Positions 1 through 64,000 of a DNA stretch of 64,000 nt are shown here, one piece after another. Under the pieces are notes generated by a model. The model had not been told where the DNA came from. It saw only the letters and a list, made by a program, of their open reading frames with translations, and made no database searches. The translations under genes were made by a program, and so were the position numbers. Numbering within the stretch: the stretch's first letter is position 1; each line of letters begins with the position of its first letter. Source of the DNA: Carnobacterium inhibens subsp. inhibens DSM 13024 (GTDB taxonomy: Bacteria > Bacillota > Bacilli > Lactobacillales > Carnobacteriaceae); NCBI RefSeq assembly GCF_000746825.1, contig NZ_JQIV01000006.1, forward strand, positions 1,480,784-1,544,783, given 5' to 3'.

Positions 1-1
1 A

Positions 2-604
2 TTGAAAATGCTTCAAGTTGCTAAAGCTGAAACAGGTATGCCCATCGTGACTGAATTGATGTCGACAAAATGGGTCGATCAATTTGTTGATTCGGTAGAC
101 ATCATTCAAATTGGTGCACGCAACATGCAAAACTTTGATTTACTCAAAGAAGTTGGACGAACGAATACACCCGTTCTTTTAAAACGTGGTTTATCTGCAA
201 CCTACAAAGAATGGTTGATGTCAGCTGAGTACATCATGGCTGGAGGAAATGAAAATGTTATTTTATGCGAACGTGGCATTCGGACATTTGAAACAGAAAC
301 CCGCAATACACTAGATATCCAAGCCGTTCCTGTCATTAAAGAGCTTTCTCACTTGCCAATCATCATCGATCCGAGCCATGCTGGAGGAATGTCTTACTTG
401 GTTGAAGCAGGTGCTAAATCAGGTATCGTTGCCGGAGCAGATGGCTTAATGATTGAGGTTCACAATGATCCAGCTAACGCTTGGAGCGATGGCGAACAAT
501 GTTTGACACCAGATGAATTCGCTAGATTGATGGAAAAAGCTCGAAAGCTAGCGGATTTCGAAGGTCGTTCAATTAATGAAGCAGCTACTATTTTAACAAA
601 ATAA
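2..604 (+). CDS. aroF: 3-deoxy-7-phosphoheptulonate synthase (DAHP synthase), C-terminal part
   Basis: Condenses phosphoenolpyruvate and erythrose 4-phosphate in the first step of the shikimate pathway. About 200 residues are visible and the reading frame is open to the window edge, so the true start lies upstream. Active-site segments of the type I-beta (AroG/KDO8P synthase-like) family are present: IGARNMQNF, VLLKRGL, LCERGIRTFE, and the metal-binding IDPSHAGG, followed by a conserved VHNDP segment near the C terminus. The next gene, aroB, starts 20 bases after the stop, so this heads (or continues) the aro operon. The family is clear; the symbol (aroF, aroG or aroA in different organisms) is a naming choice. 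Confidence 0.93.
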   Translation: MKMLQVAKAETGMPIVTELMSTKWVDQFVDSVDIIQIGARNMQNFDLLKEVGRTNTPVLLKRGLSATYKEWLMSAEYIMAGGNENVILCERGIRTFETETRNTLDIQAVPVIKELSHLPIIIDPSHAGGMSYLVEAGAKSGIVAGADGLMIEVHNDPANAWSDGEQCLTPDEFARLMEKARKLADFEGRSINEAATILTK

Positions 605-624
605 ACTGAAGGAGGATAAAATCG

Positions 625-1710
625 ATGTCTGTCTTAACCGTTAAACTTCCATCACATGAAGTGAGTTATGAATTAAAAATTGAAAAAGGGTTGCTCAACC
701 GCGTCAGTAATGAAGTCTCAAAAGTCTTTACTGGAGCCAAAATTGCCATTGTCACCGATGAAACCGTCTATGACCTTTACGCTAAGTCTATTATAAAAGA
801 TTTGGAAGCAGCGGATTATGAAGTGCAGTGCATTGTTTTGCCTCCTGGAGAACAGACTAAAACATTTGACACGCTACCTAATCTCTACAGTGCATTCGCT
901 GAGTTCGGCTTAACACGTAGCGACTTAATCATTGCTCTAGGTGGTGGTGTGATAGGTGACATCTCTGGTTTTTCCGCTTCGTCTTACTTGAGGGGTATCT
1001 CTTATATCCAAATTCCCACAACACTGCTAGCCCAAGTGGATAGTAGCGTTGGAGGAAAAGTTGGCGTCGATTTACCTGAGGGCAAAAACTTAGTAGGTGC
1101 TTTTTATCACCCCCTACTCGTCTTGATCGATCCATTGGTTCTAGAGACGTTAACGGATTCTGCCTTTGCTGATGGAATGGCGGAAGTAATCAAATATAGC
1201 TGTATAAAAGATCTTAATTTATTTCATCGTCTGATGGAACTATCTTCTCGAAAAGAAGTCATGCAGCACATCGATTGGATCATCGAAACCTGTTGCACGA
1301 TCAAACAAGTGATTGTGCAGGCAGATGAAAAAGATTTAGGTGAACGAATGGTGTTGAACTTTGGGCATACGTTAGGCCACGCTATTGAAGCGTATTACCA
1401 GTATGAAAAATATACCCATGGTCAAGGTGTGGCCATTGGCATGGTTGCTATCTCAAGAATTGCAGAATCCAAACAGCTGACAACAGTTGGAACCACTGAT
1501 CGATTGATTACTGTTTTAAAACAGCATCGTTTGCCTATTGAACTAGAGGATTTTGAAGATTACCCTAAACTATTGCCTTATATCAAAAAAGATAAAAAAA
1601 ATATTGCAGGCAGTTTATCCGTGATTGTTTTAACTGACATCGGACGCGCTACCGTACATCAAACATCTCTATCCTTTTTCGATTCTTTAGACACTGGAGG
1701 AACAGCATGA
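625..1710 (+). CDS. aroB: 3-dehydroquinate synthase
   Basis: NAD- and metal-dependent cyclase converting DAHP to 3-dehydroquinate, the second shikimate step. The 361-residue length is normal. The NAD/phosphate-binding GGGVIGD (about residue 106) and the DSSVGGKVGVDL segment are present, as is the metal-binding GHTLGH histidine pair (about residue 248). The ATG at 625 follows a strong GAAGGAGG site at 608-615. The last bases overlap the aroA start in an ATGA arrangement, indicating translational coupling. Confidence 0.96.
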   Translation: MSVLTVKLPSHEVSYELKIEKGLLNRVSNEVSKVFTGAKIAIVTDETVYDLYAKSIIKDLEAADYEVQCIVLPPGEQTKTFDTLPNLYSAFAEFGLTRSDLIIALGGGVIGDISGFSASSYLRGISYIQIPTTLLAQVDSSVGGKVGVDLPEGKNLVGAFYHPLLVLIDPLVLETLTDSAFADGMAEVIKYSCIKDLNLFHRLMELSSRKEVMQHIDWIIETCCTIKQVIVQADEKDLGERMVLNFGHTLGHAIEAYYQYEKYTHGQGVAIGMVAISRIAESKQLTTVGTTDRLITVLKQHRLPIELEDFEDYPKLLPYIKKDKKNIAGSLSVIVLTDIGRATVHQTSLSFFDSLDTGGTA

Positions 1711-2960
1711 CTAATCTAACCCTTACTCCTAATGCGTTAAATGGAACTGTTATTGTCCCGCCATCTAAAAGTATGGCGCATCGTGCAGTGATTTGCGCCA
1801 GTTTAGCAGCAGGTCGTAGTACGATCAAGAATATTCAACTATCTGATGATATCCTTGCAACTATCGAAGGTATGCGTTCGTTTGGAGCGATTATTTCTTA
1901 CGATGATCAGACATTGACAATCGATGGCATCCGTAATGGAGCTGCTAAGGAAAGCCGCACAATCAATTGCAATGAGTCCGGCTCTACCTTGCGTTTTCTG
2001 ATTCCTTTAGCGACACTGTTTACAGGAGAAACGCACTTTATCGGTCAAGGACATTTAGGCAAACGCCCGCTTGAACCTTATCAAGAATTATTCGACGCTC
2101 AGTCACTCCACTATAATCAAGCCACAACTGAAAACCTACAGTTGAGTGTCGCAGGTCCTTTGACACCAGGCATCTATGAAATGCGTGGCGATATCAGTTC
2201 ACAGTTTATCACTGGTATGCTACTAACTTTGCCTTTACTTGCCGGAGACTCTGTCCTAAAAATTACGACTCATTTAGAATCAAAAGGCTACATTGATTTG
2301 ACCCTGTCTGTCTTACAATCCTTTGGTATTGTAATTGAACAAGATGAGACTGGACAAGAATACCGCATCAAAGGTCAACAAGCTTATAGCGCTCGTGATT
2401 ATACAGTCGAAGGTGACTACTCACAAGCAGCCTTCTGGTTGAGTGCAAATGCATTAGGGAATGAGCTTTTGGTAAATGGTTTGGATTCAGATTCTTTACA
2501 AGGTGATCAAGCTATCGTCTCGATCTTAGAGACAGTGAACAGCGGGTCTAATGATAGTGAACGCATTATAGATGGAGCTCAAGTTCCCGATATTATTCCA
2601 GTAGTAGCTCTAGTCGCTGCGTTAAGCAAAGGAAAAACAAAAATTATCAATCTGGAACGTCTACGGATCAAAGAAAGTGATCGCTTAGTTGCTACACAAA
2701 AAGAGTTGACTGCTTTAGGCGCACAGATTGAGATTGTAGGAGATTCGCTTTTGATAGAAGGAGTCTCTAGACTATCAGGCGGTCAAGAAGTTTGGAGTCA
2801 CAAGGACCATCGCATGGCTATGATGTTGGCCATCGCTTCAACGGTGTGTCAAGAACCAATACACATCAAAGACACAGATTGTGTTAAGAAGTCTTATCCC
2901 AACTTTTGGGAAACATTCCAACAACTAGGAGGAAAAATACATGAGTGGAATATGGGGTAA
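1707..2960 (+). CDS. aroA: 3-phosphoshikimate 1-carboxyvinyltransferase (EPSP synthase)
   Basis: Transfers the enolpyruvyl group of PEP to shikimate 3-phosphate. The 417-residue protein shows the N-terminal PPSKSMAHRA segment, NESGSTLRFL, the DYSQAAFW loop, catalytic VPDIIPV and the RIKESDRL motif. The N-terminal loop reads ESGST rather than the LGNAGTA loop of E. coli-type class I enzymes, so it belongs to a divergent EPSP synthase class. The start overlaps the aroB stop by 4 nt, with GGAGG at 1697-1701. The C-terminal 20 nt overlap aroC. Confidence 0.95.
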   Translation: MTNLTLTPNALNGTVIVPPSKSMAHRAVICASLAAGRSTIKNIQLSDDILATIEGMRSFGAIISYDDQTLTIDGIRNGAAKESRTINCNESGSTLRFLIPLATLFTGETHFIGQGHLGKRPLEPYQELFDAQSLHYNQATTENLQLSVAGPLTPGIYEMRGDISSQFITGMLLTLPLLAGDSVLKITTHLESKGYIDLTLSVLQSFGIVIEQDETGQEYRIKGQQAYSARDYTVEGDYSQAAFWLSANALGNELLVNGLDSDSLQGDQAIVSILETVNSGSNDSERIIDGAQVPDIIPVVALVAALSKGKTKIINLERLRIKESDRLVATQKELTALGAQIEIVGDSLLIEGVSRLSGGQEVWSHKDHRMAMMLAIASTVCQEPIHIKDTDCVKKSYPNFWETFQQLGGKIHEWNMG

Positions 2961-4038
2961 AAATTTACAACTCTCACTATTTGGAGAGTCACATGGTGTG
3001 GCGATTGGTATTACCATCAATGGCCTGCCTCCAGGTTTGGACATAGATATGGATCAGGTTTTAGTTGAAATGGCACGCAGAGCGCCAGGGAAAAATGAAT
3101 TGACGACACCAAGAAAAGAAAAAGATCATCCAGAAATTTTAAGCGGCTTTTTAGATGGGAAAACAACTGGTGCACCACTGACTGCCATTATTTGGAACAC
3201 AAATACGCGCTCCAAAGACTACAGTGTGCTGAAAGATGTTATGCGCCCAGGACAAGCTGATTACCCCGGACGAGTGCGTTACAATGGCCACAATGACCAT
3301 CGTGGCAGCGGCCATTTTTCCGGGAGGATCACTGCTCCTCTCGTATTTGCAGGTGCTATTTGTCAGCAATGGCTGAAACAAAAAGGCGTAACAGTAGGTT
3401 CTCATATTCAATCGATTGGAACAATCGAAGATGAAACTTTCGAGGATCAAGAAACGGTCACGTTAGAGCAAATTAAACAGTTCAAAGAAGAACAGCTTCC
3501 TTTGTTTAATACTGAAAAAAAGCCAGAAATGACCGACTTGATTTTGGAAGCAAAAGAAGAGGGGGATTCTGTAGGCGGTATCGTTGAAACATTTGTTTTA
3601 GGGTTAGATGCCGGGTATGGAAATCCATTTTTCGACTCAGTTGAATCTCAACTGGCTCACCTCGTATTTGCTGTTCCAGCCATCAAAGGTATTGAATTTG
3701 GAACAGGATTCGATATTACTAAAATGCGCGGATCGCAAGCAAACGACGAATACTACTACGATGAACAAGGGCGCATCAAAACACGTTCCAACAATAATGG
3801 TGGAATCATTGGCGGAATTACTTATGGCATGCCCATCGTCTTCAGAGCTGCTGTTAAACCACCTGCTTCCATCAAAAAGAAGCAACAGACGATCAACATC
3901 CAAGAAGGAACAGAAACTGAATTAGAAGTTGAAGGACGTCATGATCCTTGTATTGTCCCACGAGTTCTGCCGGTCTTAGAGGCGGTTACCGCTATCGGAT
4001 TAATGGATTTGATGCTTGGAGGACAATCGAATGAATGA
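2941..4038 (+). CDS. aroC: Chorismate synthase
   Basis: FMN-dependent 1,4-elimination of phosphate from EPSP to give chorismate, the last shared step to aromatic amino acids and folate. The 365-residue protein carries the family signatures: GESHG near the N terminus, the RPGQAD...HNDHRGSGHFSGR block (about residues 101-125), RSNNNGGIIGG, and GRHDPC...VLEA at the C terminus. An AGGAGG site lies inside the aroA 3' end and the start overlaps aroA by 20 nt. The stop overlaps the chorismate mutase start, so expression is coupled along the operon. Confidence 0.97.
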   Translation: MSGIWGKNLQLSLFGESHGVAIGITINGLPPGLDIDMDQVLVEMARRAPGKNELTTPRKEKDHPEILSGFLDGKTTGAPLTAIIWNTNTRSKDYSVLKDVMRPGQADYPGRVRYNGHNDHRGSGHFSGRITAPLVFAGAICQQWLKQKGVTVGSHIQSIGTIEDETFEDQETVTLEQIKQFKEEQLPLFNTEKKPEMTDLILEAKEEGDSVGGIVETFVLGLDAGYGNPFFDSVESQLAHLVFAVPAIKGIEFGTGFDITKMRGSQANDEYYYDEQGRIKTRSNNNGGIIGGITYGMPIVFRAAVKPPASIKKKQQTINIQEGTETELEVEGRHDPCIVPRVLPVLEAVTAIGLMDLMLGGQSNE

Positions 4039-4309
4039 ATTGGAACAGTACCGCAAAGAGATTGATGAGATTGATCAGGAACTTACTCGCTTGTTTGAGT
4101 TACGGCTAAACACAGTTTTAAAAGTCGGTCGCTACAAAAAGCAACGCAACTTACCTGTATTGGATGCCAGCCGCGAGCAAGCTGTTATCGAAAAAAATAT
4201 TAGCCGCTTAACAGATAAAACATTTGAACCGCAAGTAACGAAGCTTTTTCAATCTATAATGGATATCACGAAAGAAACTCAAACGGCTCTCTTAAAATCA
4301 GAACCGTAA
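4031..4309 (+). CDS. Chorismate mutase (AroQ class)
   Basis: A small all-helical AroQ-type enzyme rearranging chorismate to prephenate. 92 residues from the ATG at 4031. This start was preferred over an in-frame TTG at 4016 because GGAGGA (4018-4023) sits at the right distance from it. Family residues are visible: RLNTVLKVGRYKKQ (active-site Arg and Lys), NLPVLD and RE in the middle helix. It overlaps aroC by 8 nt and is the last gene before a strong terminator. No prephenate dehydratase or dehydrogenase is present in the window. Confidence 0.9.
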   Translation: MNELEQYRKEIDEIDQELTRLFELRLNTVLKVGRYKKQRNLPVLDASREQAVIEKNISRLTDKTFEPQVTKLFQSIMDITKETQTALLKSEP

Positions 4310-4334
4310 TTTATCGATTTATTGCACAAAATCG

Positions 4335-4378
4335 GGTTATTCATGAACAGTTGCGTTCATTGAATAACCTATTTTTTT
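4335..4378 (+). terminator. Rho-independent terminator of the aro operon
   Basis: GGTTATTCA (4335-4343) pairs with TGAATAACC (4361-4369). An inner TGAAC/GTTCA stem extends it, and a T-rich run follows. It lies 26 nt after the chorismate mutase stop and closes the shikimate operon. Confidence 0.85.
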
Positions 4379-4415
4379 ATAGCTGATGTTGGGCTTTTTT
4401 CCTCCCAAAGATAAC

Positions 4416-5057
4416 TTAATCCATTAAATTTATTTCTTCTAAATTCTCATATAGCTGTGGATGCTCATGACACTTCGGATTTCTAGGTGAACATATTTCT
4501 CTTCCAAACGAAATCATTGCTTGATGCGCTCTTCCCCAATATTTGGCTGGGATAATTTCTGTTATACGTTCTTCAATTTGTTTGGGTGTGGCGTTTTCTT
4601 CTACTATTTTGTGATGTTTGCAAACACGTGCAACATGCGTGTCCACTGCAAAGGCATCTTGGTTAAAAGCAACATTCAATAAAATATTGGCTGATTTAGG
4701 TCCGATTCCTGTTAATGATTGCAATTCTTCACGTGTATTTGGAACTTTCCCATCAAATGTTTCAAGCAATTGATGACTGCTTTTATAAATATACTTTGCT
4801 TTATTTCGGTAAAGTCCAATTGTTTTTATGTATGATTCAATTTCTTCAGGCGAGGACTCACTAACCGCTTGAGGATTTGGATAACGTTCGAATAATCGGT
4901 CTTTTACTTTCGCAACGGATTCATCAGTCGCTTGGGCACTCAATATCACAACCATCAACAATTGAAAAGGATTTTGATAATGCATCGTTGGAACAGCATT
5001 TGGGTAGAGTTTCATAATTTCATAGACGACGTGTTGAGCAGCTTCTTTTGTTAGCAT
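4416..5057 (-). CDS. nth: Endonuclease III (DNA glycosylase/AP lyase), intact copy
   Basis: Base-excision repair enzyme removing oxidised pyrimidines. The 213-residue protein has the helix-hairpin-helix LTGIGPKSANILL with the catalytic Lys, and VDTHVARV with the catalytic Asp. At the C terminus only the first two cysteines of the classical C-x6-C-x2-C-x5-C iron-sulfur motif remain (EICSPRNPKCHEH), so a [4Fe-4S] cluster is unlikely. A second, frameshifted copy lies at 30952-31595. The start ATG at 5057 is shared in sequence by both copies. Confidence 0.93.
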   Translation of the reverse strand: MLTKEAAQHVVYEIMKLYPNAVPTMHYQNPFQLLMVVILSAQATDESVAKVKDRLFERYPNPQAVSESSPEEIESYIKTIGLYRNKAKYIYKSSHQLLETFDGKVPNTREELQSLTGIGPKSANILLNVAFNQDAFAVDTHVARVCKHHKIVEENATPKQIEERITEIIPAKYWGRAHQAMISFGREICSPRNPKCHEHPQLYENLEEINLMD

Positions 5058-5157
5058 AGCTATTCTTTTCCTTCTTTCAATCTCCTCTATGTGTAACCTG
5101 GCTTCAGTTATAACATTTTTGATTTGACTGGCACAATTTTAGTATATCGCATAACGA

Positions 5158-5198
5158 CCAAAAAAATCCCAGAAATTATTCTTTTTCTTTCTGGGATT
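5158..5198 (-). terminator. Terminator downstream of the 5213-5509 gene
   Basis: AATCCCAGAAA (5165-5175) pairs with TTTCTGGGATT (5188-5198). Read on the minus strand, the stem is followed by a run of T. Confidence 0.8.
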
Positions 5199-5212
5199 AA
5201 CTATTTTTCTAA

Positions 5213-5509
5213 TTATGCGTGATAAGCTTGATCTGCTTCAAATAACATGTTGTATACCCCTGCATAAGTTCCACACACATCTCCAGGAATAGTATAGTTG
5301 GATGTAACTTTACGCAATTGGGTAAATTCTTCCTCTAAATGTGGCTTACCGGTGGTACCTGCTTCTATTGTCTTTTCCTTCATTGTATTAAATATATTTC
5401 GTACTTCAAACGCTTCAGGATGATTCTTACCGTGTGCACGCGTAATTGCTAGTGTAAACATATCCAATTTTTCAAAATTGCGCTCCGCCACTTCATTGAA
5501 TGTTGTCAT
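5213..5509 (-). CDS. Small conserved protein, possibly hemerythrin/Ric-like
   Basis: 98 residues, soluble, predicted mostly helical, with its own terminator. Conspicuous are RAHGKNHPEAFEVRNIF, a central acidic EEEFTQLRKVTSNYTIP stretch and one cysteine (GDVCGTYAGVYNML). The HGKNHPE segment and overall pattern resemble short di-iron or iron-sulfur-repair (Ric-like) proteins annotated in streptococci and enterococci. I make this link from memory of sequence flavour only, so the function stays open. It is transcribed alone, divergent from nothing and upstream of nth. Confidence 0.6.
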   Translation of the reverse strand: MTTFNEVAERNFEKLDMFTLAITRAHGKNHPEAFEVRNIFNTMKEKTIEAGTTGKPHLEEEFTQLRKVTSNYTIPGDVCGTYAGVYNMLFEADQAYHA

Positions 5510-5621
5510 TAATGAATTCCTTCTTTCTTGTGTAGGTTATTTTGCTTTATAACAGCAGTATAGTCTATAAGTCACAATGGAAAATTGATACACGTCAAGT
5601 TTTAAATCTTCACAAGCTCAT

Positions 5622-5676
5622 AAAAAGCCAACGAGATAAATTGTAACGTTTACAATTTATCTCGTTGGCTTTTTTG
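5622..5676 (-). terminator. Bidirectional terminator after the PH-domain gene
   Basis: A long, almost perfect hairpin: AAAAAGCCAACGAGATAAA on the left and its complement ending in GGCTTTTTT on the right, with a small CG-centred loop near 5646. It lies 32 nt past the stop of the 5708-6073 gene. Confidence 0.88.
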
Positions 5677-5707
5677 AAGTAACTCCCTCATACAGATTGC
5701 TAGGTCA

Positions 5708-6073
5708 TTAAAGTAAAATCGACGCAATCAAATCATCAAATTTTCTGATATCAATATCTTTTCCTAAGCCAATTTTGATATTGCCTGCTCTTGTCCATAA
5801 TTCAACTTCCGCATTGATATCAAAAGTTCCTGCATTTTCGGTGGACCACATGTTTATTGAACTATAAGGTAAAGAATAAATCTCGATCTTCTTCCCACGT
5901 AATCCTTGCACATCACGAACAATTAGTCGTTTATTCGTAAATATTGCTACATCTCTAATTGTTTTAAACGCTTCTACTGCTTCTTCTCCTGGAACCAATC
6001 GATCATTGATATCGCTTGGAATAGCACATTTTTCAGAAAACGTCCAATTTATGTATTTTTCTAGTTCAGCCAT
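5708..6073 (-). CDS. Bacterial PH-domain protein
   Basis: 121 residues resembling the stand-alone bacterial pleckstrin-homology family (PF08000 type, as in B. subtilis YvbH). There is an N-terminal helix, then VPGEEAVEAFKTIRDVAIFTNKRLIVRD, the typical strand pattern with 'xxFTNKRLI', and a C-terminal helix (DIRKFDDLIASILL). It has no signal peptide or membrane segment. Members of this family have no settled function; a scaffold role is only a guess. It is a single gene between two strong terminators. Confidence 0.78.
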   Translation of the reverse strand: MAELEKYINWTFSEKCAIPSDINDRLVPGEEAVEAFKTIRDVAIFTNKRLIVRDVQGLRGKKIEIYSLPYSSINMWSTENAGTFDINAEVELWTRAGNIKIGLGKDIDIRKFDDLIASILL

Positions 6074-6214
6074 TCTTCATTCTCCTTCTCAATCCTCATT
6101 ATATAAAGTTGAAAAAAACTACTTTGCTCATAACTTCTCAACTACACATTAATTATACCTGTTATTTAATCTATAAATCTATCTCTTTTTGTATTTAATT
6201 CAACTATGAAGGCG

Positions 6215-6254
6215 AAAAAAGCTGATTCTACACAAAGTAGAATCAGCTTTTTTG
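6215..6254 (-). terminator. Bidirectional terminator downstream of the persulfide operon
   Basis: AAAAAAGCTGATTCTAC (6215-6231) pairs with GTAGAATCAGCTTTTTT (6237-6253), around a 5-nt loop. It lies about 100 nt beyond cstR and would serve transcription from either side. Confidence 0.85.
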
Positions 6255-6351
6255 GGGTATCTATTAAAAATAGTTGGCTGTAAACTTAATTATTTGCTTA
6301 TTTATTACAGCACTTAAGAGACTATCAGACTTCTACAAAATCGAACTGCCT

Positions 6352-6612
6352 TTATCTACTTTTCATTAATAACTGAATGGCTTGTTGGATATTTTCTTCT
6401 CCAGTACTGCCCTCTTTGCTATTTCCCTGTACACATTCCACTAAATTTTCAGCTACAATCAAGCTAATTGCTCGATCAAGACTGGAACGAACAGCTGATA
6501 ATTGTGTCACGATGTCCGCGCACTCTTTACCCTCTTCAATCATCTTTAAAACGCCATGTAATTGTCCATCAGAACGTTTTAACCGGTTCACTATTTTCAC
6601 GTTGTATTCCAT
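6352..6612 (-). CDS. cstR: CstR-like persulfide-sensing repressor (CsoR/DUF156 family)
   Basis: 86 residues of the CsoR/RcnR/FrmR all-helical repressor family. From the ATG at 6612 the only cysteines are C31 and C60, the positions of the two thiols of S. aureus CstR. The residue matching the copper-binding His of CsoR is Asn56, so copper sensing is unlikely. It is the last gene of an operon of rhodaneses and a persulfide reductase, which supports a sulfide/persulfide sensor. A longer upstream reading frame exists but runs through the previous gene; the TAATG overlap fixes this start. It probably binds the two palindromes at 8929-8969. Confidence 0.88.
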   Translation of the reverse strand: MEYNVKIVNRLKRSDGQLHGVLKMIEEGKECADIVTQLSAVRSSLDRAISLIVAENLVECVQGNSKEGSTGEENIQQAIQLLMKSR

Positions 6613-6908
6613 TAAACTGTATCGCCTCTCCAAGCAGAGATACCGCCCATAACGTTGGTTACTTTGTATCCTTCTTTTGCTAACTGTTGACAAGCCATTG
6701 CAGAACGAGCTCCTGAGTGGCACATTACATAGTATTCTTGTTCTTTGTTTAACTGTTCTTTTTCATTTGACAAATCGCTTAAAGGTACATGAATAGCGCC
6801 TTGTATATGTTTAGAGTCCCATTCATCGCTTTCGCGAACATCGACTAATGAAACAGTTTCTTTTCTCCATTTTTGTTCAAATTCTGGCATTGATATTGAA
6901 TTGTACAT
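6612..6908 (-). CDS. Single-domain rhodanese (sulfurtransferase)
   Basis: 98 residues forming one rhodanese domain: SLVDVRESDEW at the N terminus and the active-site loop CHSGARS with the persulfide-carrying Cys near residue 65. The domain closes with VMGGISAWRG. It probably shuttles sulfane sulfur to or from the reductase encoded just upstream. The stop overlaps the cstR start (TAATG), and the start overlaps the reductase stop by one base. Confidence 0.93.
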   Translation of the reverse strand: MYNSISMPEFEQKWRKETVSLVDVRESDEWDSKHIQGAIHVPLSDLSNEKEQLNKEQEYYVMCHSGARSAMACQQLAKEGYKVTNVMGGISAWRGDTV

Positions 6909-8560
6909 TATTTTTCCACCTTTTCTGGTCTAACTGTTGAATAAAGAGCAAATGCTCCATCCAAATTTTTAGCCTTATATTCATTTTGTTTTAAAATACG
7001 TTCAGCAATGTAGCTACGCAACCCACTGTGACAACTTACAATGATGGGTTTGTCTTTAGGTACTTCTGATAATCGTTCACGTAACTGATCTAAAGGAATA
7101 TTTAGTGCTCCTTTTAATCGTCCATTTTTTTCAAGTTCTCCTTCATTACGCACATCTAACAATAGATAACCTTCTTTTTGCTTTGATTCTAATTCATGCC
7201 ATTGAATCGATTCGCTTACTCCTTCAATCAGATTTAAAGCAGCGTAACCAGCCATGTTCACCGGATCTTTTGCTGATCCAAATGGTGGAGCGTAGGTAAA
7301 CTCTAGCTCTGGCAAATCATGTATCGTCATGCCTGCTTTAATGGCCGTTGCAATGATATCAATGCGTTTATCTACTCCATCTTCACCTATCGCTTGGGCG
7401 CCATAAATTTTTCCGTTTTCAGGATTAAATAATACTTTTAGCAAAATAGTACCCGCATTTGGATAATACCCTGCATGACTTTTCCCTTGGATATGAACGA
7501 TTTCATATGTTTCGTTTGCTGATTTTAATTGTCTTTCATTTAGTCCAGTTGATGCTGCTACTTGGTTAAATAAACGAACAATTGCGGTACCAATACTCCC
7601 TTTGTTTTTTCGAGGTAATCCACTGATAACATCCGCAACTTGTCTGCCTTGACGATTAGCAGGAGCAGCTAAAGCGACCATCGTATCTTCTCCATTAATT
7701 TGTTGTTTCACTACAATCGCATCTCCAACCGCGTAAATATCTTTTTGACTCGTTTCATAGTTCTCATCTACTAATATACCACCACGTACACCAGTTTCAA
7801 TGTCCGCTGTTAAAGCCAAAGTCGTTTCAGGTTTGACCCCTACTGACATTAATGTCATATCACTTTCTAAGCGTTCGCCATTTTCAAGAACAACCACTTT
7901 TCCTTCTTCTTCAAACGACTCAGCAGCCAATCCGTTATACAATTTGACCCCATTAGCTTTTAATTCTTTAGTGATATAAGCAGCCATTTCTTCATCTAAA
8001 GGTGGCAAAACGTGTGGTGCTTTTTCAATAATTGTAACATCTAATCCGCGATGAACTAAACTTTCAGCCATTTCTAAACCAATAAATCCAGCTCCGATCA
8101 CGACAGCTTTTTTAGGCTGATGTAATTCCATGAAATCCGTGATTGCATCAACATCCGGAACCGAACGCAATGTAAAGATATTCTTTGCTTCTTCTAGCCC
8201 TTTAGCGGGTGGGATAAACGGCTTAGCACCTGGAGAAAGAATCAATTTATCGTAAGATAAGGTATAGTCTCCTTCTGATGTTCGAACAGTTACTTCCTTT
8301 AACGAAGCATCTATTGCTACTGCTTCACTATGTGGACGAACATCTAGTTCAAAACGCGCTTGTAAAGCTTCTGGTGTTTGAACCAACAAATCACTGCGTT
8401 CTTCAATTTCACCAGCGACATAATACGGTAGACCACAGTTAGCAAACGATACATACGGCCCTTTTTCTAATACAATGATTTCAGCCGTTTCATTCAAACG
8501 TCTTAAGCGCGTAGCTGCAGACATTCCACCAGCGACTCCTCCTACAATAACAATTTTCAT
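6908..8560 (-). CDS. CoA-disulfide/persulfide reductase with C-terminal rhodanese domain
   Basis: 550 residues. The N-terminal part is a pyridine nucleotide-disulfide oxidoreductase: FAD-binding GGVAGGMSAATRLRR, catalytic single Cys in SFANCGLPYY (Cys43), NAD(P)-binding GAGFIGLEMAE near 157-167, and a dimerisation domain. The last about 100 residues are a rhodanese domain with active loop CHSGLRS. This CoADR-RHD layout matches NAD(P)H-dependent persulfide/polysulfide reductases of Bacillus and Shewanella, which reduce CoA and low-molecular-weight persulfides. A GGAGGG site precedes the ATG at 8560. Confidence 0.93.
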   Translation of the reverse strand: MKIVIVGGVAGGMSAATRLRRLNETAEIIVLEKGPYVSFANCGLPYYVAGEIEERSDLLVQTPEALQARFELDVRPHSEAVAIDASLKEVTVRTSEGDYTLSYDKLILSPGAKPFIPPAKGLEEAKNIFTLRSVPDVDAITDFMELHQPKKAVVIGAGFIGLEMAESLVHRGLDVTIIEKAPHVLPPLDEEMAAYITKELKANGVKLYNGLAAESFEEEGKVVVLENGERLESDMTLMSVGVKPETTLALTADIETGVRGGILVDENYETSQKDIYAVGDAIVVKQQINGEDTMVALAAPANRQGRQVADVISGLPRKNKGSIGTAIVRLFNQVAASTGLNERQLKSANETYEIVHIQGKSHAGYYPNAGTILLKVLFNPENGKIYGAQAIGEDGVDKRIDIIATAIKAGMTIHDLPELEFTYAPPFGSAKDPVNMAGYAALNLIEGVSESIQWHELESKQKEGYLLLDVRNEGELEKNGRLKGALNIPLDQLRERLSEVPKDKPIIVSCHSGLRSYIAERILKQNEYKAKNLDGAFALYSTVRPEKVEK

Positions 8561-8865
8561 TACAGTTTTCCTCCCTTTTTAGCTCCAGTCCAAGAAGACA
8601 TGCCTCCGCGAACATTTACTACATCATAGCCTTATTTCATTAACAATTTTGAAGCTTTTTTGCTACGCATACCAGATTGACAGATTACATAAGTTTTACC
8701 TTTTGGGATATAATTAGCGATTTTACCTAATGGGACATTTTTAGCTCCAGGTATATGACCTCCTTGAAACTCATGGGCTTCACGTACATCAATAATTTGA
8801 GGTTTCTCCACTAACTTTTTCTCCAATTCATTGGTTGAAATAGATGATACTGTTTTAAAAAGCAT
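8560..8865 (-). pseudogene. Single-domain rhodanese interrupted by an in-frame stop
   Basis: First gene of the persulfide operon. Translation from the ATG at 8865 gives a rhodanese with IIDVREAHEF and the active loop CQSGMRS, but stops at TAA (8632-8634) after 77 residues. In the same frame the sequence continues for 24 more codons reading GYDVVNVRGGMSSWTG, the normal rhodanese C terminus. It ends in a TAA that overlaps the next start (TAATG), the same junction type as in the rest of the operon. The full frame is exactly 102 codons, so this looks like a single nonsense change. The shortened protein keeps its catalytic Cys but lacks the last strand and helix. Confidence 0.85.
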
Positions 8866-8928
8866 CTTTATTCCTCCTATTTTTTAATTTATTTTCTATT
8901 TTCATTGCTAAATACTCTTTCTGATTTA

Positions 8929-8944
8929 ATACCCTGCACCGTAT
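8929..8944. promoter_or_regulatory. CsoR/CstR-type operator, downstream site
   Basis: Pseudo-palindrome ATACCCTGCACCGTAT with outer arms ATAC/GTAT around a G/C-rich TGCA core. Its centre is 25 bp from the second site at 8954-8969. It lies just downstream of the -10 element on the minus strand. Confidence 0.65.
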
Positions 8945-8950
8945 TGTTAA

Positions 8951-8979
8951 ATAATACTCCATGGGGTATAAAATGTAAA
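8951..8979 (-). promoter_or_regulatory. Promoter of the persulfide operon
   Basis: On the minus strand, -35 TTTACA (8974-8979), a 17-nt spacer and -10 TATTAT (8951-8956). The spacer is filled by the CstR-type palindrome, a classic place for repressor exclusion of polymerase. Confidence 0.75.
8954..8969. promoter_or_regulatory. CsoR/CstR-type operator in the -35/-10 spacer
   Basis: Palindrome ATACTCCATGGGGTAT (one internal mismatch) with ATAC/GTAT arms and a G/C core, as in known CsoR and CstR operators. The operon's own last gene encodes a CstR-like protein, so autoregulation is likely. Confidence 0.75.
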
Positions 8980-9119
8980 GCTTATTTGTTTAAAACATAA
9001 TAAAAAAAATAGTAGCCACATTCAAGGCATTAATACTTGTTTTTCAAATGATAATTTGCTATATTTAGATTGTAATTAATATAATTAAATAACTATTATG
9101 AAATGGAGTGATTAGGATA

Positions 9120-9542
9120 ATGAGTATTGATTTTAAAGATCATGGCAAAAAACCTTATGTTGTAAATATTGAAGATGCCACAGTGCAAAATGATAACTAC
9201 CGTACAACGATATGGACAGGCGCTAAACTACAAGTAACCGTTATGTCTATTCAACCAAACGATGATATTGGCTTAGAAGTGCATCATGGAATTGATCAAT
9301 TTATTCGCATCGAAGAAGGCCAAGGGCTATGCCAAATGGGACCTTCTGAAGATAACTTAAATTTTGAACAAGTTGTTTCTGAAGATGACGCAGTATTGGT
9401 TCCAGCAGATATGTGGCACAATATTAAAAATACTGGTGACAAACCACTAAAATTATATACCATTTATGCTGGTCCTGATCATGTTGAAGGTACTATTCAC
9501 CCAACTCATGAAGACGCAGAAAACGATCCTAATGAACACTAA
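9120..9542 (+). CDS. Cupin-domain protein
   Basis: 140 residues from the ATG at 9120, chosen over an in-frame GTG at 9108 because GGAG at 9105-9108 overlaps that codon. Cupin motif 1 reads LEVHHGIDQFIRIEEGQG, motif 2 reads VLVPADMWHNIKNTG, and a C-terminal YAGPDHVEGTIHPTHEDA tail follows. The His/Glu set suggests a bound divalent metal. The family includes mannose-6-phosphate-isomerase-like and sensor cupins. The substrate is unknown. It is monocistronic, facing away from the persulfide operon. Confidence 0.85.
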   Translation: MSIDFKDHGKKPYVVNIEDATVQNDNYRTTIWTGAKLQVTVMSIQPNDDIGLEVHHGIDQFIRIEEGQGLCQMGPSEDNLNFEQVVSEDDAVLVPADMWHNIKNTGDKPLKLYTIYAGPDHVEGTIHPTHEDAENDPNEH

Positions 9543-9574
9543 AAAAAGCCTCGCTTTATAAAAAAGACTGTTTT

Positions 9575-9624
9575 GAGTCCAAACATTTGAGCAACAGCTC
9601 TAAATATTGGACTCTCATTTTTTG
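9575..9624 (+). terminator. Terminator after the cupin gene
   Basis: GAGTCCAA (9575-9582) pairs with TTGGACTC (9607-9614), with an inner GAGC/GCTC stem. It is followed by a T run before the fetA gene. Confidence 0.8.
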
Positions 9625-9658
9625 TAATTTATTAAATATAAACTAAGGAGGAGAATAT

Positions 9659-10312
9659 ATGGAGACACCACTATTAAACACAACCCAACTAGGCTACGAA
9701 TTAGATGGAAAAGCCATTTTAAAAGGAATAACGCTATCTGTTGAAGAGGGAGAATTCTTAACGATTACAGGACCATCAGGAAGTGGAAAAAGTACCTTAT
9801 TAAAGATTATTGCTTCACTCTTGTCTCCAACTGAAGGAACCGTTTCTTATCAAAGTAAACTAGTTGATGACTATGAACCTACTGATTATCGAAAAGAAGT
9901 CTCCTACTGTTTCCAGACGGCCACACTTTTTGGAGAAACTGTAAAAGACAATCTCATGTTCCCATTTGTTATCAGAGATCAGCCTTTTAATGAAAAAAAA
10001 GCCTTAGATGCTTTAAAAAAAGTTGGCCTAGGAGCAGAGTATTTAACTAAATCAGTCAACGCATTATCTGGTGGGGAAAAACAAAGGGTAGCATTGATTC
10101 GTAATGTTTTATTTATGCCTAAAGTCCTCTTACTAGATGAAGTAACCAGCGCATTAGATCATGAAAACCAAGAAATTATTCGTGATTTAATCCGTAATCT
10201 GAATCAAGAACAAGGCGTTACAATTTTATGGGTCACCCATAATGCAGTCGAGATTCAAGCTTCAAATCGTATTATTCACTTAGTTAATGGCGAAATGGAG
10301 GAACCAAAATGA
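9659..10312 (+). CDS. fetA: Iron-export ABC transporter, ATP-binding protein (FetA/YbbL)
   Basis: 217-residue ABC ATPase with Walker A GPSGSGKST (about 39-47), Q-loop CFQTATLFG, signature LSGGEKQR, and Walker B VLLLDEVTSALD. It is paired with a UPF0014/FetB permease 4 nt overlapping. That pairing identifies the FetAB exporter, which in E. coli lowers cytosolic iron and protects against peroxide. GGAGGAG precedes the ATG. The neighbouring P1B-4 ATPase, with its metal riboswitch, fits an iron-efflux neighbourhood. Confidence 0.88.
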   Translation: METPLLNTTQLGYELDGKAILKGITLSVEEGEFLTITGPSGSGKSTLLKIIASLLSPTEGTVSYQSKLVDDYEPTDYRKEVSYCFQTATLFGETVKDNLMFPFVIRDQPFNEKKALDALKKVGLGAEYLTKSVNALSGGEKQRVALIRNVLFMPKVLLLDEVTSALDHENQEIIRDLIRNLNQEQGVTILWVTHNAVEIQASNRIIHLVNGEMEEPK

Positions 10313-11067
10313 ACTTAGCTATTAATAATTCATCTTTACTATTTGCAACTGCCTTAGTTGGTATAGCACTTATTGTGGTTTATAAAGAAAAATTAGGATT
10401 GGGTAAAGATATTTTAATTGGTGTTGTGCGAGCCGTTATCCAATTATTTGCTGTTGGTTATTTATTAGGCTATGTCTTTAAACTAAATAATATTATTGTG
10501 ACATTAGCACTTGTTTTAGTTATTATTTTTAATGCCTCTTTTAATGCGGGGAAGAAAAGCAATGGTATATCAAATGCATTTAAAATATCTTTTATTGCCA
10601 TCTTAACAGCTACTAGTTTAACTTTGATTGTCTTACTTTTATCAGGAGCTATTTTATTCATCCCTTCTCAGGTCATTCCAATATCAGGAATGATTGCTAG
10701 TAACTCAATGATTGCGATTGGAATTTGTTACCGCAATTTGAACTCAAAATTTAAAGACCAACGTCAACAAGTATTAGAAAAACTGGCATTAGGAGCAAAT
10801 TTAAAACAAGCTTCTATCTCCATAGTACGTGATAGTATTCGTGCAGGAATGCTCCCAACAATCGAATCTGCAAAGACCATTGGAATTGTTAGTCTGCCCG
10901 GTATGATGTCTGGATTGATGTTTGCTGGTGTAAACCCTACGCATGCGATAAAGTACCAAATTATGGTTACCTTTATGCTGCTATCCACTACAAGTATTGC
11001 ATCTGTGATTGCTAGTTACTTGGCTTATAAAGAATTTTATACAGCAAGGAAACAACTAAAAGATTAA
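10309..11067 (+). CDS. fetB: Iron-export ABC transporter permease (FetB/YbbM, UPF0014)
   Basis: 252 residues with about seven hydrophobic segments, typical of the UPF0014/FetB family. Recognisable are an N-terminal LLFATALVGIALIVVYKEK helix, the RAVIQLFAVGYLL segment, and a cytosolic loop with SIVRDSIRAGMLPTIESAKTIGIVSLPGMMSGL, the likely coupling helix. It starts within the fetA stop (ATGA). A short decayed copy of its 3' end sits at 18773-18822. Confidence 0.9.
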   Translation: MNLAINNSSLLFATALVGIALIVVYKEKLGLGKDILIGVVRAVIQLFAVGYLLGYVFKLNNIIVTLALVLVIIFNASFNAGKKSNGISNAFKISFIAILTATSLTLIVLLLSGAILFIPSQVIPISGMIASNSMIAIGICYRNLNSKFKDQRQQVLEKLALGANLKQASISIVRDSIRAGMLPTIESAKTIGIVSLPGMMSGLMFAGVNPTHAIKYQIMVTFMLLSTTSIASVIASYLAYKEFYTARKQLKD

Positions 11068-11073
11068 ACCAAT

Positions 11074-11120
11074 AAAAGTGTGTGAGCCTATCGGAAATTC
11101 CAATAGGCTCACACACTTTT
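11074..11120 (+). terminator. Bidirectional terminator between fetB and the P-type ATPase
   Basis: AAAAGTGTGTGAGCCTAT (11074-11091) pairs with the segment ending GGCTCACACACTTTT (to 11120). It separates convergent genes. Confidence 0.88.
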
Positions 11121-11130
11121 ATATTTTTTA

Positions 11131-12954
11131 TTAACGTAACAAACGCAATCCATTTAAAATAACTAAAATTGTCGATCCTTCATGGAAAACAACTCCTACC
11201 GGCAAATCTAAATAACCTAAAAGATTTAAAATCATCAATATGATGATCACACTGACAGAGAAGAAAATATTTTGTTTAATAATTCGGTTCAATCGTTTGC
11301 TCAGGTGATAACTATAAAGCAATTTACCTAAATCATTTTTTACAATCACCACATCAGCTGACTCTATAGCCACCGATGATCCACTACCCATAGCAATGCC
11401 GATATCCGCATTCGCTAATGCGGGTGCATCATTGATTCCATCTCCAACCATGCCTGCCACCTTTTTATTTCGCTGACTTTTTAGGATATGTTTAATCTTA
11501 TCTTCTGGAAGACAATTGGCTACATAATCATTTACTTTGACTTCCTTAGCAACTTTCGAAGCAACCATTTCATTGTCTCCAGTCAAAAGTACAACTTGAA
11601 TACCTTCTTTTTGAAAACCAGCTACTGCTTCGATTGCTTCATTCCGAATTTCATCAGAAAGAGAAATGTACCCAACAATTTCATTACTTTTCGCCACAAA
11701 AATCGTTGTATTTTCTTCAACTACTTTATCAAGATAATAATTTTTATCAGGATACCCAATAAACGTACTTGGTTTACCTATTTCAATTGCTCCTTTTCTA
11801 ACACCTTGTCCAGCTATTTCCTCCACAGGTTCTGAAGTATCAATGCATTTAAAGTTTCTGTTTTCAAAAGCTGCCACAATAGCATTAGCTATTGGATGGT
11901 TAGATTGTTGTTCCATATAAACCACTTCATTCAAAATATCTTCTGGAACTTCATAATTTAATACTCTGAAATCACCAAATGTCAGTGTCCCTGTTTTATC
12001 GCTATATAAAATATCCATCGTATTCAAAGACTCCATTGCTGCTCCGCCTTTAACTAACACCCCATTTTTTGCTCCATTACTGATAGCACTTAGTGTTGCT
12101 GGTGTAGCAGAAGCGACCAAAGCACATGGACTAGCAACGGTCAATAAAACCATACCTCTATAAAAAGCTTCCTCAAAGCTATACCCGTTAAAATAATAAA
12201 GACTCGCAATGAACAATGGAACCATAATTAAAACAACTAGTACGTATTTCGTTTCAAAACGATTAATAATTTTCGAAATTTTCGAAGGGCTTTTCTGCGC
12301 TTCTTCTACCATCCGTATAATATTTGAGAAAACGGTTTGATCACTCGTTTTATTCACTTCAAGATGAAAGGCATTCCCTTCATTGAAAGTTCCAGAAAAT
12401 ACTTCGGCTCCTTTTTCTTTTTCAACAGGCATTGATTCCCCAGTAAGGCTGGATTCATTAATTTGCGTTTTTCGGTCGGAATACCCATCAATAGGTATCT
12501 GTGCTCCTTTTGAAACGACTACAATGTCACCAACTTTTAACAATTCAGTAGGTACTTCACTCACTTCATCATTATCTTTTAGCAGTTGCGCTGTAGAAGG
12601 CACATGAGATAGCAACTCAGAAATAGCACTTTTTGATTTATTGGTTGCATAGGATTCTAGAGCTTCTGAGCCAGCAAAAATGAGCAGTAATACAGCTCCT
12701 TCTGATTCATAATGAATCAAACATGCACCTAATGCTGCTAAAACCATTAGCAAATCAACATTGGGAGCTTTAGAATGGATTGTTTCTGTCACCGCTTTTT
12801 TAGCTGAAAAGAACCCTAAAAAGAAAATTGCCCCATAAAAAGAAATTGAACTATAAAAACCTCCCATCGTATTTAAAATAAATCCAATAATCGTAAAAAA
12901 GACTCCAATGACTAAAAACTGTCCTGAACGCGTATTGCTTAAAAACTTCAACAT
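11131..12954 (-). CDS. P1B-4-type heavy-metal efflux ATPase (probable Fe(II)/Co exporter)
   Basis: 607 residues from the ATG at 12954. The open frame extends to 13038 but that stretch lies in the riboswitch terminator, so the inner start is right; GAGGG precedes it. Motifs: TGES (about 171), membrane SPC (275-277), phosphorylation DKTGT (Asp319), GDGIND, and HEGST in the last membrane segment (about 591). SPC plus HEGST and no N-terminal metal-binding domain define group P1B-4 (PfeT, FrvA, CtpD, PmtA), which exports Fe(II), Co(II) or Zn(II). A NiCo-type riboswitch lies upstream and the FetAB iron exporter is adjacent. Both favour Fe(II) or Co(II). Confidence 0.92.
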   Translation of the reverse strand: MLKFLSNTRSGQFLVIGVFFTIIGFILNTMGGFYSSISFYGAIFFLGFFSAKKAVTETIHSKAPNVDLLMVLAALGACLIHYESEGAVLLLIFAGSEALESYATNKSKSAISELLSHVPSTAQLLKDNDEVSEVPTELLKVGDIVVVSKGAQIPIDGYSDRKTQINESSLTGESMPVEKEKGAEVFSGTFNEGNAFHLEVNKTSDQTVFSNIIRMVEEAQKSPSKISKIINRFETKYVLVVLIMVPLFIASLYYFNGYSFEEAFYRGMVLLTVASPCALVASATPATLSAISNGAKNGVLVKGGAAMESLNTMDILYSDKTGTLTFGDFRVLNYEVPEDILNEVVYMEQQSNHPIANAIVAAFENRNFKCIDTSEPVEEIAGQGVRKGAIEIGKPSTFIGYPDKNYYLDKVVEENTTIFVAKSNEIVGYISLSDEIRNEAIEAVAGFQKEGIQVVLLTGDNEMVASKVAKEVKVNDYVANCLPEDKIKHILKSQRNKKVAGMVGDGINDAPALANADIGIAMGSGSSVAIESADVVIVKNDLGKLLYSYHLSKRLNRIIKQNIFFSVSVIIILMILNLLGYLDLPVGVVFHEGSTILVILNGLRLLR

Positions 12955-13024
12955 TTCCCTCTTCCTTTCTGTAATTATTTTTAAGTTAGTGGTTAAATTA
13001 CCCCTCCTTAATAAAAAGTAAAAA

Positions 13025-13076
13025 TAAAAAAGGCACACCTATAGGACAGTAGTACTGTCCCACAGGTGTGCCTTTT
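13025..13076 (-). terminator. Riboswitch-controlled terminator
   Basis: Minus-strand hairpin in which GGCACACCT (3' part of the aptamer) pairs with AGGTGTGCC, with GGACAGTA/TACTGTCC as an upper stem, then a run of T. Its left arm is shared with the conserved aptamer segment CACCTGTGGGACAG, so aptamer folding and termination exclude each other. Confidence 0.88.
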
Positions 13077-13152
13077 TTGGCACTACTCTGCTATCACACA
13101 TGTGTGATCCGGCCGCATGAACCTCTAAGAGTTCACCGCCTGTTCAGATTTA
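13044..13152 (-). promoter_or_regulatory. NiCo (czcD) riboswitch aptamer
   Basis: Read on the minus strand, the conserved blocks of the NiCo/czcD motif appear in order: CTGAACAGGC, a TGAAC...GTTCA hairpin, TCATGCGGCCGG, an ATCACAC...GTGTGAT hairpin, a GCAGAG junction, a TAGTGCC...GGCAC arm and CACCTGTGGGACAG. This matches the four-way-junction RNA that binds Co(II), Ni(II) and, by later work, Fe(II). It directly precedes the P1B-4 ATPase and overlaps a terminator, predicting an ON switch when metal is bound. Identified from remembered consensus, not a covariance search. Confidence 0.87.
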
Positions 13153-13280
13153 ATTGGCTCTCATTCTTACATTAGCTATAAGAAAGAAGAGCAAGTTAAA
13201 TTAGATTTATATAAACTTATAATACCATTTACTAATTGAAGTATCAAATGTTACTCCACTTTTACTAAATTCAATCGAAT

Positions 13281-14120
13281 TTACTCTATCAAACCAAGAT
13301 GGCGGAAGGCTTTTTCCAGTCCGTCTTTATCAACACTATCGGTTATGTAATCAGCCATAGCTTTTATTTCTTTACCGCCATTTCCCATTGCTACACCTAT
13401 TTCACAATACTCAAGCATAGGAATATCTATTTTTGCATCGCCAAAAGCTATCGTGTTCTTCTGATCAACTCCATGATGTTCTAATAATTTTTTGATAGCT
13501 GTTTGTTTTGTAATGTTTGCTAAGGCAATATCTCCAAACAGAGCTTGTTCACCTATACCTCCCCACGTACCTACTTGAAAGTCAGAAAAAAAATCGGCTG
13601 CAGCTAGGTAATCTTCATACTCTTCTAAAATGAAACTGATTTTGTTCACGTCAGCTCGATACAATTGACCATCAAAAATCATTTCTGGAAATGCTTGTCG
13701 CACCGTCATTGTTTCTGTACCGGATTTTTCTTTATAAGCAGCATAGTCTTTAACCGTTTGCTCTCCACGTGTCTCAAACTGTTCACTTGCAAACAATCCA
13801 TTGTTGGACTCCAAATAAAAAGCTAATCCACGGTTATTCAGCCAGTCTACAATCATTTTTTCTTGTTCTGCTGTTATTAATTGATGCAAAATAACTTCAT
13901 TATCACTTTCAACATAGTTGCCATTTCCACCAATATACCCATCAAAACCGATCTCTAATAGTTCATCATACATTTCAGCTTTGCTGCGTCCAGTCACCGG
14001 GTACACTTTATGACCGTTGGCTTGCGCAACTTTAATAGCTTTGACTGCAGAATTCGGTAATTCATTAGAATAATCTACTAATGTTCCATCCACATCTAAA
14101 AAAACATAGTTTGATTCCAT
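13281..14120 (-). CDS. Cof-type HAD-superfamily sugar phosphatase
   Basis: 279 residues with HAD motif I FLDVDGTLVDYS (nucleophile Asp9), motif II VTGRS, a cap domain of about 110 residues (type IIB), and motif IV FGDAKIDIPML followed by GVAMGNGGKEIK. Cof-type members dephosphorylate sugar phosphates and cofactors. It lies 54 nt downstream of the phospho-beta-glucosidase gene on the same strand and is probably co-transcribed, suggesting work on products of beta-glucoside breakdown. The substrate is not deducible. Confidence 0.9.
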   Translation of the reverse strand: MESNYVFLDVDGTLVDYSNELPNSAVKAIKVAQANGHKVYPVTGRSKAEMYDELLEIGFDGYIGGNGNYVESDNEVILHQLITAEQEKMIVDWLNNRGLAFYLESNNGLFASEQFETRGEQTVKDYAAYKEKSGTETMTVRQAFPEMIFDGQLYRADVNKISFILEEYEDYLAAADFFSDFQVGTWGGIGEQALFGDIALANITKQTAIKKLLEHHGVDQKNTIAFGDAKIDIPMLEYCEIGVAMGNGGKEIKAMADYITDSVDKDGLEKAFRHLGLIE

Positions 14121-14174
14121 AGTAACCTCCTTAAAAAGGCCATACTAATAAGTAAGCATGACCTTCAAACTAAA

Positions 14175-15641
<1,467 letters not shown>

Positions 15642-15695
15642 TTACTCTCATCTTATCTAAACGGTTTCATTATTTCAATCGTCTAGATACAATTA

Positions 15696-15707
15696 GTAGG
15701 TTCCTAC
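15696..15707. promoter_or_regulatory. Short palindrome in the bgl/RpiR divergent promoter
   Basis: GTAGGTTCCTAC, a 5-bp arm palindrome followed by ACA, so that CCTACACA repeats the half-site of the larger palindrome at 15745-15777. Probably an accessory regulator site. Confidence 0.45.
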
Positions 15708-15744
15708 ACATACTTTCTAAATTTTACGATTGCTCTTGTAAAAC

Positions 15745-15777
15745 CCCTACACAAAAATATATACTATTTGTGTAGGG
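15745..15777. promoter_or_regulatory. Large inverted repeat upstream of the RpiR gene (putative operator)
   Basis: CCCTACACAAA (15745-15755) and TTTGTGTAGGG (15767-15777) form a perfect 11-bp inverted repeat with an 11-bp A/T spacer, 13 nt before the regulator start. There is no T run after it, so it is more likely an operator than a terminator. Confidence 0.6.
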
Positions 15778-15790
15778 AAGGAGTCTTTTT

Positions 15791-16669
15791 ATGCTACTCA
15801 TTGAACGATTAAAACATACTTCATTTTCAGATGCTGAACAATCATTAGTAAATTATCTCATCGATCATCCTGAAGACTTACAAGATATGACAACTCAAAA
15901 AATTGCGAATTTAACTCATACTAATCCTACGAGCCTTATTCGTGTAGCGAAAAAAATGGGATTTACAGGATGGCTAGATTTGAAAGAAGCTTACCTTGAA
16001 GAATGGCAGTACCTCAATAGCCACTTTACAGCTATTGACGCCAACTTACCGTATGATCAAGCGGATCATTTGGTTTCTATTGCCCATAAAATAAGCACAT
16101 TACAACAAAATACTATTCAGGATACTTTATCATTAATAGATTCTAAAGATTTGGAATACGCACAAAAACTCTTACTAAATGCTGACGAAATCAAAGTATT
16201 TGCGAGCCAAACTAATGCACTCATTGCTCAAGATTTCATAACTAAGATGCGTAGGATCAATAAAAAAATTACTATTTCTTCCACTTATGATTACAGTACG
16301 TATGAAGCTTTTAACAGTGGTAACCGAACTTGTGCCCTTATTATTTCATACACAGGTGAAGATGATTCCTTCATAAAATGCATGGACATTTTGAAAAAAC
16401 AAGGAGCTTCCACTATTAGCTTAACAAGTATAGGAGATAATCCTATTGCAACACATAGCGATTGTTCATTAAAAATCACTACTCGAGAAAAACTCTATTC
16501 TAAAATCGGAAACTTTACCTCAACCACATCTGTCATTTATCTATTGAACCTTTTGTATTCTATCGTCTTTACTGCAGATTATGAAATGAACTTGAACCAC
16601 CTCATTCAAATCGGTCGTTCAACAGATACCCGAAAAACAAACATCGACATCATTAAAGAACAGTCTTAA
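15791..16669 (+). CDS. RpiR-family transcriptional regulator of the beta-glucoside locus
   Basis: 292 residues: an N-terminal RpiR-type helix-turn-helix (MTTQKIANLTHTNPTSLIRVAKKMGFTGWLDLK, about 36-68) and a C-terminal SIS sugar-phosphate-binding domain (about 125-250, with ISYTGEDDSF). It is divergent from the GH1 gene with inverted repeats between them, so it probably controls that gene and itself in response to a phosphosugar. GGAAGGAG precedes the ATG. Confidence 0.88.
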   Translation: MLLIERLKHTSFSDAEQSLVNYLIDHPEDLQDMTTQKIANLTHTNPTSLIRVAKKMGFTGWLDLKEAYLEEWQYLNSHFTAIDANLPYDQADHLVSIAHKISTLQQNTIQDTLSLIDSKDLEYAQKLLLNADEIKVFASQTNALIAQDFITKMRRINKKITISSTYDYSTYEAFNSGNRTCALIISYTGEDDSFIKCMDILKKQGASTISLTSIGDNPIATHSDCSLKITTREKLYSKIGNFTSTTSVIYLLNLLYSIVFTADYEMNLNHLIQIGRSTDTRKTNIDIIKEQS

Positions 16670-16732
16670 TTGGATAAGTAAATTTAAGGAAGGAGAAGGG
16701 ATATCTAAATACTTCTTCCTCATTTATAAACA

Positions 16733-16762
16733 CAAAAAAACGGGAAGCTCATTGCCTCCCGC
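16733..16762 (-). terminator. Terminator of gap
   Basis: CGGGAAGC (16741-16748) pairs with GCCTCCCG (16754-16761). Read on the minus strand a run of seven T follows. Confidence 0.8.
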
Positions 16763-16776
16763 TAATTAAAATTAAT

Positions 16777-17790
16777 TTATTTAATATTCGCAAAATGTTC
16801 TAACGTTCCTACCATATTAGCCACAAAACCGTACTCGTTATCATACCAAGCAACCGTTTTGACTAATTGTCCGTTCGTTCCCTCGATGACTTTTGTTTGA
16901 GTGGCATCAAAAATCGAACCTGCTGGTACCCCGATAACATCTGAAGATACGATTTCGTCTTCATTGTATAAGAATGCCTCAGATGCAGCTTCTTTCATTG
17001 CCGCGTTGACTTCTTCCACTGTTACTTCTTTATTCAAAACAGAATACAGTTCTGTCATTGAACCTGTAATGGTAGGAATTCTGATGGCTGTTCCGTCAAT
17101 TTTCCCTTCCAATTCAGGAATAACTTTTCCTACCGCTTTGGCAGCACCTGTTGAAGATGGAATGGCGTTTTGTGCTCCTGCACGATTTTTGCGTCCACCT
17201 GGTGAATCTTGCAATGCTTGCGATGCTGTGTACGCATGGATCGTTGACATCAACGCACTATTGATTCCATATTTTTTGTTCAAAACGTTTGCCATTGGTG
17301 CTAAACAGTTCGTTGTACAAGATGCTGCAGAAATAATTTCATCATTTCCATCCAGCGAATCATGATTTACTCCATAAACAATTGTTTTAGTGTTGTCTAC
17401 TTCTGCACCTGAAGCTTTCACTGGCGCGGAAATCAATACTCGTTTTGCTCCTGCATCTAAGTGAGCCTGTGATTTTTTCGCTGAAGTATAGAAGCCCGTA
17501 CATTCCAGGACGATGTCGATTCCTAGATCACCCCATGGTAATTGACTTGCATCTTTTTCTGCATAAGCTTTGATTTCTTTTCCATCTACTACAATCGCGT
17601 CATTCCCAACTGATACTTCATATGGAAAGCGTCCTTGTGCGGTATCGTATTTTAACAAATAAACTAAGTCGTCATTATCCGTCAAATCATTGATTGCGAC
17701 AACCTCTAAATCTGTGTCTTTTTCCAACATCCGGCGCAGTGCTAAACGTCCAATCCGACCAAACCCATTAATTGCTACTTTTATTGACAT
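16777..17790 (-). CDS. gap: Glyceraldehyde-3-phosphate dehydrogenase, NAD-dependent
   Basis: 337-residue glycolytic enzyme oxidising glyceraldehyde 3-phosphate to 1,3-bisphosphoglycerate. It has Rossmann GFGRIGR at the N terminus, IND at about 34 (NAD preference), catalytic Cys158 in SCTTNC, the active-site His in STIHAYT, and the C-terminal WYDNEYGF. It stands alone: no cggR, pgk or tpi neighbours are present, unlike many Firmicutes. Strong AAGGAGGAACT ribosome site. Confidence 0.96.
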
Positions 17791-18140
17791 GAATAGTTCC
17801 TCCTTCTTTAGTTGAATCTAATTTTATGGTACCGCTTTTACAATGAAATTTCCAATTGTTTGCATTATTCATTTTGGTTTGATTCCATTCGTCTGTTTTT
17901 AGTGCTAATAATAGAGAATTTAGGATGATTCTCTAATTTAAAAAAATTAATTTCTTTCGAAATCAGCTTATGTATTTTTGAAAACGGTCCAAATTTCTAT
18001 ACATTCATAGAAACAGTCTACGATTATAAGCAAGGTGTTTTAACAAAGTAAAATTAAATGTTACTATAAATTTAACTTATATAGTTTCGGTGCTCTAAAT
18101 TTTTAGGCTAGTTAGTTATATACTTTAAGGAGGAGATAGT
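17791..18140. other. Intergenic region between gap and the DUF305 gene
   Basis: 350 bases of A/T-rich sequence holding the divergent promoters. A possible gap promoter is at 17908-17936. GGAGGAG at 18129-18135 serves the downstream gene. No coding remnant or other structure was recognised. Confidence 0.6.
17908..17936 (-). promoter_or_regulatory. Possible gap promoter with an inverted repeat in the spacer
   Basis: Minus-strand -10 TATTAT (17908-17913), 17-nt spacer, and weak -35 TTAGAG (17931-17936). AGAGAAT (17913-17919) and ATTCTCT (17928-17934) form an inverted repeat across the spacer, a possible regulator site. Confidence 0.4.
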
Positions 18141-18602
18141 ATGAAAAGTTACATTCGTTTTGGTTTAATGATTTTGACCTCTACTGTTGTGATGTATTTT
18201 TTAATGTTCTTCAATATTTTTGAACTGTCTCATTTTACGTTTAGTGAGACTCGAGTCTATATGTCTATTATGATGGGATCTGTAATGGCCATTATCATGC
18301 TGCTGTTTATGTGGAAAATGTATCAAAAGAAAAAATTGAATTACATTATTTTAGGCGTTTCTATTCTTACGTTTGGTACTTCGCTTTGGTTGGTAAGAAG
18401 TCAAGCAACTATTGATGATTCTTCTTGGATGAAAGCAATGATCCCTCATCACTCAATTGCTATCCTAACCAGTGAACGAGCAGATGTATCTGATCCTCGT
18501 GTACAGGAACTAAGGGATACCATTATTAAAACTCAAAAAGAGGAAATTGCAGAAATGAAAAAACTAATCGAAGACATTGAAGAGAATGGAGAAACAGAGT
18601 AA
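18141..18602 (+). CDS. Membrane-anchored DUF305 protein
   Basis: 153 residues. Three hydrophobic segments occupy about 7-26, 43-60 and 69-84. The C-terminal part then carries a DUF305-type motif: MIPHHSIAILTSERA followed by IIKTQKEEIAEMKKLIE. The paired histidines of DUF305 proteins are thought to bind metal, often in copper or silver handling. That role is not shown here. It is monocistronic and ends before a terminator. Confidence 0.82.
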   Translation: MKSYIRFGLMILTSTVVMYFLMFFNIFELSHFTFSETRVYMSIMMGSVMAIIMLLFMWKMYQKKKLNYIILGVSILTFGTSLWLVRSQATIDDSSWMKAMIPHHSIAILTSERADVSDPRVQELRDTIIKTQKEEIAEMKKLIEDIEENGETE

Positions 18603-18679
18603 AATTCTGATTTATCTTTGCGTAGTCCTATTGCTATCCAAGACAACAACCTTTAGATATATACCAGTCAATTCAAAAA

Positions 18680-18718
18680 AGTCTGCAGGAGTCAATGACT
18701 ACTACAGACTTTTTTTAT
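18680..18718 (+). terminator. Terminator after the DUF305 gene
   Basis: AGTCTGCAG (18680-18688) pairs with CTACAGACT (18702-18710), with one mismatch, followed by seven T. Confidence 0.75.
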
Positions 18719-18772
18719 ATCTATAAAGAAAATAAAAAAATTCTAATCTACTCCGTGTCTCACTGAAACAAT

Positions 18773-18822
18773 ATCTATGATTGCTAGTTACTTGGCCCAT
18801 TAAGAAATAATTAAAGGATTAA
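18773..18822 (+). pseudogene. Decayed remnant of a fetB 3' end
   Basis: Bases 18773-18800 match fetB bases 11001-11028 at about 25 of 28 positions. In the fetB frame the remnant reads SMIASYLAH and then TAA, against SVIASYLAY in FetB. Weak similarity continues to the fetB stop. Nothing upstream or downstream is coding. It lies in an otherwise featureless stretch (18603-19092) that also holds two terminators. Confidence 0.55.
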
Positions 18823-18894
18823 AAAGAATTAGAAGCACATGTTATCCGTAGTAGACTCTAATCAGCAAAACCATTGATTTTTGACCTTTGTTTA

Positions 18895-18955
18895 TAAAAA
18901 AGAAGATAAGAACCCCACATATTCTTTTGGATAAAAAGACACGTGGGATTCTTAT
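18895..18955 (-). terminator. Terminator downstream of the GH114-like gene
   Basis: ATAAGAACCCCAC (18906-18918) pairs with GTGGGATTCTTAT (18943-18955), with one mismatch. On the minus strand CTTCTTTTTTAT follows. It lies 138 nt past the stop. Confidence 0.6.
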
Positions 18956-19092
18956 ATAAATAAAACTTATTATTTTTCGATAGAAACTCTAATATTTCTT
19001 ACTATTATCATTAAACTTTATATGTCAACTGTTTAGAAAGCGCCTGTCTCCCGATTTCCTTTCTTATCATCTTTTGTTCCAGCCAATTCGAT

Positions 19093-19938
19093 TCAATTAT
19101 CCAACTCAACTGAATCGGATATATAATACTGCCAGCCTCTTTTAGTCGCATAGTCATGGACATCTTTAGCCAGCTCTTTTTTTGTAGAGTATTCAAGCAA
19201 ATAGATCTCTTTCCCAGCTTTATCAACTGTATCTAAATAATTTAAGTAGTAGGTTTGATTTTCTTTTGTTTGAGTACTCAGCTTATCTTCCTCAAAATCA
19301 ATAGCTGAAAAGACGGTTTCTTGGTTTACACCAGTCAAAATATCATCTAGTTGCTGATTTTGCTGTAAATATGCACTAACAAATTCATTTCCTCCATTAA
19401 TAAGGACCGGTTTGCCATAGCTCATGAGTGTCTTTAAGATTTTTTCCACTCCAATATACGTTTCTTTTGTTTGAAATTGCCAGTATACATCTACATTATC
19501 GATCCAAAAGCCATCAATTCCCTTATCAAGTAGTTCGTTAGCTAAAGTAACGGCACTAAATTTTTGCCAGTCTTCATTGGTTACATCGACCCAATATTCT
19601 TCTTCCCAATTTTCATAAGGCCTCAAAGTAAGATACTGAAATTCTTCATAGTAAGGCCTGTAAGTTTCCAATGATCCTACATTTAAATAACTATAAACTT
19701 TTTGTCCTCGATCTTGCATCTCAGTAATTTCTGCTTCGGAGAGATTTTGTGCATCAATAATGACCGTTTCGTAACCTTCACTAGCTTCGATTGCTTCACT
19801 TCCATCTAAACTCAAAAATACACCATACTCACCTGTATTTTCGAGTTTACTGTTGCTTTTTCCTTCTAAGTTTGCACAACCTGTTACTCCTAAAATAACC
19901 ATTGCTCCTATCAAAAAGCGTATCGCAGTAGTTTTCAT
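19093..19938 (-). CDS. GH114-like (polygalactosaminidase/TM1410 family) lipoprotein
   Basis: 281 residues with a lipoprotein signal peptide: basic MKTTAIRF, a hydrophobic core, and lipobox VTGC at about 18-21. The mature part resembles the endo-alpha-1,4-polygalactosaminidase fold of GH114: VIIDAQ, a KVYSYLNVGSLE strand with the conserved start of the barrel, a WVDVTNEDWQ segment, and GIDGFWIDNVDVY with paired acidic residues. It probably cleaves a galactosaminyl-containing surface polymer or exopolysaccharide outside the cell. The substrate is inferred from family only. Confidence 0.8.
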   Translation of the reverse strand: MKTTAIRFLIGAMVILGVTGCANLEGKSNSKLENTGEYGVFLSLDGSEAIEASEGYETVIIDAQNLSEAEITEMQDRGQKVYSYLNVGSLETYRPYYEEFQYLTLRPYENWEEEYWVDVTNEDWQKFSAVTLANELLDKGIDGFWIDNVDVYWQFQTKETYIGVEKILKTLMSYGKPVLINGGNEFVSAYLQQNQQLDDILTGVNQETVFSAIDFEEDKLSTQTKENQTYYLNYLDTVDKAGKEIYLLEYSTKKELAKDVHDYATKRGWQYYISDSVELDN

Positions 19939-19971
19939 TTAATGGCTCCTTTATCTCTCTCGCTATCTATT

Positions 19972-20931
19972 TTAATCTAAACTAAAATCCAATTCCGGTC
20001 CTGCTGGAACGATGCCGGTCGGATTGATATTTTTATGACTGCGGTAATAATGGTCTTTGATGTGCTTAAAGTTCACTGTTTCCGCTATTCCTGGCCAGTT
20101 GTATAATTCTCGTGTGTAGCGCCATAGGTTTTTGTACTCTGTAATGCGTTTGATATTGCATTTGAAATGACCGTGATAAACACTGTCAAAACGAATCAAT
20201 GTAGTGAATAAACGCCAGTCTGCTTCCGTAATTTGCTCCCCTACTAAGTAACGATTCTCTTCTAGGCGTTCTTCAAGTTCATCTAGCGCAGCAAATAAAT
20301 TCAACACTTCTTCTTGATAAACTTCTTGCTTCGACGCAAATCCAGCTTTGTACACTCCATTATTAACTGCATGATACACTTTCTCATTGATCTCATCAAT
20401 TTCTGGACGCAATGCTTCAGGATAATAATCGCCTTCCTTTGCACCGACGTCATCAAATGCGGAGTTTAAGATACGCATGATTTCAGAAGACTCATTATTT
20501 ACAATTTTATTTTGTTTCAAGTCATATAAAACAGGCACAGTCACTCGTCCACTATAACCTGATTCCACATGCGTATAGACTTCATAAAGATAATTTGCAT
20601 CAATGACTGGATCTGGAATCACACCTTCTTCTGAATCAAATGTCCAGCCATTTTCGGCCATCAAAGGATTCACAATAGATACCGATATCATCTCTTCTAA
20701 CCCTTTTAGGTTACGCATGATTAATGCACGGTTTGCCCAAGGACACGCCAACGCTACGTACAAATGATAACGTCCAGGTTCTGCTTTAAAGCCGGATTCA
20801 CCAGTTGGTCCAGCACTTCCATCCGGCGTGATCCAATTGCGGAATTGTGATTCCTGACGAATGAATCTCCCTCCATTGCCTTCTGTGTCGTACCATTGAT
20901 CATGCCATTTACCATCTACTAATAATCCCAT
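19972..20931 (-). CDS. Glutathionyl-hydroquinone reductase (Xi-class glutathione transferase)
   Basis: 319 residues of the YqjG/ECM4 family. The thioredoxin-like N-terminal domain has the catalytic YVALACPWANRALIM motif, whose Cys attacks glutathionyl conjugates. NNESSEIMRIL (glutathione contact) follows, then a helical C-terminal domain with RFDSVYHGHFKCN. It reduces glutathionyl-hydroquinones back to hydroquinones. It shares strand and spacing (76 nt) with the DUF1398 and HxlR genes upstream, a likely quinone/electrophile stress unit. Confidence 0.9.
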   Translation of the reverse strand: MGLLVDGKWHDQWYDTEGNGGRFIRQESQFRNWITPDGSAGPTGESGFKAEPGRYHLYVALACPWANRALIMRNLKGLEEMISVSIVNPLMAENGWTFDSEEGVIPDPVIDANYLYEVYTHVESGYSGRVTVPVLYDLKQNKIVNNESSEIMRILNSAFDDVGAKEGDYYPEALRPEIDEINEKVYHAVNNGVYKAGFASKQEVYQEEVLNLFAALDELEERLEENRYLVGEQITEADWRLFTTLIRFDSVYHGHFKCNIKRITEYKNLWRYTRELYNWPGIAETVNFKHIKDHYYRSHKNINPTGIVPAGPELDFSLD

Positions 20932-21007
20932 TGTTATTCCCCTTTCAACTACTGATCTTTATCGCTTATATTATTTGTCTTCTCTTTTATTATAGGTAGA
21001 GCTTAAT

Positions 21008-21400
21008 TTATAATCCAGGAATCGGTTCAACTAACAAAGCTTTATGATTCGTGGCGTAATAAATCACTTGCTTCAACACTAAATCACTCGTCCAAAAAGG
21101 AACACCAGCTTTACCAGCTAACTCACAAAAAGTTTCAAAATCAAACTCCCCAGATTGTGCTCTTTGTACAGCTATTTTGATAGCTTCGGAATTACTTTGT
21201 TCAGCAACTTTTTTCGGTTTCCCATTCAAAGGCAAGTCGACGGAACTGTTTTCATCAAAATAACGGTACAGTCCTTCTGCAACTAAATAATCATAGCGTT
21301 TTATGCCTAACGTTTTGAATTCCTGCATTAATTGAGCAAATCCACCTGCATTTTTTTCAGCATAGACAGCTTTTTCAATCTCTTGGTTATTTAAACTCAT
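21008..21400 (-). CDS. DUF1398 family protein
   Basis: 130 residues matching the DUF1398 (YbcV-like) family: KRYDYLVAEGLYRYFDENS in the N-terminal half and a C-terminal GEFDFETFCELAGKAGVPFW segment. It is soluble, with no signal peptide. The family function is unknown. It lies 34 nt downstream of the HxlR regulator and upstream of the glutathione-dependent reductase, probably one transcript. Confidence 0.8.
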   Translation of the reverse strand: MSLNNQEIEKAVYAEKNAGGFAQLMQEFKTLGIKRYDYLVAEGLYRYFDENSSVDLPLNGKPKKVAEQSNSEAIKIAVQRAQSGEFDFETFCELAGKAGVPFWTSDLVLKQVIYYATNHKALLVEPIPGL

Positions 21401-21434
21401 ATTTATTCTCTCCTTTTAATGAATGAATCTTCGG

Positions 21435-21779
21435 TTACTCTTTTGGCTGTTCAACTTCAACCGTAACCATTTCTTGATAGTTTGTGCCCCAATCCTTCAT
21501 CGCATCTAAAATTGGTTTTAAACTATTGCCTAATTCCGTCAATGTATATTCCACACGTGGAGGGACTTCTGCAAAAATTTCACGATCCACCAATCCATCT
21601 TCTTCCATAGACCGTAAATGTGACGTCAAAACTTTTGCTGAAACCGTTCCGATTGCTTTTCTTAGTTCGCCAAATCGTTTGGTCCCATCTAACAACTCTC
21701 TTAATATCATTACTTTCCAACGATCATTTATCAACAATAGTGTCGTCTCTACTGGACAATCCACAACTTTATTACGCAT
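21435..21779 (-). CDS. HxlR-family transcriptional regulator
   Basis: 114 residues of the winged-helix HxlR family. CPVETTLLLINDRWKVMILREL carries the typical N-terminal Cys (a redox or electrophile sensor in YodB and HypR). The DNA-binding SAKVLTSHLRSMEEDGLVDR and wing VEYTLTELG follow. It is divergent from an NAD(P)-binding reductase gene with repeated TAGTTACT boxes between. It probably senses quinones or thiol stress and controls both directions. Confidence 0.9.
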   Translation of the reverse strand: MRNKVVDCPVETTLLLINDRWKVMILRELLDGTKRFGELRKAIGTVSAKVLTSHLRSMEEDGLVDREIFAEVPPRVEYTLTELGNSLKPILDAMKDWGTNYQEMVTVEVEQPKE

Positions 21780-21800
21780 AGAAACCCTTATCCCTTCACA

Positions 21801-21858
21801 TTAGTTACTTATTAGTTACTAAATAACTTAAAAGTACTTACTTTACATAAGTTACTTA
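21801..21858. promoter_or_regulatory. Repeated AGTTACT boxes (putative HxlR operator)
   Basis: The sequence TTAGTTACTT recurs with variants (TTAGTTACT, AAGTACTTA, AAGTTACTTAG). The symmetric element AGTTACTAAATAACT is at 21814-21828. A -10 TATAAT for the rightward gene is at 21868-21873, so the boxes cover its upstream promoter region. Confidence 0.55.
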
Positions 21859-21921
21859 GAGTCCTATTATAATAGTAGAACTTGAATGAAACAAGCTAAA
21901 TAGTAGAAAGGTTGATTGCAC

Positions 21922-22782
21922 ATGAAGTACTTATTAACAGGCGCAACAGGAGAACTAGGCACTTATGCCTTACATTATTTAAAAGAACAAGTTGAGTTAA
22001 ATGAAATTGTAGTATTAGCACGAACAGAAGAAAAAGCTGCTAAACTGCGTGAACAAGGAGTTGAGGTTCGTATTGGTGACTTTGGCGACTATGAAAGTTT
22101 GCTTGAGAGATTCAGTGGCATTGATCGTCTATTATTTATTTCCTCACAACCTGGTGCAAAAGTTTCACGTGGTGAGCAGCACAAAAATGTTGTAAATGCA
22201 GCTAAAGAGACAGGCGTTTCCTTTATTGCTTATACAAGTTTCCCTAAAGGTGCTGGATCCAAAAGTCCTTTAGCTCAAGACCATATTTTAACGGAACAAT
22301 TAATTTCTGAATCCAACATTTCCCACACTTTTTTACGCAACAACTGGTATATAGAAAACGAAAAGGACACGCTAAATGCTGCAGTAGCTGGCCACACTTT
22401 TATGTACTCTGCTGGGGAAGGAAAAACGGGTTGGGCGTTAAAACGTGAATATGCCGAAGCTGCCATCAATGTCTTAACTGGAAAAGCAGCCACACCAGAA
22501 GTACTTGAATTATCAGGCAATCCTATTACGTATGTAGAATTAGCAGAAGCTCTTAAAATTGCTAGCGACAAAACCTTCGAGGTCATCGAGCTAAGTGATG
22601 CAGACTACCAGTCATCATTAACCAGCAACGGTATTCCTGAGCCAGTTGTTGGGTTTATCTTAATGATCCAAAATGATATTCGTAACGGTGAATTAGATGT
22701 TATTTCGAACGATTTTGAAAAGACGTTAGGTAAACCACTTACACCACTAGTTGATGCTCTAAAAGAATTCTTACAACAATAA
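21922..22782 (+). CDS. NAD(P)H-binding (NmrA/QorB-type) oxidoreductase
   Basis: 286 residues from the ATG at 21922, preferred over an in-frame TTG at 21916 because AAGG lies about 10 nt before it. The N-terminal dinucleotide-binding motif is LLTGATGELGTYAL. An NTFLRNNWYIEN-like segment (SHTFLRNNWYIENE) is typical of QorB-type NADPH:quinone reductases. No catalytic YxxxK is evident, as in this atypical SDR group. The divergent HxlR regulator suggests induction by quinones or electrophiles. Confidence 0.85.
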   Translation: MKYLLTGATGELGTYALHYLKEQVELNEIVVLARTEEKAAKLREQGVEVRIGDFGDYESLLERFSGIDRLLFISSQPGAKVSRGEQHKNVVNAAKETGVSFIAYTSFPKGAGSKSPLAQDHILTEQLISESNISHTFLRNNWYIENEKDTLNAAVAGHTFMYSAGEGKTGWALKREYAEAAINVLTGKAATPEVLELSGNPITYVELAEALKIASDKTFEVIELSDADYQSSLTSNGIPEPVVGFILMIQNDIRNGELDVISNDFEKTLGKPLTPLVDALKEFLQQ

Positions 22783-22819
22783 CTATTTATAACTGATTCT
22801 GTTCTTCAATCAACAAAAA

Positions 22820-22864
22820 AACAAGTAAGAATAAGCCTTAATAAGGTTTATTTTTACTTGTTTT
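22820..22864 (+). terminator. Bidirectional terminator between convergent genes
   Basis: ACAAGTAAGAATAAGCCTT (from 22821) pairs with AAGGTTTATTTTTACTTGT (to 22861), with T on both sides. Confidence 0.78.
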
Positions 22865-22917
22865 ACTTTCGATAAAGGCAGTCTAACCCTTTCATTACTT
22901 GTTCTTTCGTGGTTTTT

Positions 22918-23604
22918 CTACTTAACGAGTGCTCTATATTCGTTAACAATTTTAATCCCTGGACTCGTTCCTAAACGTTCAGCACCAGCTTCCACCATTG
23001 CTTTAGCAGTTGAAAAATCACGTATCCCTCCTGCTGCTTTAACCTTGACGTCTGCTCCAACTATTTCTTTCATTAGTTTTACATCTTCAACTGTGGCACC
23101 ACCAGTACCAAAACCAGTTGATGTTTTCACAAAATTTGGTTTCACTCTTTTAGCAATTTCGCAGACAGCAATTTTTTCTTTATCTGTCAAATAACAATTT
23201 TCCAAAATTACTTTACTTAAAACATTATTTGTTTGGCATACTGCTACAATTTCTTTCATTTCTTGTTCAATATAAGCTAAGTTACCTTCTTTTAATTCGC
23301 CAATATTGATCACATAATCGATTTCATCGGCTCCATTTTTAATGGCCTCTGTAACTTCAAAAACTTTCGTAGCAATTGTGGTCTGGCCTAGCGGAAAACC
23401 AATCGCTGCTCCTACATGAACTGAACTTTCTTTTAACAACTCTTTACATAGAGAAACCGGTGCTGAATTGATTGCCACCATTTTAAAGCCATAGTCGTCC
23501 GCTTCTTGGCACAATTTTTCAAATCCAGCTTTCTTTGCATCTGCTTTTAACAAAGTGTGATCCACCATATTTGCTAATTCTGCTACACTCAATCGAAATG
23601 TCAT
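22918..23604 (-). CDS. deoC: Deoxyribose-phosphate aldolase
   Basis: 228-residue class I aldolase splitting deoxyribose 5-phosphate into acetaldehyde and glyceraldehyde 3-phosphate in nucleoside catabolism. It has DHTLLKADA, the GFPLGQTT segment, DEIDYVINIG (active-site Asp), the Schiff-base Lys in FVKTSTGF, and the second Lys in KVKAAGGIR. It is a single gene with no deoB, pdp or cdd nearby. AGGAGGAAC precedes the start. Confidence 0.95.
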   Translation of the reverse strand: MTFRLSVAELANMVDHTLLKADAKKAGFEKLCQEADDYGFKMVAINSAPVSLCKELLKESSVHVGAAIGFPLGQTTIATKVFEVTEAIKNGADEIDYVINIGELKEGNLAYIEQEMKEIVAVCQTNNVLSKVILENCYLTDKEKIAVCEIAKRVKPNFVKTSTGFGTGGATVEDVKLMKEIVGADVKVKAAGGIRDFSTAKAMVEAGAERLGTSPGIKIVNEYRALVK

Positions 23605-23873
23605 TCCTTGTTCCTCCTCTTCCTGAATCCGGTTTCATTTTATCACAATTAATGTCGCTACGTATAACATGCAGATATAAGATTCAATTTTGCCTAATTT
23701 CAAATAAAAAGTTCCTAAAAATTTATCTGAGGTCATTTATGAACATAATGTTCAATTTATATCACTTTATTTAGAAGAAAAAAGAACATGAGAACCTTAA
23801 TGGATGAATAACAGCTTATTTCAATCATTTTCATATATAATCTAATTATCAGATACTATAGGAGGTTTTTTAA

Positions 23874-24890
23874 ATGTTAACAATGGCTTATATTGGTAAC
23901 GGAAAAAGTACGAATCGCTATCATTTACCTTTTTCATTAAAAACAGAGAACGTTAAAGTGAAGACAATCTATTCTCGTCATGAAAATAGTTCATGGGATA
24001 AGGTTCCTGGAGTCCACTATACAACAAATTTAGAAGATATTTGGAATGATCCAGAAATTCAATTAGTGGCAATCTGCCTTCCAAGTTCATTACATTTTAA
24101 ATTTGCAAAATTATCACTAGAAAACGGAAAAAATACACTAGTTGAAAAGCCATTTACCGAAACTGCTGAAGAAGCAAGAGAACTATTTGAGTTAGCAAAA
24201 TCAAAAAATTTACTCGTTCAATGCTACCAAAACAGACGTTACGATTCAGATTTTCTGACAGCTCAAAAAATTATTGAAAGTGGCATGATAGGTGAATTAC
24301 TAGAAGTTGAAATGCATTATGATTATTTTAGACCAGAAGTTCCAGAAAACAGCACAGAATTTTCAGCCTCTTCAAGTTATTTATATGGCCATGGGTGCCA
24401 TACAATCGATCAAGTTCTTTCCTATTTTGGAGATCCAGATTCTATTCATTATGATGTAAGGCAATTATTGGGTCCTAATCGTATGAATGATTATTTTGAC
24501 TTAGACTTTTACTATTCAAAAATAAAAGTTTCTGTTAAATCAAGTTATTTCAGAATAAAACCACGACCAAGTTTTGTTCTATATGGTAAAAAAGGTATGT
24601 TTATCAAGCAAGAAAAAGATAGGCAGGAAGAACATCTAAAATTATTCTATATGCCAACTAATCCTGATTTTGGTATAGATACCCCAGAACATTACGGTAC
24701 TGTGACCTATATAGATGCTGATGGTTTATATCATGAAGAAAAAGTCGTTTCAGAAATTGGAGATTACAGTCATGTTTATGAAGGTTTATATGAGTCTATT
24801 ATAAATGGAAAAGATAAAACAGTGAAAGATGAAGAAACGATTCGTCAACTAGAAATACTTGAAGAAGGGATTCAAAGTATTAAATACTAA
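23874..24890 (+). CDS. Gfo/Idh/MocA-family NAD(P)-dependent oxidoreductase
   Basis: 338 residues: N-terminal Rossmann half (AYIGNGKSTNRYHLPF, VAICLPSSLHF), the family's catalytic VEKPFTE (about residue 96), and a C-terminal alpha/beta domain with GHGCHTIDQVLSYFG, whose His/Asp positions match sugar dehydrogenases. It resembles the YdgJ-type subgroup. The likely substrate is a cyclic polyol or sugar derivative. GGAGG precedes the ATG. It is the first of two tandem genes with an RpiR regulator convergent behind them. Confidence 0.88.
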   Translation: MLTMAYIGNGKSTNRYHLPFSLKTENVKVKTIYSRHENSSWDKVPGVHYTTNLEDIWNDPEIQLVAICLPSSLHFKFAKLSLENGKNTLVEKPFTETAEEARELFELAKSKNLLVQCYQNRRYDSDFLTAQKIIESGMIGELLEVEMHYDYFRPEVPENSTEFSASSSYLYGHGCHTIDQVLSYFGDPDSIHYDVRQLLGPNRMNDYFDLDFYYSKIKVSVKSSYFRIKPRPSFVLYGKKGMFIKQEKDRQEEHLKLFYMPTNPDFGIDTPEHYGTVTYIDADGLYHEEKVVSEIGDYSHVYEGLYESIINGKDKTVKDEETIRQLEILEEGIQSIKY

Positions 24891-24946
24891 CTTATCAACT
24901 TGTCTAAAAAAAACAAGGATCACTCAACTAAGAAAGAAGGTTTATA

Positions 24947-25924
24947 ATGAAACTTGCGATTATAGGTTCTGGAATGATAGTAAATGATTTTTTAACTATG
25001 GTCTGTGATGTTCCAGGGATTCAATTAGAGGCAATTGTGGGAACGGATAGAAGCATGGATAAAATGAAGCTTTTAAAAAATGATTATGGTATTCGTCAAG
25101 TCTCAACTAATTATTCTGATTGTTTAGACAATCAGAATATCGATACCGTTTATATTGCGTTGCCCAATCATTTACATTTTTCTTTTGCTAAACAAGCCAT
25201 ACTGAGTAAAAAAAATGTTATTTGTGAGAAACCCTTTACCTTAAACTTATCAGAAATGAAAGAACTGAGAGAACTAGCTTTAGCAAACAAAGTCATGTTG
25301 TTAGAAGCTATAACCAATCAATATTTAACCAATTATAAAAAAATAAAAGAAGCCATTAATACTATTGGGGCTATTAAAATTATTGAATGTAATTATTCTC
25401 AATATTCATCAAGGTATGATGCCTTCAAAAAAGGAGATATATTACCAGCTTTCAATCCCAAAATGGGTGGGGGAGCTTTAATGGATATTAATATTTACAA
25501 CATTCATTTTGTAACGGGTCTTTTTGGGGAGCCCCAAAAAGTAAACTATTTGGCAAATGTTGAAAATGGAATTGATACTTCTGGCATCTTAAGTCTTGAT
25601 TACGGGGATAAAAAAGTAGTCTGTATAGGCGCTAAAGATTCTACAGCTCCGATACGAACCATTATCCAAGGCGAAAAAGGAGCTATCATTATTGAAGGAC
25701 CTACAAGCACCATCGACCGCTTTACTGTAATCGATCATCAAAATAAGAGCGAAATCGTTGATTTTAAAGTTCATACACATCGGATGTATGAGGAATTTAT
25801 TGAATTCGAAAGAATCATAAGAGAATCTGACGTTGAAACTATGATAAAACACCTTGATCACAGTGAAATAGTTGTGTCCATTGTAGATAAAGGATTAGAA
25901 ACTGCAGGTATAACATTAGGTTAA
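24947..25924 (+). CDS. Gfo/Idh/MocA-family oxidoreductase
   Basis: 325 residues with N-terminal LAIIGSGMIVNDF, YIALPNHLHFSFA, catalytic CEKPFTL (about residue 93), and GGGALMDINIYNIHF, the family's substrate-binding segment with the Asp/His pair. It lies 56 nt after the preceding dehydrogenase with its own AGAAAGAAGG site. The two enzymes are probably coexpressed and could act on consecutive or epimeric sugar intermediates, which is inference only. Confidence 0.88.
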   Translation: MKLAIIGSGMIVNDFLTMVCDVPGIQLEAIVGTDRSMDKMKLLKNDYGIRQVSTNYSDCLDNQNIDTVYIALPNHLHFSFAKQAILSKKNVICEKPFTLNLSEMKELRELALANKVMLLEAITNQYLTNYKKIKEAINTIGAIKIIECNYSQYSSRYDAFKKGDILPAFNPKMGGGALMDINIYNIHFVTGLFGEPQKVNYLANVENGIDTSGILSLDYGDKKVVCIGAKDSTAPIRTIIQGEKGAIIIEGPTSTIDRFTVIDHQNKSEIVDFKVHTHRMYEEFIEFERIIRESDVETMIKHLDHSEIVVSIVDKGLETAGITLG

Positions 25925-25968
25925 ATTTTTAAAGCAAAAAACAGGTGCTTTTTCAATATATGGACAGG

Positions 25969-26847
25969 TCATAGCTCTTCTGACAAAATTCCATTTTGAA
26001 TGAGTGACTGTTTTTCTTTTAATTTCTCCAAATTACTTCTATATTCTTTTGCATATAAAATAGAATATAATGTGTCTAATACATACTGAAAGGCAACTTG
26101 TGATGCAAAAGTTCCAACTTTTACAAAATCATATTCTTCCTGGACTACTACTATCGTGTTGGCAGCTAATTTAATCAAATCAGATTCTGTATTTCCTGTT
26201 ATCAAAATGGTTGGAATATTTTTGTTAGAAAAATGTTGTAGCATACGCTTATATTGTGGACTAGTTCCACTATAAGATAGAAATAAAGCACAATCTTTTG
26301 GACTAAGGTTAGAAGCATTCCATGCCTCATCTGCATATTCTTCAGAAATAATAGCAAATCTATTAATCTTTACTAATTTATTTTGAAAGCTTCTCGCTCG
26401 AACTTGTGAATCACCACGAGAAAATAGAAAAATATGCTTAGAGTTGAAAAGAATTTCTGCCACTGATTGTAGTGAATCTTCATCTAATTGATTTAACGTT
26501 TTTTTTATCGTATCAATCGTTAAATTTGCCATATTCTTAGCTATATCCATGGTCAAATCTTCTTGTTTAAAAGGGAAGTTAGCATCCACTTCACTAGGTA
26601 AATGCAATTGGCTATAAACTACACCTGAAATAGCGTCCTTAAAACTTCTAAATCCATCATACCCAATTTTTTTACAGAGACGGATAATTGTTGAGTGAGA
26701 AGTGTATGTTAATTTTGCTAAATCCTCAATATATATCGTAGGAATCGTGGTGATATTTTGGATGATATAGTCAGCAATTCTCATTTCTGTATTTGTAAAG
26801 TTCGTTTGATCTTTCAACTTATTCAATACTTGCACCAAATTTAACAA
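25969..26847 (-). CDS. RpiR-family transcriptional regulator
   Basis: 292 residues: an N-terminal HTH (IEDLAKLTYTSHSTIIRLCKKIGYDGFRSFK, about 40-70) and a C-terminal SIS domain with LFSRGDSQ and LSYSGTSPQYK. It converges on the two Gfo/Idh/MocA genes and is the nearest regulator candidate for them. It is one of three RpiR proteins in this window. Confidence 0.87.
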   Translation of the reverse strand: MLNLVQVLNKLKDQTNFTNTEMRIADYIIQNITTIPTIYIEDLAKLTYTSHSTIIRLCKKIGYDGFRSFKDAISGVVYSQLHLPSEVDANFPFKQEDLTMDIAKNMANLTIDTIKKTLNQLDEDSLQSVAEILFNSKHIFLFSRGDSQVRARSFQNKLVKINRFAIISEEYADEAWNASNLSPKDCALFLSYSGTSPQYKRMLQHFSNKNIPTILITGNTESDLIKLAANTIVVVQEEYDFVKVGTFASQVAFQYVLDTLYSILYAKEYRSNLEKLKEKQSLIQNGILSEEL

Positions 26848-27279
26848 CTCCTTTATAAAATGATTCTATATCATTTAGTTATAGTTTACTATATAACCGT
26901 GAGTGTAAAATAATATCTTTTTATAAACAAACTATGAAACTGCGGTATAAATCTCCCCTTTCAAATTAAAAAGGCTGTAGATTTGCATGGAATATGCATA
27001 TCTACAGTCTCTTTAATTTTTTATGTCAGTACTTTCCCAGTCTTTTCCTCGTAACCTTTACTCCTAGTTTTTCAATATCTTCATCGAATCGAATCAGTTA
27101 CAATCTGTTTATTTCGCTTACGCAAGATATTATAATTTGCATAGTGAGCGGTATAAATACTATCTATTAGTTTTTGTGATTTTTTTAATAACGGCGGTTT
27201 TCTATTTACAAAAGATACCTAGAGTTCTAAACTAACTACTGTTACAAGTAGAATAAAATACGAATGGATATGAAGTAAA
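26848..27279. other. Intergenic region with an orphan terminator and possible gene remnant
   Basis: 432 bases. A strong minus-strand terminator (26964-27009) stands about 20 bases below a minus-strand reading that ends FDEDIEKLGVKVTRKRLGKY then stop. Further upstream a second frame reads ANYNILRKRNKQIVTDSI. This suggests the frameshifted tail of a lost minus-strand gene that I cannot name. The rest contains the mntH promoter region, with no clear metal-regulator box recognised. Confidence 0.4.
26964..27009 (-). terminator. Orphan terminator
   Basis: GGCTGTAGATTTGCAT (26973-26988) pairs with ATGCATATCTACAGTC (26994-27009), with few mismatches. On the minus strand a TTTTTAATTT tail follows. 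No intact gene ends here on that strand. Confidence 0.7.
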
Positions 27280-28623
27280 ATGGACAAAAATGAAAAAAAT
27301 AGGAATAAAGGCTGGATAAGAAAAATAGATTCTATCAGCTTGGAAGAAGTAAATAGTTCAGTAAAAATCCCACCAGCAAATGCTTCTTTTCTAAGAAAGT
27401 TGCTTGCTTTTATGGGTCCAGGCGCATTAGTGGCTGTTGGGTATGTTGATCCGGGTAATTGGGCGACATCTATAGAGGGTGGATCTGAATTTGGCTATAC
27501 CTTATTAAGTGTCATATTGATTGCTAGTTTAATTGCAACCTTAATGCAAGAAATGGCTGCGCGATTAGGAATCGCCACAAGTATGGACTTAGCTCAAGCA
27601 ACTAGTGCTTCTGTCGGAAAAAAATTATCTTTTTTCTTATGGATTTTAACAGAAGTTGCCATTATCGCTACCGATATTGCTGAGGTTATTGGATCTGCTA
27701 TCGCTCTAAAACTATTGTTCAACATTCCCATCCTTTTAGGTGTGACAATCACAACATTAGATGTGCTCTTGTTGCTTTTATTGCAGAAACGCAGTTTTCG
27801 TATTATTGAAAGTGTCGTTATTATCTTAATGGCTACGATTTTTATCATTTTTGCATATGAAATTTTATTATCCAATCCAAATGTCACAGACTTAGTTCAA
27901 GGTTATATTCCTAGTTCAGATATTGTTACAAACCCTTCGATCCTATTTGTAGGTTTAGGAATTTTAGGTGCCACAGTTATGCCGCATAATCTATATCTGC
28001 ATTCTTCAATTATTCAAACGAGAAGCTATGAACGTACAGAAAAAGGAAAAAAAGAAGCGGTAAACTTTGCTCGAATCGATTCTATCTTTTCTTTAACCAT
28101 TGCTTTTTTGATTAATTCGATGATTTTAATTTTAGGTGCGTCAGCTTTTTACGGCAACGGTCAAGTTGTCAGTGGAATAGAAGATGCTTATGCTTTACTT
28201 GCACCAACTATTGGCGCATCTATAGCGAGTACCTTATTTGCAATTGCTCTACTAGCTTCTGGCCAAAACTCAACCATCACCGGAACATTAAGCGGTCAGA
28301 TTGTTATGGAAGGCTTTATTCATTTAAGAGTTAAGCCATGGGTACGCCGAATCATCACAAGATTACTAGCTGTAATTCCAGTATTTATTGTGACCATTAT
28401 TGCCGGAGAAAATGGAGCTACCGATCTTTTAATATTCAGTCAGGTTATTTTAAGTATGCAACTCCCCTTTGCACTTGTTCCACTGGTTTTATTCACCAGT
28501 GATAAACATAAAATGGGAAGTTTCGTAAACTCAACTTGGGTCAAAATAGTGGCCTGGACAGCTACTGTTATCATTATTTGTTTAAACGTTTATTTAGTAG
28601 TCTATACATTGATTGGCCTGTAA
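27280..28623 (+). CDS. mntH: Nramp-family divalent metal transporter (MntH)
   Basis: 447 residues, about 11 membrane helices, taking up Mn(II) (and Fe(II)) with protons. Helix 1 carries the metal-binding DPGN motif (VGYVDPGNWATSIEGG) and helix 6 the MPHN motif (GATVMPHNLYLHSS). A polar cytosolic N terminus of about 40 residues precedes helix 1. The ribosome site is weak (GGAT). It is monocistronic, ending at a terminator. Confidence 0.94.
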   Translation: MDKNEKNRNKGWIRKIDSISLEEVNSSVKIPPANASFLRKLLAFMGPGALVAVGYVDPGNWATSIEGGSEFGYTLLSVILIASLIATLMQEMAARLGIATSMDLAQATSASVGKKLSFFLWILTEVAIIATDIAEVIGSAIALKLLFNIPILLGVTITTLDVLLLLLLQKRSFRIIESVVIILMATIFIIFAYEILLSNPNVTDLVQGYIPSSDIVTNPSILFVGLGILGATVMPHNLYLHSSIIQTRSYERTEKGKKEAVNFARIDSIFSLTIAFLINSMILILGASAFYGNGQVVSGIEDAYALLAPTIGASIASTLFAIALLASGQNSTITGTLSGQIVMEGFIHLRVKPWVRRIITRLLAVIPVFIVTIIAGENGATDLLIFSQVILSMQLPFALVPLVLFTSDKHKMGSFVNSTWVKIVAWTATVIIICLNVYLVVYTLIGL

Positions 28624-28687
28624 CTATTTGTTTGATTCCTTTAATAATTTAAGAGAATTACTCTATCATTTAAACGATCTCAGCAAC

Positions 28688-28728
28688 AAAAAGACGACAG
28701 CTAATTAAACTAGCCGTCGTCTTTTTGG
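28688..28728 (+). terminator. Terminator after mntH
   Basis: AAAAAGACGAC (28688-28698) with GCTA pairs with TAGC and GTCGTCTTTTT (to 28726). Strong and symmetric. Confidence 0.88.
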
Positions 28729-28812
28729 TCTTTCGACATCTTTAATGTACATGCTATTGTTGATAAATTATAAAATAGCATTAAGCCATCACAGAACGAG
28801 TAGATGTAAATA

Positions 28813-29193
28813 TCAATTTCGTTTTCTAAACTCTCTACGCACTTTGGCAATTATAAATGTTGCAAAAAAAAGCATAAGGCCAACTTTGTTAAAAAGTAAA
28901 AATACATTTAGTACATCATCAAAAGAGCTCAACGGATAATAACCGCTTAGCAAAAGAATGGGGAATACCGTAAGCAACATTGTTATGTAGTGAACTATGA
29001 TTTGTTTGGAGAAATTCCAGCGGTTGATTTCATAGATGACGCTCGCTATTCCCAAAAACATAATTATAAGCCCGTTTATTAAGAATGTCCTCGCATCACT
29101 AGATGAACCTTGAATAAGCTCCCACACTGACATGACCAACATAAAAATAAATGGAATTGCTCCTCTAATGAATCCTTTTAAAAATAGTTTCAT
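28813..29193 (-). CDS. DUF3021 membrane protein
   Basis: 126 residues from the ATG at 29193, chosen over an upstream start at 29229 because AAAGG lies about 9-14 nt before it. There are four hydrophobic segments (about 8-26, 37-53, 64-82, 92-110). The FIRGAIPFIFMLVMSV start and the IxxWNFSKQ segment after helix 2 fit DUF3021, whose genes usually accompany a LytTR regulator. Here the partner is a DUF2087 protein instead. Function unknown. Confidence 0.72.
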   Translation of the reverse strand: MKLFLKGFIRGAIPFIFMLVMSVWELIQGSSSDARTFLINGLIIMFLGIASVIYEINRWNFSKQIIVHYITMLLTVFPILLLSGYYPLSSFDDVLNVFLLFNKVGLMLFFATFIIAKVRREFRKRN

Positions 29194-29213
29194 TTGTCTA
29201 TCCTTTCGCATTT

Positions 29214-29498
29214 TTATATATTTAACCAATACTGATTACCATCGCTGCTTCTTTTGAAAAAATTAAAGGTGATTAAATATCTTCTCTGTTCAACATACTC
29301 TCCTGTTGGATACACGTTAAGTAACTCCGTATTTATTTCTTTTTCCGTATATATTTTCCCTTGTTCGAATCTGGTGATGAATTCCGCTAATAAAATGTAT
29401 TTCTTCTTTTCTTTCGCTGGCACCTTAGTCACTCTATTATTTTCCATAAAGTTCATGACTACATTTTCTTTTTCCTGTTCTGTGTAGTGATACCTCAT
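29214..29498 (-). CDS. DUF2087 family protein
   Basis: 94 residues. The C-terminal about 70 match DUF2087: KKKYILLAEFITRFEQGKIYTEKEINTEL, the RRYLI core, then SSDGNQYWLNI. DUF2087 domains are small winged-helix-like units often found with transcription factors, so this may be a DNA-binding protein controlling the DUF3021 gene 20 nt downstream. That role is inferred. Confidence 0.75.
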   Translation of the reverse strand: MRYHYTEQEKENVVMNFMENNRVTKVPAKEKKKYILLAEFITRFEQGKIYTEKEINTELLNVYPTGEYVEQRRYLITFNFFKRSSDGNQYWLNI

Positions 29499-29759
29499 AA
29501 GTCATTTCTCCCTCTTAATAGTTCTTTTTGATTTAAAAATGCATGAATCCCACCCTAATGGTATAGCTACTTTTATTACTAAAAAGAAAGACCTACTCAG
29601 CTATTACTTATAAGAAGGATATCATTAAAAATAGATGAGAGTCAATATCCTAAACAATTTTATTCAAACTTATAAAGTAACTTTCCACCTAAAATTTGCT
29701 TTTGCGAATGTCTAATTTGTGAGATACTGATAAGCGTGACTGAAAACGGAGGGAACAAG

Positions 29760-30761
29760 ATGATTTATATAAAAGAAGCCATTTTACACATTTTTGATTT
29801 GAACAGTAACGAACCTATCTTCTCTTTTGCCGGCTTAGATCTTACAGAGAAATTCACATTTGATTATCTCCATGCCATGATTGAAAAAGTAGAAGACTCA
29901 GACAACATGAAAACCGGGATATTAACCGAAAATAATCCTTTAAACCAAACTTTTTCTACGATTCCAACTGATTTTATTGAGACAACCAAAACGTTGACCG
30001 AAAAATTCTTTTCCATTACAAAACTTAATCCAGAAATACCGCCAGCTGACTTATTATTTGTCTACTTTACTTTGGACGAAGTACCGCAGTTAGGTCTGTT
30101 CAAATTAAATTATTCTGACAGCATCACTCACTATGTCTCTTATGAAGAAGAAACGCTAACGAATCAGTTGATCATTAACCGTTCTATCTTACCGAGTGCA
30201 CGCCAAGCGATTCAAGAAGGAATGGTGCTAAATTTGAATACCATGGAATACCATGTGATTGAGAAAAAGCACCTAATTGATGAATTAGCAGAGAAAATTT
30301 ATTATTTCACAGAACTATTTTTAGAAGATAAGCCTCAGCCAAGCCTCAAAGAGAATATTTCGATTATCAAAAAAGCTGTTCAAAAAACAAGCAAAGCGTT
30401 TGATGATGAAGAATTCCAAGTATTAGCTGATACGAAAGATGCACTTGTCCATAGTATGACCGAAGAAAACGTCATTGATAACCAAGTAATCGCTGAGACT
30501 CTATACGGGGATAATCACGCGAAAAAAGAAAAGTTTTTTGAAGAAATCAAAGAATTAGGCTACGTGGATCGTGCTCCTGCTGAAGTGGCAGTAGCTGGAC
30601 CAAAATATTCCAAACAAAAATTCCGTTTAGATAACGGAATCGAGATCAGCATTCCTATAGAACTTTACAGAGACCCAGATGTTGTCGAGTTTATTAATAA
30701 TCCAGACGGAACGACTTCTGTAATGATCAAAAATATCGAAAAAATCAAAAACTTATTCTAA
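29760..30761 (+). CDS. Nucleoid-associated protein (NdpA/YejK family)
   Basis: 333 residues from the ATG at 29760, 8 codons inside the longest frame, because GGAGGG lies 7 nt before it. It matches the PF04245 nucleoid-associated family: N-terminal IKEAILHIFDLNSNEPIFS, a middle region of paired helices, and a C-terminal substrate-independent beta domain (FRLDNGIEISIPIELYRDPDVVEF). E. coli YejK binds topoisomerases. The role in Gram-positives is little studied. It is monocistronic with a terminator. Confidence 0.85.
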   Translation: MIYIKEAILHIFDLNSNEPIFSFAGLDLTEKFTFDYLHAMIEKVEDSDNMKTGILTENNPLNQTFSTIPTDFIETTKTLTEKFFSITKLNPEIPPADLLFVYFTLDEVPQLGLFKLNYSDSITHYVSYEEETLTNQLIINRSILPSARQAIQEGMVLNLNTMEYHVIEKKHLIDELAEKIYYFTELFLEDKPQPSLKENISIIKKAVQKTSKAFDDEEFQVLADTKDALVHSMTEENVIDNQVIAETLYGDNHAKKEKFFEEIKELGYVDRAPAEVAVAGPKYSKQKFRLDNGIEISIPIELYRDPDVVEFINNPDGTTSVMIKNIEKIKNLF

Positions 30762-30763
30762 AA

Positions 30764-30818
30764 AATCTTCCTTTGTATGAGCCCTTCAATGCTCAGTACA
30801 GAGGAAGATTTTCGTTTA
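30764..30818 (+). terminator. Terminator after the nucleoid-associated protein gene
   Basis: AATCTTCCTTTGTA and TGAGC on the left pair with GCTCA and the segment ending GAGGAAGATT on the right, followed by TTCGTTT. Confidence 0.8.
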
Positions 30819-30951
30819 TAGCAACGATTGTTTAACCACTGCTGAATAGTATGAACTTTCGTAGGCCCATTATCAATAAAATGTTAAATCCTTTTAGTTG
30901 CAAAGGTTGATCAGATTCTTATTGATTTCTGCCTAAATAAGGATATTTAAA

Positions 30952-31595
30952 TTAGACAGCATCAATTGAGTCAGTTGGATCTACTTCTTCTAAATTCTCA
31001 TACAGCTGTGGATAATCATGACACTTCATATTTCTAGATTTACATACTTCTTTTCCAAAGGAGATCATAGATTGGTGTGCTCTTCCCCAGTATTTAGCTG
31101 GGATAATTTCTGTCACACGCACTTCAATTTGTTTGGGTGTGGCATTTTCTTCTACTATCTTGTGATGCTTGCAGATTCGTGCGACATGTGTGTCCACTGC
31201 AAAAGCCTCTTGGCTAAAGGCAACATTCAATAATATATTAGCTGATTTAGGTCCAATTCCAGTTAATGATTGAAGTTCCTTACGTGTACTTGGAACTTTT
31301 CAAGTAATTGACAACTGCTTTTATAAATATACTTTGCTTTATTCCGGTAGAGCCCGACTGTTTTTATGTATGATTCAATTTCTTCAGGTGAAGATTCGAT
31401 AACAGCTTGAGGATTTGGATAGCGTTCAAATAATTGGTCTGTCACTTTAGCGACAGAAATATCTGTTGCCTGAGCACTTAATATAACGACCATCAACAAT
31501 TGAAATGGATTTTGGTAACGCATCATTGGGACAGCATCAGGATAAAGTTTCATAATTTCATAGATAACGTGTTGAGCGGCTTCTTTTGTCAGCAT
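30952..31595 (-). pseudogene. Second endonuclease III gene, frameshifted by a 13-bp deletion
   Basis: A near copy of the intact nth at 4416-5057, starting with the same MLTKEAAQHV. At about 31299, 13 bases present in the intact gene (between GGAACTTT and CAAG on the plus strand) are missing, flanked by TTT repeats as in slippage. The frame shifts after SSCQLLEKF and stops soon after. Downstream, in another frame, AFAVDTHVARI (catalytic Asp) and the C terminus remain well conserved. Adding 13 nt gives 657 nt, exactly 219 codons. The iron-sulfur cysteines are partly lost here as well. Confidence 0.9.
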
Positions 31596-31835
31596 AGGCT
31601 TTCCTTTCTTTAATCTTTTTTTTAATATACCATATTTTCAATAGCACTAAAATCAAGTTTATTAGCATCTTAATTTCTATGAAGCCAGAATCATAAGAAT
31701 AGCTTTCCTTAGAACCATGCCATTCTGACTTTTTATGTTCAAAATAAAGTTTCAACAGTTCTTTAGCACTGCTGGCTGAGGTATAATAAATTAAAGATTT
31801 ATTCCTCAAAAACAAGCCTAAGGAGGGTCCTCGAG

Positions 31836-32675
31836 ATGAGACAGAAAGACGAAGAAACGCTCAATGATTTATATAATCTAATCCTCAATCCTGCGACTCG
31901 TGAATGGGAACGGTCAGCACTATCTTCGACCAAAAATGCCTTAGAAGAGGATGCAACTATTGACGACCAACTTTCAAAGCTTGAAGCTAAATTACGTCCA
32001 CTCGCATTAAGAAACAACTTAACGCCTGACGTGACAGATTTTTATAACAGCATAACTGGAAATGCTAGTGCCGACACTCAATTTGATTTTACAAAACACT
32101 CCATTGATGATTTAACTTACCAAGACTCTGCGGTATTCGCAGGAGGCTGTTTCTGGTGTATGGTAAAACCTTTTGAAACCAAAAATGGAATCATTTCAGT
32201 CTTATCTGGGTACACCGGTGGACAGATGGATCATCCCACTTATGATCAAGTGAGCGGCCAATATACAGGGCATGTCGAAGCAGTTGAGATTATTTTTGAT
32301 ACGCGGATCCTACAGTATGAAGAACTGGTAGAACTTTATTGGCAACTAACAGATCCTACAGATGCGTTTGGTCAATTTCAAGACCGTGGCAGTCAGTACC
32401 GTCCGATTATTTTTGTTCGAAATGAAGAACAACGAAAAATTGCTGAAAAGTCAAAACAGCAGTTAGCGGAATCCGGCAAATACAAGCGTCCAATCGTTAC
32501 ATTAATTGAGCCAACGTCTGTATTTTGGCCAGCAGAAAACTTCCACCAGCAATTTTATAAGAAAAATCGAAAGAGATACAAAAGAATTGAGCGTTCCCGT
32601 CAACAATTTTTAGCCTTCCAGCGTTTACAGGGTAAAATCAGGACAGAACTTAATCATTTTACACGAAAACCTTAA
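31836..32675 (+). CDS. msrA: Peptide methionine sulfoxide reductase MsrA with N-terminal helical extension
   Basis: 279 residues. The C-terminal about 180 are MsrA: catalytic GGCFWC (about residues 105-110), [17 protein letters not shown], and a GHVEAVEI strand. DRGSQYRP and NFHQQFY also match. It reduces methionine-S-sulfoxide. The first about 85 residues form a separate helical domain ([37 protein letters not shown]). This resembles the small immunity-type helical proteins of lactic acid bacteria, a similarity judged by eye. AAGGAGG precedes the ATG. The last about 35 residues are very basic. Confidence 0.9.
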
Positions 32676-32823
32676 TGAACTGTGCCATGATAGCTACTCT
32701 TCTCTACCATATTGAATAGCTATTTTTATTTTTTCTTCGTTCCTTGTTTTAAAAATGAAGAATGATTAGAACGTCATTTATCTTTTCATTGAATTGATTT
32801 TGTTTAAAAATTCACAAAAATAG

Positions 32824-32852
32824 TTTACCATAAAGAGAAACCTTTATATTTT
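32824..32852 (+). promoter_or_regulatory. Putative promoter of the lipid-type gene cluster
   Basis: -35 TTTACC (32824-32829), 17-nt spacer, -10 TATTTT (32847-32852), about 24 nt before the GTG of the CarS-like gene. No other good promoter is visible before 41972. Confidence 0.5.
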
Positions 32853-32875
32853 TATAAGAGAAAGAGGAAATTACT

Positions 32876-33469
32876 GTGTTGGAAACAATTTTAAGTTTAT
32901 ACATTACATTAATGTCAGTCATTTTTGCAGGTGTTGCCAATATGGCTTTTTGTAAATACCCTACCTATCAACGCTTAAATATCCCAATGGATGCCGGACG
33001 AATATTATCAGATGGTAAGCGATTATTTGGTCAAAACAAAACTTGGAAAGGCTTTATTGGTATGATTCTTTTTGGCGGCCTATCTCAGATTGTCTGGGGA
33101 CTCGTTCTAAAAACTATTCCTTCCCTTGAATCGCTGAATCTATTCTACGACGTCTATGCCAATTCTATACTAACGAATCTTTGGATTGGACTTTTGTTAG
33201 GGCTAGCCTATATTGTTTTTGAATTACCAAATAGTTTTATGAAACGCCGTTTAGAAATCATGCCTGGCAAACCAGCAAACAATCAATGGAAATGGTTCTT
33301 TATTTTTATTGACCAAGCAGATTCATTGCTGGGGTGTGCTTTAATCGTAGCAGTTCTGGTTCCCATAAGTTGGACTCAATTTTTCGGCTTCATCATTTTA
33401 GGAGCCGGTACTCATATTGTGATCAATCAGTTATTGTATTTTTTAAAATTAAGAAAAAATCCATTCTAA
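32876..33469 (+). CDS. CarS-family (CDP-archaeol synthase-like) cytidylyltransferase
   Basis: 197 residues with about five membrane helices. The archaeal CarS (PF01864/DUF46) hallmarks are present in order: FAGVANMAF, GRILSDGKRLFGQNKTWKGF (the DGKRLxGxxKTWKG signature), then NSFMKRRLEIMPGKPA and FIDQADSLLGCAL, matching the archaeal SFIKRRL...DQLDFVLGAL block. CarS activates an unsaturated archaeal lipid phosphate with CTP. The start is GTG 32876 with AGAGGA 7 nt upstream. It is probably the first gene of the cluster ending at 41972, supplying a CDP-activated lipid to the downstream phosphatidyltransferase. Confidence 0.85.
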   Translation: MLETILSLYITLMSVIFAGVANMAFCKYPTYQRLNIPMDAGRILSDGKRLFGQNKTWKGFIGMILFGGLSQIVWGLVLKTIPSLESLNLFYDVYANSILTNLWIGLLLGLAYIVFELPNSFMKRRLEIMPGKPANNQWKWFFIFIDQADSLLGCALIVAVLVPISWTQFFGFIILGAGTHIVINQLLYFLKLRKNPF

Positions 33470-33573
33470 TTATTTTAGATGTACAAAGAGGTGTATAGAC
33501 AATCTATTGGACTTTAATAGAAACTGCAGAAACAAATCTGCGGTATGGCGGTAAAATAAACGCGTTAATCGAT

Positions 33574-36024
33574 TTGTCTCAATTAGGCCTTCAGGTACCT
33601 AAAGGCTATTTCATTTCAGAAGATAAGCTCACTTCACTATGGATGGAAGTAATCCCAGAACTAGTCAGATTAGAAGCAACGGATCAACCTAGCCTACCAA
33701 CTTATGAAACGATTGTTCAACGTCTGGACCAGTTGAGTTTTCCAACGGAATTGCAGACAGAAATAAGCGATCTTATGTCTTCTAATAAAACGTATATTGT
33801 ACGAAGCAGTGGTCTGATGGAAGACCACGCGTCTACTTCTTTTGCTGGACAGTATGACACTATTGCAAATTGTACGACGACTGATGGCATTATTGCTGCA
33901 TTAAAACAGTGTATCGCCTCTCTTTTTAAGCCCGCTAGTTTAAATTATTGGCAGACACAACAATTGGGTATTCAAAATCTAAGGATGTCTATCATTATTC
34001 AAGAACAGGTTTCAGCAGTGTCCAGTGGTGTGGCATTTACTCTCAATCCTTTGACAAATAATGATCGCCAGTTAACGATTGAAGTAGTAGAAGGCGCAGG
34101 AGAACAGCTTGTTAGCGGTTTGGTTACCCCTGAACAATTGACAATCGACTGGTTTTCAACGATTGGACCAACAAATGTCTCCCAAATTTTATCTTTAGAC
34201 CAGTTGAAGCAACTTCAAAAACAATTGCTTTTGATTGCAACCTTTTATGGCTATCCTGTCGATGTAGAGTTTTGTTTCAGCAAAGATTCCTTATTTTTCT
34301 TGCAAGCTCGTCCGATTACAACCATCCGTCGAAAAATCAATGAAGGCAATTGGACCACTACGAATTTTCGTGATGGCGGTGTCGCTGCGCAGCCTTGTCC
34401 AGGATTGATGTGGAGTTTATACCGCGAATCATGGCAAACAACGTTAGAAAAATTTCTGATTCAAAATAAGTTATACGATTCAACAAACATCAAGCAGCTT
34501 TCCATCAATCATTTTGCAAGACCTTATTGGAATATTGGTGTTGTCAAAGAAGCCATGTCACGAATACCTGGCTACATTGAACGCGAATTTGACGATGAGC
34601 TTGGCGTTTATAAAAATTATCAAGGAGACGGCTACAAAAGCAAGCTGACAGTTAAGACAATCAGCCATTTACTAACTGTGGCGACTCGCATCACTAAAAC
34701 GACTCAGCAGCAGCGTCAAACGGCAGCACAGCAACACAAACAACTATTAGAGACTTATCAATCAATCGATAAAAAAATCCAATCGCTGTCTTCCATAACA
34801 GATCAGCAAGACATTGAAATGTTATGGGAGTCCGTCATCAATGATGCTTATTTGCAAAGTGAACAGACTTATTTTTGGCAAGTATTTGTCAACACGGTAC
34901 AGCTTTCCATGAAAAAAACGGCATTATTGAAAAAATTGCCATTAGAGACCTTTTTCCAGCTCATCTCAAAACTAGGAGAAGTCTCACATGTCCAACCGCT
35001 ACGTGATTTGTATGAAATCGTTGAAATCATCGTTACAAACGATAAATATAAGCAGGAATGGATGACGAACAATCCATTAGAAATCAATACGTTATTAAAC
35101 GAACAACCCAATCGACTAGATGCACAACGGATCCAAGCTTTTCAAGAAACATTTGGCTATCATTCAAACCGCGAACTGAATCTATTGGTGCCAAGTTATA
35201 GTGAAGACCAACAGCTAGTGGTTGATTTACTGAAAGAATATGTGGATCATCCAGAGAAACTCACGACAGTTCAACACGCCTTCTCCCAAACGTTGACAGA
35301 TAAACAAATGGAAAAACTGATAGAGCCCTATGTCTCTAAATGGCAACGGATTAAATTAATGAAGGATATCAAGATGCTGCGCGAATTATTGTGGTGGCGT
35401 GAGGAGTTTAAAGATGTATCAACTCGTTTTTACCATTTGATCCGTCAAATCACTTTGAAATTAGGGGAAAGGTATTCCAAACTAGGGTATATTGATAATA
35501 TGGAAGACCTCTTCTATCTTGAGAAAGAAACGATACACTCTTTTATCACTAACCAAGTCTCTCAAGAAAGTCTCAAGAAATCTGTGCAGGACAATCGCAT
35601 CTATTGTCAGGCTTATCGCCATTTTGTTCCTCCAGGAGATTTAATGGAGACAAGTGTTTCCGCAGAGGTAGAGAATCTTTTGGCAAATAAACCATCCAGT
35701 TTAGCTGGAATCGGTGCGAATGACGGGATTGTTTCTGGAAAAATAAGAATTCTGCTAGATCCTAAAGACATCAACCAGTTGGAGGCTGGCGAAATCTTGG
35801 TGACTCGCTTTACGGATACAGGATGGAGTCACGCTTTTGGTTCCATTAAGGGGCTGATTACAGAAACTGGCGGTGTTTTATGCCATGCCTCAATTGTTGC
35901 CAGAGAATTTGGTATTCCAACAATCGTTTGTGCAACACAAGCTACAGAGAAGTTAAAAACAGGTATGAATGTTACAATGAATGGAACAACGGGTGAAATT
36001 ACAATTCAAAAAAGTGGGTGCTAA
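33574..36024 (+). CDS. PEP-synthase/rifampin-phosphotransferase-like enzyme, copy 1
   Basis: 816 residues from TTG 33574. N-terminal ATP-grasp domain (YIVRSSGLMEDHASTSFAGQY, about 70-90; LQARPI near 249), a large middle region, and a C-terminal swivelling phosphohistidine domain with GGVLCHASIVAREFGIPT (His about 772). Such enzymes split ATP to AMP and Pi and pass the beta-phosphate to an acceptor. The frame stays open upstream to 33499 and encodes RYGGKINALIDL, the family's usual N-terminal GGK motif. No ATG, GTG or TTG exists there, so the real start may be a rare codon such as ATC 33502, 8 nt after AGAGGTG. The acceptor is unknown. Confidence 0.82.
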   Translation: MSQLGLQVPKGYFISEDKLTSLWMEVIPELVRLEATDQPSLPTYETIVQRLDQLSFPTELQTEISDLMSSNKTYIVRSSGLMEDHASTSFAGQYDTIANCTTTDGIIAALKQCIASLFKPASLNYWQTQQLGIQNLRMSIIIQEQVSAVSSGVAFTLNPLTNNDRQLTIEVVEGAGEQLVSGLVTPEQLTIDWFSTIGPTNVSQILSLDQLKQLQKQLLLIATFYGYPVDVEFCFSKDSLFFLQARPITTIRRKINEGNWTTTNFRDGGVAAQPCPGLMWSLYRESWQTTLEKFLIQNKLYDSTNIKQLSINHFARPYWNIGVVKEAMSRIPGYIEREFDDELGVYKNYQGDGYKSKLTVKTISHLLTVATRITKTTQQQRQTAAQQHKQLLETYQSIDKKIQSLSSITDQQDIEMLWESVINDAYLQSEQTYFWQVFVNTVQLSMKKTALLKKLPLETFFQLISKLGEVSHVQPLRDLYEIVEIIVTNDKYKQEWMTNNPLEINTLLNEQPNRLDAQRIQAFQETFGYHSNRELNLLVPSYSEDQQLVVDLLKEYVDHPEKLTTVQHAFSQTLTDKQMEKLIEPYVSKWQRIKLMKDIKMLRELLWWREEFKDVSTRFYHLIRQITLKLGERYSKLGYIDNMEDLFYLEKETIHSFITNQVSQESLKKSVQDNRIYCQAYRHFVPPGDLMETSVSAEVENLLANKPSSLAGIGANDGIVSGKIRILLDPKDINQLEAGEILVTRFTDTGWSHAFGSIKGLITETGGVLCHASIVAREFGIPTIVCATQATEKLKTGMNVTMNGTTGEITIQKSGC

Positions 36025-36026
36025 AG

Positions 36027-36635
36027 ATGTTTATTGGAGAATATGGAAAGTTTGTCTATTTAACCTATTTTGGGACCGCCCTGTCGTTAGTAGCAATGCA
36101 TTTCATTATTCAAGGCGAGATGATTTGGGCGATGAGCTGCTTTATTGTGAGCGGGCTCTGCGATTTATTTGATGGCATGGTTGCGCGTTCCTTTGATAGA
36201 ACAAAAGCGCAAGAACAATTTGGTGTAGAGATCGATACTTTATGCGATATGATCAGTTTTGCGGCGTTACCTGCAGTTTTATTGATTTCACAAGGTCGCT
36301 TCCCTTTAGTGAACATTTTTTTAGCCATTATTTATGTCATCGCTGCTGTTACAAGACTGGCTTATTTCAATCGTGAAACGAAGGACAATCTGGCAGAAAG
36401 AGCGACTTATTTTCGGGGAGTTCCGGTTACCTATGGTGCACTTGTTTTTCCGGTCGGTTATTTGGTAAGTGAATGGTTTTCAAGTGGAAGTTTTCAATAT
36501 GTTCTTCTACTGCTTGCTCCTATATTGGCTTTTCTATTCATCTGGGATATTAAGATTCCTAAACCCAATCGAGTGATGTATCTCTTTTTCTTAGGACTGG
36601 CGCTCGTGACTTTATTCGGATTATGGAGATTATAG
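36027..36635 (+). CDS. CDP-alcohol phosphatidyltransferase (phosphatidylserine synthase type)
   Basis: 202 residues with about six membrane helices. The CDP-alcohol phosphatidyltransferase motif is complete: FDGMVARSFDRTKAQEQFG then VEIDTLCD, with all catalytic Asp residues. The spacing between AR and G is 11 residues rather than the usual 8. A decarboxylase of the phosphatidylserine type follows after one base, so serine is the likely acceptor and the product a phosphatidylserine or analogue. The start at ATG 36027 is chosen over a GTG at 36018 that overlaps the preceding gene. Gap to that gene is 2 nt. Confidence 0.86.
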   Translation: MFIGEYGKFVYLTYFGTALSLVAMHFIIQGEMIWAMSCFIVSGLCDLFDGMVARSFDRTKAQEQFGVEIDTLCDMISFAALPAVLLISQGRFPLVNIFLAIIYVIAAVTRLAYFNRETKDNLAERATYFRGVPVTYGALVFPVGYLVSEWFSSGSFQYVLLLLAPILAFLFIWDIKIPKPNRVMYLFFLGLALVTLFGLWRL

Positions 36636-36636
36636 T

Positions 36637-37503
36637 ATGGTAAAGGTCTATCAGCGTGAAACGAAATCAATCATTGAACCTAAGGAATATCAAGCAGCAT
36701 GGCTAAAACGATTGTATCAAACAAAGTTGGGAAACGTTTTGCTTTCCATGGTTACTTCTCCATTATTTTCAATCGTGTGGACAGCTATTGACCACACACG
36801 ACTTTCTAAAAATAAAATCGCTCCGTTTGTCAAAGAATATGACATCAACTTAAGCGATTACGAATCAAAAAACTACCAGTCTTTTGCAAAATTCTTTATC
36901 CGAAAATTAAAAGCGGCTAACATTCACGTAAGTCCGTCTAATCGCGTTTGCGCTGTTGCGCAAGCGAAACTATTAACTGTTCCCATTCATAGTGATCAGA
37001 CCTTTACCGTCAAAGGACAGAACTATCGTTTAGAAGATATCCTTCAAGACCGTTCTTCAGCTGATTATTACGAGGGTGGCACACTATTTATTTACCGATT
37101 AGCAGTCGATGATTACCATCGTTATCTGGCTAGTGAAACAGGCTCGGTTATTCATCGTCGCAAAATCCACGGAAAATTACATACAGTCAGAGAAATCGCC
37201 CAACAACACTTTCAATTATTCAAAGAAAATAAAAGAGAATATTGTCTACTTGAAACAAAGAATTTAGGGATGATCATGCAGATGGAAGTTGGAGCGCTTT
37301 TGGTTGGAAAGATTTATAATCAACCATTCGATAGTTATCAGCGAGGTAAAGAAAAAGGCTGGTTTAGCCTAGGTGGGTCCACTATACTGGTGGCTTATCC
37401 AAAGGGAACAGTAACCGTTGATCAAGATATTGATTATTATTCTAATCTAAATATAGAAACTCAAGTCAACATAGGGGAAGGAATTGGTCTGAAAACATGC
37501 TAA
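36637..37503 (+). CDS. psd: Phosphatidylserine decarboxylase family protein
   Basis: 288 residues. The pyruvoyl-forming self-cleavage motif is FSLGGSTILVAYP (LGGST, about residue 248), so Ser becomes the pyruvoyl group. The conserved DDYHRYLA segment supplies the catalytic His, and GQNYRLEDIL is the usual substrate-domain strand. It decarboxylates phosphatidylserine (or an analogue) to the ethanolamine lipid at the membrane. The position directly after the CDP-alcohol transferase (1-nt gap) is the classical PssA-Psd pair. Aminophospholipids of this kind are unusual in lactic acid bacteria. Confidence 0.88.
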   Translation: MVKVYQRETKSIIEPKEYQAAWLKRLYQTKLGNVLLSMVTSPLFSIVWTAIDHTRLSKNKIAPFVKEYDINLSDYESKNYQSFAKFFIRKLKAANIHVSPSNRVCAVAQAKLLTVPIHSDQTFTVKGQNYRLEDILQDRSSADYYEGGTLFIYRLAVDDYHRYLASETGSVIHRRKIHGKLHTVREIAQQHFQLFKENKREYCLLETKNLGMIMQMEVGALLVGKIYNQPFDSYQRGKEKGWFSLGGSTILVAYPKGTVTVDQDIDYYSNLNIETQVNIGEGIGLKTC

Positions 37504-38402
37504 AGAGATTATTAACTTACTATAAAGAAATGTACCCACTGATTCCGCGATTCCTATTAGCAATCATCTACTTTTTTGAAATCTACTTTATCTTACTCCT
37601 CAACGTAGGAAAGTCAGATTTTTCAATAGGAATACAAGAATGGACCGGAGTTTGGACAATATTTACATTTTTGATGGCGCTTAGGATCGCAGATGATTTT
37701 AAAGACTACGAACACGATCAACGACTATTTCCTGATCGAGCACTGCCTTCTGGTAGAGTTAAGAAACGTGATTTAGCTATTGCTTTAGCTGTCATGGTCA
37801 CGATCACTGTTGTGCTCAATGTCATCTTTATGAATAATATAGGCTGGTTTCTCTTTTTATTCATCTATGGAACCTTGATGTCGCTGTGGTTTTTCAGCAA
37901 AGCTAAAATTCAAAAATCATTGCCTTTAGCACTTGTTACCCATAATCCTGTGATGATGGTCATGAATATCTATATCATCACATTCGTTTGTTACAAATAT
38001 CAATTGCCATTGCTATCCCTACCTACTGTTTTGCTGGCATTTACGATGTATTTCCCAAGCTTGATATGGGAAATCAGCCGTAAAATAAGAGCACCCAAAG
38101 ACGAGACAGAATATGTGACATATTCCCAACTCTTCACTTATCAAAAAGCCACACGTTTCGTTCAAGTGCTGACGATTATTGATATTTTAACGAATTTTAT
38201 TTTATTATGGAATATTTCAAAAATCGGCGTCGTTGTTCTATTGGCAAATGTCATCTGGATGACGATTCAATTTCAACAATTCATTCATGATCCGACACGT
38301 TTCAATATCAAAAATCGAGTGGAACGTTATACCTACATTACGGAAACCACGATGGTTCTTTCGGTTACAGCACATCTATTTATACAGGGGTTTGTCCGAT
38401 GA
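37497..38402 (+). CDS. UbiA-family prenyltransferase
   Basis: 301 residues, about eight to nine membrane helices. First Asp-rich motif: RIADDFKDYEHDQ (about 61-73), followed by PDRALPSGRV as in chlorophyll-synthase/DGGGP-synthase-like UbiA proteins. A second site reads WEISRKIRAPKDETEYVTYS (about 189-208). These bind a prenyl diphosphate through Mg. The overlap with psd is 7 nt and with the next gene 4 nt. The acceptor may be the lipid made by the neighbours; no quinone pathway genes are nearby. Confidence 0.85.
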   Translation: MLKRLLTYYKEMYPLIPRFLLAIIYFFEIYFILLLNVGKSDFSIGIQEWTGVWTIFTFLMALRIADDFKDYEHDQRLFPDRALPSGRVKKRDLAIALAVMVTITVVLNVIFMNNIGWFLFLFIYGTLMSLWFFSKAKIQKSLPLALVTHNPVMMVMNIYIITFVCYKYQLPLLSLPTVLLAFTMYFPSLIWEISRKIRAPKDETEYVTYSQLFTYQKATRFVQVLTIIDILTNFILLWNISKIGVVVLLANVIWMTIQFQQFIHDPTRFNIKNRVERYTYITETTMVLSVTAHLFIQGFVR

Positions 38403-40900
38403 AACAACTCACTAACTTTCACCGTCGATCAGTAGGTTCAAAAGCAGCTAATTTGCATCTCATGAAAGAGCAGGGCCTCGTCGTTCCTCCTTTTTCCGTT
38501 TTTTCATTTGATTTTTTTGATCAAACAGATGTACTTACCTTCTTGCAAGAACAGCAAGAAGCATACCATACAGGAAACGATACATTGAATGCATTAAGTC
38601 AACGATTGCAACAGGAATTTAAGGCGAAATTTTTGCAGGAAGATTTTACAGCTATCCATGATTTTAGCAGACACGCATCTGGCAAGCATACCTACTCTGT
38701 GCGATCTTCAGCAAATGTTGAAGACGATGCCTCTGCCTCATTTGCTGGACAATTTTCTACGCGTTTGTTTGTTGAAGTAGATGATTTAGTTGAGGCTGTA
38801 GAGGAAACTCTTTTGTCGTTGTACCAGCCCTCTGCATTGAGTTACTACTTTGAAAATGGCATCTCGTTAGAAGCTGTTAAATTATACGTCATTCTTCAAG
38901 ACATGATTTCAGGAGATTTATCTGGGGTCTATTTTACCGCGAATCCTCAAGGGTTATTGAACGAACAGTTAATTGTTGTCGGCGTTGGCGTTGGTAGCGG
39001 GATCGTTGAAGATAAAGTAGATACAACCATGGTTACGATCCATTCTGATGATCAATTATCTTACTTTGAAACTTCTGGTACTTCTCCAATCTTAACAGAA
39101 AAACAACAAGTCGAGTTAGAAGATATGGCGGAGAAAGTAACGGACATCTTTGGTCCGCGAATGGATATTGAATTTACTTTTTTGAATGACCAACTGTACG
39201 TTTTACAGGCACGTCCTATTACAAAATTGCCTGCAGAACCGGTCACCATTTTAGATAATAGCAATATCGTGGAAAGTTATCCCGGAACAACGACTCCTTT
39301 GACATTCAGTTTCATTCAAGAAGCTTATGGGAGTATTTTTAGAGGTTTGGCCAAGCGTATGCTGAAAAATGATACACAGACACTTCAATCATTTGAGCCT
39401 ACTTTTCAAAATATGATTGCTCAAGTAAACAGCCGTGTATACTATCAAATCAATAATTGGTACAAATTACTTCATCTTCTGCCCTTTTCTAAGCAGATCA
39501 TCCCTATTTGGCAAGATATGTTAGGTGTTCAAGCCACCGATATCTCTGCAATTACAGTAAAAATCAGTCGCTCAACTCGACTGAAAATCATGGGACGCAT
39601 CATTAAGAGTTTCATCCAAGCGCCTCGTTCAATGAAACAACTCGATTCGGATTTTGAAGCGATTTCTGAACATTTCAATCAAACGTATACGCGAGAGGCT
39701 TCATTTGAAGAACTTCATCAATTATTTGAGCAGATCAAACGACAAGTATTGGAACAATGGGATGTCACTTTGATCAATGATCTCTATGCGTTTGTTTATA
39801 CTGGGCTGTTAAAAAAAGTCTGTCCGCCTGAAGAAGTTCAAGAGGAAATAGCCGGGATCGAACAAATTGAAAGTATGAAGCCAGTGTTTGAACTGAATAA
39901 AATCATTTATACCATTCAGGAAGAACAACATAGCGACTATCGAAAAATAATTGAAAGCATTTCTTCGGAACTTGCAGCTGATTTTATTGAGACAGATTTG
40001 CATCCAATCACACAAGATATCCGACGTTTCATTCAACAATTTGGAGATCGAGCTCCAGAAGAATTAAAATTAGAGACGGCAACCTTTCGTAGTCATCCTT
40101 TTTCATTAATTCAACTGATCCAACAGCAATTGGAATTGCCGCAAACAGCGATGCGTACCGAATCTAAAGCAACGGCAACAAACAAATCACGGAATCCATT
40201 GGTGAATGGGCTGAAGAAACGCGCTATGACAGGGATCAAATACAGAGAAAGTTCTCGCTTGAATCGTACGCGAATTTACGGAATGATGCGACTCATCTTT
40301 ATCACTATGGGCGAGCAGTTGGTAAAAGAAAACCGTCTTGAGCAATCAGAGGATGTGTTTTATTTAACGATGACTGAACTTTTCGATTTGGCTAGCCATA
40401 GAGATCTTTCAAATATGCAAACAGAGATACAAAAACGGAAGCATAAACGATTAGTAGATCAGCAATTACCTGCATTCAGCCGGTTGATCTATGCTGGAAG
40501 TATTTTCGAAAAATATCCACAAACGATCAATCAGCAGCAGACAGTCTCGACCAACCAGCAGGACTTCCAAGGAATCGGTTGTTCAAAAGGCATAGTTCGA
40601 GGGCAAGTTTTAGTTGTCGAAGATATTCAAGCCGTTAATGTTCAGCAATCCTATAATAAAATTATCGTCACAAAAATGACGGATCCAGGATGGGTGTATT
40701 TACTGACCCAAGCAAAAGGGATCATTGCGGAAAAAGGCTCGTTATTATCTCATACAGCAATCATCTCTCGCGAATTAGGTATTCCTTCTGTCGTCAATGT
40801 CCAACAAGCCACACAACAACTAACGACTGGAGAATGGATTGAAATAAACGGACAGACCGGCCTGATCAAACGTTTGGAGGATGAAAATGATTACTCATAA
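38399..40900 (+). CDS. PEP-synthase/rifampin-phosphotransferase-like enzyme, copy 2
   Basis: 833 residues, same architecture as the enzyme at 33574-36024 but only distantly similar. The N terminus begins with the GSKAANLHLM motif. The ATP-grasp segment is YSVRSSANVEDDASASFAGQF (about 100-120), with YVLQARPITK near 274. The C-terminal phosphohistidine loop is EKGSLLSHTAIISRELGIPSVV (His about 784). Domain order and length are those of rifampin phosphotransferase and PEP synthase. It is coupled by ATGA overlap to the UbiA gene. Having two such enzymes in one operon suggests two phosphorylation events or substrates. Neither is identified. Confidence 0.85.
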   Translation: MKQLTNFHRRSVGSKAANLHLMKEQGLVVPPFSVFSFDFFDQTDVLTFLQEQQEAYHTGNDTLNALSQRLQQEFKAKFLQEDFTAIHDFSRHASGKHTYSVRSSANVEDDASASFAGQFSTRLFVEVDDLVEAVEETLLSLYQPSALSYYFENGISLEAVKLYVILQDMISGDLSGVYFTANPQGLLNEQLIVVGVGVGSGIVEDKVDTTMVTIHSDDQLSYFETSGTSPILTEKQQVELEDMAEKVTDIFGPRMDIEFTFLNDQLYVLQARPITKLPAEPVTILDNSNIVESYPGTTTPLTFSFIQEAYGSIFRGLAKRMLKNDTQTLQSFEPTFQNMIAQVNSRVYYQINNWYKLLHLLPFSKQIIPIWQDMLGVQATDISAITVKISRSTRLKIMGRIIKSFIQAPRSMKQLDSDFEAISEHFNQTYTREASFEELHQLFEQIKRQVLEQWDVTLINDLYAFVYTGLLKKVCPPEEVQEEIAGIEQIESMKPVFELNKIIYTIQEEQHSDYRKIIESISSELAADFIETDLHPITQDIRRFIQQFGDRAPEELKLETATFRSHPFSLIQLIQQQLELPQTAMRTESKATATNKSRNPLVNGLKKRAMTGIKYRESSRLNRTRIYGMMRLIFITMGEQLVKENRLEQSEDVFYLTMTELFDLASHRDLSNMQTEIQKRKHKRLVDQQLPAFSRLIYAGSIFEKYPQTINQQQTVSTNQQDFQGIGCSKGIVRGQVLVVEDIQAVNVQQSYNKIIVTKMTDPGWVYLLTQAKGIIAEKGSLLSHTAIISRELGIPSVVNVQQATQQLTTGEWIEINGQTGLIKRLEDENDYS

Positions 40901-41972
40901 TTCTTTAAAAATCATTCCAGTGTTTTCAGGTGAAAAATCAGAAACCGATTTCCTGCAATTCCCACAACGAATTTATAAAAAAGAGGAATTGATGCAATCC
41001 GTCTCAGAGGAACAAGCACAGATCAGTGGACAGCATCCGTTGAGTCCAACCTATACTTTCCAAGCATTCAATGGTTACCAAGAGGGTCAAATGGTAATTC
41101 GCGGGGCTCTAATAAAACCGCATCACTTGGAAGACTATTACTTAGGGTATTTTGAAGCAGTAGATGATGTAACCGTCATGATTCAGTTTATCCAAACACT
41201 GAGTGAAAAAGTACGAGACAAAAATGTGCAGCGCATCATTGGTCCTGTTCAAGGAAGTTTCTGGCTAGGCTATCGAATGAAAGTTAAAGGATTTGAACGA
41301 GCGCCATTTACGAGTGAACCGCACAATCCATCGTATTATCCGAAGTTATGGCAAGCGGCCGGTTTTAAAGAGGTCGAACACTACACGTCAAATTTTTATC
41401 GTTCGATTCCACCTCAATATGAATCAAAAAAACTAGCCAAACGTTATCAATTATTTGTGGAAAAAGGTTATCGTTTTGTTTCTCCTAAACCAGAAGATTG
41501 GCCAACCGTTTCGCTTGAAGTCTTTGAACTTTTAAGAGTACTCTACAAAGACTTTCCATTGTATCAAGAGGTTACAGCTGAACAGTTTAGTCAAATTTTT
41601 GCCGATTTAAAACAAGTGATCGATTTTTCTATGGTGAAGTTGGCCTACAAAGATCAGCAGCTTGTTGGCTTTTTGATTACTTTGCCGGATCATGGCAATT
41701 TGATTTATCAAAAAATGAATCTGCTAAATCTAGCGAAAATTATTTATAAAAAATGGCGTGCTAAACGTTATGTCATTCTGTATTTAGGTGTAGACTCTAA
41801 GCATCTGGGTTTGGGATTGGCGATGTCCTATCCGGTTTTCAAACAGGTAAAACAACGCAAAGCAGAAGTAGTTGCTGCATTGATCCATGAAAATACGGTA
41901 ACAAACCGATATGTGACAGAGATGCAGGAAGATTCTCATGCTTACAGCTTATGGATGCTGGAATTAAAGTAA
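40887..41972 (+). CDS. GNAT-like acyltransferase, last gene of the cluster
   Basis: 361 residues from ATG 40887, preferred over ATG 40881 because GGAGG (40876-40880) needs the spacing. The middle part reads IIGPVQGSFWLGYRMKVKGF and TSEPHNPSYYPKLWQAAGFKE. This pattern of GP...HNPxYYxxLxxxxGF recurs in YghO-like N-acyltransferases. The C-terminal GNAT-like half has GVDSKHLGLGLAMSYPV and NTVTNRYVTEM. It may N-acylate the amino head group made by psd; this is inference. It overlaps the previous gene by 14 nt and ends 70 nt before a terminator. Confidence 0.7.
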   Translation: MITHNSLKIIPVFSGEKSETDFLQFPQRIYKKEELMQSVSEEQAQISGQHPLSPTYTFQAFNGYQEGQMVIRGALIKPHHLEDYYLGYFEAVDDVTVMIQFIQTLSEKVRDKNVQRIIGPVQGSFWLGYRMKVKGFERAPFTSEPHNPSYYPKLWQAAGFKEVEHYTSNFYRSIPPQYESKKLAKRYQLFVEKGYRFVSPKPEDWPTVSLEVFELLRVLYKDFPLYQEVTAEQFSQIFADLKQVIDFSMVKLAYKDQQLVGFLITLPDHGNLIYQKMNLLNLAKIIYKKWRAKRYVILYLGVDSKHLGLGLAMSYPVFKQVKQRKAEVVAALIHENTVTNRYVTEMQEDSHAYSLWMLELK

Positions 41973-42041
41973 ACAAAGCTGGGGCGAAATTTAGAAAAAT
42001 CAAACGATCTCACCAATCATATGATGTGCTTTACTGCATAA

Positions 42042-42080
42042 AAAGACCCCAAAAGCTAAGCTTTTGGGGTCTTTGGCTTA
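42042..42080 (-). terminator. Bidirectional terminator between the lipid-type cluster and the next operon
   Basis: AAAGACCCCAAAAGCT (42042-42057) pairs with AGCTTTTGGGGTCTTT (42059-42074), essentially a perfect hairpin. The T run is better on the minus strand but it serves both convergent units. Confidence 0.88.
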
Positions 42081-42081
42081 A

Positions 42082-42735
42082 TTATTTTAAATTACGGACA
42101 GCTTCTTCAACAGCTGTATTACCAGATAGAACTTCAAATTCTTGTTTGATCGTGTTGTCATTATGAAGTACCGAAATCAACGTTTTAGCTATATCTTGGC
42201 GTGGAACTTCATTAATGTCTTGTCCCATACCAACTTTTATTTGATTAGTACCAGGTTCATCAACTAGTATACCAGGATGCACAATCGTCCAATCTAGATC
42301 TGTACGATTTTTTAACCATTCATCCGCATAGTTTTTTGCGATGGTGTAAATTTGTAAATCCTGTTCTTGAGACATGGCTTCACGTCCAGTACGGAATGTG
42401 CTGACCATAACAAAACGTTTAACGCCAGCTTGTTCTGCAGCCGTCATTGCTTTAATGGCTCCATCTAAGTCAATCAAAATGGTTTTGTCCAAACCACTTC
42501 CACCAGCTCCAGCACTGAAGATAACTGCATCGACATTTTTCATAGCGTCTGCCAATTCATCTACTGAATTTTTAACAAGATCTAAGAGAACCGTTTCAAT
42601 TCCTCGTTCTTCGAAGAAACTAACTTGTTCAGCCTTACGGATCATTGCGATTTCTTCAATAGCAGAATCCTCTTTTGTAAAATCTGCAAAATGACGAGCT
42701 ACTTTCCCATTGGCACCTACAACTAGTACTTTCAT
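42082..42735 (-). CDS. NAD(P)H-binding SDR-like protein (YhfK type)
   Basis: 217 residues with N-terminal VLVVGANGKVARHF (Rossmann glycine motif), VDAVIFSAGAGG, a VKRFVMVSTFRTG strand, and the DLDWTIVHPGIL segment typical of NAD(P)H-binding atypical SDRs such as YhfK. Residues YTIAKNYADEWL may hold the Tyr/Lys pair. Substrate unknown. It lies 55 nt downstream of an aldo-keto reductase gene, likely co-transcribed. Confidence 0.85.
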   Translation of the reverse strand: MKVLVVGANGKVARHFADFTKEDSAIEEIAMIRKAEQVSFFEERGIETVLLDLVKNSVDELADAMKNVDAVIFSAGAGGSGLDKTILIDLDGAIKAMTAAEQAGVKRFVMVSTFRTGREAMSQEQDLQIYTIAKNYADEWLKNRTDLDWTIVHPGILVDEPGTNQIKVGMGQDINEVPRQDIAKTLISVLHNDNTIKQEFEVLSGNTAVEEAVRNLK

Positions 42736-42790
42736 TTAAAAACTCCTTTCAATAAATAATTCAGCTTACATTTAGTATAACGCATATCAC

Positions 42791-43663
42791 TTACTTTTTG
42801 TTGTATTGTGAACTAAACACAGGCATGACCTGATCGTCACCATAAGTTTCGATAAGCGGCAACTCATTTAACGTATTAATATCCTCTTCAGAGATTGTAA
42901 AGTCGATATCGGCATTCGATTTCATATGATCCTTACTAGTCGTTTTAGGTAAAGCAACTGTGCCTAATTGTAAGACATAGCGAATACTTAATTGAGCAGG
43001 TGAAGCCTTATACTTTTCAGCCATCTCTTTAACAACTGGATGATCAAGAATAGCTCCGTGAGCAATTGGTGAGTAAGCTTCGACAATGATGTCTTGGCTT
43101 TGACAATACTTAATGACGTCGGTTGGAACATTCGTAATGTGTGCAAGAACTTGGTTTACCATTGGTTTGACTTTTCCGTTATTGATCAAGTTTTCCAAGT
43201 CTGCTTGCTCAAAATTAGACACACCGATTGCGCGTAATTTGCCTGCTTCATACGCTTCTTCTAAAGCACGCCATGCTTCCAAATTCCCTTCGAAGTAATG
43301 GTTGCCATCACGGAAATTTGCCCAAGGCTGCGGACTATGAATAATCATTAAGTCGATATAATCCACATTTAAAAGTTCAAGTGATTTCTCAATTGCTTTA
43401 ACCGCTTCCTCATAATTTTTGATATCGCCTTCGAGTTTCGTAGTGACAAAAATATCTTCACGGTTAACACCTGACTCTTTAAGACCATGACCTACACCTT
43501 CTTCATTTAGGTAAGCTTCAGCTGTGTCAATATGACGGTAACCTGAATCAAGGGCATCTTTTACAACTTGAACAACTGCTTCATTATCTATCATCCAAGT
43601 TCCTAAACCTAATTTAGGAATTTCAACTCCATTTGCTAATGTATACGTTTCGTTTACTACCAT
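42791..43663 (-). CDS. Aldo/keto reductase (AKR5-like)
   Basis: 290 residues. Core motifs: LGLGTWMI, GYRHIDTAEAYLNEEGVG (catalytic Asp and Tyr), DIFVTTKL (catalytic Lys), DYIDLMIIHSP (catalytic His), and the NADPH-binding ALPKTTSKDHM. It is similar to 2,5-diketo-gluconate/glyoxal reductases (YvgN, YtbE). It lies upstream of the SDR-like gene and downstream of an acetyltransferase gene, 41 nt apart. The LysR regulator on the other side is divergent. Confidence 0.92.
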   Translation of the reverse strand: MVVNETYTLANGVEIPKLGLGTWMIDNEAVVQVVKDALDSGYRHIDTAEAYLNEEGVGHGLKESGVNREDIFVTTKLEGDIKNYEEAVKAIEKSLELLNVDYIDLMIIHSPQPWANFRDGNHYFEGNLEAWRALEEAYEAGKLRAIGVSNFEQADLENLINNGKVKPMVNQVLAHITNVPTDVIKYCQSQDIIVEAYSPIAHGAILDHPVVKEMAEKYKASPAQLSIRYVLQLGTVALPKTTSKDHMKSNADIDFTISEEDINTLNELPLIETYGDDQVMPVFSSQYNKK

Positions 43664-43704
43664 TTTCAGTTCCTTCTTTCTATCTCTTTTTATTTTTCAA
43701 CAGA

Positions 43705-44268
43705 TTAATGAAAGACGATTTCTTTAGTGATTTTCGCAGGTGTACCCGCAACAATCACATTGTCTGGTACATCTTTAGTGACTGTAGCATCTGCTGCAAC
43801 AATAACATTTTTACCAATTGTTACGCCAGGCAGAACGGTTACGTTTGCTCCGATCCAAGCATTCTTTTTGATTCGAATCGAATCCACGATGATTCCTCTT
43901 CTTTTTGCTGGATCCACTAAATGGTTCACTGTGAGCAAACGCGCGCCAGGTCCAATCAAGACATCATCTTCAAGATAAATACCGCCTAAATCAACAAATG
44001 TGACGTTTTGATTGATAAAAATATTTTTCCCAAATGAAATGTGTTTTCCAAAGTCTGTGTAAAAAGGCAACGATACAGTAACCGAAGAATCAATCGATTC
44101 CCCCGTAATTTTTTCAAGAGAAGTTCGAACCTCTGCGGTAGTATGGTAACCGGTATTCAATTCCATGACTAACCTTTCGTTTCCTGCCTTCTGCTCATGT
44201 ATTTCTTCAAAATAAGAGGATCCTTTCACTATTTCTTTCCTAATAATTCGGCTTAATAAGTCTTTCAT
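43705..44268 (-). CDS. Hexapeptide-repeat sugar O-acetyltransferase (maltose/galactoside type)
   Basis: 187 residues. The left-handed beta-helix repeats run from about 65 to 180 (IGPGARLLTVNH with catalytic His, then IGANVTVLPGVTIGKNVIVAADATVTKDV, then AGTPAKI). The N-terminal helices are those of maltose/galactoside acetyltransferases. It acetylates a sugar or xenobiotic using acetyl-CoA. It is divergent from a LysR gene and leads a three-gene minus-strand unit. Confidence 0.88.
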   Translation of the reverse strand: MKDLLSRIIRKEIVKGSSYFEEIHEQKAGNERLVMELNTGYHTTAEVRTSLEKITGESIDSSVTVSLPFYTDFGKHISFGKNIFINQNVTFVDLGGIYLEDDVLIGPGARLLTVNHLVDPAKRRGIIVDSIRIKKNAWIGANVTVLPGVTIGKNVIVAADATVTKDVPDNVIVAGTPAKITKEIVFH

Positions 44269-44392
44269 AGCTCTTCACCACCTATATCGTTATTTCTTGT
44301 TAAACCTATAATACTAAGATAAACTGAATCTGACTAATACTTATATAGCATACGCAGCTATGCTTTTTAACTATACATAGGAGGGATACATA

Positions 44393-45268
44393 TTGGATTT
44401 TCGTGTATTAAATTATTTTTTGACGGTGGCTCAAGAAAAAACAATTAGTAAAGCAGCAGAATCCTTACATCTGTCTCAACCGACCTTATCTAAGCAACTA
44501 AAAGAACTAGAAGAAGAATTAGGCGTTCAATTGTTTACTCGCGGAAACCGCGAAATCACCTTAACTGAAGATGGGCACTATTTGGTGAACCGTGGTAAAG
44601 AGATCCTTTCATTAGTCGATACCACAATGACAAACTTATCGAGTAACGAAACGATCAGTGGGGAAATCGTCATTGGCGGTGGCGAAACCAAAGCCATGCA
44701 ATTTATAGCTGAAAGTGTACGTGTCTTAACTGAAGAATATCCTGATGTAAAGATCCATTTATATAGTGGAAATGCAGACGATGTTTCTGAGAAATTGGAC
44801 AAGGGGATCTTGGATTTTGGGATCGTCATCGATCCAGTAGAAAAGAAAAAATACGATTACTTAAGACTGCCTAGAACTGATCAATGGGGCATTTTATTCC
44901 ACAAAGACCATCCTTATGCAAAAAAGAAAGCTATCTTACCTGAAGATCTAAAGTCTCTTTCGCTCTTTGTTTCAAGCCAATCTTTAGTTGATGATCAAAT
45001 CGGTGAATGGCTAGGGAAAAATCTCGACAGTCAACAAATCATCGGCACCTATAACCTTTTGTATAATGCCTCGATCATGATAAAAGAAGGTATAGGTTGC
45101 GCACTATGTATTGATGGGATCATAAACACTCAAGGAACAGATTTAACATTTGTTCCACTAAAACCCAATTTAGAGGCTAGCTTAAATATAATATGGAAAA
45201 AGAATGCTATTCTTTCAAAAGCAGCAGCTGTATTCATAAAAACGATTCAAACTTCTATCCGTTTGTAG
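44393..45268 (+). CDS. LysR-family transcriptional regulator
   Basis: 291 residues: winged HTH at 1-60 (FLTVAQEKTISKAAESLHLSQPTLSKQL) and a substrate-binding effector domain from about 90. The start is TTG 44393, 6 nt after AGGAGGGA. It is divergent from the acetyltransferase, aldo-keto reductase and SDR-like genes and is their likely regulator. The YdeI gene follows 64 nt downstream on the same strand. Confidence 0.92.
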   Translation: MDFRVLNYFLTVAQEKTISKAAESLHLSQPTLSKQLKELEEELGVQLFTRGNREITLTEDGHYLVNRGKEILSLVDTTMTNLSSNETISGEIVIGGGETKAMQFIAESVRVLTEEYPDVKIHLYSGNADDVSEKLDKGILDFGIVIDPVEKKKYDYLRLPRTDQWGILFHKDHPYAKKKAILPEDLKSLSLFVSSQSLVDDQIGEWLGKNLDSQQIIGTYNLLYNASIMIKEGIGCALCIDGIINTQGTDLTFVPLKPNLEASLNIIWKKNAILSKAAAVFIKTIQTSIRL

Positions 45269-45332
45269 CAGCCTTCCAATATACTATCGTCATTCTATTA
45301 CCCATTCCTAATTAGAAAGGATCTACTCAAAA

Positions 45333-45902
45333 ATGGAAATCGAAAATGCGCTTACTATTACGAACAGACAAGACTTAAGAAATTGGCTTGCGGTACACTC
45401 ATCTACAGAAAGCTTTTGTTGGGTAGTTATCAATAAGACTGAAACCTCAGAAGTTGTTCAGTATCTAGACATCGTTGAAGAAGCTTTATGTTTTGGTTGG
45501 ATCGATGGCATCAAGAAAAAAATCTCCGAGAAGGAATCTGCTCAACGGATTTCTCCAAGAAGGAAAAAAAGCAACTGGACAGAATTAAATAAAGAGCGTG
45601 TAAGAAGATTAGAAAAACTGGGTTTAATGACAGAAGCAGGCTTGAAAGTTCTTCCGGATATGCGTCCTGAATCATTTATCATCGATCAAGTGATTGAAAC
45701 TCGTTTAAAAGAAGATGACCAAGTTTATCAGAATTTTCTTAGCTTCCCTGAACTCTACAGAAGAATCAGAATCGACAACATTCAAGGCTATAAAAATGAT
45801 CCAGAACTTTTTAATAGACGATTGGATAAATTTATTGAAAGTACCAGAGCAAATAAACTTTATGGACAGTGGCATGACAATGGTCGGCTGCTCAATTATT
45901 GA
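45333..45902 (+). CDS. YdeI/OmpD-associated family protein
   Basis: 189 residues of the YdeI-type (OmdA) family, sometimes called bacteriocin-protection proteins. It has LRNWLAVHSSTESFCWVVINK, the signature VEEALCFGWIDGIKKK, and RKKSNWTELNKERV. The function is uncertain; relatives affect resistance to antimicrobial peptides. GAAAGGA precedes the ATG. A decayed paralogous fragment lies at 48411-48533. An overlapping frame near the 3' end is not considered real. Confidence 0.85.
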   Translation: MEIENALTITNRQDLRNWLAVHSSTESFCWVVINKTETSEVVQYLDIVEEALCFGWIDGIKKKISEKESAQRISPRRKKSNWTELNKERVRRLEKLGLMTEAGLKVLPDMRPESFIIDQVIETRLKEDDQVYQNFLSFPELYRRIRIDNIQGYKNDPELFNRRLDKFIESTRANKLYGQWHDNGRLLNY

Positions 45903-45909
45903 TAAAATA

Positions 45910-45944
45910 AAAAAACGCAGACAATAAAATCATCTGCGTTTTTT
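45910..45944 (+). terminator. Bidirectional terminator between convergent genes
   Basis: AAAAACGCAGA (45911-45921) pairs with TCTGCGTTTTT (45934-45944). It ends the YdeI gene and, on the other strand, the dehydrogenase gene. Confidence 0.82.
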
Positions 45945-45986
45945 AGATGATTGCCATTTTTATGTTTAACGAACAGATAAACAGTG

Positions 45987-47138
45987 TTAACTTGGTTTGG
46001 ATAATATACGTACTCGTTTAACAGAAGGAATATCCTGAATTTTTTTTGCAACAGGTTCTATTCGGTCAAAACTTTCTTCTAAATCAATCAGCATATAGTC
46101 GTATCCATCTTTTCCATTACTGGTCATGTTTCCAATTTTAAGGTTTTCTTGGTCCAAATAGTTCATGATTTTGGACCATGCTTTTCTAGTTTTTTGATAA
46201 AAAATGGTAAGACGGTATGGGGACTGAAACACAAGACGAGTAGCTGGAAAGTTGACGGATTCTCTAACCGTTCCAAATAATAAAAAATTACGCAATGCTC
46301 TTACAGCGAGTCGGTCTCCACCCTTTAGAGCTTCCTGAGTAGTTCCACCAATATGGGGAAGCATTAAAATATTCGGGTGTCCAAGGTATTCTTCTTGAGG
46401 GAAATCAGTAATGTAACCGGCTATGATTTCATCCTGCAGGACTTTCAATATTCCTGTACTGTTCACGATCGGATCACGTCCAAAATTGAGCAAATAGGCT
46501 CCTTTTTTCATTTGACCCAATTTTTCTTCCGTTAGTAAATCTCTGGTTTCATTAGTCAACGGCAGAACAACGACGACAAAATCTGAAAGATGAAGCAATT
46601 CATCTAAATCGACTTGATTTACATAATCAATATCATGTTCCCGTCTAGCGTAGCCCAATACTTCCATTCCTAAATCATAACAGCTTCTAGCAATTTGGGT
46701 GCCGATAGCCCCCATTCCTAGTAAGCCAATTGTTTTTCCTTGAAGTTCTTGCCCAACGTAGTCTGAGCGTTTGGATTCTGCTTGTCCAAGTATATCCGGA
46801 CCTTTAAGTGTGCGAACCATTTCCGCTGCTGTCGCAACAGGACGTACCGTTAAAAAGAGGCAAGCCAAAACCAATTCTTTAACTGCATTTGCATTGACCC
46901 CTGGCGTGTTCAAAACAGCTGTTCCATTTTCAGTAGCAGCTTCTAGATTGATTGTATTGACACCGACACCTGATCGAGAAATAACCAATAGTTCTTCTGT
47001 GATCGCTTCATCAGGAACGTTGGAACTTCGAACTAAGATTCCTTCATTCTCTTTCTCTTGGCTAATTTCAAAGTTTGGTTGCTGCAATCTAGCGATAAGT
47101 CCATCAGGAATTGAATCAATCAGTCGTAACTTATACAT
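45987..47138 (-). CDS. SerA-like D-3-phosphoglycerate dehydrogenase
   Basis: 383 residues from the ATG at 47138. A longer frame to 47306 exists but has no supporting start site and runs under the divergent promoter. It contains SRSGVGVNTINL (substrate loop), the NAD motif GLLGMGAIGTQIA, catalytic Arg in NFGRDPIV, Glu in FPQEEYLG, and His in LMLPHIGG. The C-terminal about 80 residues look like an ACT domain. It oxidises 3-phosphoglycerate toward serine. No serB or serC is present nearby, so another D-2-hydroxyacid substrate is possible. The ribosome site is weak. Confidence 0.85.
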   Translation of the reverse strand: MYKLRLIDSIPDGLIARLQQPNFEISQEKENEGILVRSSNVPDEAITEELLVISRSGVGVNTINLEAATENGTAVLNTPGVNANAVKELVLACLFLTVRPVATAAEMVRTLKGPDILGQAESKRSDYVGQELQGKTIGLLGMGAIGTQIARSCYDLGMEVLGYARREHDIDYVNQVDLDELLHLSDFVVVVLPLTNETRDLLTEEKLGQMKKGAYLLNFGRDPIVNSTGILKVLQDEIIAGYITDFPQEEYLGHPNILMLPHIGGTTQEALKGGDRLAVRALRNFLLFGTVRESVNFPATRLVFQSPYRLTIFYQKTRKAWSKIMNYLDQENLKIGNMTSNGKDGYDYMLIDLEESFDRIEPVAKKIQDIPSVKRVRILSKPS

Positions 47139-47262
47139 ATAGCTCTGCCCCGTTTCTTCTACTGTCTCGTTCTCGTAGTCATGCAATGAATCATATTTTG
47201 AATTGTTGCTTTTTATTTTATCATTCGATACACTAAAAGAAAAGATGGAGAGGTTTGAGGCT

Positions 47263-47889
47263 ATGCATATTGAACCAACAAAACTATACCCAGATCGTCC
47301 TGTCATTGGAAAAGACAGTCAAATCAAAGACACCCTCTTTGGTGAATATAACGAAATTGGCAAACAAAATGCGGTTGATCACTCAGAATTCGGCAGCTAT
47401 ACGTATACTGGAGATTATTGCTTCATCCAAAATTCAAAATTAGGCCGTTTTAACAGTATTGCCGATATGGTTCGAATTGGTCCCACAAATCATCCTTATG
47501 AACGTCCTTCTCAACATATATTTGCCTACAATGGTAGCGGCTATGGTTTCCCTGAAAATGATACAGATTTCTTGGGAAAAAGACGGGAGAACTATACAAC
47601 TATTGGTAATGATGTCTGGATCGGCCATGGCGTGATCATTCAGTCTGGTGTTACTGTGGGAGATGGAGTGGTCATTGGAAGCGGCGCTGTCGTGACTAAA
47701 GATATACCACCCTATACTATTGTTGGGGGAGTACCGGCAAAACACATAAAAGATCGTTTTCCAGAAGCTATCAAAGAAAAACTTGCTCAAATTGCATGGT
47801 GGAATTGGACCCGTCAAGAATTAGAAGACCGTTATGAAGATTTAAAAATGCCCATTGAACTATTTGTTGAAAAATGGTCAAAAGAATAA
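47263..47889 (+). CDS. CatB/Vat-like xenobiotic acetyltransferase
   Basis: 208 residues from ATG 47263, with GAGAGG upstream; the frame extends 20 codons further but lacks a good site. The hexapeptide left-handed helix begins near residue 20. The catalytic His is in IGPTNHPYERPSQH, a loop follows, then IGNDVWIGHGVIIQSGVTVGDGVVIGSGAVVTKDI, VGGVPAKHI, and the WWNWTRQEL end typical of CatB-like O-acetyltransferases. These inactivate chloramphenicol or streptogramins, or decorate sugars; the substrate here is unknown. Confidence 0.88.
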   Translation: MHIEPTKLYPDRPVIGKDSQIKDTLFGEYNEIGKQNAVDHSEFGSYTYTGDYCFIQNSKLGRFNSIADMVRIGPTNHPYERPSQHIFAYNGSGYGFPENDTDFLGKRRENYTTIGNDVWIGHGVIIQSGVTVGDGVVIGSGAVVTKDIPPYTIVGGVPAKHIKDRFPEAIKEKLAQIAWWNWTRQELEDRYEDLKMPIELFVEKWSKE

Positions 47890-47972
47890 AGATACCCTTT
47901 TAATTAGTTGATACAAAATAAGTTAATGTCTTATTTAAGATGAAGAAGATCACTCAAACCTATTTTTATAAA

Positions 47973-48004
47973 AAAAAGCGTGAGCCAGCTGCTCACGCTT
48001 TTTA
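47973..48004 (+). terminator. Terminator after the CatB-like gene
   Basis: AAAAAGCGTGAGC (47973-47985) pairs with GCTCACGCTTTTT (47991-48003). Confidence 0.88.
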
Positions 48005-48077
48005 AATTTACTGAAATTTTTGACTCCTCCTATTTTATACATAGTATTCGACAAGGAGTTTTTTTTATTGCTATTTG

Positions 48078-48287
48078 TTAAAATGCTTCTTTTAATGGTT
48101 GGCAAACTTCGCACTTGCGTTGATTTTTATTTTTAAATTTTGTAAAGGATTTCTCGAATGTATTGCCGCATGCACATTCAAATTGTAGTTTTTGAGAAAA
48201 ACCACGGTATTCTGTTGTTAGCAACTTGCTATCCGAATTTTTTTCAACAAATTCCTTGATTGAATCGATTGTCCATTGTTTATTCAT
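48078..48287 (-). CDS. Small zinc-ribbon protein
   Basis: 69 residues from the ATG at 48287 (GAGGTG upstream; a longer frame to 48335 is unsupported). There are four cysteines in a C-x-C ... C-x2-C ribbon (FECACGNTF, RKCEVC). The preceding IKEFVEKNSDSKLLTTEYRG and FKNKNQRKC context is the repeat type found at the N termini of phage-like HNH homing endonucleases, here as a stand-alone single repeat. It may bind nucleic acid. It is alone in its region and could be a relic of a mobile endonuclease. Confidence 0.72.
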   Translation of the reverse strand: MNKQWTIDSIKEFVEKNSDSKLLTTEYRGFSQKLQFECACGNTFEKSFTKFKNKNQRKCEVCQPLKEAF

Positions 48288-48410
48288 TTTCTTACACCTC
48301 CATAGTTTATTGATAGGCGGAGGCTTTCTTTGCATCCGTTCTAAGTAAACCTTAAGCTATTCATTATAACACGAATAGATACAATTAAATAGATAGAAGG
48401 TATCTCTTTA

Positions 48411-48533
48411 AGTTAGCTCGAAGCACATCCAACTGCAGAAAGATTCTGTCAGGTAATCATCAATCTGACTGAAACCTCAGAAGTTGCTAAATATTTAAGT
48501 CTCGTTGCGGAAAAATCTTGTTATAGTTAGATC
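48411..48533 (+). pseudogene. Decayed paralogous fragment of the YdeI-type gene
   Basis: 123 bases align without gaps to 45381-45503 inside the YdeI gene, at about 70% identity by my count, including an exact 20-base GACTGAAACCTCAGAAGTTG block. In that frame it reads LEAHPTAERFCQVIINLTETSEVAKYLSLVAEKSCYS, flanked by TAG stops. The divergence suggests an old paralog rather than a recent duplication. It lies in a 466-base gap (48288-48753) that otherwise holds only the next gene's promoter. Confidence 0.7.
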
Positions 48534-48683
48534 AGAGAAAATCTATATATATAATTGTATCAACTTCTCTAAACTTTCTTTCATAATATGTTTAATTGAT
48601 AAAATGCGAAAAGCGTCCTGTAACAGAATTTGCAGCAGAATAATAATGATTAATAAGAAATTTGCGAATTTGAATCTTTTTTG

Positions 48684-48711
48684 TTTACTTACTAAATATA
48701 AGTGTTATACT
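48684..48711 (+). promoter_or_regulatory. Promoter of the F420-type reductase gene
   Basis: -35 TTTACT (48684-48689), 16-nt spacer, -10 TATACT (48706-48711), about 43 nt before the ATG at 48754. Confidence 0.65.
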
Positions 48712-48753
48712 CAACTTGTACTTCAAAAAAGACATTATAGGGGGAAAATAAAC

Positions 48754-49329
48754 ATGGCAAACATTACAATTTTTGGTAAAGGAAATATGGGTTCAGCAAT
48801 TGGCGGTAACTTCGAAACAGCAGGAAACGTTGTGTCTTACATCGGTAGCGGTGAATCATCAGATCAATTAGGCGATATCGTAGTATTGGCTGTTCCTTAT
48901 TCAGCACTTTCTTCTATCGTGGAAGAAAATTCAGAAAAATTAGCTGGAAAAGTTGTTATTGATATTACAAACCCGCTTGATTTTGCTACATTTGATTCTT
49001 TGGTTGTTCCTTCTGACAGTTCAGCAGCAGCTGAAGTTCAAAAAGCACTTCCAAACTCTAAAGTATTGAAAGCTTTCAACACAACATTTGCTGGAACTTT
49101 GACAAGCAAAACTATTGGTGATTCACATCCAACAACTGTTTTAGTTGCAGGTGACGACACAGATGCTAAGAATCAAGTTTTCGATGCTTTAGATGGCAGT
49201 GGTTTAGCGACTCTTGATGCTGGTTCTTTGAAGAGAGCACGCGAATTGGAAGCTTTAGGATTCCTACAATTGACTCTAGCTGGTTCTGAAAAAATTAGCT
49301 GGAATGGTGGATTTGGACTTTTCAATTAA
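48754..49329 (+). CDS. NADPH-dependent F420 reductase-like protein
   Basis: 191 residues from ATG 48754 after AGGGGGAAA; the longer frame upstream overlaps the promoter and remnant. The Rossmann motif ITIFGKGNMGSAIGGNF is that of NADP/F420 oxidoreductase-like proteins (PF03807). AVPYSALSSIVEE, DITNPLD, VLKAFNTTFAGTL and VAGDDTDAKNQV all match. Lactobacillales do not make F420, so this is probably an NADPH-binding reductase of unknown substrate. GC content is a little higher and codon use more biased than neighbours, suggesting good expression. Confidence 0.85.
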   Translation: MANITIFGKGNMGSAIGGNFETAGNVVSYIGSGESSDQLGDIVVLAVPYSALSSIVEENSEKLAGKVVIDITNPLDFATFDSLVVPSDSSAAAEVQKALPNSKVLKAFNTTFAGTLTSKTIGDSHPTTVLVAGDDTDAKNQVFDALDGSGLATLDAGSLKRARELEALGFLQLTLAGSEKISWNGGFGLFN

Positions 49330-49399
49330 TTATAAATAATTGAAAAGTGCTCCATTTACGTTCCTTAAATATACTAGTAAAAATTAAATAGTTAGTATT

Positions 49400-49448
49400 A
49401 AATAAGATCTTGAAAACTCTATTAAAGAGTGCTCAAGGTCTTATTTGA
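49400..49448 (+). terminator. Hairpin downstream of the F420-type reductase gene
   Basis: AAATAAGATCTTGA (49400-49413) pairs with TCAAGGTCTTATTT (49433-49446), with ACTCT/AGAGT inside. The T run is poor, but it is the only candidate terminator for that gene. Confidence 0.55.
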
Positions 49449-49495
49449 AGGTTATCCTGACTTAGATTGTTTGTATTATTGAGTATATTTTATAG

Positions 49496-49564
49496 TTTAA
49501 AAACAGCTAACTGACAAGTATAAATCCGGTAGTAAACCAGACTCCTAATTGTCAATTAGCTGTT
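49496..49564 (-). terminator. Long-loop terminator of gfa
   Basis: AACAGCTAACTGACAA (49502-49517) pairs with TTGTCAATTAGCTGTT (49549-49564), with one mismatch, around a 31-nt loop. On the minus strand TTTTTAAACT follows. It lies about 100 nt below the gfa stop in the otherwise empty 49330-49662 gap. Confidence 0.6.
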
Positions 49565-49662
49565 AAAGAGAACTATTTAAATGCTAACAATTCTTTACAA
49601 TAATTGAAGTATCAACAAAAATAGTGTTAACTTATTATTTGATTTTTGTAAAAAGAGAATCC

Positions 49663-50244
49663 TTATACTTGTAACGTACCCTTTAGTTCCGCAGCTTTAG
49701 TAGCAATTAAATCCATTAACTCAGGAGACAAGGTATCGTAAGTCGGTAGTCCCAGATTATTTAATTCTTTACGAACATCCGCCATTTTAGAAGCTGGTGT
49801 ACCTGTTTCGATTACAGATGAAACAAAGGCTGCGAATTTTGGTGCAGACCATCCTTTTTCTTCTGATAATTCTGTATGAATAAAGTCTAATCCGTAAAAT
49901 GCATGATTTTTATTTTCTATACGACCATACATATGTGCACCACAATCTCTACAATAATGTCTTTGGATTGCCGCTGTTTCATCAACTACTTCTAACTTAT
50001 CTTCATTGTTAATGACTTCAACTGTTTCACGAGAAACTACAGCTACTAAAGAAAACCTAGCGTCTTCTGGTTTCCAACACTGAGAACAGCCACATGCGTG
50101 GTTGTGTAGCGTTTGTGAGCTTACTTTGACCTCTACTTTATTCGATTCACAAAGACACGTTAATGTGCCCCCACCGAATCCTTCTACTTCAGGGTAATCT
50201 TGGATTCCGTTATCTAATCTTGGGTGTAATTTAATGTTTGTCAT
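49663..50244 (-). CDS. gfa: S-(hydroxymethyl)glutathione synthase (formaldehyde-activating Gfa)
   Basis: 193 residues from the ATG at 50244, with AAGGAG 8 nt upstream. It is a zinc-binding Gfa/CENP-V protein: cysteine clusters [21 protein letters not shown] and [12 protein letters not shown]. The C-terminal [11 protein letters not shown]...[13 protein letters not shown] part is specific to Gfa among its family. It speeds the addition of formaldehyde to glutathione, feeding FrmA encoded 240 nt upstream on the same strand. Confidence 0.92.
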
Positions 50245-50483
50245 ATACTTCACTCCTTGGATTTATTGTTTTTGATTCAGCGATATGAAACTCTAACTGT
50301 TCTTTTATAAATGATGAAATCATCTAATAGTTCTAAACATGTCCACTTGATATCCAAACAATCAAAAGATGATTCTTTTATTTCACGACTGCAGTTAGCT
50401 TAATCGTCTCCAATTCCTTTTTTTAGAATGGATTTGCATCGCTGATTGTTTTTCTAAAAAATTATTTGCGAAAAAAACAATTC

Positions 50484-51608
<1,125 letters not shown>

Positions 51609-51759
51609 TTAGATGTCGATCATTTTTAACAAATTCAGTGTAATACATAATGTAATAAAAGTTAATACTGATATATTTGTCACTATAGATTTAATTAAGT
51701 AGTTTAGTTGACGGAGCAACAAAGCGAACTAGCTTATATCCACATATCTAATGTGACAT

Positions 51760-51805
51760 AGAAAGAAGATAATCTCGATTCATTAGCGAGATCATCTTCT
51801 TTCTG
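51760..51805 (-). terminator. Hairpin downstream of the PHP gene
   Basis: AGAAAGAAGATAATCTCG (51760-51777) pairs with CGAGATCATCTTCTTTCT (51787-51804), with one mismatch. A T-rich tail is weak on either strand. It probably ends the ECF/PHP operon. Confidence 0.6.
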
Positions 51806-51821
51806 TTTTATAGATTATAGA

Positions 51822-52610
51822 TTAAAGTTTAACTTTAGCAAGGTTGATATCGTAACGCCCGCCTACTTTTTGTAATTCTTTTAACGCTTTTTTCAGTAGC
51901 GTTGCTGCTTCGACTTTCTGACTGATGCCCTTATCGATTTCGACAGTATAAGCTTTTTTTTCAATTTCATATTTCAGTGCATCAATGGTATTCACGTCTT
52001 TGTCAAAGTCATTATACAACACACCATATTGGAGATACTGATGTGTATCACTTCCCGCTAAAACCGGCTTATTGTACTTAGCAGCTATGGCTTCAATATT
52101 TTTTCTATTACTCAATCCCATCAATCCTGTATCTTTTCCATTCAAGTCAAAGAAGTCATAACAGTCGATCAAATCATCCGATAATGCTAGATTGTTGCAT
52201 CCACTTCGGTAAACATGCGCAGCTCCAAAAAGCACATTGTATTCTTTGATGATAGAAAACAAGTCTTCTGCGGGTAGAAATGCTTCATCTGGTTCTGGTA
52301 AAACGCGACGACGGATCTCCAAAATATCTTCAAATCGTCCGATAACTAAATTATGGCCACCTTCTTGAATATCTACTTCTAATCCAGGAAATACACGTAC
52401 ACCTTCTACTAAATAAGTGTCTCCATCTTTTGGGTAGTGCTCTGTAATGTAGCCATAAATTTTTTCGAATTCCTGAGTGTTGAAATGCTCCGTCAGACAG
52501 AGTGCATCCAAACCTCTTGCTTTTGCCTCTTTAAATAACTGTACAGTATATTCTTCTGAGAATGGTAAGTTTTTAGCTAATTTACCATGCGTGTGAAAAT
52601 CTATTTTCAA
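51822..52610 (-). CDS. PHP-domain phosphoesterase
   Basis: 262 residues of the PHP metallohydrolase fold: DFHTHGK (first metal motif), ALCLTEHFN, LEVDIQEGGHNLV, FGAAHVYR (His), and the C-terminal VLAGSDTHQYLQYG. This metal-ligand set is complete, so it is probably an active phosphatase or nuclease. It is the last gene of the ECF transporter operon (15 nt from ecfT), suggesting it processes the imported compound, perhaps a phosphate ester. Substrate unknown. Confidence 0.85.
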   Translation of the reverse strand: MKIDFHTHGKLAKNLPFSEEYTVQLFKEAKARGLDALCLTEHFNTQEFEKIYGYITEHYPKDGDTYLVEGVRVFPGLEVDIQEGGHNLVIGRFEDILEIRRRVLPEPDEAFLPAEDLFSIIKEYNVLFGAAHVYRSGCNNLALSDDLIDCYDFFDLNGKDTGLMGLSNRKNIEAIAAKYNKPVLAGSDTHQYLQYGVLYNDFDKDVNTIDALKYEIEKKAYTVEIDKGISQKVEAATLLKKALKELQKVGGRYDINLAKVKL

Positions 52611-52625
52611 AATAAGTTCCTCCGT

Positions 52626-53462
52626 TTAAACTAATTTAGGTGCGATGAGCGCTGCCGTAACAACTAAAGCAAAATAAAAAACTGAACTTGCTAAAAATGT
52701 AAGATCTTTTGAAGTGAATTTTAATGTTTTCAATTTCATTTTTTTCACCCTTGGATCTGTCATTGAATTACGATAGCCTTTTATTTCTAGTGCTTCTACT
52801 GTTGTTCGACTTCGTTTAGCCATATTCAACATCAAGGGATAGAATGAACGCATGATGATTTTTAATTGATAAATAATGAAACGGATCTTACCTATAAAGC
52901 CATTTGAATCGGGTTGTACACCTCTCAATCTATAAGAAAGATTGACACTCTGGAATTCTTCCATAATGATCGGTAAGATTCGGTAACCATAAGAAATACT
53001 GAATGCGAACTGATCAGGCAAACCAATTGATAGAAGTCCGTTAGATAATTTATCAGGATCCATCCCAGCAAATGTCGTAATCGAAGCTAGTGAGACGACA
53101 CCGATTTTCAATGTCAACTGGAGCACAGGAATCAATGCAGACCAATCACCGCCGAATAATAAGATGAATAGAAACAAAAAACCTGTTTCTGACAAAAGGC
53201 CGATACAAAAGACGAATAAGATCAACGGTACTGTTCGTGCTAACTTAGTCGTAATGGCTACAAAAATAAACAAACCAGCTAATACCCAATAATTCGTAAG
53301 GAACCAAGGAATAATCCCAAAGAGCACATACCAAATGAATAATGTACGAGGATCTAGTGAAGCAACAAAAGTTTCATCATTCCCGTAAGCATTTTTCAAC
53401 ACCTGATTTTTCAAGGTCGTGATCGTAAATTTATCTAAGAAATTTTCATTCACTTTCATCAT
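52626..53462 (-). CDS. ECF transporter transmembrane (T) component
   Basis: 278 residues. Five to six membrane segments lie in the first two thirds (WYVLFGIIPWFLTNYWVLAGLF and others). The C-terminal cytosolic coupling region has two Arg-containing ATPase-contact motifs (SYRLRGVQ, MLNMAKRSRTTVEALEIKGYR), typical of CbiQ/EcfT proteins. It couples ATP hydrolysis by the fused ATPase to the S component. It overlaps the ATPase gene by 4 nt. Confidence 0.92.
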   Translation of the reverse strand: MMKVNENFLDKFTITTLKNQVLKNAYGNDETFVASLDPRTLFIWYVLFGIIPWFLTNYWVLAGLFIFVAITTKLARTVPLILFVFCIGLLSETGFLFLFILLFGGDWSALIPVLQLTLKIGVVSLASITTFAGMDPDKLSNGLLSIGLPDQFAFSISYGYRILPIIMEEFQSVNLSYRLRGVQPDSNGFIGKIRFIIYQLKIIMRSFYPLMLNMAKRSRTTVEALEIKGYRNSMTDPRVKKMKLKTLKFTSKDLTFLASSVFYFALVVTAALIAPKLV

Positions 53463-55171
53463 GACAAGACCCCTTCTTTCTTCTGTAACTGATCAACAAA
53501 TTGATCAACTGTATAGATAGAAGCATCCGAATTCATCGATTTTGCCAATTTAAAGATTTCTGGCGGATCGATTCCAGCTAACTGAAGTAATGTTTCATCA
53601 TGAAAAATCTCTTCTCTTGTACCGTTTCCAATAACTTTCCCTTCATGAAGAACAACAATTCGATTCGCCCACTCTGCTACCAACTGCATATCGTGTGTGG
53701 CAATAATAGTCGTTTCCAAGCTATCTTTTAAATCATCAAGCGTTTTCGTAATACTTTTTCTCGTTGCAATATCCAGATTGGCTGTTGGTTCATCCAGTAG
53801 CATGATTTGCGGATTCAACGCTACCCCGATTGCTAGAGAAGCTCTGCGCATCTGTCCTCCACTAAGTAGCCGTCCATCTCTTTCAGCTAGCTCTACTAAA
53901 TCAAACTGGCGTAACAGAGCCTCTGTTCGTTCTTTGTGCCCTTTTATATTTCTTGCTTTCATTGAAAAAGCAATATCGCGTTTAATGCTGTCATCGATAA
54001 ACATATTTTCAGGATTCTGATAAACATAACTGATTGTATCTGAGATCTGCTCCGGTTTTAACCGGATAATGTCTTTACCATCCAACTCTATTTCTCCGCT
54101 GTCTGGTTTGATTAGTCCTGTCAGTAACTTAAGCAGCGTTGATTTACCTGCACCGTTATTTCCAATCAGTGCTACTCTCTCTCCCTTGTTGATTGTAAGA
54201 TTCAATGAATCAAAGATAGGTTTTTTATCTCCTTTGATCATATCGTAGCTGAGCGAAACGTCTTTTAAATAAATCATGACATCATCCTGTTTTGAACGAA
54301 CACTAGGCATGGTTTTTTCAACAGTCTGTAGTGCATACTCTTTGAAATACTCTTTCCCTTGATCGTGATTGATTGGCAAGGTTACCGCATTCCTTCCAGA
54401 AAGCTGAGCTAACTGATGCGCTGCTTGAGTAATTTGTGGCGGGAAAATCGAGCCTTCCATCAATTCTTCTACTCTAACGAGTGCTTCATTTACAGGTAAT
54501 TTCCACTGGATCCGATTGTCTTTCATAAAAATAACCGAATCGCAATATTTACCAATAAAGTCTGTATGGTGTTCGATCACAACAATCGTTTTGCCTAATT
54601 CTTTATTAAATCGCTTCAGTACATCATACGTTTTGAGTGCATGATAAGGATCCAGTTGCGCTATCGGTTCATCCAAAATCAAGATATCTGGTCTTAAAGC
54701 TGTCATTCCTGCTAACGCCAGTAAATGCTTCTGACCACCAGATAGCTGCCAGATATACTCATCTGATTGTTCTTCTAACCCCGTTAATTCTAAGGATTCC
54801 ATCCCACGTTCAACATAGTCTTCCAAACCATTGTTCAGACATGAAAAGGCAGCATCATCCAACACTTTTGGACGAATCAACTGGTTTTCAAAATCCTGAT
54901 AGACATAGCCAATCGTATGTGCCAAGTCTGAAACGGTTGAATCCACAGTTTCCACTCCATTTATTTTAAGGGATCCGCTCACATCGCCATCGATAAAATG
55001 TGGAATCACTCCATTCAACAATTTGCATAGAGTTGATTTACCCGTTCCATTGTTTCCAACGATAGCTACGAACTCTCCATCTTCAATCGTTAAATTGATC
55101 TCTTCCAGTTGATAGTTTTCCTGACTTGGATAATTAAAGTAGAGATTTTTGATCTCAATCAAATTACTCAC
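53459..55171 (-). CDS. ECF transporter ATPase, two fused ABC domains (EcfA1-EcfA2)
   Basis: 570 residues holding two complete ABC ATPase domains. Domain 1: Walker A GNNGTGKST, Q-loop YVYQDFENQ, signature LSGGQKH, Walker B ILILDEPIAQLDP. Domain 2 from about residue 295: GNNGAGKST, signature LSGGQMRR, Walker B IMLLDEPTANLD. A fused double ATPase with its own S and T genes indicates a dedicated (group I) ECF transporter rather than the shared energising module. It overlaps both neighbours, by 4 and 8 nt. Confidence 0.94.
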   Translation of the reverse strand: MSNLIEIKNLYFNYPSQENYQLEEINLTIEDGEFVAIVGNNGTGKSTLCKLLNGVIPHFIDGDVSGSLKINGVETVDSTVSDLAHTIGYVYQDFENQLIRPKVLDDAAFSCLNNGLEDYVERGMESLELTGLEEQSDEYIWQLSGGQKHLLALAGMTALRPDILILDEPIAQLDPYHALKTYDVLKRFNKELGKTIVVIEHHTDFIGKYCDSVIFMKDNRIQWKLPVNEALVRVEELMEGSIFPPQITQAAHQLAQLSGRNAVTLPINHDQGKEYFKEYALQTVEKTMPSVRSKQDDVMIYLKDVSLSYDMIKGDKKPIFDSLNLTINKGERVALIGNNGAGKSTLLKLLTGLIKPDSGEIELDGKDIIRLKPEQISDTISYVYQNPENMFIDDSIKRDIAFSMKARNIKGHKERTEALLRQFDLVELAERDGRLLSGGQMRRASLAIGVALNPQIMLLDEPTANLDIATRKSITKTLDDLKDSLETTIIATHDMQLVAEWANRIVVLHEGKVIGNGTREEIFHDETLLQLAGIDPPEIFKLAKSMNSDASIYTVDQFVDQLQKKEGVLS

Positions 55172-56018
55172 CTACACCAATCGTTTTATTTTTTCTGATA
55201 ACAAGTATAATGCCTACGATCAAAACTAACGTAATGACAATGCCTGCAAAGACTGCTTCAGGACTTTCAGCCCAGCTTGCTTCCCAGTCAATAAAGTTGA
55301 TTCCCGTTTCTGCCATAAATTCAGTTGTGACGGCGATTAGGAAGAAACCGATTGCCATCAAGATGATTTTGACATTTAATACTGCTCCAAATGAGGGTCT
55401 ATTTTCAGGTGTTCTTGGACGCATACCCAATAAAGGTTCAATTTTTTTATATAGTCTTGGGACTAAGAATAACGTTGGGAGCACACAGAATAAGATTCCA
55501 GAGAATAGCAAATCATTTAAAATTGCAAATCCTTCAGTGAAAAATACTGATTCAGGTAACCCTTGAACAGCTTCAAAGTCTTCAATCGCAAACACCACTT
55601 TTGAAATGTCGACTAATCCCCCTAAAAATTGGTGAATGAAGATGCCCGTAAACGAAGCGATGGCAACTTGGACTTTATTAAGAGGATCATTGACCATCAT
55701 TCCAGCGATATAGATGCCTAAAGAGAAAAGAACAAATTTTTCAACTTCTCCGACACCACCAAATTGGCCTAACATAATTTCACTAAAAATCACTTCTCCA
55801 GTAGCTGCACCTAATGCAGCTGATAGTGGATCAAATAAAATTGCTAACGTTAAGGGAATAAAAGCAAAATACTCAACTGATAATTCAACGATACCCAACT
55901 GAACAGATGGAATCAATTCTGTGAACAATGTAGCCAGACCGTATAAAGACATAGATAAGACAAAAACCATCATCTTTTGTGCTTGCGTAAGTTCCGTTCG
56001 TTTTCCTTTTAAATGCAA
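55164..56018 (-). CDS. ECF transporter substrate-binding (S) component, unknown substrate
   Basis: 284 residues, larger than common S components (about 180-200). There are seven or eight hydrophobic segments, with an N-terminal LYGLATLFTELIPSVQLGIVELSVEYFAFIPLTLAILFDPLSAALGAATGE region. This holds the small-residue helix that contacts the T component. A cytosolic loop of about 25 residues (RPRTPENRPSFG) precedes extra C-terminal helices. The substrate is not evident. Neighbouring PHP and RpiR genes hint at a phosphorylated or sugar-related compound. A CbiM-like N terminus is absent. Confidence 0.82.
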   Translation of the reverse strand: MHLKGKRTELTQAQKMMVFVLSMSLYGLATLFTELIPSVQLGIVELSVEYFAFIPLTLAILFDPLSAALGAATGEVIFSEIMLGQFGGVGEVEKFVLFSLGIYIAGMMVNDPLNKVQVAIASFTGIFIHQFLGGLVDISKVVFAIEDFEAVQGLPESVFFTEGFAILNDLLFSGILFCVLPTLFLVPRLYKKIEPLLGMRPRTPENRPSFGAVLNVKIILMAIGFFLIAVTTEFMAETGINFIDWEASWAESPEAVFAGIVITLVLIVGIILVIRKNKTIGVGE

Positions 56019-56136
56019 AGTAATTCCTCCAATAGTTTATGTTTTATTTAGTACATGGTTATCTTACCGAACGAATGTAAATTACCTGCAAATTTAAAGT
56101 AAAAATGTAGTATTTTTTTCATTAAAATAAGCAAAA

Positions 56137-56150
56137 GAAAATTAATTTTC
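56137..56150. promoter_or_regulatory. Perfect palindrome in the ECF/RpiR divergent promoter
   Basis: GAAAATTAATTTTC, a 14-bp perfect palindrome of the GAAA...TTTC kind often bound by RpiR proteins, between divergent genes. An extended -10 TGCTACAAT for the RpiR gene follows about 30 bp downstream. Confidence 0.5.
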
Positions 56151-56220
56151 ATTAACGAACTCATTAAACCAGAAAGATTATGCTACAATAAATGATAAGT
56201 AACCCTTAAAGGAGGAAAAC

Positions 56221-57060
56221 ATGGCTACACATACTTTTACCATTCCTAAGGATTCCCTGACCAAAAGTCAGCTTGTAATATTGGAATATATCTACTCAAA
56301 TATTGAAACAATTCCTTTTTTAACCATAACAGAGATCTCTAATGAACTAGGGATCAGCGATGCAACCATTACTCGTTTTTCAAAAAAAGTTGGTTATCCG
56401 TCATTTAAAGAAATGAAAATGGCCATTTTATCTGACATACAAGTCTCGCCTGCTAAAAAACTCCAAAATAGTTTTGAAGAGGGTGACTTGAATGCTAAAG
56501 ACAATTTACTCATTTTCAAAGAAATTCAGCATTTGATAGAAACCGTCTCTCATCTGGATATACAAATATTGAATCAGGCGATTCACTTACTGTTAAAAGC
56601 TAAAAAAATCTATGTATTTGCCAAAGGTGCTGCTAAAAGTCCTGCTGACTTACTCGTTTTCCGTTTGAATCGCTTTGACTTGGATATCCAGCTTGTTACT
56701 GCAAGTGGTTCAGAACTTTTCGAGAAATTAAATAACCTTTCGCAAGAAGATGCCATTGTCCTTTTTGGGTTCGGTTCTGTCCCTAGAGAAATCAAACTGG
56801 TAGAAGACTATGGAAAAAAAATCAAAGTTCCTATTCTGTCTTTTGCAGATAGGCATTATAACTCTACTTCTGAAGAAGGTGTTACAACCTTTTTTGTAGC
56901 ACGAGGCCTACCCGATGACTACCATTCCATGACTTCGGTCGTAGCCCTGATCGATACATTGATCGTTGAAATGGCGAAACAAATGCCTGAAGAAAGAAAA
57001 CAACATCTTGAAAATTTATTCTCACTTAAAGAGTCCTACAAACATAATGTTCCAAGATAA
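56221..57060 (+). CDS. RpiR-family transcriptional regulator of the ECF operon
   Basis: 279 residues: HTH (LTITEISNELGISDATITRFSKKVGYPSFKEMK, about 38-70) and a SIS domain (VFAKGAAKSPADLL, LFGFGSVPREIK). The ligand loop lacks the usual S-x-S-G-x-T phosphosugar signature, so the effector may differ. It is divergent from the ECF/PHP operon and probably controls it. AAAGGAGGAAAAC precedes the ATG. Confidence 0.87.
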   Translation: MATHTFTIPKDSLTKSQLVILEYIYSNIETIPFLTITEISNELGISDATITRFSKKVGYPSFKEMKMAILSDIQVSPAKKLQNSFEEGDLNAKDNLLIFKEIQHLIETVSHLDIQILNQAIHLLLKAKKIYVFAKGAAKSPADLLVFRLNRFDLDIQLVTASGSELFEKLNNLSQEDAIVLFGFGSVPREIKLVEDYGKKIKVPILSFADRHYNSTSEEGVTTFFVARGLPDDYHSMTSVVALIDTLIVEMAKQMPEERKQHLENLFSLKESYKHNVPR

Positions 57061-57196
57061 CAGTTGCGGATGGATCTAATCAATCATTATTAATTTACAT
57101 CCTGCCATCGTTTACTGGGAATTCCACTGCAGATTTGAAAATAGGAATTCTCTTATCGCCTATTAAATTTCGTCTAAGTTTACTTATTTTATTGCA

Positions 57197-57234
57197 GAAA
57201 AAGAGAACTGCCATAAGGCAATTCTCTTTTTCTA
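57197..57234 (+). terminator. Terminator after the RpiR gene
   Basis: GAAAAAGAGAACTGCC (57197-57212) pairs with GGCAATTCTCTTTTTC (57217-57232), with T on both sides. It may also serve the convergent ade gene. Confidence 0.82.
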
Positions 57235-57331
57235 AAGTATATTGTAGAATCAATAAAAAATGCTCTCTACTAGGTAGAATTCAATGCATTAACTGATCAA
57301 CTGACTAAAGGTACTTCAACTGTTTTTACCT

Positions 57332-59113
57332 TTATTTACTAGGAAATATCGGTATCAGTGTCGTATTCATCACGTCGACCAATCCTAAGTCACTGTATTT
57401 ATATTCTGGAATAACAGTGAGACCAAGCGTTACGATTCTTAATAAAGGATTTTTTGTGTTTAAACCGACAGATCTTAAAACATCTTTCATTTCTTCGGCT
57501 CTCTTAGCAGTATCAAAACAATTTAAATCACTCATTAAACCAAATACCGACAATTTCAACGTATCAAGCAGAGTATTATGATTGGCACAGCTGATTCCTC
57601 CTCCACACTCTGCTAAATGATCGTATACTTTCTTAGCTCCTTCAGCAAATCGATACACGATCATAAGATTATGATGATCGTGGGCTACTGTACTACCCAC
57701 AGCCCCTTCAATATTTCCGAAATTACGAACTAGTCCGACTGTCTTATTTTCTGTACCATATCGGTTGGCTGTCATAACAAAAGCAAGTTCAGGATCATGA
57801 CTGATATCTAGATAACCATTCTTAACTGGAATATCTTCTACTTGCAGAGTTGTAACAGAGGCATCCAAGCTAAGGTAGGTTGGAATATTGACTTTAATGG
57901 TCCCATCCATTTGATGATTTGGCGCCTTGATCAAAAATTCTTCGATAGCTAATGGTGGCACATTTACTGTATTCATTTTTTCAATTTCAAATGAGTGTCG
58001 TTCAATTTTTTCAACCATTCTACCATTTTCTGCAACTAATTTCCCTTCAAAATAAACTTGATCAGGTTTTAGTGAATCTAAGTTTGAGAACAATTGAAAA
58101 TCAGCTATGTATCCTGGTGCAACAGCACCTAAGTTAATAATACCGACTTGCTCTGCCACTCTTAAACTTGCAGCTTTAATGGCTTCTATCGTTTCCATTC
58201 CATTTTGAATTAAAGTTCTGACTACATGGTTGACGTGACCTACGTGCAGCAAGTCTGATGATTCGACGTCATCTGTACAAACCGTCAACCGGTCTCTCCA
58301 TGGTAAGTCTTTTACATCTTCCCATATTTGCTCGACATTGTGTGACATCGAAGATTCTCTAGCATCTACATACATACCTGCTCGCAATTTTGCTTTCGCT
58401 TCATTGGGATTTCTTGTTTCATGATCCGTTGTAGGTCCTCCAATTAGGTATGCACTAAGTTCTCTTCCCTGCCCTCCTGGAATATGTCCTTGAATATATA
58501 GTCCATTCTTCTCAGCAACTTCGATGATGTCCATCATTCTATCTGCACCATTTTCTACTCCTTTAAAATCCATGACCTCTGCTAACCCAATAACATTTTT
58601 TAATTGAGCTAAACGTTCTACTATTACAGCATCAAAAGCTGCTCCTGACTCTTCCAATCCTGGAACAGCAGGAATACAAGATGGAATATTGATGTATTGT
58701 CTCATAGGAAGGTCTAATCCAGCGTCATGCATATATTTTACCGCTTCTTCTCCAACGACATTTGCCACTTCGTGAGGATCTGTTACTACCGTTGTTGTGC
58801 CATGTGGAATAACCGCTTCAGCAAAATTACGTGGTGTTAGCATCGTGCTTTCTACATGCATATGAGCATCGATAAAGCCAGGAACAATATAGGCTTCTTT
58901 TGCATCAATAACTTTTTTTGCCTTGTCTTGCCCAGTACCTAAGGCATTGTCTTCCACATGAACAATAACACCTTTATGAATAAAAACATCCGCTGGATAG
59001 GTCTCTCCTGTAAATAAATTCATATAAGTTGTGTTGATTATTGCTAGATCACACTTTATTTCTCCTAAAGCTGCTTTCAATAATTCTCTTTTATTCGTTA
59101 ACTCGATTCTCAT
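57332..59113 (-). CDS. ade: Adenine deaminase
   Basis: 593 residues. An N-terminal amidohydrolase barrel carries DAHMHVESTMLTP metal ligands, TDPHEVANV, a QGHIPG His and CTDDVESSDLL. The C-terminal adenine-deaminase-specific domain has GAVGSTVAHDHHNL, AECGGGISCAN and ends KYSDLGLVDVM. It converts adenine to hypoxanthine in purine salvage. It lies 85 nt downstream of a purine permease gene on the same strand, so uptake and deamination are coupled. Confidence 0.95.
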   Translation of the reverse strand: MRIELTNKRELLKAALGEIKCDLAIINTTYMNLFTGETYPADVFIHKGVIVHVEDNALGTGQDKAKKVIDAKEAYIVPGFIDAHMHVESTMLTPRNFAEAVIPHGTTTVVTDPHEVANVVGEEAVKYMHDAGLDLPMRQYINIPSCIPAVPGLEESGAAFDAVIVERLAQLKNVIGLAEVMDFKGVENGADRMMDIIEVAEKNGLYIQGHIPGGQGRELSAYLIGGPTTDHETRNPNEAKAKLRAGMYVDARESSMSHNVEQIWEDVKDLPWRDRLTVCTDDVESSDLLHVGHVNHVVRTLIQNGMETIEAIKAASLRVAEQVGIINLGAVAPGYIADFQLFSNLDSLKPDQVYFEGKLVAENGRMVEKIERHSFEIEKMNTVNVPPLAIEEFLIKAPNHQMDGTIKVNIPTYLSLDASVTTLQVEDIPVKNGYLDISHDPELAFVMTANRYGTENKTVGLVRNFGNIEGAVGSTVAHDHHNLMIVYRFAEGAKKVYDHLAECGGGISCANHNTLLDTLKLSVFGLMSDLNCFDTAKRAEEMKDVLRSVGLNTKNPLLRIVTLGLTVIPEYKYSDLGLVDVMNTTLIPIFPSK

Positions 59114-59198
59114 AGTATCCTCCTACTTGGTATTCAATTAAATAAAAGCATAGCAAAAGTTCTACTATGCTTTAACTGTGAATTGTAGATTATTTTTA

Positions 59199-60524
59199 TT
59201 ATTGAAATATAAAATACATAATCAATGGAATACTTAAAAGATACATTCCAAAATGCACTTTATGTTCTGTTTTAGTAAACGTTTTGATTGCCACATCTGC
59301 CAGAATACCGGCACTTATACCTGTAGCCATTCCAGCTGTGAAGATTGTAAAGATAATCATTATAAACGGTCCAAAAGACTCAACAAAATTTGAAAAATCA
59401 ATTTTAGATATAGCTGAAATCATACTAAACCCAACAAAGATCAGAGCAGGGCTTGTCGCTGCATCAGGTATCATTAAAAAGATTGGAGCAAACAGCATTG
59501 AAGCGAAAAATAATAGCGATGTTGTCAAAGAAGTCAATCCCGTTCTTCCACCTGCTTCTACTCCAGAAGAAGATTCTACGAAGGTCGTAATAGTTGTACA
59601 TCCGAATACTGACCCTATAACCGTTCCAAAAGCATCCACTATAAACGGTTTTTGAATATCAGGGTAATCACCATTTTCATCTAATAGATCTGCTTTTTGA
59701 GCTACTCCAAGTACCGTGCCTAATGTAGAGAAAAAATCTCCGAAGAATGCAATAAAGATAAGAACAAGCGTGTTTCCAGATATCAATCCCTTGAAGTCAT
59801 AAGAAAACATGACACTTTTCAACCCTGAAACATCAGGCAATTCAGCAACCGAACCTGGTAATGCAGTAATTCCGAAAGGTATACTTATTATCGTGATTGC
59901 GATGATCCCAATCAATAATGCGCCGGTTACTTTATACGCACTTAAAATTGCAATAATCAAAATTCCTAATATTGTTAAGAAAACGGCTGGATCCGACAAA
60001 TTTCCTAACTTAATACCCTCTGAAAAATCTCCAAGTCCAGAGTTCTTAAATCCTAAGTAAACAATATAAAAACCGATAACGACCGAAATGGATGTCTTAA
60101 TATTTGTCGGTATTAATCGCACGATTAAATCTCTAATACCGAACAATGACAAAACTACAAAAATCATCCCACTAATTAAGGTAATGGCCATAACATTCCC
60201 AAACGATAACGTTTCTGAACGAAGCAATCCACTGAACAAGAAGTTTGTTCCCATACCAGTCGATAAGGCAAATGGTACATTTGCGTACAGTGCCATGATT
60301 AATGTAATCAAACCAGAAATAAGTGCGGTCATAATTAAAATTGAAGCTTTAGAAATAACTAAACCATTGATATCTGTAAATGACTGCTCAGGACCGAACC
60401 CGACCATTGCACTAGGTTGAACAACTAGCACATAAGCCATTGTCATGAAAGTGGTCAAACCAGCCAGCATTTCTTTTCGTACAGTAGTATTTTTATTACT
60501 TAAATCAAAAAACTTTTGAATCAT
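59199..60524 (-). CDS. NCS2-family purine permease (AzgA/PbuG type)
   Basis: 441 residues from the ATG at 60524 (a TTG at 60527 is also possible after AAGGAG), with about 12-14 membrane helices. The AzgA-type start is present (KEMLAGLTTFMTMAYVLVVQP), as is FIAFFGDFFSTLGT (helix 8 motif) and SVFGCTTITTFVESSSGVEAGGRTGLTS (helix 10 substrate region with the conserved Glu). It imports adenine, hypoxanthine or guanine with protons. It is the first gene of an operon with ade. Confidence 0.93.
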   Translation of the reverse strand: MIQKFFDLSNKNTTVRKEMLAGLTTFMTMAYVLVVQPSAMVGFGPEQSFTDINGLVISKASILIMTALISGLITLIMALYANVPFALSTGMGTNFLFSGLLRSETLSFGNVMAITLISGMIFVVLSLFGIRDLIVRLIPTNIKTSISVVIGFYIVYLGFKNSGLGDFSEGIKLGNLSDPAVFLTILGILIIAILSAYKVTGALLIGIIAITIISIPFGITALPGSVAELPDVSGLKSVMFSYDFKGLISGNTLVLIFIAFFGDFFSTLGTVLGVAQKADLLDENGDYPDIQKPFIVDAFGTVIGSVFGCTTITTFVESSSGVEAGGRTGLTSLTTSLLFFASMLFAPIFLMIPDAATSPALIFVGFSMISAISKIDFSNFVESFGPFIMIIFTIFTAGMATGISAGILADVAIKTFTKTEHKVHFGMYLLSIPLIMYFIFQ

Positions 60525-60577
60525 CAATAATACAACTCCTTATTCTATATACGAACAATTTTATTAATACAAGTTTA

Positions 60578-60606
60578 ATTATACGACTTTAATACGATTA
60601 TTACAA
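60578..60606 (-). promoter_or_regulatory. Promoter of the purine permease-ade operon
   Basis: On the minus strand, -35 TTGTAA (60601-60606), 17-nt spacer, -10 TATAAT (60578-60583). ATACGA repeats at 60549, 60581 and 60592 lie in and below it. The first reads ATACGAACAAT, one base from a PurR box. No guanine/adenine riboswitch was recognised in the short leader. Confidence 0.65.
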
Positions 60607-60735
60607 TAATTTATCTAAAGAAACTAATTTCAGTAGCATTTTACAAATATAAATATCTCTAAGAACTTCCAATATATATATAAGTATTTCAATTGAGAAA
60701 TTACAAAAAAGGCACCTTCCAAATAGTGGAAAGAG

Positions 60736-60880
60736 CCTTGAACCTTATGCTGCAACAAATAAAATACGCTCACCATCAGGAATGAGACTGTTTCCTTTTC
60801 TTCATGCTCTCGCATGATAACTGGTGCAATCTGAACCTTCTATAGTCTCATCTGCGGTAACGGGATATTTTTTATCGTTT
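60736..60880 (-). pseudogene. Decayed fragment of a purD 3' region
   Basis: 145 bases align to 61811-61957 inside purD with about 80% identity. The best stretch is 60739-60792 (CTGCAACAAATAAAATACGC is shared exactly but for one base). Small indels and stops break the frame. The copy covers only codons near the purD C terminus and stops sharply on both sides. A short open frame over it (60630-60815) is an artefact of this remnant. Confidence 0.72.
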
Positions 60881-60900
60881 TTTTATACCACGAGTTTTCT

Positions 60901-60951
60901 AAAAAAAGAACCACCCTTATTTGTCATCATCATATGACAGAAAAGGGTGGT
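60901..60951 (-). terminator. Terminator of the YtxH gene
   Basis: ACCACCCTT (60910-60918) pairs with AAGGGTGGT (60943-60951), with an inner TGTCAT/ATGACA stem. On the minus strand a run of seven T follows. Confidence 0.85.
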
Positions 60952-60965
60952 CTATTTTGATTTAA

Positions 60966-61514
60966 TTATTTTTCTTCTTCTACTAATTCTTTTTCAGAAT
61001 CATAGCCTAGATCATCTAATGTTTCATCCAATTTATCAGCTGGAATAGTTTGATCTTCAGTTGGTTCCGCCGGCGTACCATGAACATTTCCATGCGCTGA
61101 TTCTGGTTCATCGGAAGGAGCACCTTTATGTTCTATATCCGTCTTCTCCATGTGGTTCTCTTTCATGTCTTGAGCTTTTTCTACGCCCTTTTCTTTCCAT
61201 TCTTTCCCTTTTTCCATGCCAGTGTCTTTTGCATCAGTGATTTTACCTTTTATATCTGTTCGTAATTCTTTCCCAGATTTAGGTGCAAACAATAATCCCG
61301 CTAACGCACCTGCTATAGGTAAAATAATTAATTTTGCTAATTCCATTCGTTTTACTTTTTTGGGTATCGCTTTAGTGACTCCCTTAACCAGTCTCTTATC
61401 TGTCTTCATCTTCGCTTTAGCTAACTGATGTGTCGATGGAAGATAATCTTTGGCCATGTCAAATGCGTCATGTGCATGATCTTTACCCATATTGATTAAT
61501 TTTGATTTTTTCAT
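60966..61514 (-). CDS. YtxH-domain stress/envelope protein
   Basis: 182 residues from the ATG at 61514 (GAAAGGAGC upstream; a longer frame to 61619 lacks a site). A basic N terminus precedes one hydrophobic segment at about residues 58-76. It continues as LAGLLFAPKSGKELRTDIK, the YtxH signature. A long charged, low-complexity tail follows (Lys/Glu repeats, then acidic KLDETLDDLGYDSEKELVEEE). YtxH proteins are general-stress, membrane-associated helical proteins of unknown action. It is transcribed alone. Confidence 0.8.
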   Translation of the reverse strand: MKKSKLINMGKDHAHDAFDMAKDYLPSTHQLAKAKMKTDKRLVKGVTKAIPKKVKRMELAKLIILPIAGALAGLLFAPKSGKELRTDIKGKITDAKDTGMEKGKEWKEKGVEKAQDMKENHMEKTDIEHKGAPSDEPESAHGNVHGTPAEPTEDQTIPADKLDETLDDLGYDSEKELVEEEK

Positions 61515-61703
61515 TTTATTCGTGCTCCTTTCAATTTTTGTTCTTCTATTTTGCCATCTGCCTACCGTATAGATATCTCTATAAACATCATATAACACAA
61601 AAGGCATTGTCCAAAACAAAAGGCATTAAAAATAAAAGAAAATTACAATAAAACTATTCCTTCCAACTACTTCAGAAACTGCATCTTTTCCCCCTCAGTA
61701 CTC

Positions 61704-62975
61704 TTATTTTGTAAACTGGATGGCTTTTTCTCCGATATCAAAACGATAGAACGTATGCGCTATCGGATTATTCGTTAAGTAGTGGTAAGCCTTGTCTTGG
61801 GCTTCTTGTAACGTTGAACCTTGTGCTGCAACAAATAAAATACGCCCTCCATCAGAAATAAGACTGCTTTTCTCTTTCTTCATACCCGCAGTATAAATGG
61901 TACAACCTAAATTTGCGGTAGTCATCTGTGGTAACGGAATATCTTTTATCGTATTTTCTGGGTAACCTTCAGCTGCAACAACAACACCTAGTGTATAGCG
62001 GTCCGTGTGCATTTTAATAACTGGATCTTTTTCATTTAAGATATCATCAATCACTTGTGCCAAATCAGAATCTAGCTGGTTCAAAATAACTTGGGTTTCG
62101 GGATCACCAAAACGAGCATTAAATTCGATGACCCTCAGACCATTTTTTGTCATCATCAATCCAGCGTAAATGACCCCTTTGAAAGGACGTGATTCAGCAA
62201 CCATTGCATTCACAGTTGGTTTTATGACCGTCTCCAAAACTTCTTGAATCACCGCTTCAGAAACTTGCGGTACTGGAGAATAAGCGCCCATACCACCCGT
62301 ATTCGGTCCTTTATCCCCATCATAGGCCCGTTTATGATCTTGGGCAACACCGGCATAATAATAGTTCGTTCCATTTACAAGAGCAAACAAAGAAAATTCT
62401 TCACCTTCGAGGTATTCTTCAATAACCACCTTGGGTTTGCCCGCTGCGTACTTCCCTTTCACTAACATCTCACTTAACGCAGTCGCAGCTTCCCTTAGAG
62501 TCATCGCAACGACTACCCCTTTTCCAGCTGCTAAACCATCTGCTTTGATGACAATTGGTACGCCATGGTTTTCCACGTATGCTAAAGCGGCATCATGATC
62601 TTCAAATATTTCATACGTTGCGGTTGGAATTGCATATTTTTCCATCAATTCTTTTGCAAATTGTTTTGAACATTCTAAGTCTGCTGCTTTTTTGCTTGGT
62701 CCAAAAACCTTTAATCCAGCACTATCGAAAGCATCTACTAATCCTTCAAATAGAGCTATTTCCGGTCCAATAAACGTCCAAGTAATTTTTTCTGATTTCG
62801 CAAAATGAATCAACGCTTGATGATCATTTACTGCAATATCAACCAATTGGATGCCATCATTTTCCATCCCAATATTCCCTTTAGCACAATAAACAGTTTC
62901 AACTAATGAGCTTTCTGTGAATTTTTTTGCGATGGCATGCTCACGGCCACCACTGCCGATAACAAGAAGTTTCAT
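61704..62975 (-). CDS. purD: Phosphoribosylamine-glycine ligase (GARS)
   Basis: 423-residue ATP-grasp enzyme of de novo purine synthesis. Motifs: VIGSGGREHAI at the N terminus, the ATP-grasp DGLAAGKGVVVA, GEEFSLFALVNG, the DHKRAYDGDKGPNTGGMGAYSP block, and EFNARFGDPE. It lies downstream of purH on the same strand as in most Firmicutes, but here with a 290-nt gap carrying repeats. A truncated relic of its 3' part lies at 60736-60880. Confidence 0.96.
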   Translation of the reverse strand: MKLLVIGSGGREHAIAKKFTESSLVETVYCAKGNIGMENDGIQLVDIAVNDHQALIHFAKSEKITWTFIGPEIALFEGLVDAFDSAGLKVFGPSKKAADLECSKQFAKELMEKYAIPTATYEIFEDHDAALAYVENHGVPIVIKADGLAAGKGVVVAMTLREAATALSEMLVKGKYAAGKPKVVIEEYLEGEEFSLFALVNGTNYYYAGVAQDHKRAYDGDKGPNTGGMGAYSPVPQVSEAVIQEVLETVIKPTVNAMVAESRPFKGVIYAGLMMTKNGLRVIEFNARFGDPETQVILNQLDSDLAQVIDDILNEKDPVIKMHTDRYTLGVVVAAEGYPENTIKDIPLPQMTTANLGCTIYTAGMKKEKSSLISDGGRILFVAAQGSTLQEAQDKAYHYLTNNPIAHTFYRFDIGEKAIQFTK

Positions 62976-63077
62976 CTACGAAATCCTCCAATTTTTTTTA
63001 TTGAATTAGGATATGTTTGAAAGCTAATAACTATTCTGATTTTTGGGCTAGCTGAGAAAGGTAGGATAACTACAGTA

Positions 63078-63174
63078 AATATCGACTTTCAGTTAATCAA
63101 ACTAGCGCTTATTGTAGTTACTCAAATGAATATCAACTTTTAGTTAATCGAACTAGCGCTCGTTGTAGCTACTC
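63078..63174. repeat. Two direct copies of a 46-bp intergenic repeat
   Basis: Copy 1 (63078-63123) and copy 2 (63129-63174) share AATATC, ACTTT, AGTTAATC and AACTAGCGCT in the same order and differ at few positions; period 51 bp. An ACTACA before copy 1 can pair with TGTAGT inside it, so each unit may fold. They fill most of the purH-purD gap. Confidence 0.7.
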
Positions 63175-63266
63175 GCTGCTTAATAAGATAGTTTTAAAAC
63201 ACTTCCTAGTTAGTTTTTGCTGTATTTTGGATTTGTTCAGTACTGTGTTGCATTCTAGTCTATTTC

Positions 63267-64000
63267 TTAATGTCTAAAATGACGTACATTAGTTTTTAGC
63301 ATAGTCATTCCATATTTATTCGCCATTTCAATAGACTCTTTATCTTTGATACTCCCACCTGGCTGTATGATCGCCCTAATACCATGTTGTGCTGCGTATT
63401 CCACACTATCATTCATAGGAAAGAAAGCATCGCTAGCCAATACAGCATCTTCTATGGCGCTACTCGCTTCAGCCTGCTCGATCGCGATCTTAACGGCTCC
63501 AATACGGTTCATTTGACCGGCCCCAATTCCAACGCTCTGTTTGCTATTTGCCAGCACGATAGCATTGCTCTTTACGTGCTTAACTATTTTCCATGCAAAG
63601 TCCATAGCATTCATTTCATCTTCGGTTGGTTTACGGTCTGTCAGTACTTCCCAGTTAACCGCTGTATCTTCAGTACTGATATCTTGTGTTTGTTCCAATA
63701 TACCGCCCAATACAGAAACAACTTCTTTGCCGCCTACTTTTGCAGTTGAGAAATCCAAGGTCATGATACGGATATTTTTTTTCTTCGATAGCGTATCTAA
63801 CGCTTCTTTTGTATAACTTGGCGCAAGAACGATTTCTAAGAACATACTGTTCAGTTTTTCTGCTGTCACATTATCCAATTGGCGGTTGGCAACTACGATT
63901 CCTCCAAAGATTGAGACTGGATCCGCTGCGTAACAGCGATCAAAAGCCTCTTCAATCGTTTCAGCAATGCCCACTCCACATGGATTCATATGCTTGACAG
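63267..64000 (-). CDS. purH: Bifunctional AICAR transformylase/IMP cyclohydrolase PurH, C-terminal part
   Basis: The last two steps of IMP synthesis. About 244 residues are visible; the frame is open through the window edge, where it reads [10 protein letters not shown], the active-site segment with the catalytic Lys-His of the transformylase domain. Further motifs: [53 protein letters not shown] and [12 protein letters not shown]. The N-terminal cyclohydrolase domain lies beyond the window. It continues the purine operon toward purD. Confidence 0.96.

Follow-up and report, generated by a model that had tools for sequence, protein, structure and literature searches.

The seven-gene cluster of Carnobacterium inhibens subsp. 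inhibens DSM 13024 is a co-inherited unit and is modular: it consists of a core, which encodes a UbiA-family prenyltransferase, a PEP-synthase-like phosphotransferase (PPS2), and a tandem-GNAT acyltransferase, and of an optional head module, which comprises a kinase, CarS, a CDP-alcohol transferase, and a phosphatidylserine decarboxylase (PSD). The existence of the core without the head module, the interchangeability of the other PEP-synthase-like protein (PPS1) with DgkA, and the relationship of the GNAT protein to bacterial ceramide synthase, as judged by profile comparison, all go beyond an earlier note on this DNA. We consider the chances to be about even that the product of the operon is a membrane phospholipid with an amine head, built on a two-chain lipid alcohol of an unusual type.

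The cluster lies in a window of 64,000 nucleotides, the whole stretch of DNA that was analyzed, and the open reading frames of all seven genes were confirmed where the earlier note had placed them, on the forward strand:

32876..33469, + strand, CarS-like CTP:lipid-phosphate cytidylyltransferase (PF01864)
33574..36024, + strand, PPS1, PEP-synthase/rifampin-phosphotransferase-like three-domain phosphotransferase (PPDK_N and PEP-utilizers), putative lipid-alcohol kinase
36018..36635, + strand, CDP-alcohol phosphatidyltransferase of the phosphatidyl/archaetidylserine-synthase type (PF01066)
36637..37503, + strand, PSD family protein with a G-x-S motif (PF02666)
37497..38402, + strand, UbiA-family prenyltransferase of the PRK13592 type, core (NF010118)
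38399..40900, + strand, PPS2, second PEP-synthase-like phosphotransferase, core (NF004882)
40881..41972, + strand, tandem-GNAT acyltransferase, probable relative of bacterial ceramide synthase, core (AlphaFold model and hhalign)

CarS and PPS1 are separated by 104 nt; the junctions that follow measure -7 (PPS1 to the CDP-alcohol transferase), +1 (transferase to PSD), -7 (PSD to UbiA), -4 (UbiA to PPS2), and -20 nt (PPS2 to GNAT), so that genes 2 to 7 touch, overlapping or nearly so as had been described. For PPS1, the putative TTG start (33574) lacks conservation, and the frame is open for 25 codons upstream, to 33499, without an ATG, GTG, or TTG. No structured RNA reached the gathering threshold in positions 28000 to 46000, and neither promoter-like patterns (21 versus 27.8 expected) nor terminator-like patterns (12 versus 7.3 expected; standard deviation, 2.6) in positions 32600 to 42200 were informative. 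The C. inhibens UbiA had no match in the virus contigs or plasmids searched.

In a sample of 395 genomes of the order, 15 genomes had a strong UbiA match and all 15 carried the GNAT acyltransferase (Fisher p 3e-26 across the 395 genomes, with kinship ignored); one further genome had a GNAT-only remnant of the cluster. Gene order is the same in the other 14 strong-UbiA genomes, 5 of which lack PPS1. The claim that the genes are kept together held; the opposite outcome, homologues always lying apart, is contradicted by their clustering across genomes and in the 90 loci described below.

Modularity was assessed in 90 nonduplicate loci, 80 of which had enough upstream DNA. Head genes lay together with the core at 68 of these 80 loci, all of which had been chosen by UbiA. 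Core-only genomes had no CarS match anywhere in the genome (12/12), and genomes with CarS in the locus had exactly one CarS each (12/12 compared). Of the 85 loci that extend more than 3 kb downstream, 84 have PPS2 as the cluster gene that follows UbiA, and when two locus surveys were combined, the CDP-alcohol transferase was also present in 59 of 60 PSD-bearing loci (of 80), the exception being L068. Carriers include the oral species Streptococcus sanguinis, S. gordonii, and S. cristatus and, in the gut, Lachnospiraceae and Ruminococcus. An AMP-ligase gene, missing from the C. inhibens cluster, adjoins the GNAT gene in many clostridial versions (two proteins were domain scanned) and was gained or lost in 11 changes on a quick UbiA tree. 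Genes for BlaR/BlaI-like regulators (c22 and c37; named by eye) were seen beside core-only clostridial loci, at most six in number.

A Roseinatronobacter plasmid operon has the order UbiA-PPS-DUF3419-unknown-GNAT-AMP ligase, and the presence of DUF3419 within it suggests that a different type of head enzyme has been coupled to this core. In one published report, BtaA, which acts in betaine-lipid synthesis, is a strong match to DUF3419 (PMC6642084). In contrast, DUF3419 is not among the seven C. inhibens genes, where CarS, the serine synthase (PSS), and PSD would fill the head-group role.

The earlier assignment of these genes to lipid head-group enzyme families is borne out by Pfam matches of 64 bits for CarS (PF01864), 52 bits for the CDP-alcohol transferase (CDP-OH_P_transf, PF01066), and 140 bits for PSD (PS_Dcarbxylase, PF02666), each against a cutoff of 22. 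CarS, the sole PF01864 match in the C. inhibens genome, has residues KT, ELPNS..KRR, and DQ.DS that are invariant in 20 aligned cluster sequences, and it scores below the CDP-archaeol-synthase equivalog cutoff (74 versus 148). The best NCBIfam models for the CDP-alcohol transferase were archaetidylserine synthase (81 bits; cutoff, 240) and pssA (71 bits; cutoff, 107). In PSD, G246 and S248 do not vary across 20 aligned sequences, of which 18 come from clusters; we take this G-x-S motif to be the self-cleavage site. The transferase and proenzyme decarboxylase genes adjoin, as the phosphatidylserine synthase/decarboxylase route requires, and the two families support the serine/ethanolamine-type head that had been suggested.

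PPS1 and PPS2 each contain PPDK_N and PEP-utilizers domains; PPS1 had no other match, and PPS2 had two additional subthreshold, unrelated matches and passed NF004882 (1,008 bits; cutoff, 850). Both have the same ATP-binding domain, large central region, and C-terminal swivelling His domain as RPH, PigC, and PEP-synthase-like proteins, but differ from RPH and PigC in that their neighbors are lipid enzymes and their putative substrate is a lipid alcohol. RPH was the best PDB sequence match for both proteins, and Listeria RPH was the best fold match for PPS1 (TM about 0.4 to 0.5). True PEP synthase or rifampin resistance functions were ruled out, since the domain matches of PPS1 and PPS2 lack the C-terminal PEP/pyruvate TIM barrel and since their scores fall far below the cutoffs, both for the RPH model (247 and 202 bits, respectively; cutoff, 999) and for PigC.

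PPS1 H771, which is presumably the catalytic histidine of the family, is invariant in 19 aligned sequences. Of the CarS loci with sufficient upstream sequence (n = 68), PPS1 is present in 39, the diacylglycerol kinase DgkA (PF01219, 79 to 90 bits in the three proteins scanned) in 24, and neither in 5; no locus has both, and neither kinase was found in any of the 12 CarS-less loci. PPS1 and DgkA are thus never together and are both tied to CarS, which suggests that PPS1 probably phosphorylates a lipid alcohol, like DgkA. The earlier idea that the phosphotransferases probably act on an alcohol is supported. It can also be envisioned that PPS1 and DgkA do not share a kinase substrate and that their exclusion reflects lineage history, since the two are largely clade specific, the exclusion partly tracks phylogeny (on a quick tree with long branches), and five CarS loci have neither. 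We regard this as unlikely, given the absence of both kinases together from all 68 CarS loci and of either from the CarS-less loci, and given that one DgkA locus (L096) falls inside a group of PPS1 loci beneath starred branches; the switch between the two required at least three changes on the quick UbiA tree.

The GNAT gene had no Pfam or NCBIfam match at E values up to 0.1, and its best match to PDB chains had an E value of only 0.47. Its AlphaFold model (pLDDT, 91.9) has a tandem GNAT fold, the best fold matches of which include acetyltransferases; the acyl group could therefore be short. The assignment to the relatives of bacterial ceramide synthase comes from an hhalign comparison with six proteins (probability, 100; E value, 4e-42; 353 columns; about 17% identity), which were found using the GNAT protein itself and none of which is an experimentally proven CerS. 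Three of the six lie near serine-palmitoyltransferase-type genes. One of the six, in Pseudomonas sp. BYT-5, shares one locus with a serine palmitoyltransferase that scores over the NCBIfam cutoff, an ACP, an epimerase, and an acyl-AMP ligase; other relatives are found in ThiF operons or alone, and the family is broad.

These features are reminiscent of the ceramide/phosphosphingolipid pathway of Caulobacter (Spt, AcpR, AasR, CerS, and CerR, with the CC_1160 kinase, CC_1161, and CC_1159). In the published account of that pathway, the steps downstream of CerS involve a ceramide kinase and CDP-DAG-synthase-like and CDP-alcohol-transferase-like proteins, and it is unsettled which of the latter two acts first (PMC11324152). 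Likewise, the cluster has a CerS-related acyltransferase, with an AMP-ligase in many of its relatives, and its head genes comprise a kinase, a CTP-transferase-like gene, and a CDP-alcohol-transferase-like gene. Unlike Caulobacter, the C. inhibens genome has no match to serine palmitoyltransferase (alpha-oxoamine synthase type), and neither serine palmitoyltransferase nor a CerR-type dehydrogenase is among the seven genes; the cluster has UbiA and PPS2 instead, and a head of the serine/ethanolamine type. Among the 15 cluster genomes, 3 have a 34 to 35% serine-palmitoyltransferase relative elsewhere and 2 have weak matches. A plain sphingolipid pathway fails on the missing serine palmitoyltransferase of C. 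inhibens.

For the amine-headed phospholipid, we postulate that UbiA would transfer a prenyl chain, with farnesyl diphosphate as its probable source, to a small polar acceptor that bears an amine, that PPS2 would phosphorylate or activate the acceptor or the product via its ATP and His domains, and that the ceramide-synthase-like tandem GNAT would acylate the amine, yielding an alcohol that takes the place of diacylglycerol or ceramide. Judged by family, PPS1 would phosphorylate this alcohol, CarS would convert it to a CDP-lipid, the CDP-alcohol transferase would swap CMP for serine, and PSD would decarboxylate the serine head to ethanolamine. Archaeal CarS is reported to favor unsaturated isoprenoid lipids over fatty-acid phosphatidic acid (PMC9385802). 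The substrates of every step and the product are what we infer from the observed genes, families, conservation, modularity, PPS1/DgkA replacement, and GNAT homology. More tentatively, the product may belong to a sphingolipid-like class made without serine palmitoyltransferase, in which a prenylated amino-alcohol base, the work of UbiA and a PEP-synthase-like enzyme, would be N-acylated by the ceramide-synthase relative, phosphorylated by PPS1, and finished with phosphoethanolamine. Such lipids would be found in Lactobacillales and in Clostridia of the gut, and alphaproteobacteria would have a related lipid with a betaine head. None of the seven genes encodes a dedicated prenyl synthase; PF00348 matches number 1 to 4 per genome with the cluster (n = 15) versus 1 to 3 without it (n = 16), the ranges overlapping, and two cluster-bearing genomes (G351 and G612) have a single match.

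The earlier note had seen the archaeal ether-lipid set in these genes, with UbiA as DGGGP synthase and with CarS and the serine synthase and decarboxylase leading to archaetidylethanolamine. The CarS, archaetidylserine-synthase-like, and PSD families are present, and DGGGP synthase is the only PDB profile match of UbiA (E value, 6e-5). UbiA itself matches NF010118 (503 bits; cutoff, 443), falls below the Pfam cutoff (26 versus 34 bits), and keeps D66, D70, D74, E192, K196, and D202 unchanged across 10 aligned sequences. It scores 16 bits on the DGGGP-synthase model NF009521 (cutoff, 296) and 25 bits on the prenyltransferase model NF009523 (cutoff, 269). Of the known archaeal pathway (GGGPS, DGGGPS, CarS, AS synthase, and AS decarboxylase), the cluster shares the CarS, UbiA, serine synthase, and decarboxylase families, but none of the 16 genomes searched, 15 carrying the cluster and 1 the remnant, had a match to GGGP synthase/PcrB (PF01884), although the positive controls, Bacillus subtilis and four archaea, matched; membership in that pathway was thereby ruled out. 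DGGGP already carries a phosphate, so a kinase acting ahead of CarS would be superfluous in an ether-lipid route, in which a CerS-type acyltransferase has no role either. An archaeal-type ether phospholipid is a very improbable product.

Ordinary phosphatidylethanolamine is also unlikely. DgkA-type kinases act on diacylglycerol, the PSS and PSD families are clear, and kinase, CarS, PSS, and PSD could form a complete route from diacylglycerol, with the core making something unrelated. Against this, the head genes accompany the core in most loci, as counted above, the C. inhibens genome has a second PSS-PSD pair elsewhere, and CarS in place of CdsA suggests a nonstandard lipid. As the sole purpose of the cluster, plain phosphatidylethanolamine is disfavored, since the head module is optional and the core is not (in loci chosen by UbiA). 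The genome of S. sanguinis ATCC 10556 carries the cluster (L042), and a lipidomic survey that included this strain gives phosphatidylethanolamines as very low, and commoner in Gram-negatives (PMC11052126). This finding also weighs against the proposed amine-headed phospholipid; an unusual lipid could have escaped that survey. A secreted or signaling molecule, with UbiA and PPS2 giving rise to a prenylated, phospho-headed natural product, seems a slim prospect. In S. clavuligerus, a PPS gene adjoins a weak UbiA match (19.6 bits; cutoff, 34.2) and AfsA-type and methyltransferase genes, in S. durmitorensis, a PPS gene adjoins AfsA-type, P450, and ketosynthase genes, and the PigC and RedH ligases are relatives of PPS; this reading is at odds with CarS, PSS, PSD, and DgkA, whose families consist of membrane-lipid enzymes, and with the relationship of the GNAT protein to CerS that hhalign indicates.

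The earlier statement that no described pathway has this combination agrees with the literature searched, since no description of the cluster was found among the titles and abstract openings listed. If the proposed amine-headed phospholipid is correct, these genes would represent an overlooked lipid class in human-associated oral and gut bacteria and ceramide-like chemistry in an organism without a known sphingolipid entry enzyme. It would also give a lipid-kinase role to PEP-synthase-like proteins, which family models now name PEP synthase, with PPS1 as a new lipid-kinase family exchangeable with DgkA.

The cluster consists of seven open reading frames (ORFs) on one strand, of which the last six overlap or lie 1 nt apart, as the earlier note had described; the gap between the first two genes is 104 nt. 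The ORFs and their surroundings in the window are as follows.

30952-31595 (-): endonuclease III-like gene, apparently split into a 110-aa ORF with an HhH-GPD match and then a 92-aa ORF, judged by eye to be its C-terminal part; possibly a frameshift
31836-32675: ORF whose N terminus is Enterocin-A-immunity-like (65 bits), with a methionine sulfoxide reductase domain after it; possibly a gene fusion
32876-41972 (+): CarS (CarS-like cytidylyltransferase), PPS1 (PEP-synthase-like phosphotransferase), CDPOH (CDP-alcohol phosphatidyltransferase), PSD (phosphatidylserine decarboxylase family), UbiA (prenyltransferase), PPS2 (second PEP-synthase-like phosphotransferase), GNATl (acyltransferase)
33479-33574: PPS1 start region, with no ATG, GTG or TTG where relatives begin; the frame is open from 33499, and two close relatives (loci L026 and L038) lack the TTG at 33574; translation of PPS1 begins either at a non-AUG codon or, by way of a frameshift, in a 12-codon ORF at 33479

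Pfam and NCBIfam bore out the proposed family for six of the seven genes; UbiA falls under the Pfam cutoff and above that of NF010118, an NCBIfam equivalog named only "prenyltransferase." GNATl (363 aa) matched no family in either database, and its GNAT-like character is instead upheld by its AlphaFold model, a confident tandem GNAT (pLDDT, 91.9); within the PDB, it is most similar to tandem GNAT proteins, acetyltransferases included.

The distribution of the cluster is patchy yet wide. NF010118 is uncommon: above its cutoff, it was found in 1 of 299 genomes of a phylum sample (the window's own; there was 1 further weak match) and in 4 of 18 genomes of a family sample, the window's own included. 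Among 395 genomes of the order, 15 had a strong UbiA match (E < 1e-70), 9 of them above the cutoff, and 6 more had weak matches. A GNATl profile gave 16 strong matches in the same genomes, namely, the 15 UbiA genomes and G560, in addition to 2 weak ones. In G560, GNATl is split and the end of PPS2 is present; no UbiA match was reported in the order search or found in the 14.4 kb fetched, and the locus looks like a decaying cluster. The genes stay together, as anticipated: their order is the same in the other 14 strong UbiA genomes, with PPS1 missing in 5. Across 84,980 species genomes, 261 UbiA relatives were detected; sources of the best 80 include Streptococcus (S. sanguinis, S. gordonii, S. 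cristatus, S. sinensis, S. ferus, and S. moroccensis), Desemzia, Enterococcus sp. CU12B, Abiotrophia, Fundicoccus, and Vaginisenegalia, as well as numerous gut Clostridia that are mainly metagenome bins.

After 4 duplicates were dropped, 90 loci were mapped. In 84 of 85 loci with >3 kb downstream, the cluster gene that follows UbiA is PPS2, the sole exception being L063, where other genes intervene; GNATl lies within the block in 71 of 73 loci with >6.5 kb downstream, the exceptions being L074 and L063, where it is located further on. Head genes are more variable. CarS was present in 68 of the 80 loci for which 4.3 kb or more of upstream DNA was available. When two locus searches were combined, 59 carry CarS, CDPOH, and PSD, 8 carry CarS without CDPOH or PSD, 1 (L068) carries CarS and PSD without CDPOH, and 12 carry none of these. 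When 24 whole genomes of unstated completeness, many of them metagenome bins, were searched with a CarS profile, each of the 12 that were not core only gave one match and the 12 core-only genomes gave none. It is therefore concluded that UbiA-PPS2-GNATl is a self-standing core and that the remaining genes form an optional finishing module.

Many Clostridia carry a gene of roughly 115 to 190 aa (DgkA) directly ahead of CarS, and all three of those scanned matched DAGK_prokar (79 to 90 bits). Among the 68 CarS loci, 39 have PPS1, 24 have DgkA, 5 (L034 to L037 and L059) have neither, and none has both; neither gene occurs in any of the 12 CarS-less loci (Fisher P = 8e-14, uncorrected for kinship). 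A quick UbiA tree of 79 rows implies at least three exchanges between PPS1 and DgkA, and the DgkA locus L096 is nested among PPS1 loci on starred branches. The simplest reading is that both enzymes phosphorylate one common lipid alcohol, enabling its activation by CarS, and PPS1 is probably a lipid-alcohol kinase. Pfam found no PEP-synthase barrel in PPS1 or PPS2. Both are most similar in sequence to Listeria rifampin phosphotransferase, and the predicted PPS1 model (pLDDT, 85) agrees; their scores are far under the curated NCBIfam rifamycin-phosphotransferase and PigC cutoffs, and these names should therefore not be transferred.

A tblastn search of plasmids with GNATl gave 28 distant records, of which 12, from 20 listed, were examined. 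Four, from Streptomyces, Pseudomonas, Rubrobacter, and Aureispira, have an alpha-oxoamine-synthase-type enzyme nearby. In Pseudomonas sp. BYT-5, this enzyme exceeds the NCBIfam serine-palmitoyltransferase cutoff (618 versus 500); in the remaining three, it gets its highest score from serine-palmitoyltransferase models but stays under the cutoff. The BYT-5 locus, which adds an ACP, an epimerase, a fatty acyl-AMP ligase, LptF/LptG, and an acylglycerol kinase, resembles the Caulobacter ceramide region as outlined in PMC11324152. One relative has CDP-alcohol transferases, LptF/G, and nucleotidyltransferases as neighbors; the remainder comprise one UbiA-PPS operon, three ThiF operons, two genes standing alone, and one unannotated record. 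Three Rhizobiaceae plasmid loci (L125, L129, and L135) share the order unknown, ThiF, unknown, GNAT (the GNATl relative), unknown. The GNATl profile aligned with a profile of six plasmid relatives (three near serine-palmitoyltransferase-type genes, two from ThiF operons, and one alone) at an E value of 4e-42 over 353 columns, these six having themselves been found with GNATl and thus not being an independent draw; against PDB sequences, it gave nothing better than an E value of 0.47. On the basis of this homology and the neighborhoods of its relatives, GNATl is placed in the wider CerS family, and we infer that it transfers a long acyl chain to an amine. An AMP-binding ligase, scanned in two cases, precedes or follows GNATl in many clostridial clusters, as expected of an acyl supplier, though its presence varies (11 changes on the UbiA tree).

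The earlier note had likened the genes to the archaeal ether-lipid set. That pathway is not supported: PcrB had no match in any of 16 genomes searched, and it would have no need of a kinase beside CarS. The known sphingolipid pathway is rejected too: serine palmitoyltransferase had no match in the genome of the window, although 3 of 15 cluster genomes carry a relative (34 to 35%) elsewhere. The presence of CarS is telling, since the archaeal enzyme reportedly favors unsaturated isoprenoid lipids over phosphatidic acid built from fatty acids (PMC9385802). PF00348 prenyl synthase has a single match in each of two cluster genomes; farnesyl is therefore an economical guess for the UbiA donor. The head module would likely act in the order kinase, CarS, serine transferase, decarboxylase. 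That the core product is an alcohol both prenylated and acylated is an even chance, and an N-acyl amino-alcohol specifically is a tentative, rather doubtful proposal. Against this mechanism stands an oral lipidomics survey that covered S. sanguinis ATCC 10556 and reported very low PE (PMC11052126). Also counted against it, ordinary PE may be made elsewhere, since the window's genome has a second CDP-alcohol transferase and PSD pair outside the window (in and around L118 5242-10809), accompanied by two VTT-domain proteins and two glycosyltransferases. Two-component and transposase-like ORFs were recognized by eye near this pair.

A plasmid operon of Roseinatronobacter sp. S2 (L134 150-8134) encodes UbiA, PPS, DUF3419, a 439-aa protein with no Pfam match, GNAT, and an AMP-ligase. 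Its PPS resembles PPS2 (295 bits) more than PPS1 (146 bits), its UbiA exceeds the Pfam cutoff and aligns with that of the window over 166 columns at 26% identity, and the GNATl profile recovers its GNAT (E value, 6e-15). BtaA is reported to match DUF3419 strongly (PMC6642084). This independent version thus couples the same core to another head-group enzyme, which is what one would predict for a core whose product is an alcohol resembling diacylglycerol; the operon's product is possibly a prenyl betaine lipid. On two Streptomyces plasmids (L136 7355-14764 and L137 4669-14991), PPS adjoins AfsA-type and isoprenylcysteine-methyltransferase-type genes in possible secondary-metabolite clusters. On the one from Streptomyces clavuligerus, PPS also adjoins a weak UbiA match, which suggests that the UbiA-PPS pair may be in wider use.
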